From Mycobacterium sp. Marseille-P9652 (lineage in GTDB: Bacteria > Actinomycetota > Actinomycetes > Mycobacteriales > Mycobacteriaceae), in assembly GCF_902652685.1 (NCBI RefSeq), contig NZ_CACRUY010000033.1, positions 1 to 61,370 of the forward strand: 61,370 bases of DNA. Reading direction: 5' to 3'. The position numbers and the translations under genes are program-made. Positions 1 to 61,370 of the stretch are shown here, one piece after another. The notes under the pieces are model-generated. The model was not told where the DNA came from. It saw only the letters and a program-made list of their open reading frames with translations, and searched no databases. Every line of letters begins with the position of its first letter. The stretch's first letter is position 1.

Positions 1-597
1 CCCGCCGCGGGTCTCGGTGGTATAAAAGACCGCCCCCCGGGTGCCCCCCGGCCCGCCGCTCGCGTCGCCGACCTTCAGCGGGCGCCGGTAGAAGCTCTTG
101 ACCAGGTGGATGCCGTCACCGGTCAGCAACGGGGCCACCAGCCACGGCACGAACATCGGGTGGGGGTTGATCAGGTCGGAGTCGACGAACACCACGAGGT
201 CCCCGCTGGTGGCCGCCAGCGAGCGCCACAGCGCCTCGCCCTTGCCGGGCCGGACGGGCACCTCGGGCAGCGCCTGCTCCCGACTGACGACGCGGGCGCC
301 CGCCGCGATGGCCCGGATCTCGGTGTCGTCGGTCGAACCCGAGTCCAGCACGATCAGCTCGTCCACCAGGCTGTGGGGACCATCCAGCAGCGGCGAGATG
401 CTGTCGATCACCGAGCCGATGGTGTCTTCCTCGTCGAGCGCGGGCAGCACCACCGAGATCGTCCGCCCTGCCTTGGCCTCCGCCAGCTCGCCGATTGTCC
501 GGCGCCGACGGTTCCAGCCGCCGGAGGGCAGCCAGGTGTCGCCGGGGCGGGCGGCGAGCACCCTGTCGTTGGCCAGAGCCAGATCCGATGCCATCAT
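1..597 (-). CDS. gpgS: Glucosyl-3-phosphoglycerate synthase, 3' part outside window
   Basis: This GT-A fold glycosyltransferase makes glucosyl-3-phosphoglycerate, the first step toward glucosylglycerate and the methylglucose lipopolysaccharides. About 199 N-terminal residues of a usual ~320 are present; the C-terminus lies beyond the left edge. Visible family signatures are TIGELAEAKAGRTISVVLPA, the nucleotide-sugar region with DSGSTDDTEI, and the metal-binding DSD in VVFVDSDLINPHP. The start ATG overlaps the folP2 stop (ATGATG), so the two are translationally coupled; the second ATG at 594 is equally possible. It is last in the LOG-fadD6-folP2-gpgS run, the same order as Rv1205-Rv1208. The last ~45 bases at the window edge (1-45) do not give the expected GGGRVTEL-like sequence after GDASGG, which may be a contig-end error. 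Confidence 0.9.
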   Translation of the reverse strand, partial: MMASDLALANDRVLAARPGDTWLPSGGWNRRRRTIGELAEAKAGRTISVVLPALDEEDTIGSVIDSISPLLDGPHSLVDELIVLDSGSTDDTEIRAIAAGARVVSREQALPEVPVRPGKGEALWRSLAATSGDLVVFVDSDLINPHPMFVPWLVAPLLTGDGIHLVKSFYRRPLKVGDASGGPGGTRGAVFYTTETRGG

Positions 598-1469
598 GCC
601 AGCCCCCTCACGGTGCGCGCGGGCGGGCGTGTCCCCTGGATCGAGGCCACCATCTCGAGCACCCGCCGGGTGGCGACCACCTCGTGCACCCGGAACATCC
701 GCGCGCCGGCCGCCGCCGCGAGCGCGGTGGCCGCCAGCGTGCCCTCCAGCCGTTCGGTCAATCCCACACCCAGAGTCTCCCCGACGAAGTCCTTGTTACT
801 CAAAGCCATCAAGACGGGCCATCCGGTGTTAACGAGATCGCTCACGTGCCGCAACACGACGAGCCCGTGGAATGTGTTCTTGCCGAAGTCGTGGGCCGGG
901 TCGATCAGCACCCGGTCGCGGGCCACTCCCACCGAAACCGCCCGCTCGGCCGCGGCCGTGACCTGGCGAATGACGTCGTCGACCACGCCGCGGACGGTGG
1001 ATCCGTAGCTGACCCGGAACGGCCGGGTCCGCGGCAGAGCCCCGCCGGTGTGGGAGCACACCAGTCCCGCGCCGAACTCCGCGGCCACCTCGGCCAGCGC
1101 CGGGTCGATGCCGCCCCAGGTGTCGTTGATCAGGTCCGCGCCCGCCGCGCACGCCACCTTGGCGACCTCGGAGCGCCAGGTGTCGACGCTGATCAGCTGG
1201 TCGGGGTAGGCGCCCCGGAGCCATTCGACGAACGGCACAAGCCGCGCGATCTCGGTGGCGGGGTCGACGGTCTCGCCCGGCCCGGCCTTGACGCCGCCGA
1301 CATCGATGACGTCCGCGCCGTCGGCGATGGCGCGGTGCACGGCCTCACGAGCGGCCTCGTCGCGGAACGTCGCGCCCTTGTCGTAGAACGAGTCCGGCGT
1401 GCGGTTGATTATCGCCATGATCAGGGCGCGATCGCCCGCAACCGGGCGGCCGCAGAGCGTGGACTGCAC
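594..1469 (-). CDS. folP2: Dihydropteroate synthase-like protein FolP2
   Basis: This 291-residue protein has the pterin-binding TIM-barrel fold. It shows the DHPS-type opening ALIMAIINRTPDSFYDKG, the core DGADVIDVGGVKAGPG, and ISVDTWR and LINDTWGG strands. It matches mycobacterial FolP2 (Rv1207), the second DHPS homologue. The M. leprae FolP2 is reported to lack DHPS activity, so its real substrate is unclear. It keeps the tail RTVRGLA typical of the family. It is followed by gpgS with a start/stop overlap and preceded by fadD6 after a 130-base gap that holds a repeat. The Mtb protein has a longer, repetitive N-terminus that is absent here. Confidence 0.92.
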   Translation of the reverse strand: MQSTLCGRPVAGDRALIMAIINRTPDSFYDKGATFRDEAAREAVHRAIADGADVIDVGGVKAGPGETVDPATEIARLVPFVEWLRGAYPDQLISVDTWRSEVAKVACAAGADLINDTWGGIDPALAEVAAEFGAGLVCSHTGGALPRTRPFRVSYGSTVRGVVDDVIRQVTAAAERAVSVGVARDRVLIDPAHDFGKNTFHGLVVLRHVSDLVNTGWPVLMALSNKDFVGETLGVGLTERLEGTLAATALAAAAGARMFRVHEVVATRRVLEMVASIQGTRPPARTVRGLA

Positions 1470-1506
1470 CCCAACATTGTGCCTGGTCAGCGCGTCGGGC
1501 GCTCAG

Positions 1507-1592
1507 CGGGATCGAGACTGCGCCCAGTGCTAGCCCACGCCGCGGAATCGCGCGCTGGGCGCAGATTCGGCGCCGTCAACGCAGACTCGATC
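1507..1592. repeat. Dispersed intergenic repeat, copy 1
   Basis: The gap between fadD6 and folP2 holds a sequence of the type GACTGCGCCCAG ... CGCGCTGGGCGCAGATTC. The arms CTGCGCCCAG and CTGGGCGCAG form an imperfect hairpin. Related blocks occur at 12311-12430 and 46072-46195, always between genes. No coding potential is evident. Confidence 0.6.
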
Positions 1593-1599
1593 GCCGCAC

Positions 1600-3381
1600 T
1601 CAGCCCCGCGGCCGCTTACCGGCCGCTACCTCGTCGGGGTATTCGTCGTAGAACGGCACATAGCCCTCGTCGCGGCCGGCCAGCACGTACAGCGGATCCG
1701 TCACGTCCGGGCTGTAGGCCTCGTCGCGCAGCTCAACCTTGCGACTCTTGAACGTCGTCGTCTGCGCCAGCTCCTTGACCACACGGACGAACAGCGGCAG
1801 GGCATACGGCGGGAGGTGTCCGTACACCGCGCCCGCGAGCGACTTGCCGTCGAACTCGGCGCCGTCGCGCAACTTGACCGCGGCCATCCCCGCGCGCCCG
1901 CCGGTGCGCGGGATCTCGACGCCGAACACCGTGCACTCCTCGACGGAGTTGTCGGACGCCAGCGCCGCCTCGACCTGGGTGGTGGCCACGTTCTCGCCCT
2001 TCCACCGGAAGGTGTCGCCGAGCCGGTCGACGAACGAGGCGTGACCCAGGCCCTGCGGACTCATCACGTCACCGGAGTTGAACCAGACGTCGCCCTCCCG
2101 AAAAGCGTTGCGCACCAACTTCTTCTCGCTGGACTCCTTGTCGGTGTAGCCGTCGAACGGCTGCAGCTTGTTGACGGGGCTCAGCAGCAGGCCGGGCTCG
2201 CCCGGGGGCACCCGCCGCACGCGGCCGGCCTCGTCGCGCAGTGGGGTCCCGGTGTCGGGGTCGTACTCCACGTAGGCCAACGGCAGCGGGAAGACGCCGG
2301 TGCTCCTCGGCACGTTGAAGACGTTGATGAACGCGGTGTTGCCCTCGCTCGAGGCGTAGAACTCACAGACCCTCGCGATGCCGAACCGCTCGGTGAATTC
2401 GTCCCAGATCTCCGGGCGCAAGCCGTTGCCCGCCACCACGCGTACCTTGTGCGCGCGGTCGGTCGGCTTCGGCGGCTGGTTGAGCAGATACCGGCACACC
2501 TCGCCGATGTAGATGAACGCCGTGGCCTCCGCGGCGATCACCTCGTCCCAGAACCTCGACGCCGAGAACGACGTGCCGAGCGCCAGCGTCGCCCCGGAAT
2601 TGATCACCGACGACAGCGCGACCGTCAGCGCGTTGTTGTGGTAGAGCGGCAGGCAGCTGTACAGCGTGTCGGAACCCTTGAGCCGCAACCCGATCCCGCC
2701 GAACGCGGCCAGCGCCTTGAGCCACCGCAGATGGGTCATCACGCTGGCCTTGGGGAAACCCGTTGTGCCCGACGTGAAGATGTAGAACGCGGTGTCCCTG
2801 GCCTGGACGGCCGAGGCCGAGGCGGGGTTGGTGGCCGGTGCGCTTGCGGCGAATCGCTCCAGATCCTCGACGGTGAGCGTCTCCGTCGTTTCGGCCCCGC
2901 ATTCCGCGATGGCGCTCACCAGATCGGTTTCGGCGATCAGCACCTTCGCGTCCAGGAGCCCGAGGCTGTGGGCCAGGACTTCGCCCCGCTGGTGGTAGTT
3001 GATCATGCCCGCGACGGCGCCGCACTTGACCGCCGCCAGCATCGCCAGCACGGCGTTCGGCGAGTTGCGCAGCATGATTCCGACGACGTCGCCGTTGCCG
3101 ACCCCGCGCGACGCCAGCACGGCGGCGTACCTGTTGGCGGCCGCGTTGGCGTCGCGGTAGGTCAGCTTCTGGTCACCGAAGCGCAAGAACACCCGGTCGC
3201 CGTGGCGGGCGGCGCGATCCTGGAACACCGTGCCGATCGATTTTTTGGAATTGGGCCGCGCCAGCAACCCGGTCAGCGCGCCCCGCATGATCACCGGCGC
3301 GTCGGCCAGCAGGCCCGGCACCCGCGTTGCGATGTCTGTCAGGCTGACCGACGCGCGCGCTCCCCCGTCGTGATCGGACAC
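1600..3381 (-). CDS. fadD6: Fatty acyl-CoA synthetase FadD6 (FATP type)
   Basis: This 593-residue ANL-superfamily enzyme activates long or very long chain fatty acids to acyl-CoA through an acyl-AMP. The P-loop motif YIFTSGTTGFPKAS lies near residue 205, and FNSGD and DRLGDTFRWKGENV motifs lie in the C-terminal half. The sequence belongs to the FATP/ACSVL branch and corresponds to Rv1206. Translation starts at GTG 3381 with GGGAG just upstream. The LOG-family gene lies 66 bases upstream and folP2 downstream on the same strand, as in M. tuberculosis. Confidence 0.93.
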   Translation of the reverse strand: MSDHDGGARASVSLTDIATRVPGLLADAPVIMRGALTGLLARPNSKKSIGTVFQDRAARHGDRVFLRFGDQKLTYRDANAAANRYAAVLASRGVGNGDVVGIMLRNSPNAVLAMLAAVKCGAVAGMINYHQRGEVLAHSLGLLDAKVLIAETDLVSAIAECGAETTETLTVEDLERFAASAPATNPASASAVQARDTAFYIFTSGTTGFPKASVMTHLRWLKALAAFGGIGLRLKGSDTLYSCLPLYHNNALTVALSSVINSGATLALGTSFSASRFWDEVIAAEATAFIYIGEVCRYLLNQPPKPTDRAHKVRVVAGNGLRPEIWDEFTERFGIARVCEFYASSEGNTAFINVFNVPRSTGVFPLPLAYVEYDPDTGTPLRDEAGRVRRVPPGEPGLLLSPVNKLQPFDGYTDKESSEKKLVRNAFREGDVWFNSGDVMSPQGLGHASFVDRLGDTFRWKGENVATTQVEAALASDNSVEECTVFGVEIPRTGGRAGMAAVKLRDGAEFDGKSLAGAVYGHLPPYALPLFVRVVKELAQTTTFKSRKVELRDEAYSPDVTDPLYVLAGRDEGYVPFYDEYPDEVAAGKRPRG

Positions 3382-3447
3382 GTGACTCCCTACTGCCTCT
3401 CGAACAAGTCAAGCCAGCTTAATAGGGAGTCCGCGACCCCAATCGGC

Positions 3448-3999
3448 TCAGGCGGGCGCGCACGCCTCCACCGCCGCGCTGACCTTGTCGACCAGCACCA
3501 ACCGGTCCATCGCCGCCTGCGAGATGTAACCGCTGTCCGCCAGCCCGCACAGCCACACCCACAGGCCCTCGTAGTGGCCGAGCGAGTCCAGCAACACGAC
3601 GGGCTTGTCGTGCAGCCCGAGATAGCCGGTGGTCCAGGCGTCCAGCAGCTCGTCCAGGGTGCCCACGCCGCCGGGGAGCACGACGAACGCGTCGGCGCGC
3701 TCCTCCATGACCTGCTTGCGCTCATGCATGGTCGCCGTGACGATGAGCTCGTCGGCGTCCGCGTCGGCGATCTCGCGCCGCATCAGGACCTCGGGGATCA
3801 CGCCGACGGTGCGCCCACCGCGCGCCCGCGCCGCGCTCGCCACGGCACCCATCGCCGACACGCGGCCGCCGCCCCAGACCAACGTCCAGCCGCGCTCGGC
3901 GATCGCCTCGCCGAGTTCGGCCGCGAGAGTGACCAATTCGGGATGCTCGGGACCGGACGCGCAGTACACGCATACCGCCCATTCCCGTCCCTGGCGCAT
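3448..3999 (-). CDS. LOG-family protein (Rv1205-like)
   Basis: This is a 183-residue Rossmann-fold protein of the LOG (lonely guy) family, which releases cytokinin free bases from their riboside monophosphates. The family motif PGGVGTLDEL and the upstream ERKQVMEERADAFVVL segment are both present. The Mtb homologue Rv1205 is a LOG reported to produce cytokinins. I chose ATG 3999, which gives MRQGREWAVCVYC as in the family. A start at 4062 would add 21 unconserved residues and run into the start codon of the divergent gene. It heads the fadD6-folP2-gpgS run. Confidence 0.9.
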   Translation of the reverse strand: MRQGREWAVCVYCASGPEHPELVTLAAELGEAIAERGWTLVWGGGRVSAMGAVASAARARGGRTVGVIPEVLMRREIADADADELIVTATMHERKQVMEERADAFVVLPGGVGTLDELLDAWTTGYLGLHDKPVVLLDSLGHYEGLWVWLCGLADSGYISQAAMDRLVLVDKVSAAVEACAPA

Positions 4000-4061
4000 A
4001 TCCGCCAAAGGTAGTCCACGCCCGATGCGGCCCGCACACGGCGCGCAATAAACTGCGGGCA

Positions 4062-6170
4062 ATGCCGATTCGATGGAACGTGCCGCAACACGCGACGGCC
4101 CAGGAGCGGCTCGACGCCGCGCTCGCGGACGGCCGCGTCGCCGTCATCCTCGGCCCCGACGGCTGCGGCAAGTCCACCCTGGCGCGGGTGGCGGCCGAGA
4201 ATGTGGGCCGGCGGCATCCCGCGACGCTGACCCGGTGGGTCACCGGCACCCCGACGGAGCGTGCGGTTCCGTTCGGTGCCTTCAGCCACCTGGTGGAGAT
4301 ATCCGAACTGGGCAAGCCGGCGGCGCTGCTGCGGGCGGCCCGCGCGTCGTTGGGCGGTGACGAGCTGCTGCTGGTGGTGGACGACGCCCACGAACTGGAC
4401 CTCCTGTCGGCCACGCTGGTCTACCAGTTGGCGCTGGCGGGCTCGGCCAGGATGATCGTGACCGGCCGCGCGCGGGGTGCCCCGGATGCCGTCGCCGCCC
4501 TGTGGACCGACGGCCTGCTCGACCGCATCGACATCGAGGCACCCGGCGGGGCGACCACCGCCGCGGAGGTCGACGCTTTCCTCGCCGAGCTGCCGGCGCC
4601 CGCGCGCTCGGTAATGGACTACCTCGCCGTCTGCGAACCGCTGTCGCTCGCCGACCTGACCGCGCTGGCCGGGGACGGGGCGGTGCAGGAGGCCGTGCAA
4701 TGGGGGGCGGCGGAGACGCGGGAGCGGGGCGGGCGCAGCGACGATCCGGTCGTCTACACGGCGCACCCCCTGTTCACCGAGCGGGCGCGCGCGTCGCTGG
4801 GCACCGACGAGGCGCGGCACCGGCGCACCGAGGTGGTCAAGCTGCTCTCCCAGGGCTCGCCGGACCACCTCAGCGACCGCCTGCGGCTGGCGGCGTTGGC
4901 GCTGGACTGCGACGCGCCACGGCCGGTGCCCGAGGTGGTCGCGGCGGCGCAGCAGGCGTTGCGGCTGGGCGACCTCGCGCTCGGAGAGCGGCTGGCCCGC
5001 TCGGCGCTGGAGCGCTCCGGCGGCCTGGCGGCCCGCCTCGCGCTGGCGCATTCCCTCGCGTGGCGGGGAAGGGGCCGCGAGGCCGACACCGTGCTGGCGG
5101 CCGTCGACGCCGACGCCCTGGCCGAGCCCGCGTTGATGGACTGGGCGCTGCTGCGCGCCGCGAACCAGTTCTGGATGCTCAGCGAGCCCGAGCGCGCCAC
5201 CGCGTTCCTGCGGACCGTCCGCAACCGGATCGGCGACGCGGGCGCGCGCACCACCCTCGACGCGCTGAGCGCCACGTTCGCGATGAACGCCGGCAACGTC
5301 GGGCACGCGGTCCGCGTCGGCCACGAGGTGCTGGCGTCGCCGGCGGCGGGCGACCAGGCGGTGGCCTGGGCCGCCAGCGCGGCGGCGCTGTGCTCGGCGC
5401 GGCAGGGGCGGTTCGACGACGTCGAACCGCTCGCGCGACGCGCCTTCGCCGCCGAGCATCCCGGGCTGTTGCGCTTCACGATCGGTCTGGCGCAAACCAG
5501 CGCGCTGATGATGACCGGCCGATACGACGAGGCGCGGGAAATCGCGCAGCAGTACACCGATTTCGCCGAGCTGCAGCAGCCGGGCCGCGCGATCGGCGAG
5601 GTGCTGCTGGCGCATGCATTGCTGGTCGAGGGTCAATTCGACCGCGCCGCAACGCTGCTGGCGCCGGCGGCCGCCACCCTCGAACGCACGGGATATTCCT
5701 GGGGGCCGCTCTCGCTGACCCTGCTGGCGACCGCGCTTGCCCGGCAGGGCGATACCGCGGCCGCGGCAAAGGCGATGAGCCGCGCGGAATCCCGGCATGG
5801 AACCAAGTCAGCGCTCTTCGCGCCGGAACTGGGCATCGCCCGGGCCTGGCGGATGGCCTGCGTGCGTGACTGGCCCGGCGCGGTGGCGACCGCCCGCGAG
5901 GCCGCGCGCATGGCCGAACGTGGCGGGCAGTCGGCGGTGGCGGTGAGCGCCTGGCACGAGGCCGTCCGCCTCGGGGACACCCGTGCCGCCGATCCGCTGG
6001 CCCGCCTCGTCGGTGAAATCGATTGTGCCGCCGGGCACCTCGCTCTCGCCCACGCGCGTGCCCTGGCGGCCGGCGACGGCGCGGCGCTCCTCGCGGTGTC
6101 GGACGAGCTCGCCGGCATCGGCCTGCGCGCCGCCGCCGCCGACGCCGCCGCGCAGGCTTCGCGCCGGTAG
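4062..6170 (+). CDS. MalT/LuxR-type AAA ATPase lacking the HTH domain (Rv1204c-like)
   Basis: This 702-residue protein carries a Walker A motif GPDGCGKST (about residues 31-39) and Walker B LLLVVDDAHELD (about 102-113), followed by a long alpha-helical TPR-like region. It is a paralogue of the regulator at 37905-40544. The two share the ATPase order and the C-terminal helical blocks, but this copy ends right after the helical region and has no LuxR helix-turn-helix. A TANNNT -10 element (TAAACT, 4049-4054) lies seven bases before the ATG, so the mRNA is probably leaderless. It diverges from the LOG gene, as Rv1204c does from Rv1205. Without an HTH it cannot bind DNA in the usual way; a signalling ATPase or partner role is inference. 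Confidence 0.85.
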   Translation: MPIRWNVPQHATAQERLDAALADGRVAVILGPDGCGKSTLARVAAENVGRRHPATLTRWVTGTPTERAVPFGAFSHLVEISELGKPAALLRAARASLGGDELLLVVDDAHELDLLSATLVYQLALAGSARMIVTGRARGAPDAVAALWTDGLLDRIDIEAPGGATTAAEVDAFLAELPAPARSVMDYLAVCEPLSLADLTALAGDGAVQEAVQWGAAETRERGGRSDDPVVYTAHPLFTERARASLGTDEARHRRTEVVKLLSQGSPDHLSDRLRLAALALDCDAPRPVPEVVAAAQQALRLGDLALGERLARSALERSGGLAARLALAHSLAWRGRGREADTVLAAVDADALAEPALMDWALLRAANQFWMLSEPERATAFLRTVRNRIGDAGARTTLDALSATFAMNAGNVGHAVRVGHEVLASPAAGDQAVAWAASAAALCSARQGRFDDVEPLARRAFAAEHPGLLRFTIGLAQTSALMMTGRYDEAREIAQQYTDFAELQQPGRAIGEVLLAHALLVEGQFDRAATLLAPAAATLERTGYSWGPLSLTLLATALARQGDTAAAAKAMSRAESRHGTKSALFAPELGIARAWRMACVRDWPGAVATAREAARMAERGGQSAVAVSAWHEAVRLGDTRAADPLARLVGEIDCAAGHLALAHARALAAGDGAALLAVSDELAGIGLRAAAADAAAQASRR

Positions 6171-6185
6171 GGTGATGCTCCGCCG

Positions 6186-6238
6186 AGCGTCACGCCAGCG
6201 TGACCGCCGGCGCCGAGTGTCACGCCAGCGTGACGCTC
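6186..6238. repeat. Nested inverted repeat, two TCACGCCAGCGTGA hairpins
   Basis: Two copies of the 14-base hairpin TCACGCCAGCGTGA (6190-6203 and 6220-6233) sit inside a larger inverted repeat. Its outer arms are GAGCGTCACGC (6186-6196) and GCGTGACGCTC (6228-6238). It lies 15 bases after the stop of the ATPase gene, where it could act as a terminator or a dispersed repeat. No U-tract follows. Confidence 0.6.
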
Positions 6239-6411
6239 GACCGTCGCACATCGCCTCGGCGCGTCACTGCCGCGGGGCAGCGGCCTCGGCAACGGACGCG
6301 CGCGATCGTGCGCCAACCGTGACCGCGTCGTGGCTGCGCGGTGACCATCAGCCCTCACTGTTTCCAAAGTGATTGCGCGAGCTACAGTTCAGCCGCCGGT
6401 TTGGAGGCACG

Positions 6412-7899
6412 ATGCGTATCCGTGCGGCCAGATTCGTCGCGGCGGCCCTACTGCTCGCCGCGCTGACGACTGATGCTTCGTCGGTAGTCGCCCCGCCGGC
6501 GGCGCGCGCGGCGGCCACCGGGCCGACGATGCCACTCGGCCACGTCGGCAGGTGGGTGACCGACGCCGACGGGCGGGTGGTGGTGCTGCACGGGCTCAAC
6601 CAGGTGTACAAGGTGCCGCCCTACACGCCCTCGGCCGACGGCTTCGACGACGACGACGCGGCTTTCCTTGCGGCGAACGGCTTCAACGCGATGCGGATCG
6701 GTGTCATCTGGGCGGCGGTCGAGCCGCAGCCGCTGGGTTACGACGACAATTACCTCGCCTCGATCGCGCAAACCGTGGCGACGCTGGCGTCCCACGGCAT
6801 CGTCAGCCTGCTGGACTTCCATCAGGATTTGTACAACGAGGCGTTCCAGGGCGAGGGGGCACCGGCGTGGGCGGTGCAGACCGGTGGGCTCCCCAACCCG
6901 CAATTGGGTTTCCCGGGAAGCTATTTCGCCAACCCGGCCGAGGAGTACGCCTGGCACGCCTTCTGGCGGAACAACCCCGCGCCCGATGGGATCGGGCTGC
7001 AGGACCACTACACGCGGGCCTGGGCGCACGTCGCGGCGTTCTTCCGCGGCAAACCGGGCGTATTCGGCTACGAGGTGCTCAACGAACCGTGGGCCGGATT
7101 CGTCTGGGAGGGCTGCTTCAACCCGGTCCTGGGCTGCCCGCTGCAGGACCACAAGATGGTCGAGTTCTACCGCAAAGTGGTTCCCGCGATCCGTGCGGCC
7201 GACCCCACGACGCTGGTGTTCTACGAGCCGGACCTGTTGTTCGACGAGGGAATTCACACCGACATGGGCCACGTCGTGGACCCGAGCACGGGCTTCGCCT
7301 TCCACGACTACTGCGCCATCGAGTCGGCGCTGCACAGCAACGTCGGCTGCGGACTGCAGGATGGGCTGACGATCACCAACGCCGGCCTGTACGCGGACAT
7401 CAATCACATTCCGCCGCTGCTGACGGAGTTCGGCGCCACCGACGACCTCGCGAACCTGGCCGAGGTGATGCGCCACACCGACCGGCACCGGATGGGCTGG
7501 CTGGAGTGGGCCTATACCGGCAACGACAAGACGAGTTCGTCGCCCAACGGCCAGGCGCTCGTGTTTGATCCGAGCCAGCCGCCGGCCGGTGGCAACGTCA
7601 ACGTGGGCAAGCTCGCGGTGCTCGCCGCGCCGTATCCGCAAGTGGTGGCGGGCACGCCGCGGGAGTGGTCATTTCGCAACGGCACCTTCCGGCTGTGCTA
7701 CTCGACCGTACGGGCCGACCGTGCGGGACGCTTCGGCCCCGCCGCACAGACGCTCGTGTCCACGCCGCCCATCGAGTACCCGAACGGCTACCACGCGACG
7801 GTGCAAGGCGGACAGGCGGTTTCGCCACCCAACGCACCGGTGCTGACGGTCGTGGCGAATCCCGGAGCCGATACCGTAGACGTGGTCGTGACGCCGTGA
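6412..7899 (+). CDS. Secreted glycoside hydrolase family 5, endoglycoceramidase-like
   Basis: This 495-residue protein starts at ATG 6412 with GGAGG at 6403-6407; a TTG at 6373 would add an unlikely leader. An N-terminal signal peptide (MRIRAARFVAAALLLAALTT..., probable cleavage after ARAA) is followed by a GH5 barrel. It opens with RWVTDADGRVVVLHGLNQV and contains FNAMRIGVIWAAVEP and LLDFHQDLYNE. The acid/base Glu225 lies in VLNEPWAGF and the nucleophile Glu339 in LLTEFGATDD. The C-terminal ~100 residues look like a beta-sandwich. The overall pattern resembles actinobacterial endoglycosylceramidases, which cut between the glycan and ceramide of glycosphingolipids. The true substrate here is unproven. 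No such gene sits at this place in M. tuberculosis. Confidence 0.88.
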   Translation: MRIRAARFVAAALLLAALTTDASSVVAPPAARAAATGPTMPLGHVGRWVTDADGRVVVLHGLNQVYKVPPYTPSADGFDDDDAAFLAANGFNAMRIGVIWAAVEPQPLGYDDNYLASIAQTVATLASHGIVSLLDFHQDLYNEAFQGEGAPAWAVQTGGLPNPQLGFPGSYFANPAEEYAWHAFWRNNPAPDGIGLQDHYTRAWAHVAAFFRGKPGVFGYEVLNEPWAGFVWEGCFNPVLGCPLQDHKMVEFYRKVVPAIRAADPTTLVFYEPDLLFDEGIHTDMGHVVDPSTGFAFHDYCAIESALHSNVGCGLQDGLTITNAGLYADINHIPPLLTEFGATDDLANLAEVMRHTDRHRMGWLEWAYTGNDKTSSSPNGQALVFDPSQPPAGGNVNVGKLAVLAAPYPQVVAGTPREWSFRNGTFRLCYSTVRADRAGRFGPAAQTLVSTPPIEYPNGYHATVQGGQAVSPPNAPVLTVVANPGADTVDVVVTP

Positions 7900-7908
7900 C
7901 GACGGCGT

Positions 7909-8973
7909 TCACGCACTCAAGTAGCCGCGCAACATCTCCACCGCGGCGGTGATGTTGGCGACCGCAACCCGCTCGTCGCGCGTGTGCGCAAGGTTGGGGT
8001 CACCGGGTCCGAAGTTGACCGCCGGCACGCCCCGGGCGGCGAACCGCGACACGTCCGTCCAGCCGTACTTCGCCCGCACCTGACCGCCGGCGGCCTCGAC
8101 CAGCGCCTTGGCCGCGGGTTGGGAAAGGCCGGGCAAAGCGCCCGCCGCCGCGTCGGTCTGCTCGATCCGCACGTCGAGACCGTCGAACACCTCGTGCACG
8201 TGCTGCAGCGCCGCGGCCACCGTACGGTCCGGCGCGAACCGGAAGTTCACCGTCACCGACGCCGCGTCGGGAATCACGTTGCCGGCCACACCACCGTCGA
8301 TCCGCACCGCCGACAGGCCCTCGCGGTACACACAGCCGTCGATCTCGACGTCGCGCGCACGGTAGGCCGCCAACCGGTCGAGGACGGCGGCGAGCTTGTG
8401 AATCGCGTTGTCCCCCAGCCACGATCGCGCGGAGTGCGCCCGGGTTCCGGTGGCGCTGATCACCACGCGCAGCGTGCCCTGGCACCCGGCCTCGATGAAA
8501 CCCGCGGTTGGTTCGCCGAGGATCGCGACGTCCGCCGACAACCACTTCGGCAGCTCGCGCTCGATGCGGCCCAAACCGTTTGAGGCCGCATCGATCTCCT
8601 CGCAGTCGTAGAGCACCAGCGTCAGATCGTGCGCGGGCTCGGCGACCGTCGCCGCCAGGTGAAGGAAGACCGCGTCGCCCGACTTCATGTCCGCGGTGCC
8701 GCAGCCGTAAAGGTCAGAGCCATCTAACCGGCTGGGCAGGTTGCCCGCCGCCGGGACCGTGTCGAGGTGCCCGGCCAGGAGCACCCGCGTCGGCCGGCCC
8801 AGCGAGGTCCGCGCCAGCACCGCATTGCCGCTGCGGACGATCTCGAAGCCCGGCGCCTGGGCGCGCAGCGCGGCCTCCACCTCGTCCGCCAGGCGCGCCT
8901 CGTCCCGCGATTCGCTGGGGATGTCGACCAGCGCCGCGGTCAGCTCGATCGGATCGCCGCCCAAGTCCAGCAC
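7909..8973 (-). CDS. dapE: Succinyl-diaminopimelate desuccinylase
   Basis: This 354-residue M20 metallopeptidase-fold enzyme removes succinate from N-succinyl-LL-diaminopimelate in the lysine and meso-DAP pathway, which supplies peptidoglycan. Metal-binding signatures LAGHLDTVP and [14 protein letters not shown] are visible, as is YDCEEID. I chose GTG 8973 ([15 protein letters not shown]) because it gives the exact family length of 354; the open frame runs to 9300 but the extra part is unconserved. It diverges from dapD with 97 bases between them and converges on the GH5 gene, leaving 9 bases. Confidence 0.94.
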
Positions 8974-9070
8974 ACCCCCAAGTATGCCGAGAAGACGCAA
9001 ACGCACCCTTTCCGCCGGCGTGTCGAGTGCTTTTGTGTCTGCTCGGCAGAGGCAAGTACCGTGTCGAGGC

Positions 9071-10015
9071 GTGACTGGAGCTGCGGGTATCGGCCTGGCG
9101 ACGCTGGCCTTCGACGGATCGATCCTCGACACGTGGTTCCCGGCGCCGGAGCTGACCGACGGTGGCGCCGCCGGCACGTCGCGCCTCGCGCTCTCCGACA
9201 TCCCGCCGGAGCTGGCGGCGCTGCTGGGCCGCGACGACGATCGCGGCACCGAGACGATCGCCGTTGCGACGGTCATCGGCTCGCTCGACGACGTCGCCAC
9301 CGACGCCTACGACGCCTACCTGCGGCTGCATCTGCTGTCGCACCGGCTCGTGGCGCCGCACGGGCTGAATGCCGGTGGCATGTTCGGAGTGCTGACGAAC
9401 GTGGTGTGGACCAACCGCGGACCCTGCGCGGTCGAGGGGTTCGAGGCGGTCCGCGCGCGACTGCGTCGGCACGGCCCGGTGACCGTCTACGGCGTCGACA
9501 AGTTCCCCCGCATGGTCGACTACGTGCTGCCGACCGGGGTGCGCATCGCCGACGCCGACCGGGTGCGACTGGGCGCCCACCTGGCGCCCGGCACCACCGT
9601 GATGCACGAAGGGTTCGTCAACTACAACGCCGGCACGCTCGGCGCATCGATGGTCGAGGGCCGCATCTCGGCGGGCGTGGTGGTGGGCGACGGCTCCGAC
9701 GTCGGGGGCGGCGCGTCGATCATGGGCACGCTGTCCGGCGGTGGCACCGAGGTCATCTCGATCGGCAAGCGGTGCCTGCTGGGCGCCAACGCGGGGCTGG
9801 GCATCTCACTCGGGGACGACTGCGTCGTCGAGGCCGGCCTGTACGTCACCGCGGGCACCAAGGTCACCATGCCCGACGGCACGGCCGTCAAGGCACGGGA
9901 ATTGTCCGGCGCCAACAACGTGCTGTTCCGGCGGAATTCGGTGTCGGGCGCCGTCGAGGTGGTGGCGCGCGACGGTCAGGGCATCGCGCTCAACGAGGAG
10001 CTGCACGCCAACTGA
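9071..10015 (+). CDS. dapD: Tetrahydrodipicolinate N-succinyltransferase
   Basis: This 314-residue trimeric left-handed beta-helix enzyme transfers succinyl from succinyl-CoA to tetrahydrodipicolinate, the committed step of the succinylase DAP branch. The hexapeptide region ([18 protein letters not shown] onward) and the tail [15 protein letters not shown] match mycobacterial DapD (Rv1201c). GTG 9071 gives [13 protein letters not shown], the family N-terminus. TACCGT at 9057-9062 fits a -10 element of a leaderless transcript. Its 3' end overlaps the convergent MFS gene by 26 bases. Confidence 0.95.
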
Positions 10016-11312
10016 GCGGCACCAGCGCCGTCCCGTTGGTCTCTGGCAGCAGATAGGTGCACGCCAGGCTCGCCAGCGCGAGCACGGCGAGCATCACGCC
10101 GATCGCCCAGCTGCCGTAGGTGGCCAGCAGCGTTCCGGCCAGCAACGGCGGCAACGCACCGCCCACCACGCCGGCCAGGTTCAGCGCCAGCGCCGAACCG
10201 CTGTAGCGGTAGCGGGTCGCGAACAATTCGGGAATGAAGGCGGCCGTGGGGCCCCCGCCGATGCCGGCGCAAGCGCACATCCCGACGATCCCGACTACGT
10301 ACAGCGCGTGGTTGCCGGTATTCAGCAGCGGCATGACGACGAACGACCAGGGCACGCAGCCCGACCACCCGATCAACATCATGCGGCGGCGCCCGACACG
10401 GTCGCACAGGGTGGCCGACAGCGCGACGGCCGTGATGCTGACCAGCCCGGCGAGCACGCCGACGGACCAGATGAAGGTTCGCGAATACCCGAGGTGCGCA
10501 TGGGCGTACATGGCCAGGTAGGTGTTGCCCATGTAGGCGAAGCCCAGGCCGCCCAGGATGCTGCCGCCGGCCAGGACGATCTCGCGGCGCTGCAGGCGCA
10601 GCAGCTCGGCGAGCGGCGCCTTGGGGACCAGGTTGCGGGCCTTCTCCTCGGCGAACACCGGGGTCTCGTCGATGTTGAGCCGCACGTAGAGGGCGATGGC
10701 GATCAGGCCCGCGCTGATCAGGAACGGCAGCCGCCAGCCCCACTGCAGAAACGCCGGGCTCGTCTCACCGATGCTGTAGCTGACGCCGAGGAACGTCAGG
10801 CTGCTGAGCACGCCGGCGGTGCCCCCGCCCAGCAGGGTGAACATGCCGTAGCGGCCCCTCTTGTCGGCGGGGGCGTATTCCGCGCTCAGCAACGCCGAGC
10901 CCGCCCACTCGCCGCCGACGGCGAAGCCCTGCAGGAGCCGCAGGACCACCAGGATCAGCGGGGCCGCCGCGCCGATGGAGGCCGTGCTGGGAACCATGCC
11001 GACCGTGACCGTGGATACCGCCATGATGAGCAACGTCGCGATCAGCGTCTTCTTGCGGCCGATCCGATCCCCGTAGTAGCCGAAAACGGCCGCGCCGAGG
11101 GGCCGCGACAGGAAGGCCGCGGCGAAGGTGCCCATCGACGCGATCATGGCCACGGTAGTGCTCAGGTGCGGGAAGAACACCGACGGGAACACCAGCGCCG
11201 CCGCGGTGCCGTAGATCAGGAAGTCGTAGTACTCGATCGCCGAGCCGACGAGGCACGCGGCCGCCACGCGCCGCATCGGCGTGGAGCGCCGGGAGGCCAC
11301 CACCGTTTGCAC
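9990..11312 (-). CDS. MFS transporter, metabolite:H+ symporter type (Rv1200-like)
   Basis: This 440-residue, 12-helix permease belongs to the MHS subfamily. It shows the N-terminal signature [17 protein letters not shown], the loop motif [10 protein letters not shown] between helices 2 and 3, and [16 protein letters not shown] in helix 4. Members carry organic acids or osmolytes such as alpha-ketoglutarate, citrate or proline betaine; the substrate cannot be read from the sequence. The start is GTG 11312; an internal ATG at 11276 ([11 protein letters not shown]) matches the shorter family N-terminus. The 3' end overlaps dapD tail to tail. Confidence 0.9.
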
Positions 11313-11391
11313 GCCTACGACGGTAGGTGAAGGTTTGCCGTCGCGCTCGCCTGAAATCCTGGCAACATCCTGCGTGTCGCACTACGGCGTC

Positions 11392-11892
11392 TCACCAGAG
11401 GTTGGGCGCGCGGTAGAGGTTGGCCGGGTCGAACTCGGCCGTGCCCCGGGACACCTCGCCGAGGGCGTCGAGCACCTCGTGTAGCCGGGCGAGGCCCGCG
11501 TCCCCGACGCGCTTGCGGATGGCGCGGTCCAGCTTGGCCGCCGCCTTGCGCCGCGCCGTCACGTGCTCGATCGCCTTCGGGGTCAGCACGACGACCTTCT
11601 CGCGCTGGTCGGATTCCGACGCGGCGGTCTCGACGTAGCCCCGGCGGCCCAGTTCGGCGACGATCTTGCTCGCCGCCTGCCGGCTGACGTCGAACTGCCG
11701 GCCCATCTCCGAGATCGTCATCGGCCCCGGCTGGGCGTAGAGGGCGAACACGTAGTTCATCGCGGCGCGCCGCTCCGGGTAGCCCGCCGCCTCCATGTCG
11801 GCGTCCAGCCGGTGGACGTAGCTCCACCACGCGACGCGCAGGGCCTGACCCAGATCCGTCTGCGGCGACCGGTACCCCGATTCGACAACCAT
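11392..11892 (-). CDS. MarR-family transcriptional regulator
   Basis: This 166-residue winged-helix protein has the MarR core MTISEMGRQFDVSRQAASKIVAELGRRGYVE with the wing SESDQREKVVVLTPKA. It diverges from a small exported protein. The shared region holds a strong inverted repeat that overlaps its own start codon, so autoregulation is likely. The -10-like TAGACT six bases before the ATG suggests a leaderless mRNA. The ligand is unknown. Confidence 0.9.
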   Translation of the reverse strand: MVVESGYRSPQTDLGQALRVAWWSYVHRLDADMEAAGYPERRAAMNYVFALYAQPGPMTISEMGRQFDVSRQAASKIVAELGRRGYVETAASESDQREKVVVLTPKAIEHVTARRKAAAKLDRAIRKRVGDAGLARLHEVLDALGEVSRGTAEFDPANLYRAPNLW

Positions 11893-11946
11893 GGTTGACA
11901 GTCTACCGGCGGGCGCCTACTCTGCAATTGTCAACCATGTATGACA
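11886..11946. promoter_or_regulatory. Probable MarR operator region
   Basis: ATGGTTGACA (11891-11900) and TGTCAACCAT (11929-11938) form a perfect 10-base inverted repeat with a 28-base spacer. The left half lies inside a 12-base palindrome CAACCATGGTTG (11886-11897) that covers the marR start codon. The right half adds TGTCA-N8-TGACA (11929-11946). The layout suits a MarR dimer or pair of dimers repressing both divergent genes. Confidence 0.55.
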
Positions 11947-11967
11947 TTCCCAGAAGGGAGCACGACC

Positions 11968-12216
11968 ATGAAGATCCGCACCCTGTCGGCCGGCGTCCTC
12001 TGCGCCGCCGGGCTTTCACTCGCCGGGATGCTCGCCGGCCCCGCGGTGGCCAACGCCGCCCCCGGGCAGCCGCCGGCCGTGGCGCCGTACGCGCACCCGG
12101 GCGGGGCCCCGACGCACCCGGTGCCGCCGCCGGACCACCCGATCTACCACTACGCCGACGACCTGACGCACCCCGTCTGGTCGGTGACGCACCCCTTCTG
12201 GGCGCTGGTGCCCTAG
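11968..12216 (+). CDS. Small exported protein, Pro/His-rich
   Basis: This is an 82-residue precursor. A clear signal peptide (MKIRTLSAGVLCAAGLSLAG...) with probable cleavage after VANA leaves a mature ~50-residue peptide rich in Pro, His, Trp and Tyr. It contains the near repeats DLTHPVWSVTHPFW and HPVPPPDHPIYHY. I chose ATG 11968 because AAGGGAG (11954-11960) sits at ideal spacing; ATG 11941 would spoil the signal peptide. It is probably controlled by the divergent MarR protein. I do not recognise its function. Confidence 0.75.
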   Translation: MKIRTLSAGVLCAAGLSLAGMLAGPAVANAAPGQPPAVAPYAHPGGAPTHPVPPPDHPIYHYADDLTHPVWSVTHPFWALVP

Positions 12217-12224
12217 CCGTCCCG

Positions 12225-12430
12225 CCGCGAGCGTGCGTGTTTGCCCGGCGACACGCCGTTGAGCGCGTACATCCGCGCACGCTCGCGGCATCCGGCGCGC
12301 CCGTGGCGCCGCGGGCGAGACTGCGCTGGCGGCGCCGAGCCTGCATACAGATCGCGAACGACCCAGCGGATCTCGCGCAGTGTGCAGTCTCGGCGCGCTG
12401 GACGCAGTTTCGAGCGCACGCTCGCGCTGT
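12225..12430. repeat. Intergenic repeat block: long hairpin plus dispersed repeat copy 2
   Basis: CCGCGAGCGTGCG (12225-12237) and CGCACGCTCGCGG (12276-12288) are a perfect 13-base inverted repeat with a 38-base loop, just after a gene stop. It is followed at 12311-12430 by a second copy of the CAGTCTCGGCGCGCTG-type repeat also seen at 1507 and 46072. No gene is evident in 12217-12442. Confidence 0.65.
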
Positions 12431-12442
12431 CAGCCCCCTGGA

Positions 12443-13846
12443 TCAGCCCTCGGACAGCAGCTGCTTCTTGAGCACCTTGCCCATGGCGTTGCGCGGCAAC
12501 GCCTCCACGATGCGCACCTCGCGGGGCCGCTTGTGCACCGAAAGCTGTTGGGCCACATAGTCGACCAGCCCATCCGGCTCGGCCGAGCCGACGACGAAGG
12601 CGACGATCCGCTGGCCCAGGTCCTCGTCGGGCAGGCCCACGACGGCCGCCTCCTGCACGTCCGGGTGTCCGAGCAGCACCGTCTCGATCTCCCCCGCACC
12701 GATGCGGTACCCGCCGGACTTGATGAGGTCCACCGACTCCCGGCCCACGATGCGATGCATGCCGCCGGGGTCGACGACGGCGACGTCACCGGTGCGATAC
12801 CAGCCGTCGGCGTCCAACGCCTCGGCCGTCGCGTCGGGGCGGTTGAGGTAGCCGTCGAACATCATCGGACCCCGAACCTGAAGCCGCCCAACGGTTTCGC
12901 CGTCACGCGGCGCCGGGTCGCCGTTGTCGTCGACCAGCCGGGTCTCCACACCGGCCAGCGGCAGGCCCACCCAGCCCGCGCGCCGTTCGCCGTCGAAGCG
13001 CGTCGAGATCGTGATCAGCGACTCGGAGGCGCCATAGCGCTCGACGGGCTGATGCCCGGTGAGTCGGGCCAGTCCCTCGAACACCGGCACCGGCAGCGGC
13101 GCGCTGCCGGACACCAGCAGCCGGGCGGGTCGCAGCGCCCGGGCGGCCGCCTCGTCGGCGACCACCCGCGACCACACCGTCGGCACCCCGAAGTAGAGCG
13201 TGCCGCCCGCCCGGGCATAGGCGTCCGGCGTCGGTTTTCCCGTGTGCACGAAGCGGTTTCCGATCCGAAGCGACCCGAGCAGCCCCAGCACCAGCCCGTG
13301 CACGTGGAACAGCGGGAGGCCGTGCACCAGCACGTCGTCGGGGGTCCATTGCCAGGCCTCGGCGAGCGCGTCGAGGTCGGCGGCGATCGCCCGCCGGCTC
13401 AGGATCACCCCCTTGGGCAGACCGGTGGTGCCGGAGGTATAGATGACCATCGCGGTCGCGTCGGGCGACGGCTCCGGATAGCGGTGCCAGGATCGGGCGT
13501 GTAAGCGAACGGGTATGTGCGGCAACCCTTCCGGGTCATCGGGCGGCGGCCCGAGCCACGCACGCACCCCGGAGTCGGTGATCATGTGCCGTCGTTCGGC
13601 CGCGCCGACGTCGGCGGGAACCGGAACGAACGGCACCCCGGCGATAAGGCAGCCGGTGACGGCCAGCACCGTCGCCGCGGTCGGGGTGGCCAGCACCGCG
13701 ACGCGCCCGGCCCCCGCGACCCGCTCGGCCACCGACGTCGCGGCGCCGACCAGGTCGCTACGGCTCAGCACCGCGCCGTCGATGCGGACCGCGTCGGCGA
13801 CGTCGTTGGCGCTGACGGCCGAGGGATTCAGGGAGGCCAGCAGCAC
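12443..13846 (-). CDS. fadD36: Acyl-CoA synthetase FadD36
   Basis: This 467-residue ANL enzyme has the P-loop MVIYTSGTTGLPKGV, the GYLNRPDATAEA and DGWYRTGDVAVVD segments, and the C-terminal lysine region RNAMGKVLKKQLL. Length and sequence match Rv1193 (FadD36, 473 residues), which is close to short or dicarboxylic acid-activating (malonyl-CoA synthetase-like) enzymes; the substrate remains uncertain. It starts at GTG 13846, one base after the stop of the upstream hydrolase gene, so the two form an operon. Confidence 0.9.
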   Translation of the reverse strand: MLLASLNPSAVSANDVADAVRIDGAVLSRSDLVGAATSVAERVAGAGRVAVLATPTAATVLAVTGCLIAGVPFVPVPADVGAAERRHMITDSGVRAWLGPPPDDPEGLPHIPVRLHARSWHRYPEPSPDATAMVIYTSGTTGLPKGVILSRRAIAADLDALAEAWQWTPDDVLVHGLPLFHVHGLVLGLLGSLRIGNRFVHTGKPTPDAYARAGGTLYFGVPTVWSRVVADEAAARALRPARLLVSGSAPLPVPVFEGLARLTGHQPVERYGASESLITISTRFDGERRAGWVGLPLAGVETRLVDDNGDPAPRDGETVGRLQVRGPMMFDGYLNRPDATAEALDADGWYRTGDVAVVDPGGMHRIVGRESVDLIKSGGYRIGAGEIETVLLGHPDVQEAAVVGLPDEDLGQRIVAFVVGSAEPDGLVDYVAQQLSVHKRPREVRIVEALPRNAMGKVLKKQLLSEG

Positions 13847-13847
13847 G

Positions 13848-14753
13848 TTACTGCTGGTCCCAGATCTTCGTCAGGGTGGACAGGATCTCCTCGCCGCGGC
13901 CGAGCCCGCCGAGGTGGCTTTCGCCCGGCAGCACGATGAGCTCGGCGTCGGGGAGGCGGGAGACCACGTGCTCGCCGTGTGCGAACGGGACGATGTGGTC
14001 GCTGTCGCCGTGCCACCAGCGCACCGGGACCTTGACGTCCTCGAGCCGAAAGCCCCAGTCACCGGTGAACAGGATGATGTCGTTGAAGGGGGCGGCGAGC
14101 TGCTTGCGGCTGCCGTTGAGCAGGTCGTCGAGGAACATGGCCCCGAACTCGGGCCGGGTGAGCAGGCGCCGGTCGCCTTCCGGCGATATCGCGGCGTAAA
14201 GCTGCAGCGCCGTGTTCGCGACGGGACGGATGGACCGCACCACCAGGCTCGCGCCGATGCGCAGCGGGTCGCCCCCGAGCCGCAGCAGCGGAGCCACCCG
14301 CTTGCCGAGGTTCATCAGGCCGCTGGTGATTCCCTCGTCGCCGAGGAACGGCGCGACGCCGCCGAGCACCCCGACCGCGACCACGCGATCGGACAGCACC
14401 GCGGCGGACGCGAGCGCGTACGGGCCGCCGCCGGACAGCCCGATGACCGCCATTTTGTCGATGCCGAGCGTGTCGGCGATGGTGCGCAGGTCGTCGCCGA
14501 ACGCCCGGATGTTCGCGTACCGGTGGGGCGTCGACGAACCGATGCCGGGCCGGTCGAGGCCGATCAGGCGGATGCCGCGCTCTTCGGCGCAGACGCGGGC
14601 CTCGACCGGGATCTGCCGCCGCGCGCCGGGGGTGCCATGCAGCCAGAACATCGCGCGCCCCTGCGGGTCGCCGAACTCGGCGAAGCCGATCTGGCGGTCC
14701 TCGCCGACCGCGATGTTTCCTTCGAGCTTGGGACGGGCGATCTCGATGGCCAT
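13848..14753 (-). CDS. Alpha/beta hydrolase (Rv1191-like)
   Basis: This 301-residue alpha/beta-hydrolase has the oxyanion-hole HGTPG, the nucleophile elbow GLSGGG, the acid segment WWHGDSDHIVPF and the terminal catalytic His in PGESHLGGLG. The pattern is close to Rv1191 of M. tuberculosis, a predicted esterase or hydrolase of unknown substrate. It lies directly upstream of fadD36 with a one-base gap; a joint route in which it frees an acid that FadD36 activates is inference. Confidence 0.87.
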   Translation of the reverse strand: MAIEIARPKLEGNIAVGEDRQIGFAEFGDPQGRAMFWLHGTPGARRQIPVEARVCAEERGIRLIGLDRPGIGSSTPHRYANIRAFGDDLRTIADTLGIDKMAVIGLSGGGPYALASAAVLSDRVVAVGVLGGVAPFLGDEGITSGLMNLGKRVAPLLRLGGDPLRIGASLVVRSIRPVANTALQLYAAISPEGDRRLLTRPEFGAMFLDDLLNGSRKQLAAPFNDIILFTGDWGFRLEDVKVPVRWWHGDSDHIVPFAHGEHVVSRLPDAELIVLPGESHLGGLGRGEEILSTLTKIWDQQ

Positions 14754-14912
14754 GCCCAGAGCTTCGCATGCGACGGGCGGTTGCCCAAAGCCCGAGGGCG
14801 GCGGCTGTCCAACCGGTGGGGTTGTTTCGTCAATCCGCTATCACCGGCGATATCGCTTTGCGAAGAGCACTATCACCCACGTGATGGTGCGAACGTGACG
14901 GATGTGGCTTCC

Positions 14913-17189
14913 CTACGCGTTCATCACCCTCTCCCCGATGACCCCCTCGGCCCGCAGTCCCTCCACCTCCGCGTCGGACAAGCCCAGCCCGCGCAAGATC
15001 TCGTCATTGTGCTGACCCAACGTCGGCGGCGCGGTGCGGTGGTGGCGCGCCGGTCCGTGGGTGATCCGAAACGGCCAGCCGGGGTAGCGGTGCGGCCCGG
15101 TGATGGGGTGCTCGAGCTGCTCGTAGTAACCGCGCGCGTCGAGTTGGGGAAGGTCGTAGAGGTCGTCGCCCGTCATCACCCGTTCCGCAGCAATGCCTTG
15201 CGCCTGCAGCGTTGTCACGATAGACGCGGCAGCCTGCGTGCGGGTCCATGCGCTGACCATGACGTCGAACAGGTCGTGGTCCATCGACCCGTCGTCGCGC
15301 AGTGCCAGCGCCACCCACACCCCCTCCTCGGCGGTCGGGTAGACACCCTGGAGGTAGCCGCGCCGGCGGTTGCCCTCGCGCGGGCGCACGACACCGTTCA
15401 TCGAATACTCGATCACCGGTTCGGCGGTCACACACGCCGCGACCTCGATCTGGGCCACCTCGATCAGTTGCCCCTCGCCGGTGCGGGCGCGGTGCTCGAG
15501 GGCGGCCACCAGCGCGACGCCGGCGTGCACGCCGACGATGGGATCGGCCGGTCCCTGCGGGTTGCACGGCGGCCCGTCGGGATAGCCGGTGGCCGCGGAC
15601 ATGCCCGACGTCTGCTCGATGTTCAGCGCCCAGCCGACGTAGTCGCGCCAAGGGCCCTCCAGGCCGAAGCCCGGCATCCGCACGACGACGATGTCGCGCT
15701 TGAGCGTGACGAGGGAGTCGTAGTCGAGGCCGAATTGTTCGACCACGCGCGGGGAGAAGTTCTCGATGACGACGTCGGCCTGCGCGGCGAGTCGCCGCGC
15801 GATGTCCAGGCCGCGGGCCGACGTCAGGTCGAGCGTCAGGTCCCGCTTGTTGAGGTTGGTGCCCTGCCAGATGGCGCTGCGCTCGTACCAGTCGTCGCCC
15901 TCGTAGGCGAAGGCGCCCGAGTAGCGGTGCCCGTCGGGCCGCTGGATGGACTCCACCTTGACGATGTCGGCGCCGAACGCGCCCAGGTAGCACGTGAGGT
16001 AGGCCCCGGCCCAGAAGGTGGTGAGGTCGAGCACCCGCACGCCGTCGAAGGGCAGTCCACCGCCGGCCGGCGCCAGGAACCGCGGTTCGGTGGCGAACTG
16101 GCGGGGCGGTTCGCCCGCGCCCGGAAGTGGCTGCCCGACCGGGGTTTTGGAGAACCTGAACGCCGCGCCCGGTCGGCGAAACGACCCCGCCTGCACGAAG
16201 AACCCGCGCTTGGCGTACTGCGGGCAGTCCAGCACGGTGGCGCCGTCGTTCACCGGGGCCGTCGGAATCCGCAGCGCCTGGCCCAATTCCACAATCTCGG
16301 CGACGGTCTGTGCGGCGAGCAGCGGCTCCGCCTTCGCGAAGAACTCGTCGCGCTCGGGCCCGCCCATCATGATCGCGATCTGGTGTTCGCCGTACTCGGG
16401 CAGGCCGAGCATCGCGCAGACGTCGAGCCAGTGCTGACCGGTCAGACAATTGATGCCGACCCATCCGTCGGCGGCGCGGACGACACCCAGCATCGGCGCC
16501 GAACGCAGGTTCGGCGGCAGGCCAAGGCGTTTCATGCGCTCGGCCATCAGCATCGGGTACGGCAAGGTGGACACCAAAGTCTCCAACCGCGAGACGTCGA
16601 CCTCCCGAAGCCGGCCGTCGGGGCGCACCCGCAGCGCGGTGAGCGCGCCCAGCGCGCCGTAGGCGCCCGCGACGTATTCGGAGATGCGGGCGCCCACCTG
16701 CACGGGTGGGCGCTGGGGGTCGCGCGACGAGACCCAACCCGACGCGGCCTCGAGCGTGAGCGGCGTTGCCGGCCGGTGCCGCCACGGCCCGCACTGGCCG
16801 AACGGAGAGATCCGCAGCACGACCAGGCTTGGATTCAGGTGAGCGAGCGCGTCCGGACCCAGCCCCCAGCCGTCCAGCGTCCCGGGCGCGAAGTCTTCGA
16901 CCAGCAAGTGCGCCCGCGCGATGAGGTCACCGACGAATTGCGAGCCTTCCCGCGTGGCCAGATCGGCTGTGGCAGCGGTCTTTCCCGCGTTGAGGTACTC
17001 GAACAGGCCGGCGCGCCGTGGATCCACCACCCCGCCGGGGAACGGGCCCCACCGGCGCAGCGGGTCACCGCCGGGCGCCTCCATCTTGACGACCTCGGCG
17101 CCGAGGTCGACGAGAAGCTTTGCGGCGTAAGGGCCTGAGATTTCGGTGGCGAGATCGACGACGTGGAGCCCGGCGAGGGGTCCCGTCAT
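14913..17189 (-). CDS. Class III CoA transferase with two fused CaiB/BaiF domains
   Basis: This is a 758-residue protein. Each half repeats the family III pattern: LAGLHVVDLATEISGPYAAKLLVDLGAEVVKME near the N-terminus, and a second start FDGVRVLDLTTFWAGAYLTC near residue 383 with AQADVVIENFSPRVVEQFG. Such enzymes move CoA between carboxylic acids. ATG 17189 overlaps the stop of the aldehyde dehydrogenase gene (ATGA), so the two are coupled; the open frame upstream to 17378 is not conserved. In this cluster it would turn the acid from the aldehyde dehydrogenase into the CoA thioester used by the acyl-CoA dehydrogenases, in place of the FadD ligase seen in cholesterol side-chain catabolism. Confidence 0.9.
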   Translation of the reverse strand: MTGPLAGLHVVDLATEISGPYAAKLLVDLGAEVVKMEAPGGDPLRRWGPFPGGVVDPRRAGLFEYLNAGKTAATADLATREGSQFVGDLIARAHLLVEDFAPGTLDGWGLGPDALAHLNPSLVVLRISPFGQCGPWRHRPATPLTLEAASGWVSSRDPQRPPVQVGARISEYVAGAYGALGALTALRVRPDGRLREVDVSRLETLVSTLPYPMLMAERMKRLGLPPNLRSAPMLGVVRAADGWVGINCLTGQHWLDVCAMLGLPEYGEHQIAIMMGGPERDEFFAKAEPLLAAQTVAEIVELGQALRIPTAPVNDGATVLDCPQYAKRGFFVQAGSFRRPGAAFRFSKTPVGQPLPGAGEPPRQFATEPRFLAPAGGGLPFDGVRVLDLTTFWAGAYLTCYLGAFGADIVKVESIQRPDGHRYSGAFAYEGDDWYERSAIWQGTNLNKRDLTLDLTSARGLDIARRLAAQADVVIENFSPRVVEQFGLDYDSLVTLKRDIVVVRMPGFGLEGPWRDYVGWALNIEQTSGMSAATGYPDGPPCNPQGPADPIVGVHAGVALVAALEHRARTGEGQLIEVAQIEVAACVTAEPVIEYSMNGVVRPREGNRRRGYLQGVYPTAEEGVWVALALRDDGSMDHDLFDVMVSAWTRTQAAASIVTTLQAQGIAAERVMTGDDLYDLPQLDARGYYEQLEHPITGPHRYPGWPFRITHGPARHHRTAPPTLGQHNDEILRGLGLSDAEVEGLRAEGVIGERVMNA

Positions 17190-18655
17190 GCGGGAACCCC
17201 GATGGCCTTCACCTCCATGTACTGGTGCAGTCCGCTGACGGCGCCGCTCTCGCGACCGAACCCGCTGAGCTTGAACCCGCCGAACGGCGCGTCCCCCGGG
17301 CCGACGCCGTTGACCGCGACCTGGCCGGTGCGGATGCGGCGGGCGATACCGACGGCCCGGTCGACGTCGCCGCCCCACACGGCGCCGGACAACCCGTAGC
17401 GCGAGTTGTTGGCGATCGCGACCGCGTCGTCGTCGTCGCGATAACGGAGCACCGACAGCACGGGGCCGAACACCTCCTCCTGCGCGATGGTCGAATCCGG
17501 ATCGACGTCGGTCAAAATCGTTGGCTCGAAATAGAACCCGGTGTCCAGGCCGGCCGGTCGCCCGCCGCCGGCGACCAGCTTCGCCCCCTCGTTGACGGCC
17601 GTGTCGACGTGCGCCTGGACTCGGTCGCGCTGCGCCGCGCTGATCAGCGGACCCATCTGGGCATCCGGGTCCCTCGGGTCACCCACCTTCACGTCGCGGG
17701 CGAGTGTGACCAGGCGGTCGACCACGTCGTCGTGCAGCGAGTCGGGAAGCAGCAGCCGGCTGTGCAGGATGCAGGCCTGGCCGGCGTGCAGCGAGCAGCA
17801 GTCGAACAGCAATTGGCGCAGCATGTCGTCGTCGACCTGCGCGTCGTCGAGCACGATGCTGGCCGACTTCCCGCCGCACTCCAGCAAGAGCCGCTTCATG
17901 GAATCGCCGGCGGTCCGCATGACCTCGCAGCCCACGGCCGAGCTGCCGGTGAAGCTGATCATGTCGACCCGGGGGTCGGTGGTGAGCAGCTTGGCGGCGT
18001 CCAACGCCGACGGGGTGACGACGTTGACGACACCGGGCGGGATGTCGGTGTGCTCGTCGATGATGCGGGCGAGCGCAAGGCCGGCGAGCGGCGTAAGCGG
18101 CGAGGGCTTGAGCACGACCGTATTGCCCGCCGCCAGAGCGTTGTTCACCTTCATCACGTTGAGGCAGTGCGGAAAATTCCACGGCGTCAATATGGAGACG
18201 ACGCCGAGCGGCTCGCGGCGCAGCAGCGTCGTCCCGGCACCGACGCCGGTGACCGGCTCGTCGACCAGCTGCGTGGCGAGCTGCGCCGCATACATGGACA
18301 TGTATCCGGTGCCGTCGATCTGCATCATCCGCTCGTTCGCGACGCATCCCCACTCCGCCTGCGACAGGGCGAAGAACTCGTCGGCGTGCTTGAGCAGCGC
18401 GTCGCCGAGCTGGTTGAGGCACCGGGCGCGGTCCTCGGGGCCCATCGCGGGCCACGGTCCGCTGTCGAAAGCCCGGCGCGCGGCCCCGACCGCCGCACTG
18501 ACTTGTCCGACGCTCGCATCGGGCGCGGTGGCGATGGTCTGCTCGGTGGCCGGGTCGACGTCGTCGTAGCGGCCGCCCTCCGGTTCCACCCATCTGCCGT
18601 CGATGTAGAGCTGGTAGGTGTCGACAAGTGGTACCGCAGGCGCTAGTTCGGCCAT
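17186..18655 (-). CDS. NAD(P)-dependent aldehyde dehydrogenase
   Basis: This 489-residue ALDH has the nucleotide-binding TPWNFP and FTGSSAVG motifs, the general-base Glu in LLECGGKSASIV, and the catalytic Cys in HAGQACILHS. EEVFGPVLSVL and the C-terminal PFGGFKLSGFGRE are also present. It is the first gene of a two-gene unit with the CoA transferase and diverges from the P450 operon across a 180-base region holding a palindromic operator. The likely role is oxidation of a side-chain aldehyde from the alcohol dehydrogenase at 24911-25981. Confidence 0.92.
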   Translation of the reverse strand: MAELAPAVPLVDTYQLYIDGRWVEPEGGRYDDVDPATEQTIATAPDASVGQVSAAVGAARRAFDSGPWPAMGPEDRARCLNQLGDALLKHADEFFALSQAEWGCVANERMMQIDGTGYMSMYAAQLATQLVDEPVTGVGAGTTLLRREPLGVVSILTPWNFPHCLNVMKVNNALAAGNTVVLKPSPLTPLAGLALARIIDEHTDIPPGVVNVVTPSALDAAKLLTTDPRVDMISFTGSSAVGCEVMRTAGDSMKRLLLECGGKSASIVLDDAQVDDDMLRQLLFDCCSLHAGQACILHSRLLLPDSLHDDVVDRLVTLARDVKVGDPRDPDAQMGPLISAAQRDRVQAHVDTAVNEGAKLVAGGGRPAGLDTGFYFEPTILTDVDPDSTIAQEEVFGPVLSVLRYRDDDDAVAIANNSRYGLSGAVWGGDVDRAVGIARRIRTGQVAVNGVGPGDAPFGGFKLSGFGRESGAVSGLHQYMEVKAIGVPA

Positions 18656-18716
18656 GTGTGTCCCTCACCCGGAGTCGGTCATCTAGAGGGCCAGTGTTCA
18701 CCTCCCGTCACCACGC

Positions 18717-18754
18717 GTCAATCACCAATTTTGCGCTATGACGACATGATTGAC
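18717..18754. promoter_or_regulatory. Inverted repeat in the divergent ALDH/P450 promoter
   Basis: GTCAATCA (18717-18724) and TGATTGAC (18747-18754) are perfect 8-base inverted arms separated by 22 bases, on the ALDH side of the intergenic region. They may be a second regulator site or flank the ALDH promoter. Confidence 0.35.
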
Positions 18755-18789
18755 AGGGGCGGCCCGTACGGAGTAGACACGACGCGCAG

Positions 18790-18810
18790 GACACATTGGA
18801 CCAATGTGTC
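18790..18810. promoter_or_regulatory. 21-bp palindromic operator upstream of the P450 operon
   Basis: Perfect 10-base arms GACACATTGG (18790-18799) and CCAATGTGTC (18801-18810) flank a single A. The site ends 25 bases before the P450 start and lies between the two divergent transcription units of the catabolic island. Its size and symmetry suit a TetR dimer; the obvious candidate is the TetR gene at the end of this operon (25978-26592). Confidence 0.65.
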
Positions 18811-18835
18811 GGATCCTCGGTCAGGGAGGTTCGCC

Positions 18836-20017
18836 GTGCGGACTACGTTTCCACTGCACTCCCCCGACTTCTACGCGGGCGATCCCTACCCCGCCTACCG
18901 CGAATTGCGTGCCACGTCGCCGGTGTGCTGGAACGACGTCACCAACTTCTGGGCGCTGCTGAAGTACGAGGACATTCGCTTCGTGTCGAGCAATCCGGCC
19001 CTGTTCACCTCGACGAAGGGCATCACGATCCCCGACCCGGACCAGCCCAACCCCGTGCAGGAGGGCAACCTCATCTTCACCGACCCGCCGCGGCACCGGC
19101 AGTTGCGCAAGCTGATCAACTCCGGGTTCACCCGGCGCCGGGTCGCCGTGCTGGAACCGAAGATCCGCGAGATCGTGCGCGGCCTTCTGGACGGCGTCGA
19201 GCCGGGATCCGTCCACGAGTTCGCCGAGGAGTTCGCCGCCCCCCTGCCCACCCGGATGATCGCCGAGCTGATCGGCGCCCCGCCCGACGACTGGGAGCAG
19301 TTCCGCGCCTGGTCGGACGCGGCCACCGGCAGCGCCGACCCGGAGATCGAGCTCGACCCCCTCGTGGCGATGGGCCAGCTGTACGAGTACTTCCAGAAGC
19401 TCATCGGCGCCAGGCGGGCCGAGCCGCGCGACGACATGCTCTCGGTGCTCGCCGGCGCGGAAATCGACGGGCACCGCCTCACCGACGAAGACCTGCTCAA
19501 CTTCGCGTTCCTGCTGTTGGTCGCCGGCAACGAGACCACCCGCAACCTGATCGCGCTGGGCACGCTGGCGTTGATCGCCCACCCCGATCAATGCCGGCTC
19601 CTGACAAGCGATCCCGCGCTCATTCCGTCCGCGGTCGAGGAGATGTTGCGGTGGAACAGCCCCGTGGTACACATGGCGCGCACCGCGACCGCCGACGTCG
19701 AGATCCGCGGGCAGCGGATCGCCGAAGGCGACACGGTGGTGATGCTCTACGGCTCGGCCAACCGCGACGAGGACATCTTCGGCCCCGACTCGGAACAGTT
19801 CAAGGTGACCCGACATCCGAATCCCCACATCGCCTTCGGCTGCGGCGAACACTCCTGCGTCGGGGCGCAGTTGGCGCGTCTCGAGGCGTCGGTGATGTTC
19901 GACGAGCTGCTGCGGCGCTTCCCCACCCTGGAGCTGGTCGGTGAGGTGGACCGGATGCGGGCGACGATGGTGCCCGGCGTGAAGCGGATGCCGGTGCGGC
20001 TCGGGACGGCGGGCTGA
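18836..20017 (+). CDS. Cytochrome P450, first gene of the catabolic operon
   Basis: This is a 393-residue class I bacterial P450. It has the I-helix oxygen-binding LLVAGNETTRNL, the K-helix EEMLRW, and the heme-binding loop AFGCGEHSCVG with ligand Cys341. I chose GTG 18836 because AGGGAGG (18823-18829) lies six bases upstream and the family start HSPDFYAGDPYPAYRELRA follows; the frame is open upstream to 18656. I cannot assign the CYP family. It would hydroxylate a terminal or branched carbon to start side-chain removal, as CYP125 does for cholesterol. No ferredoxin or reductase gene lies in the cluster. The next gene starts directly after its stop. Confidence 0.92.
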   Translation: MRTTFPLHSPDFYAGDPYPAYRELRATSPVCWNDVTNFWALLKYEDIRFVSSNPALFTSTKGITIPDPDQPNPVQEGNLIFTDPPRHRQLRKLINSGFTRRRVAVLEPKIREIVRGLLDGVEPGSVHEFAEEFAAPLPTRMIAELIGAPPDDWEQFRAWSDAATGSADPEIELDPLVAMGQLYEYFQKLIGARRAEPRDDMLSVLAGAEIDGHRLTDEDLLNFAFLLLVAGNETTRNLIALGTLALIAHPDQCRLLTSDPALIPSAVEEMLRWNSPVVHMARTATADVEIRGQRIAEGDTVVMLYGSANRDEDIFGPDSEQFKVTRHPNPHIAFGCGEHSCVGAQLARLEASVMFDELLRRFPTLELVGEVDRMRATMVPGVKRMPVRLGTAG

Positions 20018-21217
20018 ATGGAACTCGACTACACGCCCGAACAGCAGCGCCTCCGCGCCGAGATCCGGGAGGCGCTGGAACGCGTGATGACGCCGGAACG
20101 GACCGCCGCGGTGGGCGAAGGCGCCGAGGGCGGCCCCGCGGTCCGCGAGTGCGTGAAGGCCCTGGGTGCCGCCAACCTGCTGGGCGTGGGCTGGCCGAAA
20201 GAGTATGGCGGGCGCGGCTTCTCGGCCCTCGAGCAGTTCATCTTCGCCGAGGAGGCCCAGCGGGTGGGCGCGCCGATCCCGCTCGTGACGCTCAACACCG
20301 TCGGACCGACCCTGATGCAGTACGGCACCGAGGAACAGAAGCGCCGGTTTCTGCCCGCGATCCTCGACGGCAGCGTGGAGTTCGCGATCGGATACTCCGA
20401 ACCGGGCGCGGGCAGCGACCTTGCGTCGTTGCGCACCACGGCCGTTCGCGACGGGGACGACTACGTGATCAACGGTCAGAAGATGTTCACCAGCGGCGCC
20501 GCGCACGCCGATTACGTCTGGCTGGCCGCACGCACCGACCCCAGCGTCAAGAAGCACAAGGGCATTTCGATCCTCATCGTGCCCACCTCCTCGCCCGGCT
20601 TCTCCTGGCAGCCGCTGCACACCATGCCGGGCGTCTCCACGTACTACACCTTCTACGACGACGTCCGCGTCCCGGCGAGCGCCATCGTGGCCGGAGAGAA
20701 CCAAGGCTGGCAGCTGATCACCACACAGTTGAACTTCGAGCGCGCCGCGCTCGGCAACCTCGGGGCGCTCGAGCCGCTGTTCGAGAAAACCTTGGACTGG
20801 GCGTGCGCCACGGAGCTCGACGGCGGCCGCGTCATCGACCGGCCCTGGGTGCGGCTCGCCCTGGCCCGCGTCGAGGCGCAGGTCGCCGCCTACAAGCTCG
20901 TCAACGCGCGGGTCAACGCGGCCATGACCAAGGGCGATCTGAGTATGGGCGAGGCTTCGGCCGCCAAGGTGTTCGGCACCGAGCTCACCCAACAGGTCGC
21001 CCGGCAGCTCCTGGAAGTGCTCGACGGCAACGGGATTCGCCGCGGCCCGGACGCACCGCTGCGTGGCGCGCTGGAATCCGCCTACCGATTCGCTGTGATC
21101 AACACGTTCGGTGGCGGCGCCAACGAGATCCAGCGTGACATCATCGCCATGGCAGGCTTGGGCATGCCCAGGGCCCCGCGTGACCTGCGGGCCCAGCAAC
21201 AGTCAGGAGGATCATGA
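20018..21217 (+). CDS. Acyl-CoA dehydrogenase, FadE29-like subunit
   Basis: This 399-residue flavoprotein has the ACAD signatures FAIGYSEPGAGSDLASLRT and DYVINGQKMFTSGAAHADYVW and the FAD-contact tail GGGANEIQRDIIA. With the second ACAD at 22169 it forms a pair like FadE28/FadE29 of the cholesterol igr operon, which makes an alpha2beta2 enzyme that desaturates the CoA-bound three-carbon steroid side chain. The ATG directly follows the P450 stop (TGAATG) and its own stop overlaps the next start (ATGA), so it is part of a tightly coupled operon. Confidence 0.9.
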   Translation: MELDYTPEQQRLRAEIREALERVMTPERTAAVGEGAEGGPAVRECVKALGAANLLGVGWPKEYGGRGFSALEQFIFAEEAQRVGAPIPLVTLNTVGPTLMQYGTEEQKRRFLPAILDGSVEFAIGYSEPGAGSDLASLRTTAVRDGDDYVINGQKMFTSGAAHADYVWLAARTDPSVKKHKGISILIVPTSSPGFSWQPLHTMPGVSTYYTFYDDVRVPASAIVAGENQGWQLITTQLNFERAALGNLGALEPLFEKTLDWACATELDGGRVIDRPWVRLALARVEAQVAAYKLVNARVNAAMTKGDLSMGEASAAKVFGTELTQQVARQLLEVLDGNGIRRGPDAPLRGALESAYRFAVINTFGGGANEIQRDIIAMAGLGMPRAPRDLRAQQQSGGS

Positions 21218-21762
21218 CGGATCACGACTCGGATGTGTGCGCCAAGCTGCGGGCGCTCGTCGGGAAGCCCACGGGTGGCACCGGGAAGCCCTCGGTGGCC
21301 CCGGATCCCGTCAACCAGCCGATGATCCGGCACTGGGCGCACGCGCTCGACGACATGAACCCCGTCTACCTCGATCCGGAGTTCGCGGCGTCGTCGCGGT
21401 TCGGGGGCATCGTGTCGCCGCCTGTCATGCTGCAGACGTGGACCATGCCGTCCCCGAAGCTGGAGGGCATCGGCGACCGGGGTGGCGCCCCCATCGAGAT
21501 CACCAGCAATCCAACGGCTTTCCTCGACGAGGCGGGCTATACGAGCACCGTCGCCACCAACTCGGAGTTCGAGATCGAACGTTATCCCCGGTTGGGTGAT
21601 GTCATCAGCGCGACGACGGTCTACGAGGACGTGTCCGACGAGAAGAAGACCGCGCTGGGCACCGGCTTCTTCCTCACCTGGCTGACGACCTACACCGACC
21701 AGAACGGTGAGGTGTTGGGGCGCCAGCGCTTCCGCGTCCTGCGATTCAGGCCGGCCGGCTGA
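21214..21762 (+). CDS. MaoC-like hydratase subunit lacking the catalytic His (ChsH2 N-terminal-like)
   Basis: This 182-residue hot-dog fold protein matches the N-terminal half of ChsH2 (Rv3542c), with PVNQPMIRHWAHALDDMNPVY followed by FGGIVSPPVMLQTW. At the position of the usual MaoC active-site D-x4-H it reads DMNPVY, with Tyr in place of His, as expected for the non-catalytic subunit of a ChsH1-ChsH2 heterotetramer. It overlaps the upstream fadE stop by four bases, and the following DUF35 gene starts on the last base of its stop codon. In the igr operon these two are one fused gene; here they are separate. Confidence 0.85.
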   Translation: MTDHDSDVCAKLRALVGKPTGGTGKPSVAPDPVNQPMIRHWAHALDDMNPVYLDPEFAASSRFGGIVSPPVMLQTWTMPSPKLEGIGDRGGAPIEITSNPTAFLDEAGYTSTVATNSEFEIERYPRLGDVISATTVYEDVSDEKKTALGTGFFLTWLTTYTDQNGEVLGRQRFRVLRFRPAG

Positions 21763-22160
21763 TGGCCCCCCGACTGGCACCGGCGATCAGCCGGGACACC
21801 GAGTTCTTCTGGAACGGGCTGCGCGAGCACAAGCTGCTGATCCAGCGCTGCTCCGGATGCGGCACGCTGCGCCACCCGCCGCGTCCCATGTGCCCCCACT
21901 GCCGTTGCTTGCAGTGGGAGGCGATCGAATCGTCGGGCCACGGCAGCGTCTACAGCTACGTCATGCCGCACGAACCCAAGTTCCCGTTCTTCGAATACCC
22001 CTACATCGTGGCGCTGATCCAACTCGACGAGGGGGTGCGGCTGGTCTCCAACCTGTGCGGCATCGGCCCCGCCGACGTCAGGGTCGGGATGCCGGTCGAG
22101 GTTTTCTACCAGGCATTCGATAACGACCTGGTGCTGCACCAGTTCCGGCCCCGGGCCTAG
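21762..22160 (+). CDS. DUF35 OB-fold protein with zinc ribbon (ChsH2 C-terminal-like)
   Basis: This 132-residue protein has an N-terminal rubredoxin-like zinc ribbon (CSGCGTLRH, then MCPHC) followed by a DUF35 OB-fold, with GSVYSYVMPHEP and PYIVALIQLDEGVRLVSNL. In the cholesterol pathway the DUF35 domain of ChsH2 is the obligate partner of the aldolase Ltp2. By analogy this free-standing protein should pair with the Ltp2-like enzyme at 23730-24899. Start and stop overlap with the upstream gene (TGATG) argues for equal expression. Confidence 0.88.
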   Translation: MAPRLAPAISRDTEFFWNGLREHKLLIQRCSGCGTLRHPPRPMCPHCRCLQWEAIESSGHGSVYSYVMPHEPKFPFFEYPYIVALIQLDEGVRLVSNLCGIGPADVRVGMPVEVFYQAFDNDLVLHQFRPRA

Positions 22161-22168
22161 GCGCCGCA

Positions 22169-23284
22169 ATGGATTTCACCTTCACCGAAGAACAGGAGAC
22201 GGTCGCCAAGGTGGCCCGCGAGGTCTTCGAGCGGCGGGCCACGCCCGAGCGCCTGACCGAGCTGGAGGCCGGCGACAACCGTTACGATCCCGCCCTCTGG
22301 CAGGAGCTGGCCTCGGTCGATCTGCTCGGCGTCGCGACGCCCGAAGCGCTCGGCGGTAACGGGGGCGGGTTTCTGGAGCTGGGGGTCCTGCTGGCCGAGG
22401 TGGGCTGGAGTGTCGCACCGGTGCCGGTCTACGCGACGCTGGTGCTGGGCGCCGATCCCATCGCCCGGCACGGAACGCCGGAGCAGCGGCAACGCTTCCT
22501 GCCGGGCGTCGCGGCGGGATCCCGCATCCTCACCGCGGGTTTGCAGGAGCCCAATCGCTCCGACCCGTTCAGCCCGTCGACCACGGCGCGCCGCGACGGG
22601 CCGAACTGGCGGCTGGAGGGGGTCAAGGAACTGGTGCCCGCCGCGCAGATCGCCGACACCGTGCTGGTGCCCGCGAGCACGGACGAGGGGGACGTCGCCC
22701 TGTTCCTGGTCGGGACCGACGCCCGGGGCGTCGAGGTCCGCCCCGTGGCCACGACCAACCGCGAGCCGCACGCCGACGTCCTCCTCGACGGCGCAACCGT
22801 TTCCGCCGACGACCGCCTCGACGGGTCGGTCGACTCCCTGTACGCCCGCGCGCTCGTCGGCCTCTGCGCCATTCAGCTCGGCGTCGCCGAGCGCGCGCTG
22901 CGGATCGCGGCGAGTTACACGACCGGGCGCGAGCAATTCGGCCGCCCCATCGGCAGCTTTCAGGCCGTTCAGCAGCGCATGGCCGACGCCTTCATCGACG
23001 TCGAGGCGATCCGCTGGACCACGTGGCACGCGGCGTGGCTGATCGCACGGGGACGACCCGCGGACGAGGCGCACCGCGCGGCCCGCATCGCGAAGTTCTG
23101 GGCCGCCGAGGCGGGCTCCCGGGTCGCCGACACCGCCCAGCAGGTGCACGGCGGCATCGGGATCGACGTGACCTATCCCCTGCACCGCTACTTCCTCTGG
23201 GCCAAGCACAACGAGCTCTCCCTCGGTCCCGCCACCGCGCAGCTGGCCGGTATCGGCAGCACCTATCCGGAAGGAATCCGATGA
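22169..23284 (+). CDS. Acyl-CoA dehydrogenase, FadE28-like subunit
   Basis: This 371-residue ACAD-fold protein is shorter than its partner. It opens MDFTFTEEQETVAKVAREVFERRA and carries the C-terminal helix AQQVHGGIGIDVTYPLHRYF. The middle beta domain lacks the usual GSD-type FAD/substrate motif (it reads GLQEPNRSDPFSPST), typical of the specialised subunit of heteromeric steroid ACADs such as FadE28. It probably forms an alpha2beta2 complex with the product of 20018-21217. The next gene overlaps it by ATGA. Confidence 0.88.
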   Translation: MDFTFTEEQETVAKVAREVFERRATPERLTELEAGDNRYDPALWQELASVDLLGVATPEALGGNGGGFLELGVLLAEVGWSVAPVPVYATLVLGADPIARHGTPEQRQRFLPGVAAGSRILTAGLQEPNRSDPFSPSTTARRDGPNWRLEGVKELVPAAQIADTVLVPASTDEGDVALFLVGTDARGVEVRPVATTNREPHADVLLDGATVSADDRLDGSVDSLYARALVGLCAIQLGVAERALRIAASYTTGREQFGRPIGSFQAVQQRMADAFIDVEAIRWTTWHAAWLIARGRPADEAHRAARIAKFWAAEAGSRVADTAQQVHGGIGIDVTYPLHRYFLWAKHNELSLGPATAQLAGIGSTYPEGIR

Positions 23285-23733
23285 CGACCGCGAGGAACCG
23301 CACGACCCTCAAGTGGGCCGACATCAGCGTCGGCGACGAGGTCACACCGCTCGAAATCCCCATCACCACAACGATGATCGTGGCCGGGGCGATCGCCTCA
23401 CGGGACTTCATGCCGGTGCACCACGACCGCGACTACGCCAACAAGCAGGGGTCGCCGAACCTGTTCATGAACATCCTGACCACCAACGGATATTGCGTGC
23501 GCTTCCTCACCGACTGGGCCGGGCCCGAGGCGATGGTCAAGAAACTGTCGATCCGGCTGGGTGTGCCGTGCTTCCCGGACGACCCGCTGACCTTCACCGG
23601 GACGGTGACCGGCAAAACCGAGGGGCAAGACGGAGAGAACTTCGTCGAGGTGGGGTTCAGGGGCTCCAACAGCCTGGGCGATCACGTCTCGGGCACCGCG
23701 GTGCTGAGCCTGCTCGACGGGGCCGGCAGATGA
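23281..23733 (+). CDS. MaoC-family enoyl-CoA hydratase (ChsH1-like)
   Basis: This 150-residue single hot-dog protein has the catalytic pair intact: DFMPVH (D-x4-H) in ASRDFMPVHHDRDYANKQG. The following TDWAGPEAMVKKLSIRLGVP and SLGDHVSGTAVLSL closely match ChsH1 (Rv3541c). It should hydrate the alpha,beta-unsaturated CoA ester made by the two FadE proteins, in complex with the MaoC-like protein at 21214-21762. Both ends overlap neighbours by four bases. Confidence 0.92.
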   Translation: MTTARNRTTLKWADISVGDEVTPLEIPITTTMIVAGAIASRDFMPVHHDRDYANKQGSPNLFMNILTTNGYCVRFLTDWAGPEAMVKKLSIRLGVPCFPDDPLTFTGTVTGKTEGQDGENFVEVGFRGSNSLGDHVSGTAVLSLLDGAGR

Positions 23734-24899
23734 GCAGCTCGCTGCCCGGCAGCTGCGCCATCGTCGGCATCGGCCAGACCGAGTTCTCCAAGGACTCCGG
23801 GCGCAGCGAACTGCAATTGGCCTGCGAGGCGGTCAGTTCCGCGCTCGACGATGCCGGTCTCGCCCCGGCCGACGTCGACGGCATGGTCACCTTCACCATG
23901 GACTCGAGCGACGAGATCGACATCGCCCGCAACGTCGGCATCGGTGACCTGAGTTTCTTCAGCCGCGTGCATCACGGCGGCGGCGCCGCGGCCGGCACCG
24001 TGGTGCACGCGGCGATGGCCGTCGCGACCGGAGTTGCCGACGTCGTGGTGTGCTGGCGCGCCTTCAACGAACGCTCCGGCATGCGCTTCGGCGGGAGCGG
24101 GCGCACCGACCTGGGAACCCCGTTGTTCATGGCGCACTACGCGCCGTTCGGATTGCTCACGCCCGCGGCGTGGGTCGCGATGCACGCCCAGCGTTACATG
24201 TCGACCTATGGGGTCACGAACGAGGACTTCGGCCGCATCGCCGTCGTCGACCGCACGCACGCGGCCACCAACCCCGACGCCTGGTTCTACCAGCGCCCGA
24301 TCACGCTGGAGGACCACCAGAATTCGCGCTGGATCGTGGAACCGGTGCTGCGCCTGCTGGATTGCTGCCAGGAGAGCGACGGCGGCGTCGCCTTGGTGGT
24401 GACCAGCGCCGAACGCGCCCGCGACCTGCGCCAGCCACCCGCGGTCATCACCGCGGCCGCGCAGGGCGCCGCCGCCAACGGCGAGATGATGACCAGCTAC
24501 TACCGCGACGACATCACGGGCCTCCCGGAGATGCGCGTCGTCGCCGACCAGCTGTGGCGGGACTCGGGCCTCAAGCCGCAGGACATCCAAACCGCCTTCA
24601 TCTACGACCATTTCACCCCGTTCGTGTTCGCCCAGCTCGAAGAGCTCGGCTTCTGCGGGCGCGGCGAGGCCAAGGACTTCGCGACCGTCGAACGGCTGTC
24701 CCTCGGTGGCGAGTTCCCGATCAACACCAACGGCGGCCTGCTCGGCGAGGCCTACATCCATGGCATGAACGGCATCACCGAGGGCGTGCGTCAGGTGCGC
24801 GGCACCTCCTGCAACCAGGTGGACAACGTCGAGCACGTGCTGGTCACCTCCGGCACCGGCGTGCCCACCAGCGGGCTGATCCTCGCGCCGACCGACTAG
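23730..24899 (+). CDS. Ltp2-type aldolase of the thiolase superfamily
   Basis: This 389-residue thiolase-fold protein matches Ltp2 (Rv3540c) in length and in NTNGGLLGEAYIHGMNGITEGVRQVRGTSCNQVD (read in two parts near residues 332-365) and SGTGVPTSGLIL at the C-terminus. Ltp2 is a retro-aldolase, not a thiolase; it cleaves the hydroxylated steroid C3 side chain to propionyl-CoA plus a ketone and needs a DUF35 partner. The start ATG overlaps the hydratase stop. The open frame upstream to 23313 is not conserved. Confidence 0.9.
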   Translation: MSSSLPGSCAIVGIGQTEFSKDSGRSELQLACEAVSSALDDAGLAPADVDGMVTFTMDSSDEIDIARNVGIGDLSFFSRVHHGGGAAAGTVVHAAMAVATGVADVVVCWRAFNERSGMRFGGSGRTDLGTPLFMAHYAPFGLLTPAAWVAMHAQRYMSTYGVTNEDFGRIAVVDRTHAATNPDAWFYQRPITLEDHQNSRWIVEPVLRLLDCCQESDGGVALVVTSAERARDLRQPPAVITAAAQGAAANGEMMTSYYRDDITGLPEMRVVADQLWRDSGLKPQDIQTAFIYDHFTPFVFAQLEELGFCGRGEAKDFATVERLSLGGEFPINTNGGLLGEAYIHGMNGITEGVRQVRGTSCNQVDNVEHVLVTSGTGVPTSGLILAPTD

Positions 24900-24910
24900 G
24901 GGGAAACACC

Positions 24911-25981
24911 ATGCCCAAGCTCGCGGTATTGACCGCACCCGGGGGGCCGATCGAGCTGGCCGAATTCCCCCTCACCACACCAGTCCCGGGCACGGCGGCC
25001 CTCAAGCTGCGGATGGCCGGCATCTGCGGCTCGGATCTGCACATCTTCCGCGGCGAGCTGCCGTTGCCGTGCCCCTTCGCGATGGGACACGAGATGGTCG
25101 GCGAAATCGCCGAACTGGGCGAAGCATTGACGACCGATGCGACGGGCAAGCCGCTGGCCGTCGGGGACCGCGTGGTCACGCCGTACTTCTGGACCTGCGG
25201 ACAATGCCACGCCTGCGCCCGTGGCCGCTCCCACGCCTGCCAGAACCTGATGGCCGGGGAATACCGCACCCACGATCAGGCGCCACACTTCGTCGCCGCG
25301 CACGGCGAGTACTACTACACCAGCCGGCGGCAGCCCTTGTACAAGGTGCCCGAGGACCTGGCCGACGAGGCGGTCGCGCCGCTGAATTGCGCCCTGGCAC
25401 AGGTGTTGTTCGCGCTGCGCGACGTTCGGTTGGGCGACACCGTCGTCATCCAGGGCGCCGGCGGCTTGGGAATCAACGCCGCGGCCGTCGCACGCACGGC
25501 GGGCGCGGCGGAAGTCGTCGTCGTCGACATGATCGCCGAGCGGCTGGACGTGGCAGCCGATTTCGGCGCCACCCACTGCATCGATGCGAGCGGCATCTCG
25601 ACGTTCGAGGTCGCCGAGCGGGTCCGCGCCCGCACCGATGGCATCGGGGCCGACTGGGTGCTGGAGGTCGTCGGCGCGCCCGGCGTGATACCCGACGGGG
25701 TCGGGTTCCTCAACAACGGCGGCACGCTGCTCGAGGTCGGAAACGTCGGCATGGGAAGAACATTCGAGCTCGATCCGAGCGTCCTCGTGTACGGCAACAA
25801 GTCCATCCGCGGCGTGATGATGTACGACCCGGTCACTCTGGCCGTCGGCCTGAAGTTCCTCCAGCACAGTCGCTTTCCGTTCGGCCGGCTGATGCCCGAA
25901 CCCTACCGGCTGGCCGACGTCAACGCCGCCTACGCCTCGGCCGACGCCGGGTCCGTCCCGCGAGGTGCCCTGGTGCCGTGA
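24911..25981 (+). CDS. Zinc-dependent alcohol dehydrogenase
   Basis: This is a 356-residue medium-chain dehydrogenase. Catalytic zinc ligands are in GICGSDLHIF and GHEMVGE. The structural zinc site is CGQCHACARGRSHAC (C-x2-C-x2-C-x7-C), and the Rossmann motif is GAGGLGINAA. It starts at ATG 24911 with GGGGGAAA upstream, 11 bases after the aldolase stop. In context it would oxidise the alcohol formed by the P450 to the aldehyde used by the divergently encoded ALDH. Its stop overlaps the start of the TetR gene. Confidence 0.92.
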   Translation: MPKLAVLTAPGGPIELAEFPLTTPVPGTAALKLRMAGICGSDLHIFRGELPLPCPFAMGHEMVGEIAELGEALTTDATGKPLAVGDRVVTPYFWTCGQCHACARGRSHACQNLMAGEYRTHDQAPHFVAAHGEYYYTSRRQPLYKVPEDLADEAVAPLNCALAQVLFALRDVRLGDTVVIQGAGGLGINAAAVARTAGAAEVVVVDMIAERLDVAADFGATHCIDASGISTFEVAERVRARTDGIGADWVLEVVGAPGVIPDGVGFLNNGGTLLEVGNVGMGRTFELDPSVLVYGNKSIRGVMMYDPVTLAVGLKFLQHSRFPFGRLMPEPYRLADVNAAYASADAGSVPRGALVP

Positions 25982-26592
25982 CCACGCATGCGATGAACCA
26001 GCTCACCGACACCCGCGAACTCATCGTCGAGTCGGCCTTTTCCTGCTTCGGCAAACAGGGGCTGCACAAGGCGACGATCGTCGACATCGCCAGGGCGGCC
26101 GGAGTTTCCCGAAGCACCGTCTACGAGTACTTCAGCGACAAGGCCGCCATCGTCGAGGCCTGTGCCGAGCATGCTTCGGAACAGTTCTACCGCGAGATGT
26201 CCAAAGCGATGGACCGCGGCGGCTCCCTCGAGGAAAAGTTGAGCCAGGCCGCCGTCTTCGTGACGCAGGCCCGGCGGGTCATCGCCTCCGAGAAGTACTT
26301 TGACGAGGACGCGGTCAGCCTGCTGCTCACGAAGGACGCCGCGGTGCTGCTGCGCGAGTGCGTCGACTTCATCGCGCCCTATCTGGCCGCGGCCCGGCTC
26401 ACCGGCGAGGTCCGCAAGGACCTCGACATCGAGGCCGCCGGGGAATGGTTCGCGCGCATCCTGTTCTCGCTGTTCAGCACGCCGTCGTCGACATTGGACA
26501 TGGACGACCCCGAGGTGGTGGCCGCGTTCGTCCGCGCCCATGTGGTGCGCGGATTCGCCAACGATCGCGCGCGGCCGCGACGGGCCCAGTGA
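25978..26592 (+). CDS. TetR-family regulator, last gene of the catabolic operon
   Basis: This is a 204-residue protein if GTG 25978 is used (overlapping the ADH stop as GTGA), or 199 from ATG 25993. The N-terminal HTH is FGKQGLHKATIVDIARAAGVSRSTVYEYFSDKAAIV. The C-terminal ligand domain contains EYF-type helices and ends AFVRAHVVRGFANDRARPRR. Being co-transcribed with the enzymes, it probably controls the island by binding the palindrome at 18790-18810, with a CoA-thioester intermediate as a plausible ligand; both points are inference. It converges on a second TetR gene with one base between them. Confidence 0.9.
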   Translation: MTTHAMNQLTDTRELIVESAFSCFGKQGLHKATIVDIARAAGVSRSTVYEYFSDKAAIVEACAEHASEQFYREMSKAMDRGGSLEEKLSQAAVFVTQARRVIASEKYFDEDAVSLLLTKDAAVLLRECVDFIAPYLAAARLTGEVRKDLDIEAAGEWFARILFSLFSTPSSTLDMDDPEVVAAFVRAHVVRGFANDRARPRRAQ

Positions 26593-26593
26593 T

Positions 26594-27148
26594 TCATCCG
26601 GCGGGCATGTAGGGCGGTCCGAGAAAACGTTGCACCATGGTGCGCTCGGCGGCGTGGTCCTTGAGCGGCCAGCACCACAGCGCCAGGAACACCCGGATGA
26701 GCCATTGCACGGCGAGCGGGTCCGCGTCGTCGTCGCCGAGCATCTCGGCGGCCAGGCGGGTCACGGTGGGAGAGTCGGTGACCCAGTCGCTCACCGGGGT
26801 CGTGTTCACCGAACGCATGAGATGCGCGAGCGGATCTGACTGGAGACTCTGCAGGGCGACAATGGTGGCTGTCACCACTCGGTCGGGGCCGGTGAGCTCC
26901 TTGATGGCCTCGCGCACCGTGGCGAGGATGCGCTCCGATTGGATGGCGACCACGGCGTCGCGTATCGCCGACTTGCCGCCGGCATGCCGATAGATCGTCG
27001 CGGGCGAGCAGTGGACCTTCGCCGCGAGCGCCTCGATGGTGAACTCGTCGTATCCGCGCCGGGCGATGAGGTCGGCCGCCGCCGCGTAGATTCGGTCGGT
27101 GGCTTCGCTGCGGCGATCGCGTCCCACCAGCCAGTCATCGCGCGGCAT
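26594..27148 (-). CDS. TetR-family regulator (Rv1776c-like)
   Basis: This is a 184-residue protein with HTH IARRGYDEFTIEALAAKVHCSPATIYRHAGGKSAIRDAVV. It diverges from the CYP144 gene, the same pairing as Rv1776c/Rv1777 in M. tuberculosis, so it most likely regulates that P450. An AGAATT-N7-AATTCT site lies between the two starts. It is unrelated in sequence to the neighbouring TetR. Confidence 0.87.
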   Translation of the reverse strand: MPRDDWLVGRDRRSEATDRIYAAAADLIARRGYDEFTIEALAAKVHCSPATIYRHAGGKSAIRDAVVAIQSERILATVREAIKELTGPDRVVTATIVALQSLQSDPLAHLMRSVNTTPVSDWVTDSPTVTRLAAEMLGDDDADPLAVQWLIRVFLALWCWPLKDHAAERTMVQRFLGPPYMPAG

Positions 27149-27195
27149 GTCAGCTAGGTCCGTTCCTCAGCCGGGAATGAAGTACTTCTCTCACC

Positions 27196-27223
27196 CTGAG
27201 AATTATTGCCCAATTCTTCTCAG
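27196..27223. promoter_or_regulatory. Probable operator between TetR and CYP144
   Basis: Nested inverted repeats lie in the 194-base divergent promoter. CTGAGAA (27196-27202) pairs with TTCTCAG (27217-27223), and within them AGAATT (27199-27204) pairs with AATTCT (27212-27217). The surrounding DNA is clearly more AT-rich than the genes. Confidence 0.5.
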
Positions 27224-27342
27224 CACAACGCCCTGATCGTGCTATCCCGCCGGCCTCAGCGATGCGGCGGCCCGCGCGCGGTCTTTCCTCAACTTGGTCG
27301 CGCCCCATTGACGCAGCAGGTCAGCGTCATCAGCCTGTACGC

Positions 27343-28557
27343 ATGACCGTGTTGGACGATCCGGTGCAGCTCTTCGGCGCCGAGGCGCTGCAGAATCCGG
27401 GCCGGCTGTACGACCGCATGCTCGCCGAGGCGCCGGTGCACCGGATCGGGGATTCCGTGTTCTACGCCGTCTGCGGCTGGGACGCCATGCAGGAGGCCGT
27501 CGACCGGGTGGAGGACTTTTCGTCGAACCTCACCGCGACCATGGTCTTCCACGACGACGGCACCGTGACCCCGTTCGACATGGGTCCGGCCGGCGGCGCG
27601 GCTCACGCGCTGGCCACCGCCGATGACCCGGCGCACGCGCTGCACCGCAAGATCCTGCTGCCGCACCTGTCGGCCAAACGGGTGCGCATCATCGAAGAAT
27701 TCGCCGACCAGACCGCCGACCGCCTGTGGGAGGAGAACCTGCGCGACGACCGCATCGAGTGGATGAGCGCGGTCGCGAACCGGCTGCCCATGATGGTGGT
27801 CGCCAGGCTGCTCGGCCTGCCCGAGGACGACGTCGACAACCTCATCCGGCTTGGCTACGCCACCACCACCCTGCTGGACGGCGTCGTCACCCCCGATCAG
27901 CTCGAAGCGGCCTTCGCGGCCGCGCTCGAGCTCTCCGGCTACGTCACGGAACACTTCGAAAAGGCAAGCGGCGGAACCGAACAGGGCCTCATCCCCGATC
28001 TGGCCGCGCGCTGCCGCTCCGGCGAGCTGGAGCAACTGCCGGCGCTGGGCATCATGCTCACGCTGTTCAGCGCCGCCGGCGAGTCGACGGCGTCGCTGCT
28101 GGGCAGCGCGGCGTGGATTCTCGCCGACCGTCCCGACATTCAACGCCAGGTCCGCGAGAACCCAGGGCTGTTGGGAACTTTCATCGAAGAGACACTTCGC
28201 TACGAGCCGCCCTTTCGTGGCCATTACCGGCACGTCTGGCGCGACACCACCCTCGCCGGCGTCGACGTCCCCGCCGATTCCCATCTAATCCTGCTGTGGG
28301 GAGCGGCCAACCGCGATCCGGCGCATTTCGAGGCGCCGAACGAATTCCGGCTCGACCGCAGCGGCGCCAAGGGCCATCTCACGTTCGGCCGGGGTGTGCA
28401 CTTCTGTGTAGGGGCCGCGCTGGCACGCCTCGAGGCCCGGATTGTGTTGGGGAAGCTGCTCAACCGCACGACCTGGTTGGAGGCGGCCGACGTCGGAGAG
28501 TGGTTACCCAGCATCCTCGTCCGGCGGCGGACGCGGCTGGAATTGGCCGTGCGGTGA
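27343..28557 (+). CDS. cyp144: Cytochrome P450 of the CYP144 family
   Basis: This 404-residue P450 is closely similar to CYP144A1 (Rv1777) through nearly its whole length, for example RVEDFSSNLTATM, TADDPAHALHRKILLPHLSAKR, ETLRYEPPFRGHYRHV and the heme loop FGRGVHFCVGAALARLEARIV. The I-helix reads SAAGESTASLLG. I chose ATG 27343; GTG or other starts up to 27262 would add an unconserved leader. In M. tuberculosis CYP144 has no firm physiological substrate. The lipase gene begins almost at its stop, suggesting co-transcription. Confidence 0.92.
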   Translation: MTVLDDPVQLFGAEALQNPGRLYDRMLAEAPVHRIGDSVFYAVCGWDAMQEAVDRVEDFSSNLTATMVFHDDGTVTPFDMGPAGGAAHALATADDPAHALHRKILLPHLSAKRVRIIEEFADQTADRLWEENLRDDRIEWMSAVANRLPMMVVARLLGLPEDDVDNLIRLGYATTTLLDGVVTPDQLEAAFAAALELSGYVTEHFEKASGGTEQGLIPDLAARCRSGELEQLPALGIMLTLFSAAGESTASLLGSAAWILADRPDIQRQVRENPGLLGTFIEETLRYEPPFRGHYRHVWRDTTLAGVDVPADSHLILLWGAANRDPAHFEAPNEFRLDRSGAKGHLTFGRGVHFCVGAALARLEARIVLGKLLNRTTWLEAADVGEWLPSILVRRRTRLELAVR

Positions 28558-28562
28558 CGGCG

Positions 28563-29618
28563 ATGTCGCCCCTGCGCAGGCCGCTGACGCTGACCGCGGT
28601 CGCGATGGCGACAGTGGCTCTGCTGGTGGGCTGCGGCGGCTCCGGCGGGAAGCGCCCGGAGTCGCAGGCCGTCGTCATCGTTTCGGGTGGCGACGCGACG
28701 AGCCCGTTCACCACCCCCGACCAGGCGTGCTCCACCGGGCTGGCGGCGGGCAACACCGACACCGCGATCCGCGAGTACCTGCTCAAGCAGGGCTACAAGG
28801 TGTTCACCTCACCGGCGATGGCCGGCCGCGGGCAGGTGGTGGACCAGAGCGGCTTCGGCCCGTTCGGGGTGTGCCCAATCACCCTGGCGGAGAACATGAC
28901 CGTCAACTCCACCGGCAGCATCGACACCGCGGGCGAACACCTGGCGCGGTTCCTGACCTATCTGCACACGGACAAGCACATCGACGAGGTCGACCTGATC
29001 GGTCATTCGATGGGCGGCCTTTACTCGCGCGCGGCGATCCGCGTCCTGACGACCACGAACTCCCCCGTGCACGTCCGCTCGCTCACCACCATCGGGACAC
29101 CGTGGCAGGGTTCGTACCTGTCCGACTACGCCAACGACACCCTGCCGCTCACCGACTGCGCGGGCGACCAGCTGTGCGAGAACGCCATGAAGAACTTCAA
29201 AACCGAGGTGTTGCGGCTTGTTTCGGGCTCCGGCCGTGAGGTGAGTCAGGCCTATCTGATGGGCAAGGACGGCTGGAACCAGTTCCAGGCCGGGGTGCTG
29301 GACAAGGTGCCGGTGGTGCTGATCGGCGGGAAGAAGTTCACCAAGACGGGTCAGGTCAATCCCGCGGTGTGGCCCAACGACGGCATCGTGGCGTTGCGCA
29401 GCGCGCTGGCGGTCGATGTCGCCGACTCGGGGTTACCCCACCGGCGCTGCTACGAATTCGACGACACGCACAGCATCTTCGTCTCCAATGAGGCCGGCCT
29501 GGACTGGAAGACGGCGCTCACCTGGGATCCGCAGGTGTTCGACAAGCTCCACGCCGCGCTTGAGGACGCGCCCAAAGCACTCGACGCCCCGAACCGCCAA
29601 GGCTGCCCCGGCGGGTGA
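28563..29618 (+). CDS. Lipoprotein lipase/esterase, alpha/beta-hydrolase fold
   Basis: This 351-residue protein has a lipoprotein signal peptide with lipobox LVGC (Cys24). The mature part is an alpha/beta hydrolase with nucleophile Ser149 in LIGHSMGGLYSRAAI, followed by TIGTPWQGSYLSDY and a probable catalytic His in DDTHSIF. This pattern fits the EstA/PGAP1-like lipase family. ATG 28563 lies five bases after the CYP144 stop; a GTG at 28554 overlapping that stop is an alternative. It probably acts on lipids in the cell envelope. Confidence 0.85.
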   Translation: MSPLRRPLTLTAVAMATVALLVGCGGSGGKRPESQAVVIVSGGDATSPFTTPDQACSTGLAAGNTDTAIREYLLKQGYKVFTSPAMAGRGQVVDQSGFGPFGVCPITLAENMTVNSTGSIDTAGEHLARFLTYLHTDKHIDEVDLIGHSMGGLYSRAAIRVLTTTNSPVHVRSLTTIGTPWQGSYLSDYANDTLPLTDCAGDQLCENAMKNFKTEVLRLVSGSGREVSQAYLMGKDGWNQFQAGVLDKVPVVLIGGKKFTKTGQVNPAVWPNDGIVALRSALAVDVADSGLPHRRCYEFDDTHSIFVSNEAGLDWKTALTWDPQVFDKLHAALEDAPKALDAPNRQGCPGG

Positions 29619-29660
29619 AAGTTCAGGTGCGCCGTCGGGCCCAGGTACCGCAGCGCATCG

Positions 29661-30407
29661 TCAGCGGCGCTGCAGCGGCCAGACGGTGTCATCGGCGTGC
29701 ACCGGCCGGCCGTGGCCGGGCAGCAAGTGAGCGACCGGGAGTTCCTCGAGGCGCTCGCGGGTGGCGGCGGCGCTCGCGGCGTCGACGATTTCCGGCGTGT
29801 GCCAGACCTTCCCGCCGACGGCCAGCACCGCGTCGCCCGACAGCAGCGTTCGGGTGGTGAGATTCCACAACGCGATGCTGTCATCCGTGTGACCACCAGC
29901 GTTGACCACCGTCCACTCCGGAGCGCCGGGCAGCCCCTGGCCCTCGGCGAGGCCGCCCGCGGGACGCGGTCCCTTCCACCGCATACCGGCCGGCGTGCCG
30001 TATCCCGCCACGCGCGCACCGCCGAGGAGGCCGGCAGCACCCACCCGATCGAAGGGCTGGTCGAGGAAGGCGGGCCAGATCCGCGCCGCGCGGGCCGGCG
30101 TCGGTGTGCGCGGTTTGGTTCCGTCGAGATAGTCAAGCGTGTTGAGCGGCAGCCAGATAGGCGCGCGGTAGCGCGTGGCCAGCTCCGCCGCACCCGCGAC
30201 GTGGTCGCTGTGTCCGTGCGTCGCCACGACGGTGTGCAGCTGCCCGCCGAGGCGGTTCACGATCGGTGCCAGATCACCGGCAACCCTGGGCAATCCGGCG
30301 TCGACGACCACGACGCCGTCGCTGCCGCGCAGCACGTAACAGTTGAAGATCCAGCGTGACAGCCGGGTGATGCCGAGGTCGGGCATCTCTTCGATGACCA
30401 GGCTCAT
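29661..30407 (-). CDS. Metallo-beta-lactamase-fold hydrolase
   Basis: This 248-residue protein has the zinc motif THGHSDH (His64, His66, Asp68, His69), a VVVDAGLP strand before it, GGHTDDSIALW and the late LLPGHGRPVHAD. These place it among MBL-fold hydrolases such as glyoxalase II-like or lactonase-like enzymes; the substrate cannot be told. It is monocistronic, convergent with the lipase gene and followed on the same strand side by the proline genes. Confidence 0.87.
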   Translation of the reverse strand: MSLVIEEMPDLGITRLSRWIFNCYVLRGSDGVVVVDAGLPRVAGDLAPIVNRLGGQLHTVVATHGHSDHVAGAAELATRYRAPIWLPLNTLDYLDGTKPRTPTPARAARIWPAFLDQPFDRVGAAGLLGGARVAGYGTPAGMRWKGPRPAGGLAEGQGLPGAPEWTVVNAGGHTDDSIALWNLTTRTLLSGDAVLAVGGKVWHTPEIVDAASAAATRERLEELPVAHLLPGHGRPVHADDTVWPLQRR

Positions 30408-30481
30408 GAGCGCGACGTTACGCCGGAGATCCGGGGATGCGGGTTAACGGGGCAGGCACCGGCCGGTCGGCCGATCGACGG

Positions 30482-31435
30482 TCAGTTCACGAGCGCCCGT
30501 AGAAACAACCTCAAGTTGGCGGGGCGTTCGGCCAGTCGCCGCATGAAGTAGCCGTACCACTGCGAACCGAACGGCACATACACGCGGACGGAGTTGCCGG
30601 CGCAGGCCAGCCGCCGTTGTTCATCGTCGCGGACGCCGTACAACATCTGGTATTCGAAATCCCTCGGCCCACGGCCTGATTCGCTCGCGATGGCGGGCAC
30701 CGCGGCGATGATCGCCGGGTCGTGTGACGCCACCATGGGATACCCCGCGCCCCTCATGAGCACCCGCAGGCACCGAAGGTAGGAGTCGGTGACTTCGGCG
30801 TCGTCGCGGTACGCCACCGACGACGGTTCGTCGTACGCGCCCTTACACAACCGGACCCGCGCCCCGGCCCCGGCGAATTCCTCGCAGTCGGCCGGCGTCC
30901 GCCGCAGGTACGCCTGCAAAACCACACCGAGCCAAGGGAAGTCGGTCCGTAGGTCGCGCACGACGGACAACGTCGAATCCGTCGTCGAGTGGTCCTCCGC
31001 GTCCACCGTCACCCAGACGCCGGCCCGCTGGGCCGCCTCGCAGATCGTCCACGCATTCTCCCGCGCGATCTTCTCGCCGTCGGGTTCCAGCGACTGCCCC
31101 AGGGCGGACAGCTTCACCGACACCTCGAGCGGGCGGACGCCGCCGCCGCTCCCAAAGCGGCCGAGCCTGTCGATCAGATCGAGGTACACCCGCACGGCCG
31201 CCTCGGCGGCGCCGGGATCGGTGACGTCCTCGCCGAGGTAGTCGACGCTCACGCAGCGCCCGGAATCACGCAACGCAGCAACGGTATTCAGCACACCCTC
31301 GACCGTCTCGCCCGCCACGAACCGGCGCACCACCCTCCGGGTGGCGGGCAGACGCTCGACGCCCCGACGCAACCCGTCCCGCCGGCCGGCCGCCAAGATC
31401 ACCGGACGCAGGGTGTGCGCGAACGCTCCGGCCAT
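30482..31435 (-). CDS. pruB: Proline dehydrogenase
   Basis: This 317-residue monofunctional FAD-dependent PRODH oxidises L-proline to pyrroline-5-carboxylate. The barrel motifs VDYLGEDVTDP, VSVKLSALG and RLCKGAYDEP are present, as is the substrate-binding tail VYVPFGSQWYGYFMRRLAERPANL. It corresponds to Rv1188. The start lies three bases after the pruA stop, so pruA and pruB form an operon. Electrons go to the membrane quinone pool. Confidence 0.93.
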   Translation of the reverse strand: MAGAFAHTLRPVILAAGRRDGLRRGVERLPATRRVVRRFVAGETVEGVLNTVAALRDSGRCVSVDYLGEDVTDPGAAEAAVRVYLDLIDRLGRFGSGGGVRPLEVSVKLSALGQSLEPDGEKIARENAWTICEAAQRAGVWVTVDAEDHSTTDSTLSVVRDLRTDFPWLGVVLQAYLRRTPADCEEFAGAGARVRLCKGAYDEPSSVAYRDDAEVTDSYLRCLRVLMRGAGYPMVASHDPAIIAAVPAIASESGRGPRDFEYQMLYGVRDDEQRRLACAGNSVRVYVPFGSQWYGYFMRRLAERPANLRLFLRALVN

Positions 31436-31438
31436 CGC

Positions 31439-33067
31439 TCACGACCCCATGTGCGGATAGGTGTGCCGGGTCGCCGGGACGAACGTCTCCTTGATCGTGC
31501 GCGCCGACGTCCAACGCAACAGGTTCAGCACCGAACCGGCCTTGTCGTTGGTGCCCGACCCGCGCGACCCCCCGAACGGCTGGCGCCCGACCACGGCGCC
31601 GGTCGGCTTGTCGTTGACGTAGAAGTTCCCGGCGGCGAAGCGCAGGCGGTTCTGGGCGGTCAGCACGGCGGCGCGGTCGTCGGCGATGACCGCGCCGGTC
31701 AGGGCGTACCGCGATCCAGTGTCGACCACGTCGAGGATGAGGTCGTAGTCGTCGTCGGGGTACACATGCACCGACAGCAGTGGGCCGAAGTACTCGGTGG
31801 CGAAAGCCTCGTCGGTCGGATCGTCGGACAGCAACACGGTGGGCCGCACGAAATAGCCCACGCTGTCGTCGTATTCGCCCCCGACCGCGATCGTCACCCC
31901 CGCGGTGCCCTTCGCCCGCTCGATGGCGTCGACGTTCTTGACGAAGGCCCTCCGGTCGATCAGGGCCCCACCGAAATTGGTGAGATCGGTGACGTCGCCG
32001 TACCGCAGAGCCGCGACAGCGCCCAAGAAGTCGTCTCCCATGCGCTGCCACAGCGAACGCGGGATGAAGGCGCGCGACGCCGCCGAACACTTCTGGCCCT
32101 GATAGTCGAACGCACCGCGAATCAGGGCAGTGCACAACACATCCGGGCGCGCCGAGGCGTGCGCCACGACGAAGTCCTTGCCGCCGGTCTCACCGACCAG
32201 CCGCGGATAGCTCTGGTAGCGGCCGATGTTCGCACCCACGCGCTGCCACAGCGCCTGGAAGGTGGCCGTCGACCCGGTGAAGTGGATGCCGGACAGCCGC
32301 GGGTCGGCCAGGGCGACATCCGAAACCGCGAAGCCGTCGCCGGTGACCATGTTGATCACGCCGGATGGCAGCCCCGCCGCCTCGAGCAGTTGCAGAGTCA
32401 GGTAGGCCGACAGGGTCTGGGTGATCGAGGGCTTCCACACCACCGTGTTGCCCATCAGCGCCGGCGCGGTCGGCAGGTTGCCGGCGATGGAGGTGAAGTT
32501 GAACGGCGTGATCGCGTAGACGAAGCCGTCGAGAGGACGGTAGTCGCTGCGGTTCCACTCCCCGGGCCCGCTCACCGGCTGCTGCGCCAGGATCTGGCGC
32601 GCGAACGCGACGTTGAACCGCCAGAAGTCGACCTGCTCGCACGGCGAGTCGATCTCCGCCTGATAGGGCGACTTCGATTGGCCGAGCATCGTGGCGGCTG
32701 CGATCTTCTCCCGCCACGGCCCCGCGAGCAGGTCCGCGGCCCGCAGAAACACCGCCGCCCGCTCGTCGAAGGGCATTGCGGCCCAGTCGTGTTTGGCCGC
32801 CATCGCGGCATCGATCGCCGCTTGGGCGTCGGCGGGCGTGGCATTGGTGAGGGTGCCCAGCGTGGCGGAGTGCCGGTGCGGCTGGACGACGTCGACGCGC
32901 TCGCCGTCCCCCATCTGGTGCCGGCCGCCGATGACATGCGGCAGGTCGGTCGGGCGCTCCGCCAGCCTCGCCAATTCGGCCCGCAGCCGCGCGCATTCCG
33001 GCGACCCCGGGGCGTAGTCGTGCACGGGCTCGTTGGCCGGCAGGGGCACCTGGGTGATTGCATCCAT
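31439..33067 (-). CDS. pruA: 1-pyrroline-5-carboxylate dehydrogenase
   Basis: This 542-residue ALDH-superfamily enzyme (Rv1187, also called rocA) oxidises glutamate semialdehyde to glutamate. The general-base Glu is in VGETGGKDFVV, the catalytic Cys in QGQKCSAASRAFIP, and the C-terminal GGSRGSGTNDKAG matches P5CDH. The length equals the family norm. It is transcribed away from pruC, whose product is the expected activator. Confidence 0.95.
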   Translation of the reverse strand: MDAITQVPLPANEPVHDYAPGSPECARLRAELARLAERPTDLPHVIGGRHQMGDGERVDVVQPHRHSATLGTLTNATPADAQAAIDAAMAAKHDWAAMPFDERAAVFLRAADLLAGPWREKIAAATMLGQSKSPYQAEIDSPCEQVDFWRFNVAFARQILAQQPVSGPGEWNRSDYRPLDGFVYAITPFNFTSIAGNLPTAPALMGNTVVWKPSITQTLSAYLTLQLLEAAGLPSGVINMVTGDGFAVSDVALADPRLSGIHFTGSTATFQALWQRVGANIGRYQSYPRLVGETGGKDFVVAHASARPDVLCTALIRGAFDYQGQKCSAASRAFIPRSLWQRMGDDFLGAVAALRYGDVTDLTNFGGALIDRRAFVKNVDAIERAKGTAGVTIAVGGEYDDSVGYFVRPTVLLSDDPTDEAFATEYFGPLLSVHVYPDDDYDLILDVVDTGSRYALTGAVIADDRAAVLTAQNRLRFAAGNFYVNDKPTGAVVGRQPFGGSRGSGTNDKAGSVLNLLRWTSARTIKETFVPATRHTYPHMGS

Positions 33068-33109
33068 GGTGCCAGGGTCCCCGTCCCGGGACGCGAATGT
33101 ATTGGTCGG

Positions 33110-33148
33110 TTCGACAAGATAATGTCAACAGCTAGTAGGATTCGACAA
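33110..33148. promoter_or_regulatory. Direct repeats in the pruA/pruC divergent promoter
   Basis: TTCGACAA occurs at 33110-33117 and again at 33141-33148, 31 bases apart, about three helical turns. Both lie in the 82-base gap between pruA and pruC, and the second touches the pruC start codon. They are candidate PruC binding sites. TAGGAT at 33136-33141 could be the pruC -10. Confidence 0.4.
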
Positions 33149-33149
33149 T

Positions 33150-34751
33150 ATGCGCCGCGACGGAGTGGGCTTGGGCCGACTGCTGCTCGCCCTGGACGCC
33201 ACCCTGGTCACCCTCGTGGAGGCCCCGCGCGGGCTGGACCTGGCGGTGGCCTCCGCCGCGCTGATCGATTCCGACGACGTACGGCTCGGGCTCGCCGCGG
33301 CCGCCAGCTCGGCCGATGCCTTCTTCCTGCTGGGCGTCAACGAGGAGGAAGCGCTCGGATGGATCGGAGAGCAGGCCCGCCAGCGCGCTCCGATCGCGGT
33401 CTTCGTCAAGGAGCCGTCGGACGCGCTGGTGCGCGCGGCGGCCGGGATGGGGTCGGCGGTGGTGGCCGTGGACCCGCGTGCGCGCTGGGAGCGGTTGTAC
33501 CGCTTGGTGAACCACGTCTTCGAACACCACGGCGATAGGGCCGATCCGCTCGACGATCCGGGCACCGACCTCTTCGGGCTGGCCCAGTCGCTGGCGGACC
33601 GCATCCGCGGCATGGTCAGCATCGAGGATGAGCAGTCGCACGTGCTGGCGTATTCGGCCTCCAACGACGAAGCCGACGACTTGCGCCGGCTGTCCATCCT
33701 GGGCAGGGCCGGTCCGCCGGAGCACCTCGAGTGGATCGGCCAGTGGGGCATCTTCGACGCGTTGCGGTCGGGCACCGAGGTGGTGCGCGTCGCGGAGCGC
33801 CCGGAGCTGGGTTTGCGTCCGCGGCTGGCGGTCGGCATCCACCTACCGCCGGCCGACTCCGGACGGCCCCCGGCGTTCGCCGGAACGATCTGGGTTCAAC
33901 AGGGTTCGCAGCCGCTGGCCGACGATGCCGAGGAACTCTTGCGGGGTGCCGCGGTGTTGGCCGCCCGGATCGTGTCACGCCTGGCGGCGGGCCCATCGAC
34001 CGATGCCCGACGGGTGCAGCAGCTGCTCGGCCTCGCCGACGGCGCTGCCCCGGAACCAGCGGACGTCGCCGCCGCCGCCCGCGAACTCGGCCTCAGCCCC
34101 GAGGACACCGCCGTCCTGATCGGGTGGGACGCCCTGGAGCCGGCGGCCCGCCCGCCGCGCCTGGTCAACGTTCTGGCGTTGAGCGCCAGCGCTTTTCATC
34201 AGCATGCCCAGGTCACCTCGTCCGGTTCGCGCGTGTACGTGGTGCTGCCCAGGCTGACGCGGACCCGATCCGTCGCCTCGTGGGTCCGGGCGTCGATCGC
34301 CGCGCTCAGCGGCGACCTGGGCGTGCAGTTGAGGGCGGTGATCGCCGCACCGGTGGCGGTCCTCGGCGAGCTCGCCGGCGCCCGCGCGGAAGTGGACCGC
34401 GTGTTGAACAGTGCCGAGCGCCATCCCGCCATCGGGCGGGTCACCACGCCGGCGGAGGCGCGCACCACCGTGCTGCTCGACGAGATCGTCACCCTGATCG
34501 GTGCCGACGAGCGCCTGCTCGATCCGCGAATCCGCCGCCTGCGCTCGCAGGATCCGGTGCTGGCCGACACGCTGCGGGCGTACCTCGACAGCTTCGGCGA
34601 CGTCGCCGCGGCGGCCGGGGCGCTGCAGGTGCATCCCAATACCGTGCGGTACCGGGTACGCCGGATCGAGCGGGCGCTGTCGACGTCGCTCGCCGATCCC
34701 GATGTGCGCCTGCTGTTTTCGCTCGGCCTGCGGGCCGTCGAGCGCACCTAA
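33150..34751 (+). CDS. pruC: PucR-type activator of proline catabolism
   Basis: This 533-residue regulator has the architecture of Rv1186c (PruC): an N-terminal sensory region, a GGDEF-like/CdaR middle part, and a C-terminal PucR HTH with LRAYLDSFGDVAAAAGALQVHPNTVRYRVRRIERAL. Rv1186c-type proteins activate pruAB in response to proline. It is divergent from pruA, as in M. tuberculosis. The 3' end overlaps the convergent lipoprotein gene by four bases. Confidence 0.92.
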   Translation: MRRDGVGLGRLLLALDATLVTLVEAPRGLDLAVASAALIDSDDVRLGLAAAASSADAFFLLGVNEEEALGWIGEQARQRAPIAVFVKEPSDALVRAAAGMGSAVVAVDPRARWERLYRLVNHVFEHHGDRADPLDDPGTDLFGLAQSLADRIRGMVSIEDEQSHVLAYSASNDEADDLRRLSILGRAGPPEHLEWIGQWGIFDALRSGTEVVRVAERPELGLRPRLAVGIHLPPADSGRPPAFAGTIWVQQGSQPLADDAEELLRGAAVLAARIVSRLAAGPSTDARRVQQLLGLADGAAPEPADVAAAARELGLSPEDTAVLIGWDALEPAARPPRLVNVLALSASAFHQHAQVTSSGSRVYVVLPRLTRTRSVASWVRASIAALSGDLGVQLRAVIAAPVAVLGELAGARAEVDRVLNSAERHPAIGRVTTPAEARTTVLLDEIVTLIGADERLLDPRIRRLRSQDPVLADTLRAYLDSFGDVAAAAGALQVHPNTVRYRVRRIERALSTSLADPDVRLLFSLGLRAVERT

Positions 34752-35290
34752 GGACCGCGCAGCTGATCCTTGATGCTGAAGCCGTTGCTGTCGTGGCGGT
34801 GGTCGTTCATGTTCAGGCACTCGCCGAACAGTTGGACGGCTCCGTCGGCGCCCTCGAAAGGGCTGGCGCCGATGGTCGCCATGACGCCGTTGCGGTGAAT
34901 CGCCGCGCCCGCAACACGCTGGCCCGGGGGTGCACCGGCCGTCCAGCCGTTGGCGACCATCGTGTCGGCGACCCGCTGGAAGTACGCGCCGTGGTCGACG
35001 CCGGCGGGAACGGCGAACGTCATGTCGACTCGGCCCCGGTAGGGCGGCTCACCCTGGTCGTTGCACGACTCCCAGCTGAAGCCACCGGAAGGGTCCTGCA
35101 ACGCAGCCACTTTCGCGATCTGCTTGGCCGGGTCGACGACCTGGGCGATGGCCTGCTGATCGGTCATCGGCCGCCCGGGGTGGTCCGGTTCGTGCCTGGC
35201 CGGGGACATGTGCGCGCATCCTCCCAACACGGCGGCCGCGATCAGGGCCGCAATTCGGACCGGTCCTTTCCGCAAGCTACTTGAACTCAT
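34748..35290 (-). CDS. Putative lipoprotein paired with the DUF1023 hydrolase
   Basis: This is a 180-residue precursor with a lipobox VLGGC after the helix RIAALIAAA. The mature part has two Cys (SWESCNDQGEPPYRG and FGECLNM), which may form a disulfide, and a small alpha/beta pattern. I chose ATG 35290, which gives a proper signal peptide and overlaps the upstream gene by 14 bases; the longer frame to 35452 is antisense noise. The pair resembles the Rv2797c-lppV arrangement as I recall it, but I cannot confirm orthology. The function is unknown. Confidence 0.8.
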   Translation of the reverse strand: MSSSSLRKGPVRIAALIAAAVLGGCAHMSPARHEPDHPGRPMTDQQAIAQVVDPAKQIAKVAALQDPSGGFSWESCNDQGEPPYRGRVDMTFAVPAGVDHGAYFQRVADTMVANGWTAGAPPGQRVAGAAIHRNGVMATIGASPFEGADGAVQLFGECLNMNDHRHDSNGFSIKDQLRGP

Positions 35291-37331
35291 GGTCCTTGGT
35301 GACGGTGTCAGACGGCCGATCCCACTCCGGGTCGACCGTGACGTTGGTGCGCACCTCGACGTGGGGCAGCGGGATCGTCCCGAGTGGGGTGCGCACCCCG
35401 GTCGGCGTGGACACCCGCTCCTCGTCGCGCGCCGGGGCCAGCATGCCTTCATTGGCCAGATTATTGCCGTGTCCGGTCGAAATTTCCGTCATGTTGCGCA
35501 GCGACTCACTGCCCATGTCGTAGTAGTGCGAGTGATCGTTGAACCACGGCACCACGCTCTGTGAGCCCGCGACCTCGGCGTCGAACCGCACCGCGCCGAA
35601 GCCTTCGTGCGCGGGATCGGTGCCCAGGCCCGCCAGCGCGCCGAGGGGCTCGCCGAGGGCGACGTTGAGCACATTGGGTGGCAGAGAACCGGCTTCCCCG
35701 ATCCAGCTGATGGCGTCCGTCGACGCCGCGCCCACGTACACCTGACCACCGTTGAGGTGAAGGTCACCGGCGCCGTGCGCGAAATCTGTTCCGGGGCAAC
35801 CGATCAGGACGGCATCGTTGGCGCGCATGCCGCTGCCCGCGAACGCGTCGGCCACCGTCGTGGACCCGTAGGAGTGGCCGATCACGGTCACGTGCGACGC
35901 GACGTTCGGGTCGTGGGTGACCGCGAGGCTGTTGACGTCGGCCGCCAGCACCGCGCCACCCGCGCGGGCCATCCACGGCGTGCCGACCTGCTGCAGCTTC
36001 GCCGGGTCCGCGACGGCGGATTCCGGGTGCTGGAAATCGAACACGGGCGCGTTGTAGCCCATCCACGCGATCACCGAGGTCGAGTGCGTGGGATCGGCTT
36101 TCCGCGACTGGTCGTAGAGGTTGATGGCGTCGTTGTGGCCGTCGTACAGCCAGCCGCCCCGCACGCTGCTGTTGGTGCCGGGCACGATCACCGCGGTGTT
36201 CTGCGACCTGTCCGGATTGCCGATCGCGATCGCCGCCCTGCCCTTGCCGTTGTACGCCAGCGGATCGTACGCCCACAACAGGACGGGACGGGGGTGGTCC
36301 GCGACCGACCCCTTGTCGTGCTCGAGACCATGGTTCGTCTTCACCGCGTTCTGGTACCGGGTGATGTCGGCGGCCGACAGCCCATACTTGCCGGGATCGG
36401 CGAACACGTCGTTGCCCTCGCCCTTGAGGGCGTTGTCCCGCAGGCTTTCCGGCGAGAGGCCGTGCCGTTGTGCGACGTCCTCGACGGTGTGCAGGTCGTC
36501 GTTGAGCACCGCACCGTTGACCTCGCCCCGCACCTCGGCGGGGATCCCGTCCAGGTTGCCGAGTTCGGGCGGGTGCTGGGCGATCATTTGCCGCTGCTGA
36601 TCGGGGGTCAGGGTCCGCCACCATCGGTCGGCGTCCTCGGAGCTCGTTCCCGGCGGCGGGAGCGGAATCGGGTCGCCGGGTTTCGGCGCCTCGGGAGCGT
36701 CCACCGTCCCCAGGACCGCGGGGTCGTAACCGTCTGTGCGCAGCGTGGTCAGCGACCGCTGCAGGTAGTCCGAGTAGCCGCCGCGCAGCGACCGCAGCTG
36801 AGCCAGCGCTGCCTTGGTGTCGGCGATGGCGTCGTCCTCGCAGGCTGTGACCAGGGCGTTCAGCGCGGTCGTGTCCTGCGCCGTGAGCTTCGGATCTTTC
36901 TCCTGGTCGACGGCCAGGCCGATCAGGTCGTCGAGCCGCTGCAGCTGCGCTTCGAGGGTGGCGATCTCGCCGGCCGCCGTTCGTTGCGCCTCGGCCAGCG
37001 CCGCGGCGATGTTCTCGAGGTCCACGCCGATCTTGGGCAACTGCTCCGACTGTGCCCCTAGCGACCGCGTGACCCGCTCGACCTCGCCGGAGTCGTTGAT
37101 GGGGTGCTCGCCGTGCTCGCGGTTGTCGCTGGTCCAGGACGCCTCGAACCGGCGGCGGGCGTCCTCGAAGGCGGCGGTCGACTCGGCGGTCCGTCGGCCC
37201 GCCGCACGGAAGGCCCCGGCGAGGCCGGCGATCTCCCCCGGACGGCCGGACTGCAGGCTTCGATCGATGGCCCAGGGGTCACCGCCCGCCTCGGCGATCA
37301 GCGCCGGGACGCTTATGTACCGCAGCCGCAT
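35277..37331 (-). CDS. DUF1023 alpha/beta hydrolase with N-terminal helical domain
   Basis: This is a 684-residue protein. Residues 1-210 are strongly helical and Gln/Glu/Ala-rich (AGAFRAAGRRTAESTAAFED; IATLEAQLQRLDDLI), reminiscent of WXG100/ESX-type helical hairpins. The C-terminal half is the DUF1023 hydrolase with VPGTNSSVRGGW and nucleophile elbow VIGHSYGSTTVADAF. No signal peptide is seen, so it may be an ESX-associated or cytosolic enzyme. It overlaps the downstream lipoprotein gene, suggesting a joint task at the envelope. The substrate is unknown. Confidence 0.85.
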   Translation of the reverse strand: MRLRYISVPALIAEAGGDPWAIDRSLQSGRPGEIAGLAGAFRAAGRRTAESTAAFEDARRRFEASWTSDNREHGEHPINDSGEVERVTRSLGAQSEQLPKIGVDLENIAAALAEAQRTAAGEIATLEAQLQRLDDLIGLAVDQEKDPKLTAQDTTALNALVTACEDDAIADTKAALAQLRSLRGGYSDYLQRSLTTLRTDGYDPAVLGTVDAPEAPKPGDPIPLPPPGTSSEDADRWWRTLTPDQQRQMIAQHPPELGNLDGIPAEVRGEVNGAVLNDDLHTVEDVAQRHGLSPESLRDNALKGEGNDVFADPGKYGLSAADITRYQNAVKTNHGLEHDKGSVADHPRPVLLWAYDPLAYNGKGRAAIAIGNPDRSQNTAVIVPGTNSSVRGGWLYDGHNDAINLYDQSRKADPTHSTSVIAWMGYNAPVFDFQHPESAVADPAKLQQVGTPWMARAGGAVLAADVNSLAVTHDPNVASHVTVIGHSYGSTTVADAFAGSGMRANDAVLIGCPGTDFAHGAGDLHLNGGQVYVGAASTDAISWIGEAGSLPPNVLNVALGEPLGALAGLGTDPAHEGFGAVRFDAEVAGSQSVVPWFNDHSHYYDMGSESLRNMTEISTGHGNNLANEGMLAPARDEERVSTPTGVRTPLGTIPLPHVEVRTNVTVDPEWDRPSDTVTKDHEFK

Positions 37332-37904
37332 CGCAGCTTCCCGGCGTCACGCCCAGCCATGCCGATCAACCCTGTGTCCCCCGTATGCACGCCAACCTCG
37401 CCGACTTCGGAGTGCAAGCTTGCGGCTCACGGTACTACCAGGGCGGGGTCGCGCGTTTACGCCGCATTTATGCGGTTTGCCGATCGCGCCGAGACGTTCC
37501 GGTGGTGCGCCATTCCCGAACCGGGATATCCACACCATGTACTTGGAATAACGGCGGACTCGGCGCCATTCAGCGGTACCCCTTAAATGAATCGCTCGAC
37601 GGCGTGCGCCGTCGAATGGCCGCAAGTGAAGCGTGGTCGGTCAGCGGTGTGATATTTGCACGTCGGCCCACTGCGTGGGTCGCGCCGCGACGCCTCAGCG
37701 GCCGCTTGTCATGGGCCGCCAGAATGATTTGCGCCGCGATTGATGACCATCAGTACGATTCGCCCCCTGGAAGACTTGCAAAGGGGATGATTTGATGGGG
37801 CGCAATCGCCAAACACGGTTATCCGCAATGGTTTGAAATGGCTGATTTCAGCGCGATTGCAGGGTCGGCTCAGTACTGTCTGCGCACAGGAGGTCAGAGG
37901 TCTG
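37332..37904. other. Long intergenic region upstream of the LuxR-type regulator
   Basis: These 573 bases separate a divergent pair: the DUF1023 gene and the LuxR-type ATPase. The stretch 37540-37850 is visibly lower in GC than its surroundings. Short open frames are present but none shows a plausible protein. It probably holds both promoters. I see no convincing RNA gene. Confidence 0.5.
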
Positions 37905-40544
37905 GTGGAAATGGCGAGCGGCTCGCAGTGGCCGATTGTGGCCCGCGATGACGAGCGGCGCCAAGCGCTGGCGGCCCTCGGGGACCGCACAGAATTCCAC
38001 GGCGTGGCCCTTCTCGGCGACAGCGGGGTCGGCAAGTCCACTCTCGCTCGCGCCCTCGCGGACACACTCGAGTCCAGTGGGGCCACGGTGCGGTATGTCC
38101 TGGGCACCCTGACCGGCTCGACGGTGCCGCTGGGAGCGTTCTACCGGTCGTTGACCGTCGATGCCCCGCGGGAGCCGGCCGCCATGCTCGCGGCCGCGCA
38201 CGATGCCCTCGAGCGGGTGGAGAACCTCGTCGTCGTCGTAGACGACGCGCAGTTGCTCGATCCGCTGTCCTCGACGTTGGTGCACCAGCTCGCGGCCGGT
38301 GGTAGTGCCCGGTTGATCGTGACGATCCGGTCCGGCGAACCGGTGCCCGACGCGGTGACGGCGCTGTTGAAGGACCGGCTACTGCAGAGCCTGCGGATCG
38401 AAGCGTTCACCCCGGAGCAGACCCGGGAGGTCGCCCGCGCCGTGCTCAGCGGGGTGGTCGACACCCGGCTGATCAACGAGCTGCACCATCGGACCGCGGG
38501 CAACCCACTGCTGCTGCGCAGCCTGTTGATCGCCGGCCGGGAAAGTGGCGTGCTGGCGCACACCGATACGGGTTGGCAACTTCGTGGCGCGCTGCACGCG
38601 GACCGCCAGCTTTACGACCTGCTCGAGTTTCGGCTGCAATCGTTCGCGCCGGAGGAACTGGAGGCGGTGGAGCTCCTGGCGGCCGCCGAGGTGCTGGACT
38701 GGGAGATACTGCGCGAACTCTGCGACGCCGACGTGGTGGCGGCCCTCGAGCGCCGGGGCATGATCCAGGTGGTTGCGGACGGCTCGCACGCGGTGGCGCG
38801 GCTGGGCCACCCGATCATGGGCGAGGTGGCGATACACCGAGCCGGAGTGGTGCGCACGCGCCAGCTGATCACCTGGCTCGCGCGGCAATTCCAGAAGCAG
38901 CTCCGAACGCAGGAGGAGCGATCGGGCGTGCCCGACGTTCGTACCCGAATTCGCCTGGCGCAGTTCATGATGCGCAGTGATCTGGCGCCGGACCTCGATC
39001 TGATCGTCGATGCGGCGGCGAGTGCGATGACCATGTCCGACGTCGCTTCCGGTGAGGACTTGGCGAGGTTCGCGTTCGAACGGGGCGCCGGCGCCACCGC
39101 GGCGCTCGTCCTGGCCGAGGCGCTCGGCTGGCAGGGGCGAGGTGACGAGGTCGAGGTGTTGCTCGATGGCGTCGACCTCGACGGCGCCGACGAGTGGCTG
39201 ATCGCGCAGTGGGGCTGCCTGCGCGCGGCGAACCTCTTCTTCAGCTGCAGAAGGGTCGAGGCGGCGCAAGCGGCGCTCGCCGACCTGAGGACGCGTGTTT
39301 CCGCCACCCAGCGTCCGATCATCGCGGCCATGGAGTCCGCGTTCGCGTGTTTCACCGGAGACGTCGGCACGGCGCAGGAGATCGGCGCCGCCGTCCTGCG
39401 ATCCGATGTGGCGGCCGTGGTGAAGACGTGGGCCGCCACGTGGACGTGCTGGGCTTTGGTCCTCGTCGGCCGGTTCGGTGAAGTCCAGCGTGCGGCCGAT
39501 GCGGGCCGGGTGGGCGCGTTCGACAAATCGGGGCCGTGCCGGTTCGCGCTGGGGCTCGCGGAGGTCGCGGCGCTCACGTCCGCCGGCGACAACGCGGCGG
39601 CAGAGCGGGTGTGGGAACGCTACGCCTCCGCGACCAGGGTGTGGCCCGCGGCCGACGCGTTCCTGCACGCCATGCTCGGACTGATCGAGCTCGCGGGGGG
39701 CGAGCTGCAGTCCGCCTGTGCGGCGCTTCGGGATTCGGTCGCGGCGATGTCGTCCGGGTTCACGGCGGGCTGGTTGATGCTGGTGTCCTCGTGGTCGGCG
39801 CAGGCCGAAGGCGCACGGGGAGACAATGCGGCCGCCGCTGCGGCATTGCGCAAGTCCGAGGAAGCGTACGGACCGCAGGTCGCCGTGTTCCTGCCGGAAC
39901 TCGAGCTGGCCCGCGCGTGGGAGCGCGCCTCCGTCGGCGAGACCGCCGCGGCGCGGACACACGCCGTGCGCGCGGCGAACATCGCCCGGCAATCGGGGAT
40001 GGACGCCGTCGAGATGCGCGCCCTGCACACCGCGCTGCGGTTCGACGACCGTTCGCACACCGACCGGCTGATCGAACTCGCCAAGACGCTCAACACCCCC
40101 CTGGCGGAGGCGATTGCGGAGCACGCCCGCGGCCTGGCGCACCCCGACGGTGACCTGCTCGACGCCGCCGCCGACCGGTTCGCCGACATCGGCGCGATGG
40201 CGCTCGCCGTCGACGCAGCGGCCCACGCGGCACGCCAACACGCACGAACGCGGCAGCGGGGCAAGGAAATTCGGTCGTCGATCCGCGCGCATTGGTTGGC
40301 CGGGGAACACGAAATCGTCACGCCCGCCCTGCGTTGCGCGGCCCCACCCCCGCAGATGACCGACCGCGAACGCGAGATCGTCAACTTGGTCGCGGCCGGC
40401 CTGTCCAACCGTCAGATCGCCGATCGGCTGGTCGTCTCCGTGCGGACGGTCGAGGGCCACGTTTACCGGATCTTCGCCAAGCTCGGCGTCGAGCGGCGCG
40501 ACCAACTCCTGCACCTGGGCGGTGTCCGCTCGCCCTCGAATTAG
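37905..40544 (+). CDS. LuxR-family ATPase regulator (MalT/LAL type)
   Basis: This is an 879-residue regulator. Walker A GDSGVGKST lies near residue 40 and Walker B VVVVDDAQLLD near residue 110, followed by a winged-helix-like and a long TPR-like helical region. A LuxR HTH at about 818-870 reads MTDREREIVNLVAAGLSNRQIADRLVVSVRTVEGHV. I chose GTG 37905 because AGGAGG lies at 37888-37893; the frame is open to a TTG at 37833 without a ribosome site. It is the full-length paralogue of the HTH-less protein at 4062-6170. Such LAL regulators sense a ligand and switch on a target operon; none is evident nearby. Confidence 0.88.
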   Translation: MEMASGSQWPIVARDDERRQALAALGDRTEFHGVALLGDSGVGKSTLARALADTLESSGATVRYVLGTLTGSTVPLGAFYRSLTVDAPREPAAMLAAAHDALERVENLVVVVDDAQLLDPLSSTLVHQLAAGGSARLIVTIRSGEPVPDAVTALLKDRLLQSLRIEAFTPEQTREVARAVLSGVVDTRLINELHHRTAGNPLLLRSLLIAGRESGVLAHTDTGWQLRGALHADRQLYDLLEFRLQSFAPEELEAVELLAAAEVLDWEILRELCDADVVAALERRGMIQVVADGSHAVARLGHPIMGEVAIHRAGVVRTRQLITWLARQFQKQLRTQEERSGVPDVRTRIRLAQFMMRSDLAPDLDLIVDAAASAMTMSDVASGEDLARFAFERGAGATAALVLAEALGWQGRGDEVEVLLDGVDLDGADEWLIAQWGCLRAANLFFSCRRVEAAQAALADLRTRVSATQRPIIAAMESAFACFTGDVGTAQEIGAAVLRSDVAAVVKTWAATWTCWALVLVGRFGEVQRAADAGRVGAFDKSGPCRFALGLAEVAALTSAGDNAAAERVWERYASATRVWPAADAFLHAMLGLIELAGGELQSACAALRDSVAAMSSGFTAGWLMLVSSWSAQAEGARGDNAAAAAALRKSEEAYGPQVAVFLPELELARAWERASVGETAAARTHAVRAANIARQSGMDAVEMRALHTALRFDDRSHTDRLIELAKTLNTPLAEAIAEHARGLAHPDGDLLDAAADRFADIGAMALAVDAAAHAARQHARTRQRGKEIRSSIRAHWLAGEHEIVTPALRCAAPPPQMTDREREIVNLVAAGLSNRQIADRLVVSVRTVEGHVYRIFAKLGVERRDQLLHLGGVRSPSN

Positions 40545-40569
40545 GTTGTGGCGGGCCTTTGCCCGGCAC

Positions 40570-40926
40570 TCATCGGGTGACGTCGACCCCGACCGCCACG
40601 CGAACGAGTTCGTCGGCGGGGCCGGACCTCGCATACCGCGAAGCCCGCCGCTGTTCGCGGATCGCGGCGCGGCCGTGCTGTTCGAGTAGTTTGATGTGTT
40701 CGTCACAGCCGCAGAGCATTTCCCGCGTCTGGAAAGTGGCTTCGGTTGCCCGGCCCGCTTCGATGCACAGGACGCAGAGCGGCACCATCGAGCCGCGGTC
40801 GAGTGGGACGCTCGAAGCCCGGCCGGCCCGGAGATCGCACGGCGCGGCGCGGCGGCGATCGCTTCGCGGGCTGCCGGACACGACTAGCAGCAATCGGCGA
40901 AGGCGCCGAACGGTCAGGGTCTTCAT
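40570..40926 (-). CDS. Hypothetical small protein with CxxC and CxC motifs
   Basis: This is a possible 118-residue protein from ATG 40926 with GAGGTGG upstream. The core is PLCVLCIEAGRATEATF followed by MLCGCDEHIKLLEQH (C-x2-C-x17-C-x-C), which could bind a metal. The tail is basic. A shorter form from the internal Met before PLCVLC is possible. It is convergent with the LuxR-type gene and divergent from the sulfotransferase. I do not recognise it, and it may not be a real gene. Confidence 0.45.
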   Translation of the reverse strand: MKTLTVRRLRRLLLVVSGSPRSDRRRAAPCDLRAGRASSVPLDRGSMVPLCVLCIEAGRATEATFQTREMLCGCDEHIKLLEQHGRAAIREQRRASRYARSGPADELVRVAVGVDVTR

Positions 40927-41120
40927 ACCGCCACCTCGACTGTGGGTCCCGCGCCGGCCGGGACCGGTCAGACCATCGTCCCAGCGAACAATGCGCGGAC
41001 GCGGAAGGACGACTACTCGTTTCACTACTCATGGACTACTCGATTTGCTCGCGGGCGATGGCCGGCGCGGTCCCGGCTCCGGAATCCCGGCGCAAGAGTT
41101 ACGCTCAGGGTGAAGCTAAA

Positions 41121-41156
41121 TGCAAGTCTTGCAGCGGATTTGCAATTCGCTAGGCT
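41121..41156 (+). promoter_or_regulatory. Probable promoter/operator of the stf0-cys operon
   Basis: A perfect palindrome TGCAAG-T-CTTGCA (41121-41133) is followed by a partial repeat TTTGCAA (41140-41146) and a -10-like TAGGCT (41151-41156). The -10 lies six bases before the GTG start at 41163, the spacing of leaderless mycobacterial transcripts. The palindrome sits at the -35 position, so a bound regulator would act directly on initiation. Confidence 0.5.
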
Positions 41157-41162
41157 TCCCGG

Positions 41163-41966
41163 GTGGCGAATTCTCCCTCGTCGTATCTGGTGCTTGCCTC
41201 CCAGCGCAGCGGCAGCACGCTGCTGGTCGAATCGCTGCGGGCCACCGGCGTGGCGGGCGAACCCCAGGAGTTCTTCCAGTACCTGCCGACCACCAGCCAG
41301 GCGCCGCAGCCCCGCGAGTGGTTCGCCGACGCGCACGACGAGTCGATTCTGAGCCTGCTCGATCCGCTCGACGAGGGCAAGCCCGACCTGGCGCCGCCCG
41401 AAATCTGGCGCGACTACGTCCGCACCGTCGGCCGCACGCCCAACGGCATTTGGGGCGGCAAGCTGATGTGGAACCAGACGCCGCTGCTGCTGGGCCGGGC
41501 CAAGGACCTGCCGAATCGATCCGGCGACGGCCTGCTGGCCGCCATCCGCGATGTCATCGGTGAGGACCCGCTGCTGATCCATGTCTTCCGGCCCGACGTC
41601 GTGTCGCAGGCCGTGTCGTTCTGGCGGGCGGTGCAGACGCGGGTGTGGCGGGGCAGGCCGGATCCCGTGCGCGACGCGCGCGCGACCTACCACGCGGGCG
41701 CGATCGCCCACGTCGTCACCATGCTGCGCGCCCAGGAGCAGGGGTGGCGGAATTGGTTCGCCGAGGAGAACGTTGAGCCGATGGAGATTCCGTACCCGAC
41801 GTTGTGGCGCAATCTCACCGAGGTGGTGGGCAACATCCTCTCCGAACTCGGCCTGGACCCCCGCCTGGCTCCCGAGCCGGTGCTCGAGCGCCAGGCCGAC
41901 CAGCGTTCAGACGAGTGGGTGGACCGCTACCGAGCCGATGCCGAACGAGAGGGGCTACCCACGTGA
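41163..41966 (+). CDS. stf0: Stf0-family sulfotransferase (trehalose 2-sulfotransferase-like)
   Basis: This 267-residue protein has exactly the length of Stf0 (Rv0295c), which moves sulfate from PAPS to the 2-position of trehalose as the first step to sulfolipids. The PAPS 5'-phosphosulfate loop [11 protein letters not shown] covers residues 11-21. The motifs [18 protein letters not shown] and [17 protein letters not shown] follow. It starts at GTG 41163 and its stop overlaps the cysD start (GTGA), so sulfotransferase and PAPS-making enzymes are made together. Whether the acceptor is trehalose cannot be read from the sequence. Confidence 0.88.
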
Positions 41967-42880
41967 CCGCACTTGCAGAGGCGCGGCGCGTCGACGAACT
42001 GCGGCTGCTGGAGGCCGAGGCGGTGCACATCATCCGCGAGGTCGTCGCCGAGCTGGAGCGGCCCGTGCTGCTGTTCTCGGCCGGCAAGGACTCGATCGTC
42101 CTGCTTCGCTTGGCGGAGAAAGCCTTTCGGCCGCTGCCGTTGCCGTTCCCGGTGATGCACGTCGACACCGGACACAATTTCCCCGAGGTGATCGAGTTCC
42201 GCGACCGCCGGGTCACCGGGCACGGGCACAAGCTGATCGTCGCCTCGGTGCAGGAATCCATCGACAACGGCCGCGTGCCCGACCCCGGCCCCGGGGCGTC
42301 TCGCAACCGCGCCCAGACCCGCACGCTGCTCGACGCCCTCGAGGCCGGCGGGTTCGACGCGGCCTTCGGCGGCGCCCGCCGCGACGAGGAGCGCGCCCGC
42401 GCGAAGGAACGCATCCTGAGCTTCCGCGACGAGTTCGGCCAGTGGGACCCGCGCGCGCAACGCCCCGAGCCGTGGTCGCTGTACAACGGCCGGATCAAGA
42501 GGGGCGAACAGGTGCGGGTGTTTCCCCTCAGCAACTGGACCGAGCTCGACGTCTGGCGCTACATCGAGCTGGAAGGCCTTGAGATTCCGTCCATATACTA
42601 CGCCCACGAGCGTGAGGTGTTCGAGCGCGACGGCATCCTGCTGGCGGTCTCGGAGTACGCCTCGCCCGACAACGGGGAGACCCCCGCCGTCGAGTGGGTG
42701 CGGTACCGCACGGTCGGCGACCTGACCATCACCGGGGCGGTGCGCTCGCGGGCCACCGACATCGCCCGGGTCATCGACGAGATCTCCGCGGCAACGGTCT
42801 CCGAGCGCGGCGAGACCCGCGCCGACGACCGCACCTCGGCCGCCGCGATGGAAGACCGCAAGCGCGAAGGCTACTTCTGA
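41963..42880 (+). CDS. cysD: Sulfate adenylyltransferase subunit 2
   Basis: This 305-residue ATP pyrophosphatase forms adenosine 5'-phosphosulfate with the GTPase CysN. The PP-loop SAGKDS covers residues 39-44; [33 protein letters not shown] and [15 protein letters not shown] follow, and the terminus KREGYF is typical. GTG 41963 overlaps the stf0 stop and its TGA overlaps the cysNC ATG (TGATG). Confidence 0.95.
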
Positions 42881-44763
42881 TGACACCACCTGGGATCACC
42901 CGTCAACTGCTGCGCATCGCCACCGCCGGATCGGTGGACGACGGCAAGAGCACACTGATCGGCCGGTTGATGCACGACACCGACAGCCTGCCGCTGGACC
43001 ACCTCGCCGCCGTCACCGACTCCGAGGGTGTCGCCGACCTGGCGGCGCTGTCGGATGGCTTGCGCGCCGAACGCGAGCAGGGCATCACCATCGACGTCGC
43101 CTACCGGTTCTTCTCCACGCAGACCCGCAGCTACATCCTGGCCGACACGCCCGGTCACGAGCGCTACACCCGCAACATGTTCACCGGCGCCTCCAACGCG
43201 CACGTCGCCATCCTGCTGGTCGACGCGCGCGCGGGCGTGCTGCGCCAGACCCGCAGGCACGCGCGGATCGCAAAGCTGTTGGGCGTCAAGCGCTTTGTCG
43301 CCGCGGTGAACAAAATCGACCTGATCGACTTCGACCGATCCACGTTCGCCGGGGTGGCCGAGCAACTCGCCCAACTCGCCGACCGCCTCGGCGACGCCCA
43401 CATCACGGTCATCCCGATCGCCGCCAAGCACGGCGACAACGTGGTGCACCGCTCGGAGCGCACACCGTGGTACGAGGGCCCCACCCTGCTGGAGTACCTC
43501 GAAAGTGTCGAACTGGCCGCGCCGAACGCCGAGTCGCGGCGGCTGCGGCTGCCCGTGCAATGGGTGTCGCGCCCGACCGCCGACGTGCGGCGCCGCTACA
43601 CGGGCCGGATCGCGGCCGGAACGCTCAGCGTCGGCGATCCGGTCGTCTCCCTGCCCGCCGGCACCCGGTCCACGGTGACCGCGCTGGACACCCTCGACGA
43701 CGACCGCACGACGGGCGTTGCGCCGCTCTCGGTTTCGGTCGAGCTGGCCGACAACATCGACGTCGGACGCGGCGACGTGTTGGTGAGCGGCGCCGACGAC
43801 GCGGTGCCGCCCACGCTGGCCCGCGAGCTCGATGCCACCGTGTGCTGGTTCGTCGACTCGCCGCTGCGGGCCGGTGACCGGCTCGCGCTCAAACAGACCA
43901 CCAAGACCGTGCGAGCCACCGTGCAGGAGCTGCACTCGCGGCTGGACCCCGAGACGCTCGACGAGCTCGACGGCCCGGTTGAATTGGCGCTCAACGACAT
44001 CGGCACGATCACGCTGCGCACCAGTTCCGTCGTCATCGCCGACCCGTACACCGACAACCGGGACACCGGCGCATTCATCCTCATCGACGAGACCACGAAC
44101 GACACGGTCGGCGCGGGCACCATCATCGAGGCGCGCGAGGTCAAGCCCGGCACACACAAGCGCACCGACATCCGCTGGCACCCTTCCGCGCTCGACCGCG
44201 GCCACCGCTGGCGGGCGACCGGGCAGGCGGGCGCGACGATCTGGTTCACCGGGCTGCCCGCCTCCGGTAAATCGACGATCGCGGTCGCCGTCGAGCGCGC
44301 GCTCGTCGAATCCGGGCGCGTGGCCTACCTGCTCGACGGCGACAACCTGCGCCACGGCCTGTCCGACGACCTCGGCTTCTCCCCCGGCGACCGTGCCGAA
44401 AACATCAGGCGCGTCGGGCATGTCACCCGGCTGCTGGCCGACGCGGGCGTGGTGGCGCTGGCGTCGCTCGTCTCGCCGCTCCGCTCCGACCGCGAGACCG
44501 CCCGCGCCCTCAACGAGGCGGCCAAGCTGCCGTTCCTGGAGGTCCACGTCGCCACCTCCCTGACCGAGTGCGAAAAGCGTGACCCCAAGGGGTTGTACGC
44601 GCGCGCCCGCCGCGGCGAGTTGACCGGGCTGACCGGCGTCGACGCCCCCTACGAGCCACCCGAGAACCCTGACCTGGTGCTCGACACCGCCGACGCCGAC
44701 GTCGACGAGCTCGCGGCGCGGGTCATCGCCCTGCTCGACGAGGTCAGCCCCCTTCGAACCTAG
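42880..44763 (+). CDS. cysNC: Bifunctional sulfate adenylyltransferase GTPase/APS kinase
   Basis: This is a 627-residue fusion. The N-terminal CysN GTPase has G1 GSVDDGKST (17-25), switch II DTPGHERYT and NKID. Beta-barrel domains follow to about residue 440. The C-terminal CysC kinase has P-loop GLPASGKST (458-466), LDGDNLRHGLS and the APS-binding ENIRRVGHV. Together with CysD it makes PAPS. This fusion is the usual mycobacterial form (Rv1286). Confidence 0.96.
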   Translation: MTPPGITRQLLRIATAGSVDDGKSTLIGRLMHDTDSLPLDHLAAVTDSEGVADLAALSDGLRAEREQGITIDVAYRFFSTQTRSYILADTPGHERYTRNMFTGASNAHVAILLVDARAGVLRQTRRHARIAKLLGVKRFVAAVNKIDLIDFDRSTFAGVAEQLAQLADRLGDAHITVIPIAAKHGDNVVHRSERTPWYEGPTLLEYLESVELAAPNAESRRLRLPVQWVSRPTADVRRRYTGRIAAGTLSVGDPVVSLPAGTRSTVTALDTLDDDRTTGVAPLSVSVELADNIDVGRGDVLVSGADDAVPPTLARELDATVCWFVDSPLRAGDRLALKQTTKTVRATVQELHSRLDPETLDELDGPVELALNDIGTITLRTSSVVIADPYTDNRDTGAFILIDETTNDTVGAGTIIEAREVKPGTHKRTDIRWHPSALDRGHRWRATGQAGATIWFTGLPASGKSTIAVAVERALVESGRVAYLLDGDNLRHGLSDDLGFSPGDRAENIRRVGHVTRLLADAGVVALASLVSPLRSDRETARALNEAAKLPFLEVHVATSLTECEKRDPKGLYARARRGELTGLTGVDAPYEPPENPDLVLDTADADVDELAARVIALLDEVSPLRT

Positions 44764-44818
44764 ATTCAGCGCGAGCGAATCACTTGGTCGCCGTGGTCGG
44801 GCACGCGACCATATCGGC

Positions 44819-44914
44819 GTGAAACGGTTATCCGAAGACTGGTGGGCAACCCTGCTGGCCGGCGTGATCGTCGCGCTGGCGGTGGCCGACGTGCTTCCGA
44901 AGATTCCGTGGTGA
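44819..44914 (+). CDS. 31-residue membrane microprotein upstream of the sulfate exporter
   Basis: GTG 44819 opens a 31-codon frame beginning [15 protein letters not shown], followed by one hydrophobic helix ([11 protein letters not shown]) and PKIPW before TGA. The next gene starts five bases later. Charged start, single helix, aromatic EDWWA motif and position are those of the N-terminal segment found fused in larger YeiH/UPF0324 proteins, so this may be that segment as a separate chain. That relation is from memory and is inference. No strong ribosome site precedes it. Confidence 0.6.
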
Positions 44915-44918
44915 CGCG

Positions 44919-46052
44919 GTGAGCACCGTCAGCAGCGTCGAAACCGACGAGACGTCGGCTCACGAGCCCGGCGAGGCCGCCTTCGTCAGTCACCGCCCAC
45001 TCGACTACGTTCCGGGCATCCTGCTGCTGATCGCCGTGGGCGTGCTGGGCAAGTACGCGCAGGTCTGGTGGAACGCGACGGCCAAGCACCACCACTGGAC
45101 GGTGCCCGACATCGAGTACGTGCTGTGGGCCATCGTGATCGGCCTGGTGATCACCAATACCGTTGGCCTGCATCGCGTTTTCCGGCCCGGGGTGCTGACC
45201 TACCAATTCTGGCTGAAGGTCGGCATCGTGGCGCTGGGTTCGCGGTTCGTGCTGGGCGACATCGCCAAGCTGGGGGCGACCAGCCTGGTGCAGATCCTGG
45301 TCGACATGACGATCGCCGGGACGATCATCCTGGTGGCGGCCCGCGCCTTCGGGCTGTCCGGCAAGCTGGGCTCCCTGCTGGCCATCGGCACATCGATTTG
45401 CGGGGTCTCGGCGATCGTCGCCGCCAAGGGCGCGATCCGGGCGCGCAACGCCGACGTCAGCTACGCCATCGCGGCGATCCTCGCGCTGGGCGCCGTGGGG
45501 CTGTTCGTGTTGCCGCCGCTGGGCCACCTGATCGGCCTCACCGACCACGAATTCGGCCTCTGGGCCGGGTTGTCGGTGGACAACACCGCGGAAACCACGG
45601 CCACCGGCTACCTGTTCTCCGACCACGCCGGCAAGATCGCCGTGCTGGTCAAGTCCACCCGCAACGCGCTGATCGGCTTCGTGGTCCTGGGCTTCGCGCT
45701 GTACTGGGCGGCGCGCGGCGAGGCCGACGAGATCGCGCCCGGGGCGAAGGCGAAGGGCGCCTTCGTCTGGGCCAAGTTCCCCAAGTTCGTACTCGGGTTC
45801 CTCGCGGTGTCGGCCATCGCGACCGCGCACTGGCTGACCAAGGGCCAGGCCGCCAATCTGGCGAACGTGTCGAAGTGGGCGTTCCTGCTGACCTTCGCCG
45901 GGGTCGGACTCACCACCGACATCCGCCAGATCGCGCGGACGGGCTGGCGCCCGCTCGTCGTCGCGATCATCGGGCTGGTCGTCGTGGCCTCGGTGTCGCT
46001 GGGACTCGTCCTGCTGACCACGCGCGTGTTCCATTGGGGTGCGGGCGTTTAG
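44919..46052 (+). CDS. YeiH/UPF0324-family putative sulfate exporter
   Basis: This 377-residue integral membrane protein has about ten helices. Family signatures include [41 protein letters not shown] and the [22 protein letters not shown] segment. It begins at GTG 44919 with a soluble ~30-residue acidic lead. As the last gene of the stf0-cysD-cysNC run it probably exports sulfate or a related anion, or balances the sulfur pool; that is drawn from family annotation and context. Confidence 0.88.
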
Positions 46053-46071
46053 AGCGATGAACGGCGGTGCG

Positions 46072-46195
46072 GCCGGCGCACTGAGCCTGCGGCCTGCGCG
46101 TCGAGCCTGACCGCACATCGCGACTGCGCCGCCGAACGCGCGCTGGGTACAGTCTCGGCGCGCTGAGCGCAGTCTCGGCGCACTGAGCCGGTAGC
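46072..46195. repeat. Dispersed intergenic repeat, copy 3
   Basis: Tandem units of the form GCGCTGGGTACAGTCTCG, GCGCTGAGCGCAGTCTCG and GCACTGAGCC lie here, the same family as at 1507-1592 and 12311-12430. The interval 46053-46283 has no convincing gene. Confidence 0.6.
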
Positions 46196-46283
46196 CTGGC
46201 GCGCATGCCCCACTCGCCCGTCGTCTCGCTGCCGTGCGACGGCGGCGGTTCAGGCGCCTGAGGCGCCGGCGTCGAACCCTGCC

Positions 46284-46934
46284 ATGTTGCTCACCATCCT
46301 GGTGATGGCCCTGGCCGTGAGCCTGGAACCGTTCCGGATCGGCATGACGGTGCTGATGCTCAACAGGCCGCGGCCCGCGCTTCAGCTGGGCGCGTTTCTG
46401 TGCGGCGGCTTCGTGATGGGCATGAGCGTGGGCCTGGTGGTGCTGTTCATTCTGCGGCGAGTGCTGGCGGGGATCGACTACTTCACCCTGCCCACCGTGC
46501 AGATCGCGATCGGGGCGCTGGCGCTCGCGGCCGCCGCCGTGCTCGTCGCGAATCCCTTGGCGGGACGCGATGTCGGCGCCGGGCGGGTCGCGACCCGGGC
46601 GCAGCGGGTGCTGCGCGGGCCGTCGCTGTGGGTGGCCGGCGTGGCCGGGCTGGGAATCGCGCTGCCGTCCGTCGACTACCTGGCCGCGCTCGCCGTCATC
46701 CTGGCCTCGGGCGCCGCGGCGTGGGCACAGGTCGGGGCGCTGGCTCTGTTCAACGTGGTCGCGTTCGCGTTCGTGGAGGCCCCGCTGGTCGCCTTCGCCG
46801 TCGCGCCCGAGCGGACCCGCACGTCGATGACCGCCCTGAACGAGTGGATCCGGGCCCGCCGGCGCCTGGAGGTCGCCGCCCTGCTCGGGGTGGTCGGCGC
46901 CGCCCTGCTGGCGGTCGGCGTCGCGAGCCTGTGA
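46284..46934 (+). CDS. GAP-family (Sap/GPL-addressing-like) membrane protein
   Basis: This 216-residue protein has about six transmembrane helices. It begins MLLTILVMALAVSLEPFRIGMTVLMLNRPRP, the signature of the GAP/Sap family linked in M. smegmatis to glycopeptidolipid export. It keeps the LysE-like topology with GFVMGMSVGLVVLF and AAVRR-type central loop. The cargo is unknown. It converges on the potassium transporter gene. Confidence 0.82.
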   Translation: MLLTILVMALAVSLEPFRIGMTVLMLNRPRPALQLGAFLCGGFVMGMSVGLVVLFILRRVLAGIDYFTLPTVQIAIGALALAAAAVLVANPLAGRDVGAGRVATRAQRVLRGPSLWVAGVAGLGIALPSVDYLAALAVILASGAAAWAQVGALALFNVVAFAFVEAPLVAFAVAPERTRTSMTALNEWIRARRRLEVAALLGVVGAALLAVGVASL

Positions 46935-46944
46935 GCGGCCGGCC

Positions 46945-49377
46945 TCAGCCCTCGGTGGCCTGTTCGCTCTTCCCGGACTCGGCGTCCTCGGCGGGGTCCT
47001 CCACGACGTGATAGACGGGATCGAGCATCGAGACCGGCCGGTTCCCCGTCTGCCGCGCCTTGCCGGTGATCCGCAGCACCTGGCCCGGCTGGATGTCGGC
47101 GCCGCCATGGCCGGGACGGAAGGTGACCGTCAGCTCGCCGCTGCTGTCGCCCACGACGACCTGCCGCAGGGTCCGCCGGCCGCTGGCGACGTCCTGGACC
47201 TCGTTGACCCGACCCTCGATCGTGGCACGCTGCCCTGCGATGAGGCCCGCCACCATGATCACCGAGGGTGACCGCTCCGGGTGCTCGTACTGTTCGACGT
47301 TTCGGTCCTCGTCCCGCGACACCCACGCCTGCAGCTTGTCGATCTCCTGGGCGATGCGCTGCTCGAGGTTGTCGGGGTAGGCCTCTTTGATCCGCGATTC
47401 GACGTCGTAGGGCACGATCGTCGCCGCCGCATCCGGGATGACGCTGACGGCACGGGCGATTTTGTCGGCCGTGCGGTCATGCAGCAACCGGCCCAGCAGC
47501 GGCGCGAACGTCCGCCGCGGCAACAGCACGGTCACGTTGGTGTCCGCATGCTCGTCGCGCGCCTTGGCCACCAGTAGCTGCGCGGCCCGCGTGATCCGCC
47601 GGTCAGGACAGTCCACCACCCGCAGCGGCGTACTGAGATCGAAGTGGTCCCAACGCTTTCGCAGCCGTGCGGCGTACGCGGCGTCGACCATGAAGTGCAC
47701 CGCGACCAGCTCGTCGGCCCGCAAACCCTTGCCGTACCGCAACGCCTCGATGGTCGCGAGGTCCACCGAGTCCACGAAGACGAAGACCTTGTGCCGGGCG
47801 TACTTCACCATATCCGGGCGGTCGGTGCGGAACATCTCGAGAATGGCTGCCTCCGCGCGGTATTCGCGATTGAGGCGCTGCAGGATGAACACCAGGACCG
47901 GGAAGATCACCACCACCAGCCAGGCGCCCTCGGTGAACTTCGCCACCGCGAAGATTCCCACCACCACCGTGGACAGGATGGCGGCGCTCAGATTGATCGC
48001 CAGCCGCCGGCGCCAACCCTGTTCCTTGTGCGTCAGGTGGTATTTCGTCATCCCGTAGCCGGCCATCGCGAACCCGGTGAACACGCCGATCGCGTAGAAC
48101 GGGACCAGCGCGTTGACCGAGCCGCCGGTCGCGAGCAGCAACACCACCGACAGCGCAGCCAGCGTCATGATGCCGTTCGAAAACACCAGCCGGTGACCGC
48201 GTTTCGTCAGTTGCCGCGGCAGGAAGCGGTCCTCGGCGACGAAGCTGGCCAGCGCCGGGAAGCCGTTGAAGCTGGTGTTCGCGCCGGTGAACAAGATGGC
48301 GGCCGTCGCCGCCTGAACCAGGATGTAGGCGACGTTGCCCACCACACCGTTTCCGAACACCGCGCGGGCGATCTGCGAGAGCACCGACGGGTATTCGCTG
48401 AGATACGGGGTGGCGTGCGTGACGTACGCGAGGTATGCGACGCCCGCCAGCAGGAAGCCGAGGATGACCGCCATCACGGTGAGCACGCGGCGCGCGTTGC
48501 GGCCCTGCGGCTTTCGGAAGTAGTCGACCGTGTTGGAGATCGCCTCCACCCCGGTCAGCGACGAGCCGCCGTTCGCGAACGCGCGCAGCAACACCAGGAC
48601 CGTGGCACCCATCACCAGCCCGTCGCCCTGGTGAACCGGCACGGTACCGGGTAGGTGGGCGGGGTCGTAGACCGGCATGTCTCCCAGCACAACCCGCGTG
48701 ACGCCGATGATGATCGTGACGCCGACCATGATGACGAAGAAGTAGGTGGCGAACGCGAACTGCCAGCCCGCCTCCCTGAGCCCGCGCAGGTTCGCGTAGC
48801 AGATGAGCAGCACGACGGCCACCGTGATCTGCAGGCTGTGCGGGCCGAGGGCGGGGATGGCGGAGACGACGGCGACCGTTCCCGCCGCCGACTGGACCGC
48901 GACGGTGACCACATAGTCGATCAGCAGGGCCGCCGCGGCGACCTGCGCCACTCGGGGCCCGAAGTTGTCCCGCGCGACGATGTAGGAGCCGCCCGCCCGG
49001 GTGTAGACCATCACGACCTGCCGGTAGGACGCGGCCACGAGCACCAGGATGAGCAGGATGACGCCGGTGACGGGCAGCAGCAACAGGAAGGCGGCGAGCC
49101 CGGCGTGCGGGAGCAGCTCGATCAGAACCTGCTCGGGGCCATACGCGGTGGACGAGATCGCGTCCGGCGAAAGCGCTCCGAGCGCAACCGGATTCGACAG
49201 CTTCTCGCTCGACAGCTCCTCGGTGATGAGCGGCTTGCCCAGGAAGACGCGCTTGGCGATGTCGCCGACCGACAGGGGGATGCGGGGCTTGCCCGACGTA
49301 CCGGACGTACCCGACGTATCGGACGTACCCGACGTACCCGACGTACCCGACGTACCCGACGTAGTTGTCACGACCAC
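46945..49377 (-). CDS. KimA-like APC-superfamily potassium transporter with C-terminal OB-fold
   Basis: This is an 810-residue protein. Residues 1-30 are a Ser-Gly-Thr repeat. Residues 40-520 are a 12-helix APC permease of the KimA type, with SSEKLSNPVALGALSPDAISSTAYG, TRAGGSYIVARDNFG and LTGVEAISNTVDYFRKP. Residues ~520-690 are a cytosolic USP-like domain. Residues ~705-785 form an OB-fold (QRATIEGRVNEVQDVA; GELTVTFRPG; QVLRITGKARQ), an unusual addition. KimA-type proteins import K+ and are held in check by c-di-AMP in Bacillus. The GTG start is within 90 bases of the dapC stop. Confidence 0.87.
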   Translation of the reverse strand: MVVTTTSGTSGTSGTSGTSDTSGTSGTSGKPRIPLSVGDIAKRVFLGKPLITEELSSEKLSNPVALGALSPDAISSTAYGPEQVLIELLPHAGLAAFLLLLPVTGVILLILVLVAASYRQVVMVYTRAGGSYIVARDNFGPRVAQVAAAALLIDYVVTVAVQSAAGTVAVVSAIPALGPHSLQITVAVVLLICYANLRGLREAGWQFAFATYFFVIMVGVTIIIGVTRVVLGDMPVYDPAHLPGTVPVHQGDGLVMGATVLVLLRAFANGGSSLTGVEAISNTVDYFRKPQGRNARRVLTVMAVILGFLLAGVAYLAYVTHATPYLSEYPSVLSQIARAVFGNGVVGNVAYILVQAATAAILFTGANTSFNGFPALASFVAEDRFLPRQLTKRGHRLVFSNGIMTLAALSVVLLLATGGSVNALVPFYAIGVFTGFAMAGYGMTKYHLTHKEQGWRRRLAINLSAAILSTVVVGIFAVAKFTEGAWLVVVIFPVLVFILQRLNREYRAEAAILEMFRTDRPDMVKYARHKVFVFVDSVDLATIEALRYGKGLRADELVAVHFMVDAAYAARLRKRWDHFDLSTPLRVVDCPDRRITRAAQLLVAKARDEHADTNVTVLLPRRTFAPLLGRLLHDRTADKIARAVSVIPDAAATIVPYDVESRIKEAYPDNLEQRIAQEIDKLQAWVSRDEDRNVEQYEHPERSPSVIMVAGLIAGQRATIEGRVNEVQDVASGRRTLRQVVVGDSSGELTVTFRPGHGGADIQPGQVLRITGKARQTGNRPVSMLDPVYHVVEDPAEDAESGKSEQATEG
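49293..49364. repeat. 9-bp tandem repeat in the transporter N-terminus
   Basis: Eight units of CCGACGTAC (or one-base variants CGGACGTAC, CCGACGTAT) run head to tail. On the coding strand they encode eight Thr-Ser-Gly/Asp tripeptides. The unit length is a multiple of three, so copy changes keep the frame. This is a likely polymorphic VNTR. Confidence 0.85.
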
Positions 49378-49467
49378 AGTCCTAACCCGAAGTCGACCGC
49401 TTGAACCGCGTTTCGATGCATTCTGCCGTCACCGCCGGCCGCGCCGCAGGTGGCGGGGCCTAGGCGG

Positions 49468-50607
49468 TCAGCCGAGTCGCCGCACCGCCGCGTCGACGCG
49501 CTCGTCGGAGGCGGTCAGCGCGACCCGCACGTGACGGGCGCCGCGCGGGCCGTAGAAGTCGCCGGGCGCCACCAGGATCCCGTGCGCCGCCAGCCAGGCA
49601 ACGCTGTCGAGACACGGCTCGTCGCGGGTGGCCCACAGGTAGAGGCCCGCCTCGGAGTGGTCCACCGCGAAGCCGGCCGCGCGGAAAGCCGGCAGCAGGG
49701 CGGTGCGGCGCCGTTCGTACCGCTCGCGCTGCACCCGCTCGTGGGCGTCGTCGTCGAGGGCGGCCACCATGGCCGCCTGGACCGGGGTCGGCACGATCAT
49801 CCCGGCGTGTTTGCGCACCGCGAGCAGCTCGGCCACCAGACCCGGGTCGCCGGCGACGAAGCCCGCGCGATACCCGGCCAGCGACGAACTCTTCGACAGG
49901 GAATGGATCGCCAGCAACCCGGCATGGTCGCCGCCACAGACCGAGGGGTGCAGGATCGACACCGGTTGGGCGTCCCAGCCCAGGCCCAGATAGCACTCGT
50001 CGGAGGCGACGACGCAACCGCGGCCGCGCGCCCAGTCGACCACCTTGCGCAGGTGGTCCACGCCCAGCACGCGCCCCGTCGGGTTGCTCGGGGAGTTCAG
50101 GTAGATCAGCGCCGGCGACTGGGGTCCGAGCTGGGTCAGCGAATCGGCGCGCAGCACCCGCGCGCCGGCGAGCCGGGCGCCGACGTCATAGGTCGGGTAG
50201 GCGAGCTCCGGCACGACGATCACGTCGGCGGGCCCCAGCCCCAGCAGCGTGGGCAGCCAGGCAATGAGTTCCTTGCTCCCGATCACCGGCAGGACGTCCG
50301 CCTGCGCCAGCCCGGTGATCCCGAACCGGCGTTCCAGGGCGGCGACCGCGGACTCGCGCAGCCGCACGGTGCCGGCGGTGGCCGGGTATCCCGACGCCGA
50401 TCCGGCCGCCGCCAGGGCCTCCTGGATCAGCGGCGCGACGGGGTCGACCGGGGTTCCGACGGACAGGTCCACGATGCCGTCCGGGTGGGCGGCTGCCCGG
50501 GCTTTCGCCTCGGCGAGGGTATCCCACGGGAACTCCGGCAGGGACGCCGAAACCCGCCCTCCCGGGGCGCGCGTCCCCGCTCGAGCTTCAGTGGGCTGCT
50601 GCGGCAC
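49468..50607 (-). CDS. dapC: N-succinyldiaminopimelate aminotransferase
   Basis: This is a class I/II PLP aminotransferase of the DAP pathway, Rv1178-like. The Lys that binds PLP lies in HSLSKSSSLAGYRAGF; SVGTPVDPVAPLI, YLNSPSNPTGRVLG and SDECYLGLGW are present. Where related genes start (VSASLPEFPW) this one reads GTT, not a start codon. The nearest usable start is GTG 50607, which adds 18 residues (VPQQPTEARAG...) and lies eight bases after the fdxC stop. That gives 379 residues against 362 in Mtb. Confidence 0.9.
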   Translation of the reverse strand: MPQQPTEARAGTRAPGGRVSASLPEFPWDTLAEAKARAAAHPDGIVDLSVGTPVDPVAPLIQEALAAAGSASGYPATAGTVRLRESAVAALERRFGITGLAQADVLPVIGSKELIAWLPTLLGLGPADVIVVPELAYPTYDVGARLAGARVLRADSLTQLGPQSPALIYLNSPSNPTGRVLGVDHLRKVVDWARGRGCVVASDECYLGLGWDAQPVSILHPSVCGGDHAGLLAIHSLSKSSSLAGYRAGFVAGDPGLVAELLAVRKHAGMIVPTPVQAAMVAALDDDAHERVQRERYERRRTALLPAFRAAGFAVDHSEAGLYLWATRDEPCLDSVAWLAAHGILVAPGDFYGPRGARHVRVALTASDERVDAAVRRLG

Positions 50608-50615
50608 CGCGCCGC

Positions 50616-50942
50616 TCAGTCGCCTTCGCCCTGGGGCGGCAGGTCCTTGACGACCTGCGGGTCGTTCTCGGTCAGGCCGACCTTGGCCGCCCCGCCGGGC
50701 GAGCCGAGCTCCGCGAAGAAGTCGGCGTTGATCTGGGTGTACTGACTCCACTGCTCCGGCACGTCGTCTTCGTAGTAGATCGCTTCGACCGGGCAGACCG
50801 GCTCACAGGCGCCGCAGTCGACGCATTCGTCCGGGTGGATGTAGAGCATGCGGGCGCCCTCGTAGATGCAGTCGACCGGGCATTCCTCGATGCACGCCTT
50901 GTCCTTGATGTCGACGCAGGGTTCGGCGATCGTGTAGGTCAC
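50616..50942 (-). CDS. fdxC: Seven-iron ferredoxin FdxC
   Basis: This 108-residue ferredoxin carries a 3Fe-4S plus 4Fe-4S set: CVDIKDKACIEECPVDC and CVDCGACEPVCP. GTG 50942 has GGAGGAG upstream and gives the family start VTYTIAEPCVD. It matches Rv1177 nearly throughout and precedes dapC as in M. tuberculosis. It could supply electrons to P450s, but no link is shown here. Confidence 0.95.
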   Translation of the reverse strand: MTYTIAEPCVDIKDKACIEECPVDCIYEGARMLYIHPDECVDCGACEPVCPVEAIYYEDDVPEQWSQYTQINADFFAELGSPGGAAKVGLTENDPQVVKDLPPQGEGD

Positions 50943-51042
50943 AGAAGTCTCCTCCATGAGCTGGGCGAGCATGGGCTGGGTTCAGCCGGCCCTGGCGTCC
51001 CCGACTGCTTCGGGCCGCTCGGGACAAAGCTTTTGGTTACTG

Positions 51043-51069
51043 ATACTAGACGTTGCACATACACGTCAA
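51043..51069 (-). promoter_or_regulatory. Candidate fdxC promoter
   Basis: On the minus strand TTGACG (51069-51064) and TAGTAT (51048-51043) resemble -35 and -10 elements but with a short 15-base spacer. The leader to the GTG would be about 95 bases. The rest of 50943-51433 holds no convincing gene. Confidence 0.35.
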
Positions 51070-51288
51070 CCACCAGCCTCACGCGTCGCGGCGACCCGCT
51101 TGATCGGCAACCCCCACCCACTTTTCGCGCCGGCGAGGTCACACACCGGGACGACGGCGGCGCCGCGGATCGCCGGTGCGGCGCTGCGAGTGCGGCGTGA
51201 CCGGGCGGAACCGGCGGCGAGGGCACCGGCGGCCGCTTCGGTTCCGCCAGTGATTTCGCTCCTGGCGAACACCCTCTGACCTGGGAAT

Positions 51289-51318
51289 TGTTACATCCGC
51301 CGGACGTTGTGCGATAAC
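51289..51318 (+). promoter_or_regulatory. Candidate promoter of the TB8.4-like gene
   Basis: TTGTTA (51289-51294) and GATAAC (51313-51318), separated by 18 bases, resemble a primary sigma factor promoter. They would give a leader of about 110 bases before ATG 51434. Confidence 0.3.
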
Positions 51319-51433
51319 GGTTTCGATAGAACAAAGCCCGGCGGTCCTGGTAATCTCGTCCGCAGACGGCAACCGCTGGGCAATGTCGTCGCCGTCGTCC
51401 GACGGTGCATCAACTCAGGAAGGTGTCCACAAC

Positions 51434-51769
51434 ATGGTGAGGCTGTCGTTGACCAAAATGGCTACCGCGGTCGGCGGTGTCGCAATCGCGTTGACCGCCG
51501 GCGCGGGTGTCGCATCTGCGGACCCGCTGGACGCGGTGATCAACACGACATGTAACTACGGGCAGGTCATGGCCGCGCTGAATGCGACGGACCCGAGCGC
51601 TGCCGCGCAGCTGAGCGCGTCGCCGGTCGCGACGAACTACCTGCACACGTTCCTGGCCTCCCCGCCGCCGAAGCGCGCGCAGATGGCGGCCCAGATCCAG
51701 GCGATACCGGGGGCGGCGCAGTACTTCAACGACGTGACCGCGGTGGCCGGGAGCTGCAACAACTACTGA
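51434..51769 (+). CDS. Secreted TB8.4-like antigen
   Basis: This 111-residue precursor matches the T-cell antigen TB8.4 (Rv1174c, 110 residues). A signal peptide ends at GVASA before DPLDAVINTTCNYGQVMAALNATDP. The two Cys (CNYGQ and the final GSCNNY) probably form a disulfide. ATG 51434 has AGGAAGGTG upstream; the longer frame from 51383 is not needed. It belongs to the hemophore-related small secreted protein group; its function is unknown. Confidence 0.92.
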   Translation: MVRLSLTKMATAVGGVAIALTAGAGVASADPLDAVINTTCNYGQVMAALNATDPSAAAQLSASPVATNYLHTFLASPPPKRAQMAAQIQAIPGAAQYFNDVTAVAGSCNNY

Positions 51770-51777
51770 GCTTCAAC

Positions 51778-52545
51778 TCAGTAGCCGCTGAGCAATCGGC
51801 GGACTTGGCCTAGGGCTTCGGACCCGGCATGGGCGTATACCCGTGCCGGGTCCGCTGGGCTTCTCCCCCAAAGCAGCAACACCCGGGTGGCGGCGTCGGT
51901 CTCCACCGTCGCCGGGCCGTCGGGCGGCGCCAGTTCGATGCTCGTGTTGTCGGAGTCGGCGCTCACCACCACGTCGTCGGTGTCAACGACGCGCAACCGC
52001 GCGCTGATCCGCTCCCCCGGTCCCAATGCTTTGCTCCCCTTGGCCAACAGCGGCCGACCCACGGCCAGGACGCTGTGAGTGGTCATCCACGGCTGGGCCA
52101 GTAGCTCGCGCGCCGCGGCGGTGTCTCCCGTGATGTCCCACCCGTGCAACACGAGTTCCTCGCGCATGTGCTCGGCGAACCAGGGGACTTTCATCGTGCG
52201 CCCCGTCCAGGCCACGTCGGTGTCGGCCGGCACCTCCTCGGCCGCCTCCGCCACCTCGGCGAGCGTCGCCATCCGCTCGTGCAGGGCGTCCCACACCTCG
52301 GCGCCGCCCAGCGATCGCAGCGGACCCTCGCGTTCCTCGAAGCTCCGCGTTCCGACGGGGTTGCCCTCCAGGTGCGAGCGCAGCACCCGCGCCAGTTCCT
52401 CGGCATTCCCGGCCTGATGGGCGACGATGTCGCGCACCGTCCAGCCGTCGCACCAGGTGGGGTCCTCGGGCCGTCGCTGCTGGACCGCGTCCACAAACGG
52501 CCGCCACTCGGGGAATCGCTCGTCATCGATGGCGTGTCGGCTCAT
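51778..52545 (-). CDS. Maleylpyruvate isomerase-family mycothiol-dependent protein
   Basis: This 255-residue protein has the DinB-like four-helix N-terminal domain with WCDGWTVRDIVAHQAGNAEEL and the metal-site helix FAEHMREELVLHGWDI, then a C-terminal MDMPI domain. His48 region, Glu and His in the second helix are the expected metal ligands. Members use mycothiol as thiol cofactor; the substrate here is unknown. It lies next to fbiC and is convergent with the TB8.4-like gene. Confidence 0.87.
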   Translation of the reverse strand: MSRHAIDDERFPEWRPFVDAVQQRRPEDPTWCDGWTVRDIVAHQAGNAEELARVLRSHLEGNPVGTRSFEEREGPLRSLGGAEVWDALHERMATLAEVAEAAEEVPADTDVAWTGRTMKVPWFAEHMREELVLHGWDITGDTAAARELLAQPWMTTHSVLAVGRPLLAKGSKALGPGERISARLRVVDTDDVVVSADSDNTSIELAPPDGPATVETDAATRVLLLWGRSPADPARVYAHAGSEALGQVRRLLSGY

Positions 52546-52603
52546 AGGGCAGCCATACCCCGCTGCGCCGAGTTTTACTGCGGCGTGTCGGCCGAACGGG
52601 AAG

Positions 52604-55291
52604 CTAGGCCGCCAGCGGCGCGTAGGTGGTGGTGCGCTGGCGCGCCGGGCGTCCGATGCCCTCCGCGATCGCGGCGAGTTCGCCCGCCGTCTTCGACGAG
52701 CCGTGCTCGGAACCGGCCATCCGCGAGATCGTCTCTTCCATCAGCGTCCCGCCGAGGTCGTTCGCGCCGCCGTTGAGCATCACCCGGGTCCGCTCGACGC
52801 CGAGCTTCACCCAACTGGTCTGGATGTGAGCGATGCGCCCGTGCAGCATGATTCGCGCCAGCGCGTGCACGGCGCGGTTGTCGCGGTGCGTGGGCCCGGG
52901 ACGGGCCGCGCCGGCAAGGTACAGCGGCGAATTCTGGTGGACGAACGGCAACGGCACGAACTCGGTGAAACCGCCCGTGCGGTCCTGGATTCCGCGCAAC
53001 ACGTTGAGGTGGCCAACCCAGTGCCGCGGGGTGTCCACATGCCCGTACATCATCGTCGACGACGACCGCAGGCCCACCTCGTGCGCGGTCGTCACGATCT
53101 CGACCCACATCGACGTGGGCAACTTGCCCTTGGTCAGCACCCAGCGCACCTCGTCGTCGAGGATCTCGGCGGCGGTGCCGGGGATCGTGTCCAGGCCCGC
53201 CTCGCGCAGGCCGGTCAGCCACTCGCGAATGCTCAAGCCGCTCTTGGTGACTCCGTTGGCGATCTCCATCGGCGAGAAGGCGTGCACGTGCATCGACGGC
53301 ACGCGGGCCTTGACCGCGCGGACCAGCTCGGCGTAGCCCGTCACCGGCAGCTCGGGGTCGATCCCGCCCTGCATGCACACCTCGGTGGCGCCCTGCACGT
53401 GGGCTTCCCACGCGCGGTCGGCCACCTCGTCGACCGACAGCGAATACGCGTCGGCGTCACCCTTGCGCTGCGCGAACGCGCAGAACCGGCACCCGGTGTA
53501 GCAGATGTTGGTGAAGTTGATGTTGCGGTTCACCACGAAGGTCACGTCGTCGCCGACGGCCTCGCGGCGCAGCGAATCGGCAAGGGCCGTAACCGCTTCC
53601 AGCGCGGGCCCCTCGGCGGTGGCCAGGGCGAGGTATTCGTCGTCGCTGCAGCCGGCGGGATCGCGTTCGGCCGCCCGCAACGCAGCGAGCACGTCGGTGT
53701 CGATGCGCTCCGGGGCCCGCGCTCCCAGCTCGTGGACGCGGGCGCGCACAGATTCCCAGTCGCCGAACGCGCTGTCGAGGTCGCTGCGGGCCTCGCTGCT
53801 GCGCCCCTCGGTGTCGATGGCGGCGTGCAGGTCGACCCGGCCGGACGACTCGATGTCGTCGGGCTCCTGCCAGGGCCTGCCCACCGGGTTGACGTCGCGC
53901 GCCAGTCCGGTGACCGGATCGGCCAGGGCCTCGACGTGACCGCGCACCCGCGGGTCGATCCACGCGGCGCCGGCCTGCACGTACTTGGGCTGGGCCGTGA
54001 GCCGCTGCACCAGGTCGTAGCCCGCCTCGGCGGTGACCCCGGCCAGGTCGTCCAGCGCCGGCCAGGGCCGCTCGGGGTTGACGTGGTCGGGCGTCAGCGG
54101 CGAGACACCGCCCCAGTCGTCGACGCCGGCACCGATGAGCGCCAGGCACTCGTCGCGCGACACCAGGTTTGGCGGCGCCTGGATACGCATGCCCGGGCCG
54201 AGCACCAACCGCGCCACCGCCACCGTCGCAAGGTAGTCCTCGATGCCCGCGTCGGGAGCGCCGGCCATCGCCGTGTGCTGCTTGGCGCGGAAGTTCTGCA
54301 CGATCACTTCCTGCACATGCCCGAATTCCTTGTGGGACTTGCGGATCGCGTGCAACGTGTCGGCGCGTTCGGCCAGCGTCTCGCCGATGCCCACCAGTAG
54401 ACCGGTGGTGAACGGGATGGACAACCGGCCCGCATCGGTGAGGGTTCGCAGCCGCACCGCGGGGTCCTTGTCCGGACTGCCGTAGTGCGCAAGACCTTTC
54501 GTTTCGAACAGCCGCCGCGACGTCGTCTCGAGCATCATGCCCATCGACGGCGCCACCGGCTTGAGGCGCGACATTTCCGACCAGCTCATCACGCCGGGGT
54601 TGAGGTGAGGCAGCAGTCCCGTCTCCTCGAGCACCCGGATCGCCATCGCCCGCACGTACGACAGCGTGGAGTCGTATCCCCGTTCACCGAGCCACTCGCG
54701 CGCCTCGGGCCAGCGGTCCTCCGGACGGTCGCCGAGGGTGAATAATGCTTCCTTGCAACCGAGTTCGGCGCCGCGACGCGCCACGTCGAGGATCTCGTCG
54801 GGCTCCATGTACATGCCCGCGCCGCGGGCGCGCAGCTTGCCGGGGACGCTGACAAAGGTGCAGTAGTGACAGGTGTCGCGGCACAGGTGCGTGATCGGGA
54901 GAAAGACCTTGCGCGAATAGGTGATCGGCAGCAGGCCGGCGGGTCCGCGCCGCCCCGCCGACGTGAGGCCCGCGTCGCGAACCCGCGCCGCGCTGGCGCA
55001 CAGGTCGGCGAGGTCGTCGCCGCGCGCGGCCATCGCGAGCGCTGCCTCCTCGACGTTGAGGGCGACGCCGTCGCGCGCACGCCGCAGCACCCGCCGCAGC
55101 GCGGACGGTGGCGCCGACCCGCTTCGCCCGGCTTCGCCGCGCTCGCGATCGCCGCGTGACGACTGTGGCGACCCGCCTCGCCCGGCTTCGCCGCGCTCGC
55201 GATCGCCGCGTGACCCGTCGGGCCGTGCGGGAACCACGGGTTGGGGCAGAGCGATGGGCTCCTGGCCCGAAGGCCCCGATGTCAGTGGCAC
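52604..55291 (-). CDS. fbiC: FO synthase (F420 biosynthesis), CofG/CofH fusion
   Basis: This 895-residue bifunctional radical SAM enzyme makes the deazaflavin FO from tyrosine and a ribityl-diaminouracil. The CofG half has [10 protein letters not shown] near residue 137; the CofH half has [10 protein letters not shown] near residue 597. GTG 55291 ([15 protein letters not shown]) has GGGGGAG upstream; ATGs at 55312 and 55378 are less likely. The N-terminus is about 40 residues longer than the Mtb protein because a duplicated 54-base repeat (55116-55214) is read in frame, giving two [12 protein letters not shown] segments. The catalytic parts are normal. Confidence 0.95.
55116..55214. repeat. 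Tandem 54-bp repeat inside fbiC
   Basis: Two 45-base blocks (55116-55160 and 55170-55214) differ by a single base and are 54 bases apart. Each contains GCTTCGCCGCGCTCGCGATC and ends GCCGCGTGAC. The block looks like a dispersed mycobacterial intergenic repeat that has entered the coding region near the fbiC start without breaking the frame. Confidence 0.85.
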
Positions 55292-55556
55292 GTTGTTGTA
55301 ACTCCCCCACATCCGGATTTCATCCGCCCGTCCCAGCATGTGGACTCTCGGAAACCATGGTGGGCCCCATACGCGCAACAGTAGCGACAGGGCCGTATCC
55401 GCAAGCGGTCGACCATGGCAGCCACCGGCAACGCCGTCGCGGAGGTTTTGGCGTGATTCGCCCGCCTGTTAGCTGGGATCGCGTTAATATCCGTCCGATC
55501 AAGGCATCATCCACGACCGATGGCCGCGCTGATGAGAAGCAAAGGGGAGGTGCGGG

Positions 55557-56477
55557 TTGTCTTTTGTACTGGCGGCGCCTGACGCGCTGGTCGCCGCGGC
55601 TTCGGACGTCGCGGGGATCGGTTCTTCGCTGAGCGCGGCGGGTGCGGCGGCCGCTGCGCCGACGACCGGCATCGTGGCCGCGGCCGAGGACGAGATCTCG
55701 ACGCAGATCGCCGCGCTGTTTTCCCAGCATGGGCACGGATTCCAGCAGCTCAGCGCCCAGGCGTCGGCGTTCCAGGAGCGGTTCGTCCAGGTGCTGTCCG
55801 CGGGCGCCGGCTCGTACGCGGCGGCCGAGGCGAGCGCCGTGCAAACCCTCGAGAACGCCGTGAACGCGCCCGTCGCCGCGGCGCTCGGACAGCCCCTGAT
55901 CAGTAGCGGCGCCGCCGCGGTGAGTTCGCTGTCCGCGGGCGGCAGCGGGCTCGGCGCGGCGCTGTCCACCGCGGTCTCCCAGGTGGAGTTGGCCGTCCAA
56001 ACCGGCGCCGGCCTGTTCACACGCGGCGCCCAGGCCGCCAGTGCGCTGCTCCTGGCGCCGACCGGCGGTTTCGGCGCTCTCACCACCGCCGCAAGCGCCC
56101 TGTTGTCGCCGGCCGCGGCGACTGCGGCCGCGGTGGTGCCGGCGGCGAACGCCCTCGCGCCGATCGCCGACGCGATCGAAAACGCCTACAACGCGATCGA
56201 ACCCTGGGTGCAGTACGGCTTCCAACTCCTCGAGTACGCGGCGGGCTGGGTGACCTTCCTTGCTCCGCAAATCACGTTCTTCTACAACCTGATCGAGCCC
56301 ATCGTTCAGAGCGGCCTGTTCAACATCCTCGACTTCGTCAGCGGACAGATCACCTTTGCGGAGGGGCTGAGTAACTTCTTCACGGCCACCACGGCGTCGA
56401 TCAACTTCTTCATCCAGTCGGAGATCTACTGGTTCCTCGGGTTCCTGCCACCGCTGCCGCCGCTGCCGCCGCTCTAA
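55557..56477 (+). CDS. PE-family protein, PE12-like, first tandem copy
   Basis: This is a 306-residue protein. The PE domain (1-100) opens SFVLAAPDALVAAASDVAGIGSSL and carries the type VII secretion motif YAAAE (YxxxE) near residue 88. The rest resembles Rv1172c (PE12), with AIEPWVQYGF, YAAGWVTFLAPQITFFYNLIEPIVQSGLFN and a Pro-rich tail FLPPLPPLPPL. It starts at TTG 55557 with AAAGGGGAGG six bases upstream. It is adjacent to fbiC as in M. tuberculosis and is likely exported by ESX-5. Confidence 0.9.
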   Translation: MSFVLAAPDALVAAASDVAGIGSSLSAAGAAAAAPTTGIVAAAEDEISTQIAALFSQHGHGFQQLSAQASAFQERFVQVLSAGAGSYAAAEASAVQTLENAVNAPVAAALGQPLISSGAAAVSSLSAGGSGLGAALSTAVSQVELAVQTGAGLFTRGAQAASALLLAPTGGFGALTTAASALLSPAAATAAAVVPAANALAPIADAIENAYNAIEPWVQYGFQLLEYAAGWVTFLAPQITFFYNLIEPIVQSGLFNILDFVSGQITFAEGLSNFFTATTASINFFIQSEIYWFLGFLPPLPPLPPL

Positions 56478-56509
56478 GTCAGAGGCCTTCCCGGGCGCTC
56501 ACTGCCGCT

Positions 56510-56530
56510 GCGCCACAACACCCAGGCCGG
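56510..56530 (-). pseudogene. Remnant of the 3' end of the Rv1171-like gene between the PE genes
   Basis: Twenty-one bases are identical to 57621-57641, the region of the downstream membrane-protein gene that encodes AWVLWR near its C-terminus. On the minus strand it still reads PAWVLWR before diverging. It marks the edge of the unit copied when the PE gene was duplicated. Confidence 0.65.
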
Positions 56531-56592
56531 GCGCGATGGGCCAAAAGACCCTTCCTCCTGAGAATCAGGTCGTCTTGACTCCGACCGGCCGC

Positions 56593-56640
56593 CGTAGCGC
56601 TACGCTCCCCAGCATTGACGGATGATGATCAACGCTGGGG
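56593..56640. promoter_or_regulatory. Two palindromes upstream of the second PE gene
   Basis: CGTAGCGCTACG (56593-56604) is a perfect 12-base palindrome. CCCCAGCATTGA (56607-56618) and TCAACGCTGGGG (56629-56640) pair at 11 of 12 positions around a 10-base loop. The latter ends 33 bases before the PE start, so it may be an operator or a leader hairpin. The first PE gene has no counterpart. Confidence 0.45.
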
Positions 56641-56673
56641 CGCGCTCCGTCTGCTAGCACGGGGAGGTGTGCG

Positions 56674-57600
56674 ATGTCATTCCTGCTGACGGCGCCAGAT
56701 GCGCTGATTACCGCGGCGTCTGATCTCGCCGGGATCGGCTCCACGCTCAACGCGGCCGGCGCGGCGGCGGCGGCACCGACCACGAGCGTCCTGGCCGCGG
56801 CCGAAGACGAGATCTCCACACAGATCGCCGCGCTGTTCTCCGAACACGGCCTGTGGATTCAAAAACTCGGCTCGCAAGCAGCGGCGTTCCACGAGCGGTT
56901 CGCTGAGGCATTGACCACCGGCGCGAGTGCCTACGCTGCAGCCGAGGCCAGCGCCGCGCAGAACTTGGTGAACGCGGTCGCCCTGCCCGCGGAGAAGTTG
57001 CTCGGGCAATGGACCATCTCCGGTGGCGCCGGCGCGGCCCAGAACGCCGTGTCCAACGCAGTGAGCCAGTTCCAGAGCATTTTCCAAGCCACCGGCGGTC
57101 CCGGCGCGCTCGCAGGTCGGCTCGCCGCCGCAACGAGCGCGAGCACCAGCGCCCTTCAGCTGCTGCCGACCGGCGCCGCCCGCGCTTTGACCGCTGCGAG
57201 CGCGCTGCTGCAACCCGCGGGCATCACCGGCGTCGCGGCGGCAGTACCGGCGGCATCCGGCGATGGGATCAAGGCTCTGTACAACGCCATCGAGCCATGG
57301 GTGGCGTACGGCTTCGACTTGGCCTCATACGCGGCGGGGTGGGTACCCTACGTCGGATGGATAGCGCCGCAGATTCAGTACTTCTACCACTGGATTGAGC
57401 CGATGGTGCAGAGCGGTCTGTTCAACACCCTTGACTGGCTTAGTGGGTCCATCACGTTCAGCCAGGGGCTGAACAACTTCTTGACTGTCGCCTGGAACGA
57501 GACATGGCAATTCTTCTATGACGAGTTCTACTACCTCTTCGGCTGGATACTGCCGCCGTTGCCGCCGATACCACCACTGCCACCGATTTTCGGTCCCTAG
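56674..57600 (+). CDS. PE-family protein, PE12-like, second tandem copy
   Basis: This 308-residue protein is clearly a paralogue of the preceding gene: SFLLTAPDALITAASDLAGIGSTL, the YAAAE secretion motif, AIEPWVAYGFDLASYAAGW and WIEPMVQSGLFN all align. It ends in a Pro-rich tail ILPPLPPIPPLPPIFGP. The length equals PE12. ATG 56674 has GGGGAGG upstream. The 3' end overlaps the convergent membrane-protein gene by four bases. Confidence 0.9.
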   Translation: MSFLLTAPDALITAASDLAGIGSTLNAAGAAAAAPTTSVLAAAEDEISTQIAALFSEHGLWIQKLGSQAAAFHERFAEALTTGASAYAAAEASAAQNLVNAVALPAEKLLGQWTISGGAGAAQNAVSNAVSQFQSIFQATGGPGALAGRLAAATSASTSALQLLPTGAARALTAASALLQPAGITGVAAAVPAASGDGIKALYNAIEPWVAYGFDLASYAAGWVPYVGWIAPQIQYFYHWIEPMVQSGLFNTLDWLSGSITFSQGLNNFLTVAWNETWQFFYDEFYYLFGWILPPLPPIPPLPPIFGP

Positions 57601-58010
57601 CTCGACGCGTCGTTAACGCCGCGCCACAACACCCAGGCCGGCGGCGCGACGCCGAGGACCAGCAGCACCAAGGCCCCATACGCCATCAAGCCCCGGCCGC
57701 CGAGGATGATGTCGTCGCCGGGCCCGCCCATGCTGACCAGCGCCACGGTCAGAAGCCACGTCCACAGCGGCAACGCCGCCACCCGCAGGGACCTGGTCCA
57801 TCGTCCCGCCGCCCACACCAGCGCCGCATTGAGCAGTCCGCTGAGCACCGCGCTGATGGGAAACGGAACCGAGCCGAGGTACGAGGGAAGGAGCAGCGCC
57901 CCGGCCAGTGCGGAAAGCACGCCGTCGACGGCTAGCAGTGTCAAGACGACAAATCGGATGGCGGGATCCGTCGCGCCGGTGTCGTCCCTGGCCTCTTCGG
58001 CGGACGCCAC
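57597..58010 (-). CDS. Four-helix membrane protein (Rv1171-like)
   Basis: This is a 137-residue protein from GTG 58010 (VASAEEARDDTGATDPAIRF); GTG 58076 would lengthen it by 22 residues but overlap the upstream microprotein. Four hydrophobic helices are visible (VVLTLLAVDGVLSALAGALL; AVLSGLLNAALVWAAG; PLWTWLLTVALVSMG; YGALVLLVLGVAPPAWVLW). Its place between mshB and PE12 matches Rv1171. The function is unknown. Confidence 0.85.
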   Translation of the reverse strand: MASAEEARDDTGATDPAIRFVVLTLLAVDGVLSALAGALLLPSYLGSVPFPISAVLSGLLNAALVWAAGRWTRSLRVAALPLWTWLLTVALVSMGGPGDDIILGGRGLMAYGALVLLVLGVAPPAWVLWRGVNDASS

Positions 58011-58027
58011 GCGCGACTTGATCGCGG

Positions 58028-58135
58028 TCAGGTCGGAATGCTGTCGATGTTGGAGAGGATCGAGCCGATCACCCACTGCATGCTGTCCAGCCGGTCCTGC
58101 CAGTGCTGCATGTTAGGGTCCATGTCCGGGTCCAT
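58028..58135 (-). CDS. 35-residue acidic microprotein between mshB and the Rv1171-like gene
   Basis: ATG 58135 opens a 35-codon frame: MDPDMDPNMQHWQDRLDSMQ, then WVIGSILSNIDSIPT. It is Met/Asp-rich and amphipathic, with no membrane helix. GGAGCCCTG precedes the ATG. It lies 40 bases after the mshB stop and 17 before the next start, so it would be read from the same mRNA. I do not recognise it. Confidence 0.6.
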   Translation of the reverse strand: MDPDMDPNMQHWQDRLDSMQWVIGSILSNIDSIPT

Positions 58136-58175
58136 CAGGGCTCCTCCCGTGGCTGCCTTGTCAGAGCGTACCGCG

Positions 58176-59078
58176 TCAGACCGCGGTAAAGCCAAGCCCG
58201 GCAAGCAAATCTATTTCCCAGCCGCGCGCGTCGCGCTCACCCGGCCTGCCCGAGGCAAGCACGTAGTGTTCCTCGGCCACGATCGGCAGCGCCAGGTTGT
58301 TAGACAGGGCGCAGGTCCGGCCCGTCGGGCCGACGACAACTTGGGTGGCGTGCGCGGCGAGCGCCGCCGTCTTCGCGGCGTGCGCTTCGGGGGCGGCCTC
58401 GATGACCGCATCGATGTCGGAGTCGGCATAGCCGAAGGTGAACTCCTCCTCCGGCGGGACCATCCATTCGGGCCGGAAGTCTTCGGCGTTGAGGACGCTC
58501 AGGCCGGCCTTGAAGGCGCTGAGCGCGAATACCGACCAGTAGAACTTCGGCACCGTCCACGGCTCCCCGGGATAGTCGGCGCCGCCGGCCGCGGCCACCG
58601 CGGCGGACGTCACGGTGTGGGCGCGCACGTGGTCGGGATGGCCGTAGCCGCCGCCGGGGTCGTAAGTCACCACCACGTGCGGGCGCTGCTCCCGGATGAT
58701 CGCGACCAGCGCCCCGACCACCTCGCGGTCGTCGGCGTCGACGAACCTCTGCCGGCGCCGCGCGGGCGTACCGCTCATGCCGGAGTCGCGCCAGCGGCCG
58801 GCGCCGCCCAGATAGATGGGTTCGGGCACGCCCAGCGCGTTCAACGCGGCGGTGAGTTCGCCGATCCGGTAACCGCCGAGCTGGTCGGCCCGGTCGACGG
58901 CCAGTTCCGCCCAGCGATCTCCGATCACCTCGCCCTCTTCGCCGAGCGTGCACGTCACCACCCGCACGTGCGCCCCGCGGGACGTGTAGTGCGCGATGGT
59001 CGCTCCGTTGCTGAGGCTTTCGTCGTCGGGGTGGGCGTGCACGAAGAGCAGCCTCGGAGTTTCCCGCGTCTCAGGCAT
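58176..59078 (-). CDS. mshB: GlcNAc-Ins deacetylase of mycothiol biosynthesis
   Basis: This 300-residue zinc enzyme of the LmbE/PIG-L fold removes acetyl from GlcNAc-inositol in mycothiol synthesis. Zinc ligands lie in [10 protein letters not shown] (His16, Asp19) and [11 protein letters not shown]. The Mtb protein (Rv1170) is 303 residues and nearly collinear. It diverges from a TetR gene. Confidence 0.95.
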
Positions 59079-59116
59079 GGACGCACCCTACCGCCGCCCG
59101 CCCCCGTCTTTCTGCG

Positions 59117-59149
59117 AGTAGCCCCTGAAGAGGAACGCCGACGGCTACT
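59117..59149. promoter_or_regulatory. Weak inverted repeat between mshB and TetR
   Basis: AGTAGCC (59117-59123) and GGCTACT (59143-59149) form 7-base arms with a 19-base spacer in the 79-base divergent gap. The right arm overlaps a -10-like TACTAT (59146-59151) that lies six bases before the TetR ATG, compatible with a leaderless, self-repressed gene. Confidence 0.35.
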
Positions 59150-59157
59150 ATCGTGGG

Positions 59158-59766
59158 ATGCCCCAGCTGACGCCGACGACGTCCGGCAGCCGGAGCCGCC
59201 GGCGCGGCGAGGTCCTCGAGCGCGCACTGTATGAGGCCACCCTGGCCGAGCTCGCGGAGGTCGGCTACGGGGGCCTGACGATGGAGGGCATTGCCGCCCG
59301 CGCGCACACCGGCAAGGCGGCGCTCTACCGGCGGTGGTGCAGCAAGCACGATTTGGTGCACGCCGCCCTGGTATTCGCCCTGCCCCCGCTGCCCGAGCCG
59401 CGACCAGGCCGGTCGGCCCGGGAGAGCCTGCTGACCGTGTTCACCGCGCATCGCGACATCCTTGCCGGGAAGACGGCCTTCCCGGGTCTCGACATCATCG
59501 GGCAGGTGATCCACGAACCGGAGTTGCGCGCGATCTTCGCCGACGCGGTGGTGGGCCCGCGCCTCAAGATCGTCGAGGCGATTCTGCGCACGGCCGTCGA
59601 GAACGGCGAACTGGATCCGGCCACGGTCACACCGTTCACCGCGAGGATCGGGCCCGCGCTGATCAACCACCAGTCGCTGCTGACCGGCGTTCCCCCGAAC
59701 CGGCGCGAGCTGGCGCAGATCGTCGACACGGTGATCCCGCCGAAGGCGCCGGCCAAGACCGGCTGA
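59158..59766 (+). CDS. TetR-family regulator (Rv1167c-like)
   Basis: This 202-residue protein has HTH LAELAEVGYGGLTMEGIAARAHTGKAALYRRWCSKHDLVHAAL and a TetR C-terminal domain with LDIIGQVIHEPELRAIF and ARIGPALINHQSLLTG. Length and opening (SRSRRRGEVLERALYEATLAEL) fit Rv1167c, which in M. tuberculosis lies two genes beyond mshB. The target is unknown; mshB divergence is suggestive only. Confidence 0.87.
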   Translation: MPQLTPTTSGSRSRRRGEVLERALYEATLAELAEVGYGGLTMEGIAARAHTGKAALYRRWCSKHDLVHAALVFALPPLPEPRPGRSARESLLTVFTAHRDILAGKTAFPGLDIIGQVIHEPELRAIFADAVVGPRLKIVEAILRTAVENGELDPATVTPFTARIGPALINHQSLLTGVPPNRRELAQIVDTVIPPKAPAKTG

Positions 59767-59774
59767 GCCGGGTC

Positions 59775-61370
59775 TTACGGCATGCCGGCCAGGTCGAGGC
59801 CGCCGGCCAAAAGCTGGTCCAAGACGCCCTGAATACCACCGACCGCGTTGGCGCCGTCGAACGCGTCCTGCGAGGTTCCGGTCAGGAACAGGTTTGCGTT
59901 AAGCGCGGGCAGTTGCGATCCGCCTAGGAGGCCGTTGACTGTCTGCTCGCCGGTCAGCACCGCCAGGTTGCCCGCATTGAAGAAGCGGTTGAGTGCGCCG
60001 TTGAAGGCATTGGGGCCGAAAAGGCCTGTCTCCAAAGCTAACTCATTGGTGAGCAGGTTCGCGTTGAACGTGGTCTCCGACGCGACCAGGTCGGTGAGGA
60101 ACGTGCCCCCGCCCAGGCCGATGCCCTGCAGGCCGGCAATCGGCGCCGCCACCAGCGTCGCGCCCGTCGTCGCGGACAGACCGGCGAGCGACCCGCCGAG
60201 GGTGGTACCCAGCGACGCCTGCAACCCGGCCGCGGTGAGCGCCGCGGTGAGCGCTGTGTTGATGGCCCCACCCGCCATGAACGGGCTCACCACCCCCTGG
60301 ACGACGGCGAGGTCCCACAGGAACTTGGTCGGAACCGCGGCGAGCAAGCCTCCGCCGGCGATGATCGGGGTGGTGCCGATCGCCAGGCTGCCGGTCAGCA
60401 GCCCGGCCGGCACCTGGAGGCCGATCAGGCTGTTGAGCGACGTCTCGCCGCTGCCCAGCACCAAGTTCCAGAAGTTGTAGAACGTGTTGAGCGCCGGCTT
60501 GCCGAGGTTGCCGAACAGGGCCAGCTCGAGCGCCGTCTCCTGGGCGACGAGATTGGCGTTCAAGCCGAGTTCGGCGTTGAGCAGGGTGGTGTTGAACTGG
60601 GTCTCCATCGTCTGCAATTGGGTCAGCAGCGGCAGCCCCGGCAGTGGCGGCGGCGTGAACCCCGGCAGGCCCGGCAGCCCCGGCGGGAACAGGTTGATCG
60701 GCGGCAGCGCCGGCAGCCCCGGCAGGGTGAACGGCGGCAGCGCGGGGAACGGCGGCAACGCCGGGAACGGCGGCAACGTCAACGACGGCAGCCCCGGCAG
60801 CCCTGGCAGGGTGAACGGCGGCAACGCCGGGAAGGTCGGCAACGTCAACGGCGGCAGCCCGGGCAGCGTCAAGTTGATCGTGGGCAACCCGGGCAACGTC
60901 GCGTTCAACGCCAGGTTGATGTTGGCCACAATGTCCGCGCCGAGGTTGGGCAGCGTCGGCAACGTGAACGGCGGCAACGCCGGGAACGGCGGCAGCGTGA
61001 ACGTCGGCAACCCCGGCAAGGTGAACGGCGGCAGCGTGAACGGCGGCAACGTGAACGGCGGCAACGCAAACGGTGGCAGCCCCGCATTCACCACCGCGTT
61101 GATCGCCGCGGTGATATCCGCACCCAAGTTCGGCAGCGCCGGCAATGGCGGCAACGTGAACGGCGGCAACGCCGGGAACGGCGGCAGGGTGAACGTCGGC
61201 AACCCCGGCAGGGTGAACGGCGGCAACGCAAATGGCGGCAACGCCGGGAACGGCGGGACCGCGGAAGGCGGCCAAGTCCACGGCGGCAGGGCGGGCAGGG
61301 GCCAGGTGGTCGTGGGGAAACCCGGCAAACCCGGGGGCAAGGCCCGGGTGAAGGTGGGCACCATGGCCGG
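59775..61370 (-). CDS. Proline-rich repeat surface-type protein, N-terminus outside window
   Basis: At least 530 codons are open to the right edge. The first ~240 visible residues are short repeats of the type [17 protein letters not shown] and [10 protein letters not shown]. The C-terminal ~290 residues contain two related units, [18 protein letters not shown] and [18 protein letters not shown], each followed by an ALNxFxNxxNL segment and a GExxxNxLxG segment. An ATG lies at 61364 but gives no signal peptide or PE domain, so the gene probably starts beyond the window. The antisense strand of the repeats reads as GGN-type PGRS-like sequence; the conserved C-terminal units support the minus strand as coding. 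Function unknown. Confidence 0.75.

Follow-up and report, generated by a model that had tools for sequence, protein, structure and literature searches.

Known side-chain cassettes and the island of Mycobacterium sp. Marseille-P9652

In mycobacteria, most of what is known about side-chain removal concerns cholesterol. The igr operon of the cholesterol pathway (cyp125-fadE28-fadE29-chsH2-chsH1-ltp2) has its P450 gene first and a fused ChsH2, and includes neither a CoA-transferase nor an aldehyde dehydrogenase (ALDH). In Rhodococcus jostii RHA1, the C3 cassette casLMNOP for bile acids (locus tags in the excerpted table of PMC8399759) follows the order acyl-CoA dehydrogenase (ACAD)-hydratase-ACAD-hydratase-aldolase; CasM is one fused protein, the C3 acid is activated by the CoA ligase CasI, and there is no front end of P450, alcohol dehydrogenase (ADH) and ALDH. 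Comamonas testosteroni ORF40-44 comprises a ChsH2-FadE-ChsH1-Ltp2 block and then, after the aldolase, a second FadE, with no front end in that set. ORF40 is fused, and an engineered version, separated into MaoC and DUF35, is still functional (PMC12502768).

We analyzed a window of 61,370 nucleotides (the whole stretch of DNA examined) from Mycobacterium sp. Marseille-P9652. ORF translation and Pfam matches delineate an island of eleven genes in two divergent units, 14913-26592, and thus bear out the extent given in a sequence-only reading of this DNA. The features are as follows:

13848-14753, minus: alpha/beta hydrolase, 3' of the CoA-transferase, possible extra member (near group only)
14913-17189, minus: fused CoA-transferase III (CoAT), 758 aa (Pfam, 510 bits)
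17186-18655, minus: ALDH (Pfam Aldedh, 1.1e-149)
18656-18835: divergent promoter region common to both units (alignments of 22 and 24 sequences)
18750-18755, plus: -35 TTGACA (promoter alignment)
18773-18779, plus: -10-like GTAGACA (promoter alignment)
18790-18810: 21-bp perfect palindrome GACACATTGGACCAATGTGTC, probable TetR operator (genome scan, intergenic survey)
18836-20017, plus: cytochrome P450 (Pfam; tree; heme motif FGCGEHSCVGA)
20018-21217, plus: FadEa, catalytic ACAD subunit (Glu241), CasL/ChsE2/FadE26-like (structures 4x28, 6wy8)
21214-21762, plus: MaoCa, ChsH2 N-domain-like non-catalytic hydratase subunit (structures 4w78_A, 4wnb_A)
21762-22160, plus: stand-alone DUF35 zinc-ribbon/OB protein, ChsH2 C-domain-like (zf-ChsH2, OB_ChsH2_C)
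22169-23284, plus: FadEb, partner ACAD subunit without catalytic Glu, CasN/Tcur3481/FadE27-like
23281-23733, plus: MaoCb, ChsH1-like catalytic hydratase subunit (structures 4wnb_B, 4w78_B)
23730-24899, plus: Ltp2-type retro-aldolase (structure 6ok1; NF005892)
24911-25981, plus: Zn-dependent ADH, optional member (matches zinc alcohol dehydrogenases)
25993-26592, plus: TetR regulator, final gene of the plus unit (Pfam TetR_N)

MaoCb was missing from the initial ORF list and was found by translation, then by its match to ChsH1 structures. The P450 probably starts at 18836 and not at 18656, as AGGGAGG lies just 5' and the start is conserved in aligned relatives. Two details of the earlier description do not hold. 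Rather than most plus-strand genes overlapping, only four of eight junctions do (by 1-4 bases), the P450 and FadEa abutting and three gaps measuring 8, 11 and 11 bases; and the genes do not follow chemical order along the DNA, the ADH being second to last, after the aldolase. On the minus strand CoAT and ALDH overlap by 4 bases. We found no ring-degrading genes within the island, and no paper describing it in the open-licence literature, where a search by locus tag was not possible.

Conservation across mycobacteria

We fetched the best 80 of 285 loci encoding a FadEb relative. In 71 of these, all ten genes other than the ADH are present at >50% identity and in the same order; the arrangement is therefore not due to chance. 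Of the remaining nine, contig ends truncate three, CoAT is missing from two and ALDH from another two, and the last two consist of FadEa-FadEb-TetR only. The loci were divided by identity rank into a near group (41) and an other group (39), and the ten-gene block occurs in at least two chromosomal settings. One locus, L066, was placed in the second group, yet clusters with the first in trees.

Of 98 genomes sampled from the genus, a FadEb relative turned up in only 33. In two evenly drawn samples searched with the FadEb query only, matches at E<=1e-95 occurred in 7 of 201 and 16 of 298 genomes, and in G325, the sole match from outside the family, the 13.6 kb examined contain no island genes beyond the FadE pair.

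Core enzymes

Residue counts given below refer to the sequences that passed the filters, and the roles of catalytic residues in relatives follow the excerpts of PMC12329534, PMC11321319 and PMC8399759. FadEa carries Glu241 in 81/81 sequences, while FadEb has Ala instead and no catalytic Glu. From these residues, the pair appears to follow the rule for alpha2beta2 steroid acyl-CoA dehydrogenases, in which one of two subunits has the catalytic Glu. Its identification as FadE28/29 was not sustained: the pair is 52% and 41% identical to the FadE26/27-like pair of the same genome vs 49% and 32% for the genome's own igr pair, so that the FadE26/27-like proteins match it at least as well, and we rejected FadE28/29 orthology.

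The Asp42/His47 dyad of MaoCb is found in 80/80 sequences, and in MaoCa Tyr52 replaces the catalytic His in 73/73. A catalytic dyad with a Tyr-for-His partner is the pattern of ChsH1-ChsH2 type heteromeric hydratases in the excerpt of PMC11321319, and the two proteins fit it. The expected fusion of a ChsH2-type MaoC with DUF35 is not seen, as these are two genes (21214-21762 and 21762-22160); ChsH1/ChsH2-like hydration is thus upheld for the catalytic residues and not for a single-protein ChsH2. All four Cys of the DUF35 protein are kept in 66/66 sequences. Two further fetched clusters, L132 and L184, also have a split ChsH2, and this natural split offers a useful comparison for studies of hydratase-aldolase coupling.

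Ltp2 scores 679 bits against NCBIfam NF005892 (cut-off 469), and its nearest structure is TcLtp2 (6ok1, E 2e-173). Tyr292 (in YDHF) and Tyr342 are kept in 77/77 sequences; their TcLtp2 counterparts, Tyr294 and Tyr344, are described as catalytic in the excerpt of PMC12329534. By family and tyrosines, the protein is predicted to be an Ltp2-type steroid retro-aldolase. Of 15 Ltp2-like proteins in the Marseille-P9652 genome, only the island and igr copies have both tyrosines. Fixed changes occur near them in the island protein, Leu300 to Phe and Gln337 to Leu (24/24 others differ), with a third nearby, His334 to Asn (23/24 others differ). These changes suggest an altered pocket, and hence steroid specificity may not carry over.

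Front end

The best PDB matches of CoAT are both subunits of benzylsuccinate CoA-transferase (9fn0), one for each half. Like BbsEF, the island protein has two unlike family III halves; BbsEF consists of two subunits, whereas the island enzyme unites both halves in one chain. Asp549 of the C-terminal half lies in the catalytic-Asp column (75/75 sequences), a column that is Asp in 6/6 aligned single-domain CaiB proteins, and Glu171 stands at the corresponding place in the N-terminal half (75/75). In ALDH, the Cys of HAGQAC is kept in 74/74 sequences.

The island P450 forms its own clade (support 100/99), which joins a CYP125-like/L188 group at 90/72, and this weakly suggests a position near CYP125/CYP142-like enzymes. 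It is kept in every locus uncut by contig ends, except the two that retain little beyond the FadE pair. The ADH occurs in 29/41 near-group and 0/39 other-group loci, its absences (12/41 and 39/39) including some loci cut by contig ends. Contig-end losses aside, CoAT is missing in two and ALDH in two of the 80 loci. A distinct front end with a CoA transferase, as previously described, is thus present in its genes and does not amount to a fixed set.

Comparison with igr, cas and plasmid clusters

The Marseille-P9652 genome has a separate igr operon (C18, L016). It shares the island's enzyme types, and the P450 comes first in both. Identities between the two are 67-68% for Ltp2, 48% for ChsH1, 42% for DUF35, 37% for the ChsH2 N-domain and 49% for the FadE29-like protein, the igr P450 and FadE28-like protein each being only 32% identical to their island counterparts. 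The igr FadE order is reversed or interleaved relative to the island, where the core runs FadEa-MaoCa-DUF35-FadEb-MaoCb-Ltp2, and igr ChsH2 is fused (308 aa). Trees of 9 near-group and 10 other named loci, plus own and outgroup sequences, place island Ltp2, FadEa, FadEb and P450 each in a clade of its own; long-branch warnings apply to these trees, and the FadEb clade is taken from the tree rows listed. We therefore rejected the island as the igr orthologue. The proposal of a clade distinct from igr stands, and that of an igr-like core stands for the enzyme types; the gene order is of the cas type.

The island's core order is that of casLMNOP, a likeness based on locus-tag order and six fetched cas-order loci. 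These six share with the island 62-66% identity in Ltp2, 48-52% in FadEa, 42-45% in FadEb, 46-52% in DUF35, 45-54% in MaoCb and 41-48% in MaoCa (44 in L133). Unlike the fused CasM, the island counterpart is two genes, and a CoA-transferase stands in place of the ligase CasI. In the trees, with the same long-branch warnings, a cas-type Ltp2 clade (98/95) excludes the island, and FadEa is likewise separate.

A cluster on plasmid pGD02.2.1 of Rhodococcus rhodochrous GD02 (L132) is island-like in having a P450 (39%), two CaiB proteins, split MaoC/MaoC/DUF35 genes and Ltp2 (65%). It differs in that there is no FadE pair, two KstD-like flavoproteins are present and MaoC is only 30% identical.

Promoter region and regulator

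The -35/-10-like pattern was found once, against 0 occurrences in shuffled sequence. The palindrome occurs exactly at no other place in the 5.70 Mb genome; a single additional site, two mismatches away, is no more than chance would give, since a reversed-pattern control also yielded 2 matches per strand. With a regular expression composed after the alignment was viewed, GACA-N13-TGTC was detected in 69 of 75 divergent intergenic regions (6 lack it), and a stricter exact scan for the operator form gave 11 of 19 loci. A site of this form also lies just 5' of FadEa in the two loci keeping only FadEa-FadEb-TetR. We consider the palindrome a probable TetR operator, and together the divergent promoter and this unique site support joint control of both units by TetR.

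The motif TnnAACnnGTTnnA, which we take to be the KstR-like operator motif, has no match in the island promoter region (18656-18835). The genome's own igr operon has an exact match just 5' of its P450 (L016:12114-12127); matches elsewhere in the genome are at chance level.

Proposed function

We propose, with a probability of roughly 0.55, that the island encodes a self-contained, TetR-controlled module that takes the (last) three carbons of a branched side chain off a bulky ring compound resembling a steroid. The chemistry is deduced from conserved catalytic residues; the order of reactions, the repressor role and the substrate class are our interpretation. The P450 would oxidize a terminal methyl group, which the ADH, where present, and ALDH would convert to a carboxylic acid, and the fused CoA-transferase would form the CoA thioester. 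FadEa/FadEb would then introduce an alpha,beta double bond, to be hydrated to a tertiary alcohol by MaoCb as catalytic and MaoCa as substrate-holding subunit. Finally, retro-aldol cleavage by Ltp2 with DUF35 would yield a ring ketone and propionyl-CoA. TetR is predicted to repress both units through the palindrome at 18790-18810, making the module inducible. For each core protein, the nearest relatives of known structure work on steroid side chains (6ok1, 4w78/4wnb, 6wy8, 4x28); the cas-type core order, the conservation of the block and the shared promoter with its palindrome also speak for this explanation. Against it, the ADH, and rarely CoAT or ALDH, is missing in relatives, indicating that the front end is not fixed, certain P450s and ADHs are not tied to one class of substrate, the weak join of the P450 to CYP125/CYP142-like enzymes and the altered Ltp2 pocket leave room for other substrates, and the island has no genes for ring degradation. 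Flavoproteins beside an Ltp2 cassette on the Rhodococcus plasmid resemble 4-oxocyclohexanecarboxylate dehydrogenase, all below curated cut-offs, and suggest that smaller rings may be substrates for relatives of Ltp2. That the side chain is not that of cholesterol, as the sequence-only reading held, is not supported in that form; separate regulation makes a different side chain plausible.

Could the island simply duplicate igr, as a redundant copy within the cholesterol pathway? It has every igr function and the Ltp2 identity to the igr copy is high, but the separate clades, the cas-type order, the island's own TetR and unique palindrome, the lack of a KstR-like site in its intergenic region when igr has an exact match and the occurrence of FadEb in only a third or so of the genomes sampled from the genus make this highly improbable. 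We also hold it unlikely that the island salvages C22 steroid by-products, ADH/ALDH oxidizing the 22-alcohol (4-HBC) or an Atf1/Sal-derived 20-carboxaldehyde, CoAT activating the resulting acid and the core completing the loss of the three-carbon chain, with the P450 doing an accessory oxidation. The genome does encode a Sal/Atf1-like aldolase (C8:49719-50882, L007) that carries YDCY and Gln; in M. neoaurum, Atf1 initiates 4-HBC formation (excerpt of PMC10398937), and both an ALDH and a C3 CoA-activating enzyme are likewise required in proteobacterial bile-acid routes (excerpt of PMC8399759). However, no member is less conserved than the ADH, the P450 is kept almost throughout, the igr operon of the same cell already handles this CoA ester, and the island promoter region has no KstR-like box.

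A further reading, which we regard as rather doubtful, is a route for non-steroid polycyclic terpenoids, in which steroid side-chain machinery, repurposed and equipped with a P450 activation step of its own and an ATP-sparing CoA-transferase, would strip an isopropyl group from a ring of a diterpenoid or a triterpenoid such as a hopanoid, releasing it as propionyl-CoA. The full front end would exactly suit such an unactivated group, and the change in the Ltp2 pocket around the two catalytic tyrosines is in keeping with it, as are the flanks of the second group, where 18 to 26 of 38 loci have a second P450, CaiB, SnoaL, an AMP ligase and a pair of amidohydrolase and MaoC genes. On the other hand, those flanks are not alike between groups and all characterized relatives named here act on steroids. 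If true, this would be a dealkylation module for a compound class without a known side-chain pathway.

A second cassette in the same cells, separately regulated and phylogenetically distinct, points to another bulky food substrate of mycobacteria. The enzyme set (P450, heteromeric ACAD, split hydratase/DUF35, aldolase) may be of use for steroid or terpenoid biotechnology, and with the gene set, the palindrome and the regulator at hand, the question of the substrate can be tested directly.

Flanking genes

Flanking genes differ between the two groups and gave no clue to the substrate. The alpha/beta hydrolase is beside the island in 30/41 near-group and 0/39 other loci; it is absent from six near-group loci with a sufficiently long left flank and, at this site, from 5/5 island-free genomes examined. 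A second P450 in the window (27343-28557) was rejected as part of the unit, being beside the island in 0/41 near and 1/39 other loci. The AMP-binding ligase at 12443-13846, presumably FadD36, matches a PRK07787-type acyl-CoA synthetase above cut-off; a relative occurs in 12/12 island-free genomes examined, which assigns it to the chromosomal backbone and not to the island.

Used as an empty-site anchor, the hydrolase gave matches in 6/10 genomes, which are more distant copies in other settings. With the ligase as anchor, the site was viewed in six of the twelve genomes: four have the ligase near RocA/ProDH-like genes and no island genes, one has no RocA/ProDH there and one has a partial island.

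Relationship to the igr and cas gene sets

The sequence-only reading had described an island of eleven genes in two divergent units at 14913-26592, and the analysis bears this out. It had also held that most plus-strand genes overlap, but only about half do: of the eight plus-strand junctions, four overlap by 1-4 bases, at one the genes abut, and gaps of 8-11 bases separate the genes at the other three. The P450 probably starts at 18836.

Gene order of the island and of the igr operon in the same genome
Minus unit, strand -: ALDH, then a fused family III CoA-transferase (758 aa)
Plus unit, strand +: P450, FadEa, MaoCa, DUF35, FadEb, MaoCb, Ltp2, Zn-ADH, TetR
igr operon (contig C18): P450, FadE28-like, FadE29-like, fused ChsH2 (308 aa), ChsH1, Ltp2

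The genome of strain Marseille-P9652 (5.70 Mb in 128 contigs) contains a separate igr operon on C18. Island proteins are 32% (P450), 32% (FadE28-like), 49% (FadE29-like), 48% (ChsH1) and 67% (Ltp2) identical to those of this operon, and its ChsH2 is matched at 42% in the DUF35 part and 37% in the MaoC part. The same contig carries a FadE26/27-like pair, 52 and 41% identical to the island pair. In trees, the island proteins form clades of their own for Ltp2 (22 rows, support 100/100), FadEa (24 rows, 100/99), FadEb (24 rows, 97/100) and P450 (13 rows, 100/99). The other Ltp2 clades are igr (99/99) and cas-type (98/95), and the grouping of island with igr Ltp2 is weakly supported (89/62). The separate operon and the separate clades rule out that the island is itself the igr operon. 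We found a KstR-like box directly upstream of the igr P450 and none in the island's ALDH-P450 intergenic region; in the rest of the window the motif matches about as often as chance predicts (7 times, 3.8 expected).

The core order FadE-ChsH2-FadE-ChsH1-Ltp2 is that of CasL-M-N-O-P in R. jostii RHA1, according to the consecutive locus tags listed in a table of PMC8399759. Six fetched loci (L133, L170, L171, L174, L176, L185) share it, and eleven, the C18 operon included, have the igr order. What distinguishes the island from both cas and igr is its split ChsH2 and its front end. The split also occurs in L132 and L184. L132, on a plasmid of R. rhodochrous GD02, is another Ltp2 cassette with a CoA-transferase: it comprises a P450, two CaiB, split MaoC/MaoC/DUF35, Ltp2 and two flavoproteins similar, at scores below the cut-offs, to KstD or 4-oxocyclohexanecarboxylate dehydrogenase. 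A further Ltp2 cassette, on plasmids of the marine Vibrio alfacsensis (L134), is ordered OB-fold protein, FadE, MaoC, Ltp2, FadE. The island varies a known theme, the C3 side-chain cassette, and is not new in kind; no description of it was found in the open-licence literature searched.

Catalytic residues

The nearest solved structures are TcLtp2 (6ok1) for Ltp2, ChsH1/ChsH2 (4w78, 4wnb) for the MaoC proteins, and Tcur3481/3483 (6wy8) with the FadE26/27 complex (4x28) for the FadE pair. The best PDB matches of the P450 are resurrected CYP125 ancestors, CYP142 and CYP124; each half of the CoA-transferase best matches one of the two subunits of benzylsuccinate CoA-transferase. Among island-type sequences passing identity and coverage filters, we observed Ltp2 Tyr292 and Tyr342 in 77 of 77, MaoCb Asp42/His47 in 80 of 80, FadEa Glu241 in 81 of 81 (the same column is Ala in FadEb), the DUF35 cysteines in 66 of 66, and CoA-transferase Glu171 (N-half) and Asp549 (C-half) in 75 of 75. 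In MaoCa, Tyr replaces the catalytic His (73/73). Given the roles of these Ltp2, MaoC and FadE residues in relatives, as described in PMC12329534, PMC11321319 and PMC8399759, the island would thus encode one catalytic hydratase domain, one catalytic acyl-CoA dehydrogenase (ACAD) subunit and an Ltp2 whose catalytic pair is intact.

Of the genome's 15 Ltp2-like proteins, only the island and igr copies have both tyrosines. Near these residues, three changes are fixed in island Ltp2: Leu300 to Phe and Gln337 to Leu, which differ from 24 of 24 other sequences, and His334 to Asn, which differs from 23 of 24. They suggest a different substrate shape. In the ChsH1-like MaoCb, Pro stands in place of Asp at position 45, which lies between the dyad residues.

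Proposed pathway and substrate

We infer every reaction of the module by analogy with igr and cas: a C3 branch would be oxidised and activated, then desaturated and hydrated, before cleavage releases propionyl-CoA and leaves a ketone, the P450-ALDH-CoA-transferase front end permitting a start from an unactivated isopropyl-type group. According to PMC8399759, the tertiary hydroxyl formed during C3 removal makes thiolysis impossible, so that a retro-aldol step is needed. We favour a steroid-like ring system as the candidate substrate, because a heteromeric ACAD and an inactive MaoC partner mark enzymes acting on bulky rings (PMC11321319); a non-steroid terpenoid is a less likely candidate. It is also possible that the island salvages C22 steroid by-products: the genome encodes a Sal/Atf1-like aldolase, and Atf1 is linked to the C22 steroid alcohol 4-HBC in PMC10398937. 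On contig C8 (46484-50882), a Sal/Atf1-like aldolase with YDCY comes after a FadE pair; this set may be the strain's HBC sub-pathway.

Putative operator

Alignments of the ALDH-P450 intergenic region reveal opposed promoter elements, with TTGACA then GTAGACA on the plus strand. Near the P450 lies a 21-bp perfect palindrome, GACACATTGGACCAATGTGTC (18790-18810), whose only exact genomic match is this site; one further site has 2 mismatches, no more than a reversed control yields. Of 75 divergent regions, 69 contain a site of the form GACA-N13-TGTC; its spacing is constant at 13 bases, and the arms co-vary from locus to locus (CACAT/ATGTG and CAGAT/ATCTG are examples). A site of the same form stands directly upstream of FadEa in both loci reduced to FadEa-FadEb-TetR (L093, L104). 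The unique palindrome, conserved spacing, co-varying arms and reduced-locus sites support, without proving, local control of the island by the linked TetR through this putative operator.

Conservation and distribution

We analyzed the best 80 of 285 FadEb relatives, all from mycobacterial records, split by rank of identity into a near group (41 loci) and a second group (39 loci). Ten genes, all but ADH, are present at >50% identity and in the same order in 71 of the 80 loci. The other nine comprise three truncated at contig ends, two without the CoA-transferase (L034, L036), two without ALDH (L068, L072) and two with FadEa-FadEb-TetR alone (L093:8757-, L104:7471-); a different thiolase-like protein and a DUF35 protein lie near these last two. 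ADH occurs in 29 of the 41 near-group loci and in none of the 39 others (31/80 by a looser criterion).

The window's flanking genes are common in the 41 near loci (acyl-CoA synthetase 23, hydrolase 30, ProDH 32, RocA-like 31, PucR-like 30) and absent from all 39 others; the block is therefore of definite extent and occupies at least two settings. P450b (27343-28557), which adjoins the island in the window and shares 79% identity with a P450 encoded on contig C19 of this genome, is not conserved beside it. In 38 second-group loci, frequent flanking genes are a second P450 (26), CaiB (23), SnoaL (18), an AMP ligase (22) and an amidohydrolase/MaoC pair (23 and 24), as in L089:14013-18803 and L080:850-2504.

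At E≤1e-90, FadEb was detected in 33 of the 98 genomes sampled within the genus; at E≤1e-95 it was detected in 7 of 201 genomes from the family and 16 of 298 from the order. We examined the island's chromosomal site in six genomes with no FadEb match. In four, the acyl-CoA synthetase and RocA-like genes are close neighbours and island genes are absent; in one, RocA/ProDH is missing there. The sixth (L213:3808-7471) retains a partial island, TetR (82%), P450 (83%) and ALDH (83%), without the FadEa-to-Ltp2 core or the CoA-transferase. The block thus behaves like an island that has been acquired and in places decays. One genome of another genus of the family (G140) carries the whole block without ADH (L129), surrounded by relatives of the P450 (61%) and CaiB (74%) that flank second-group islands.
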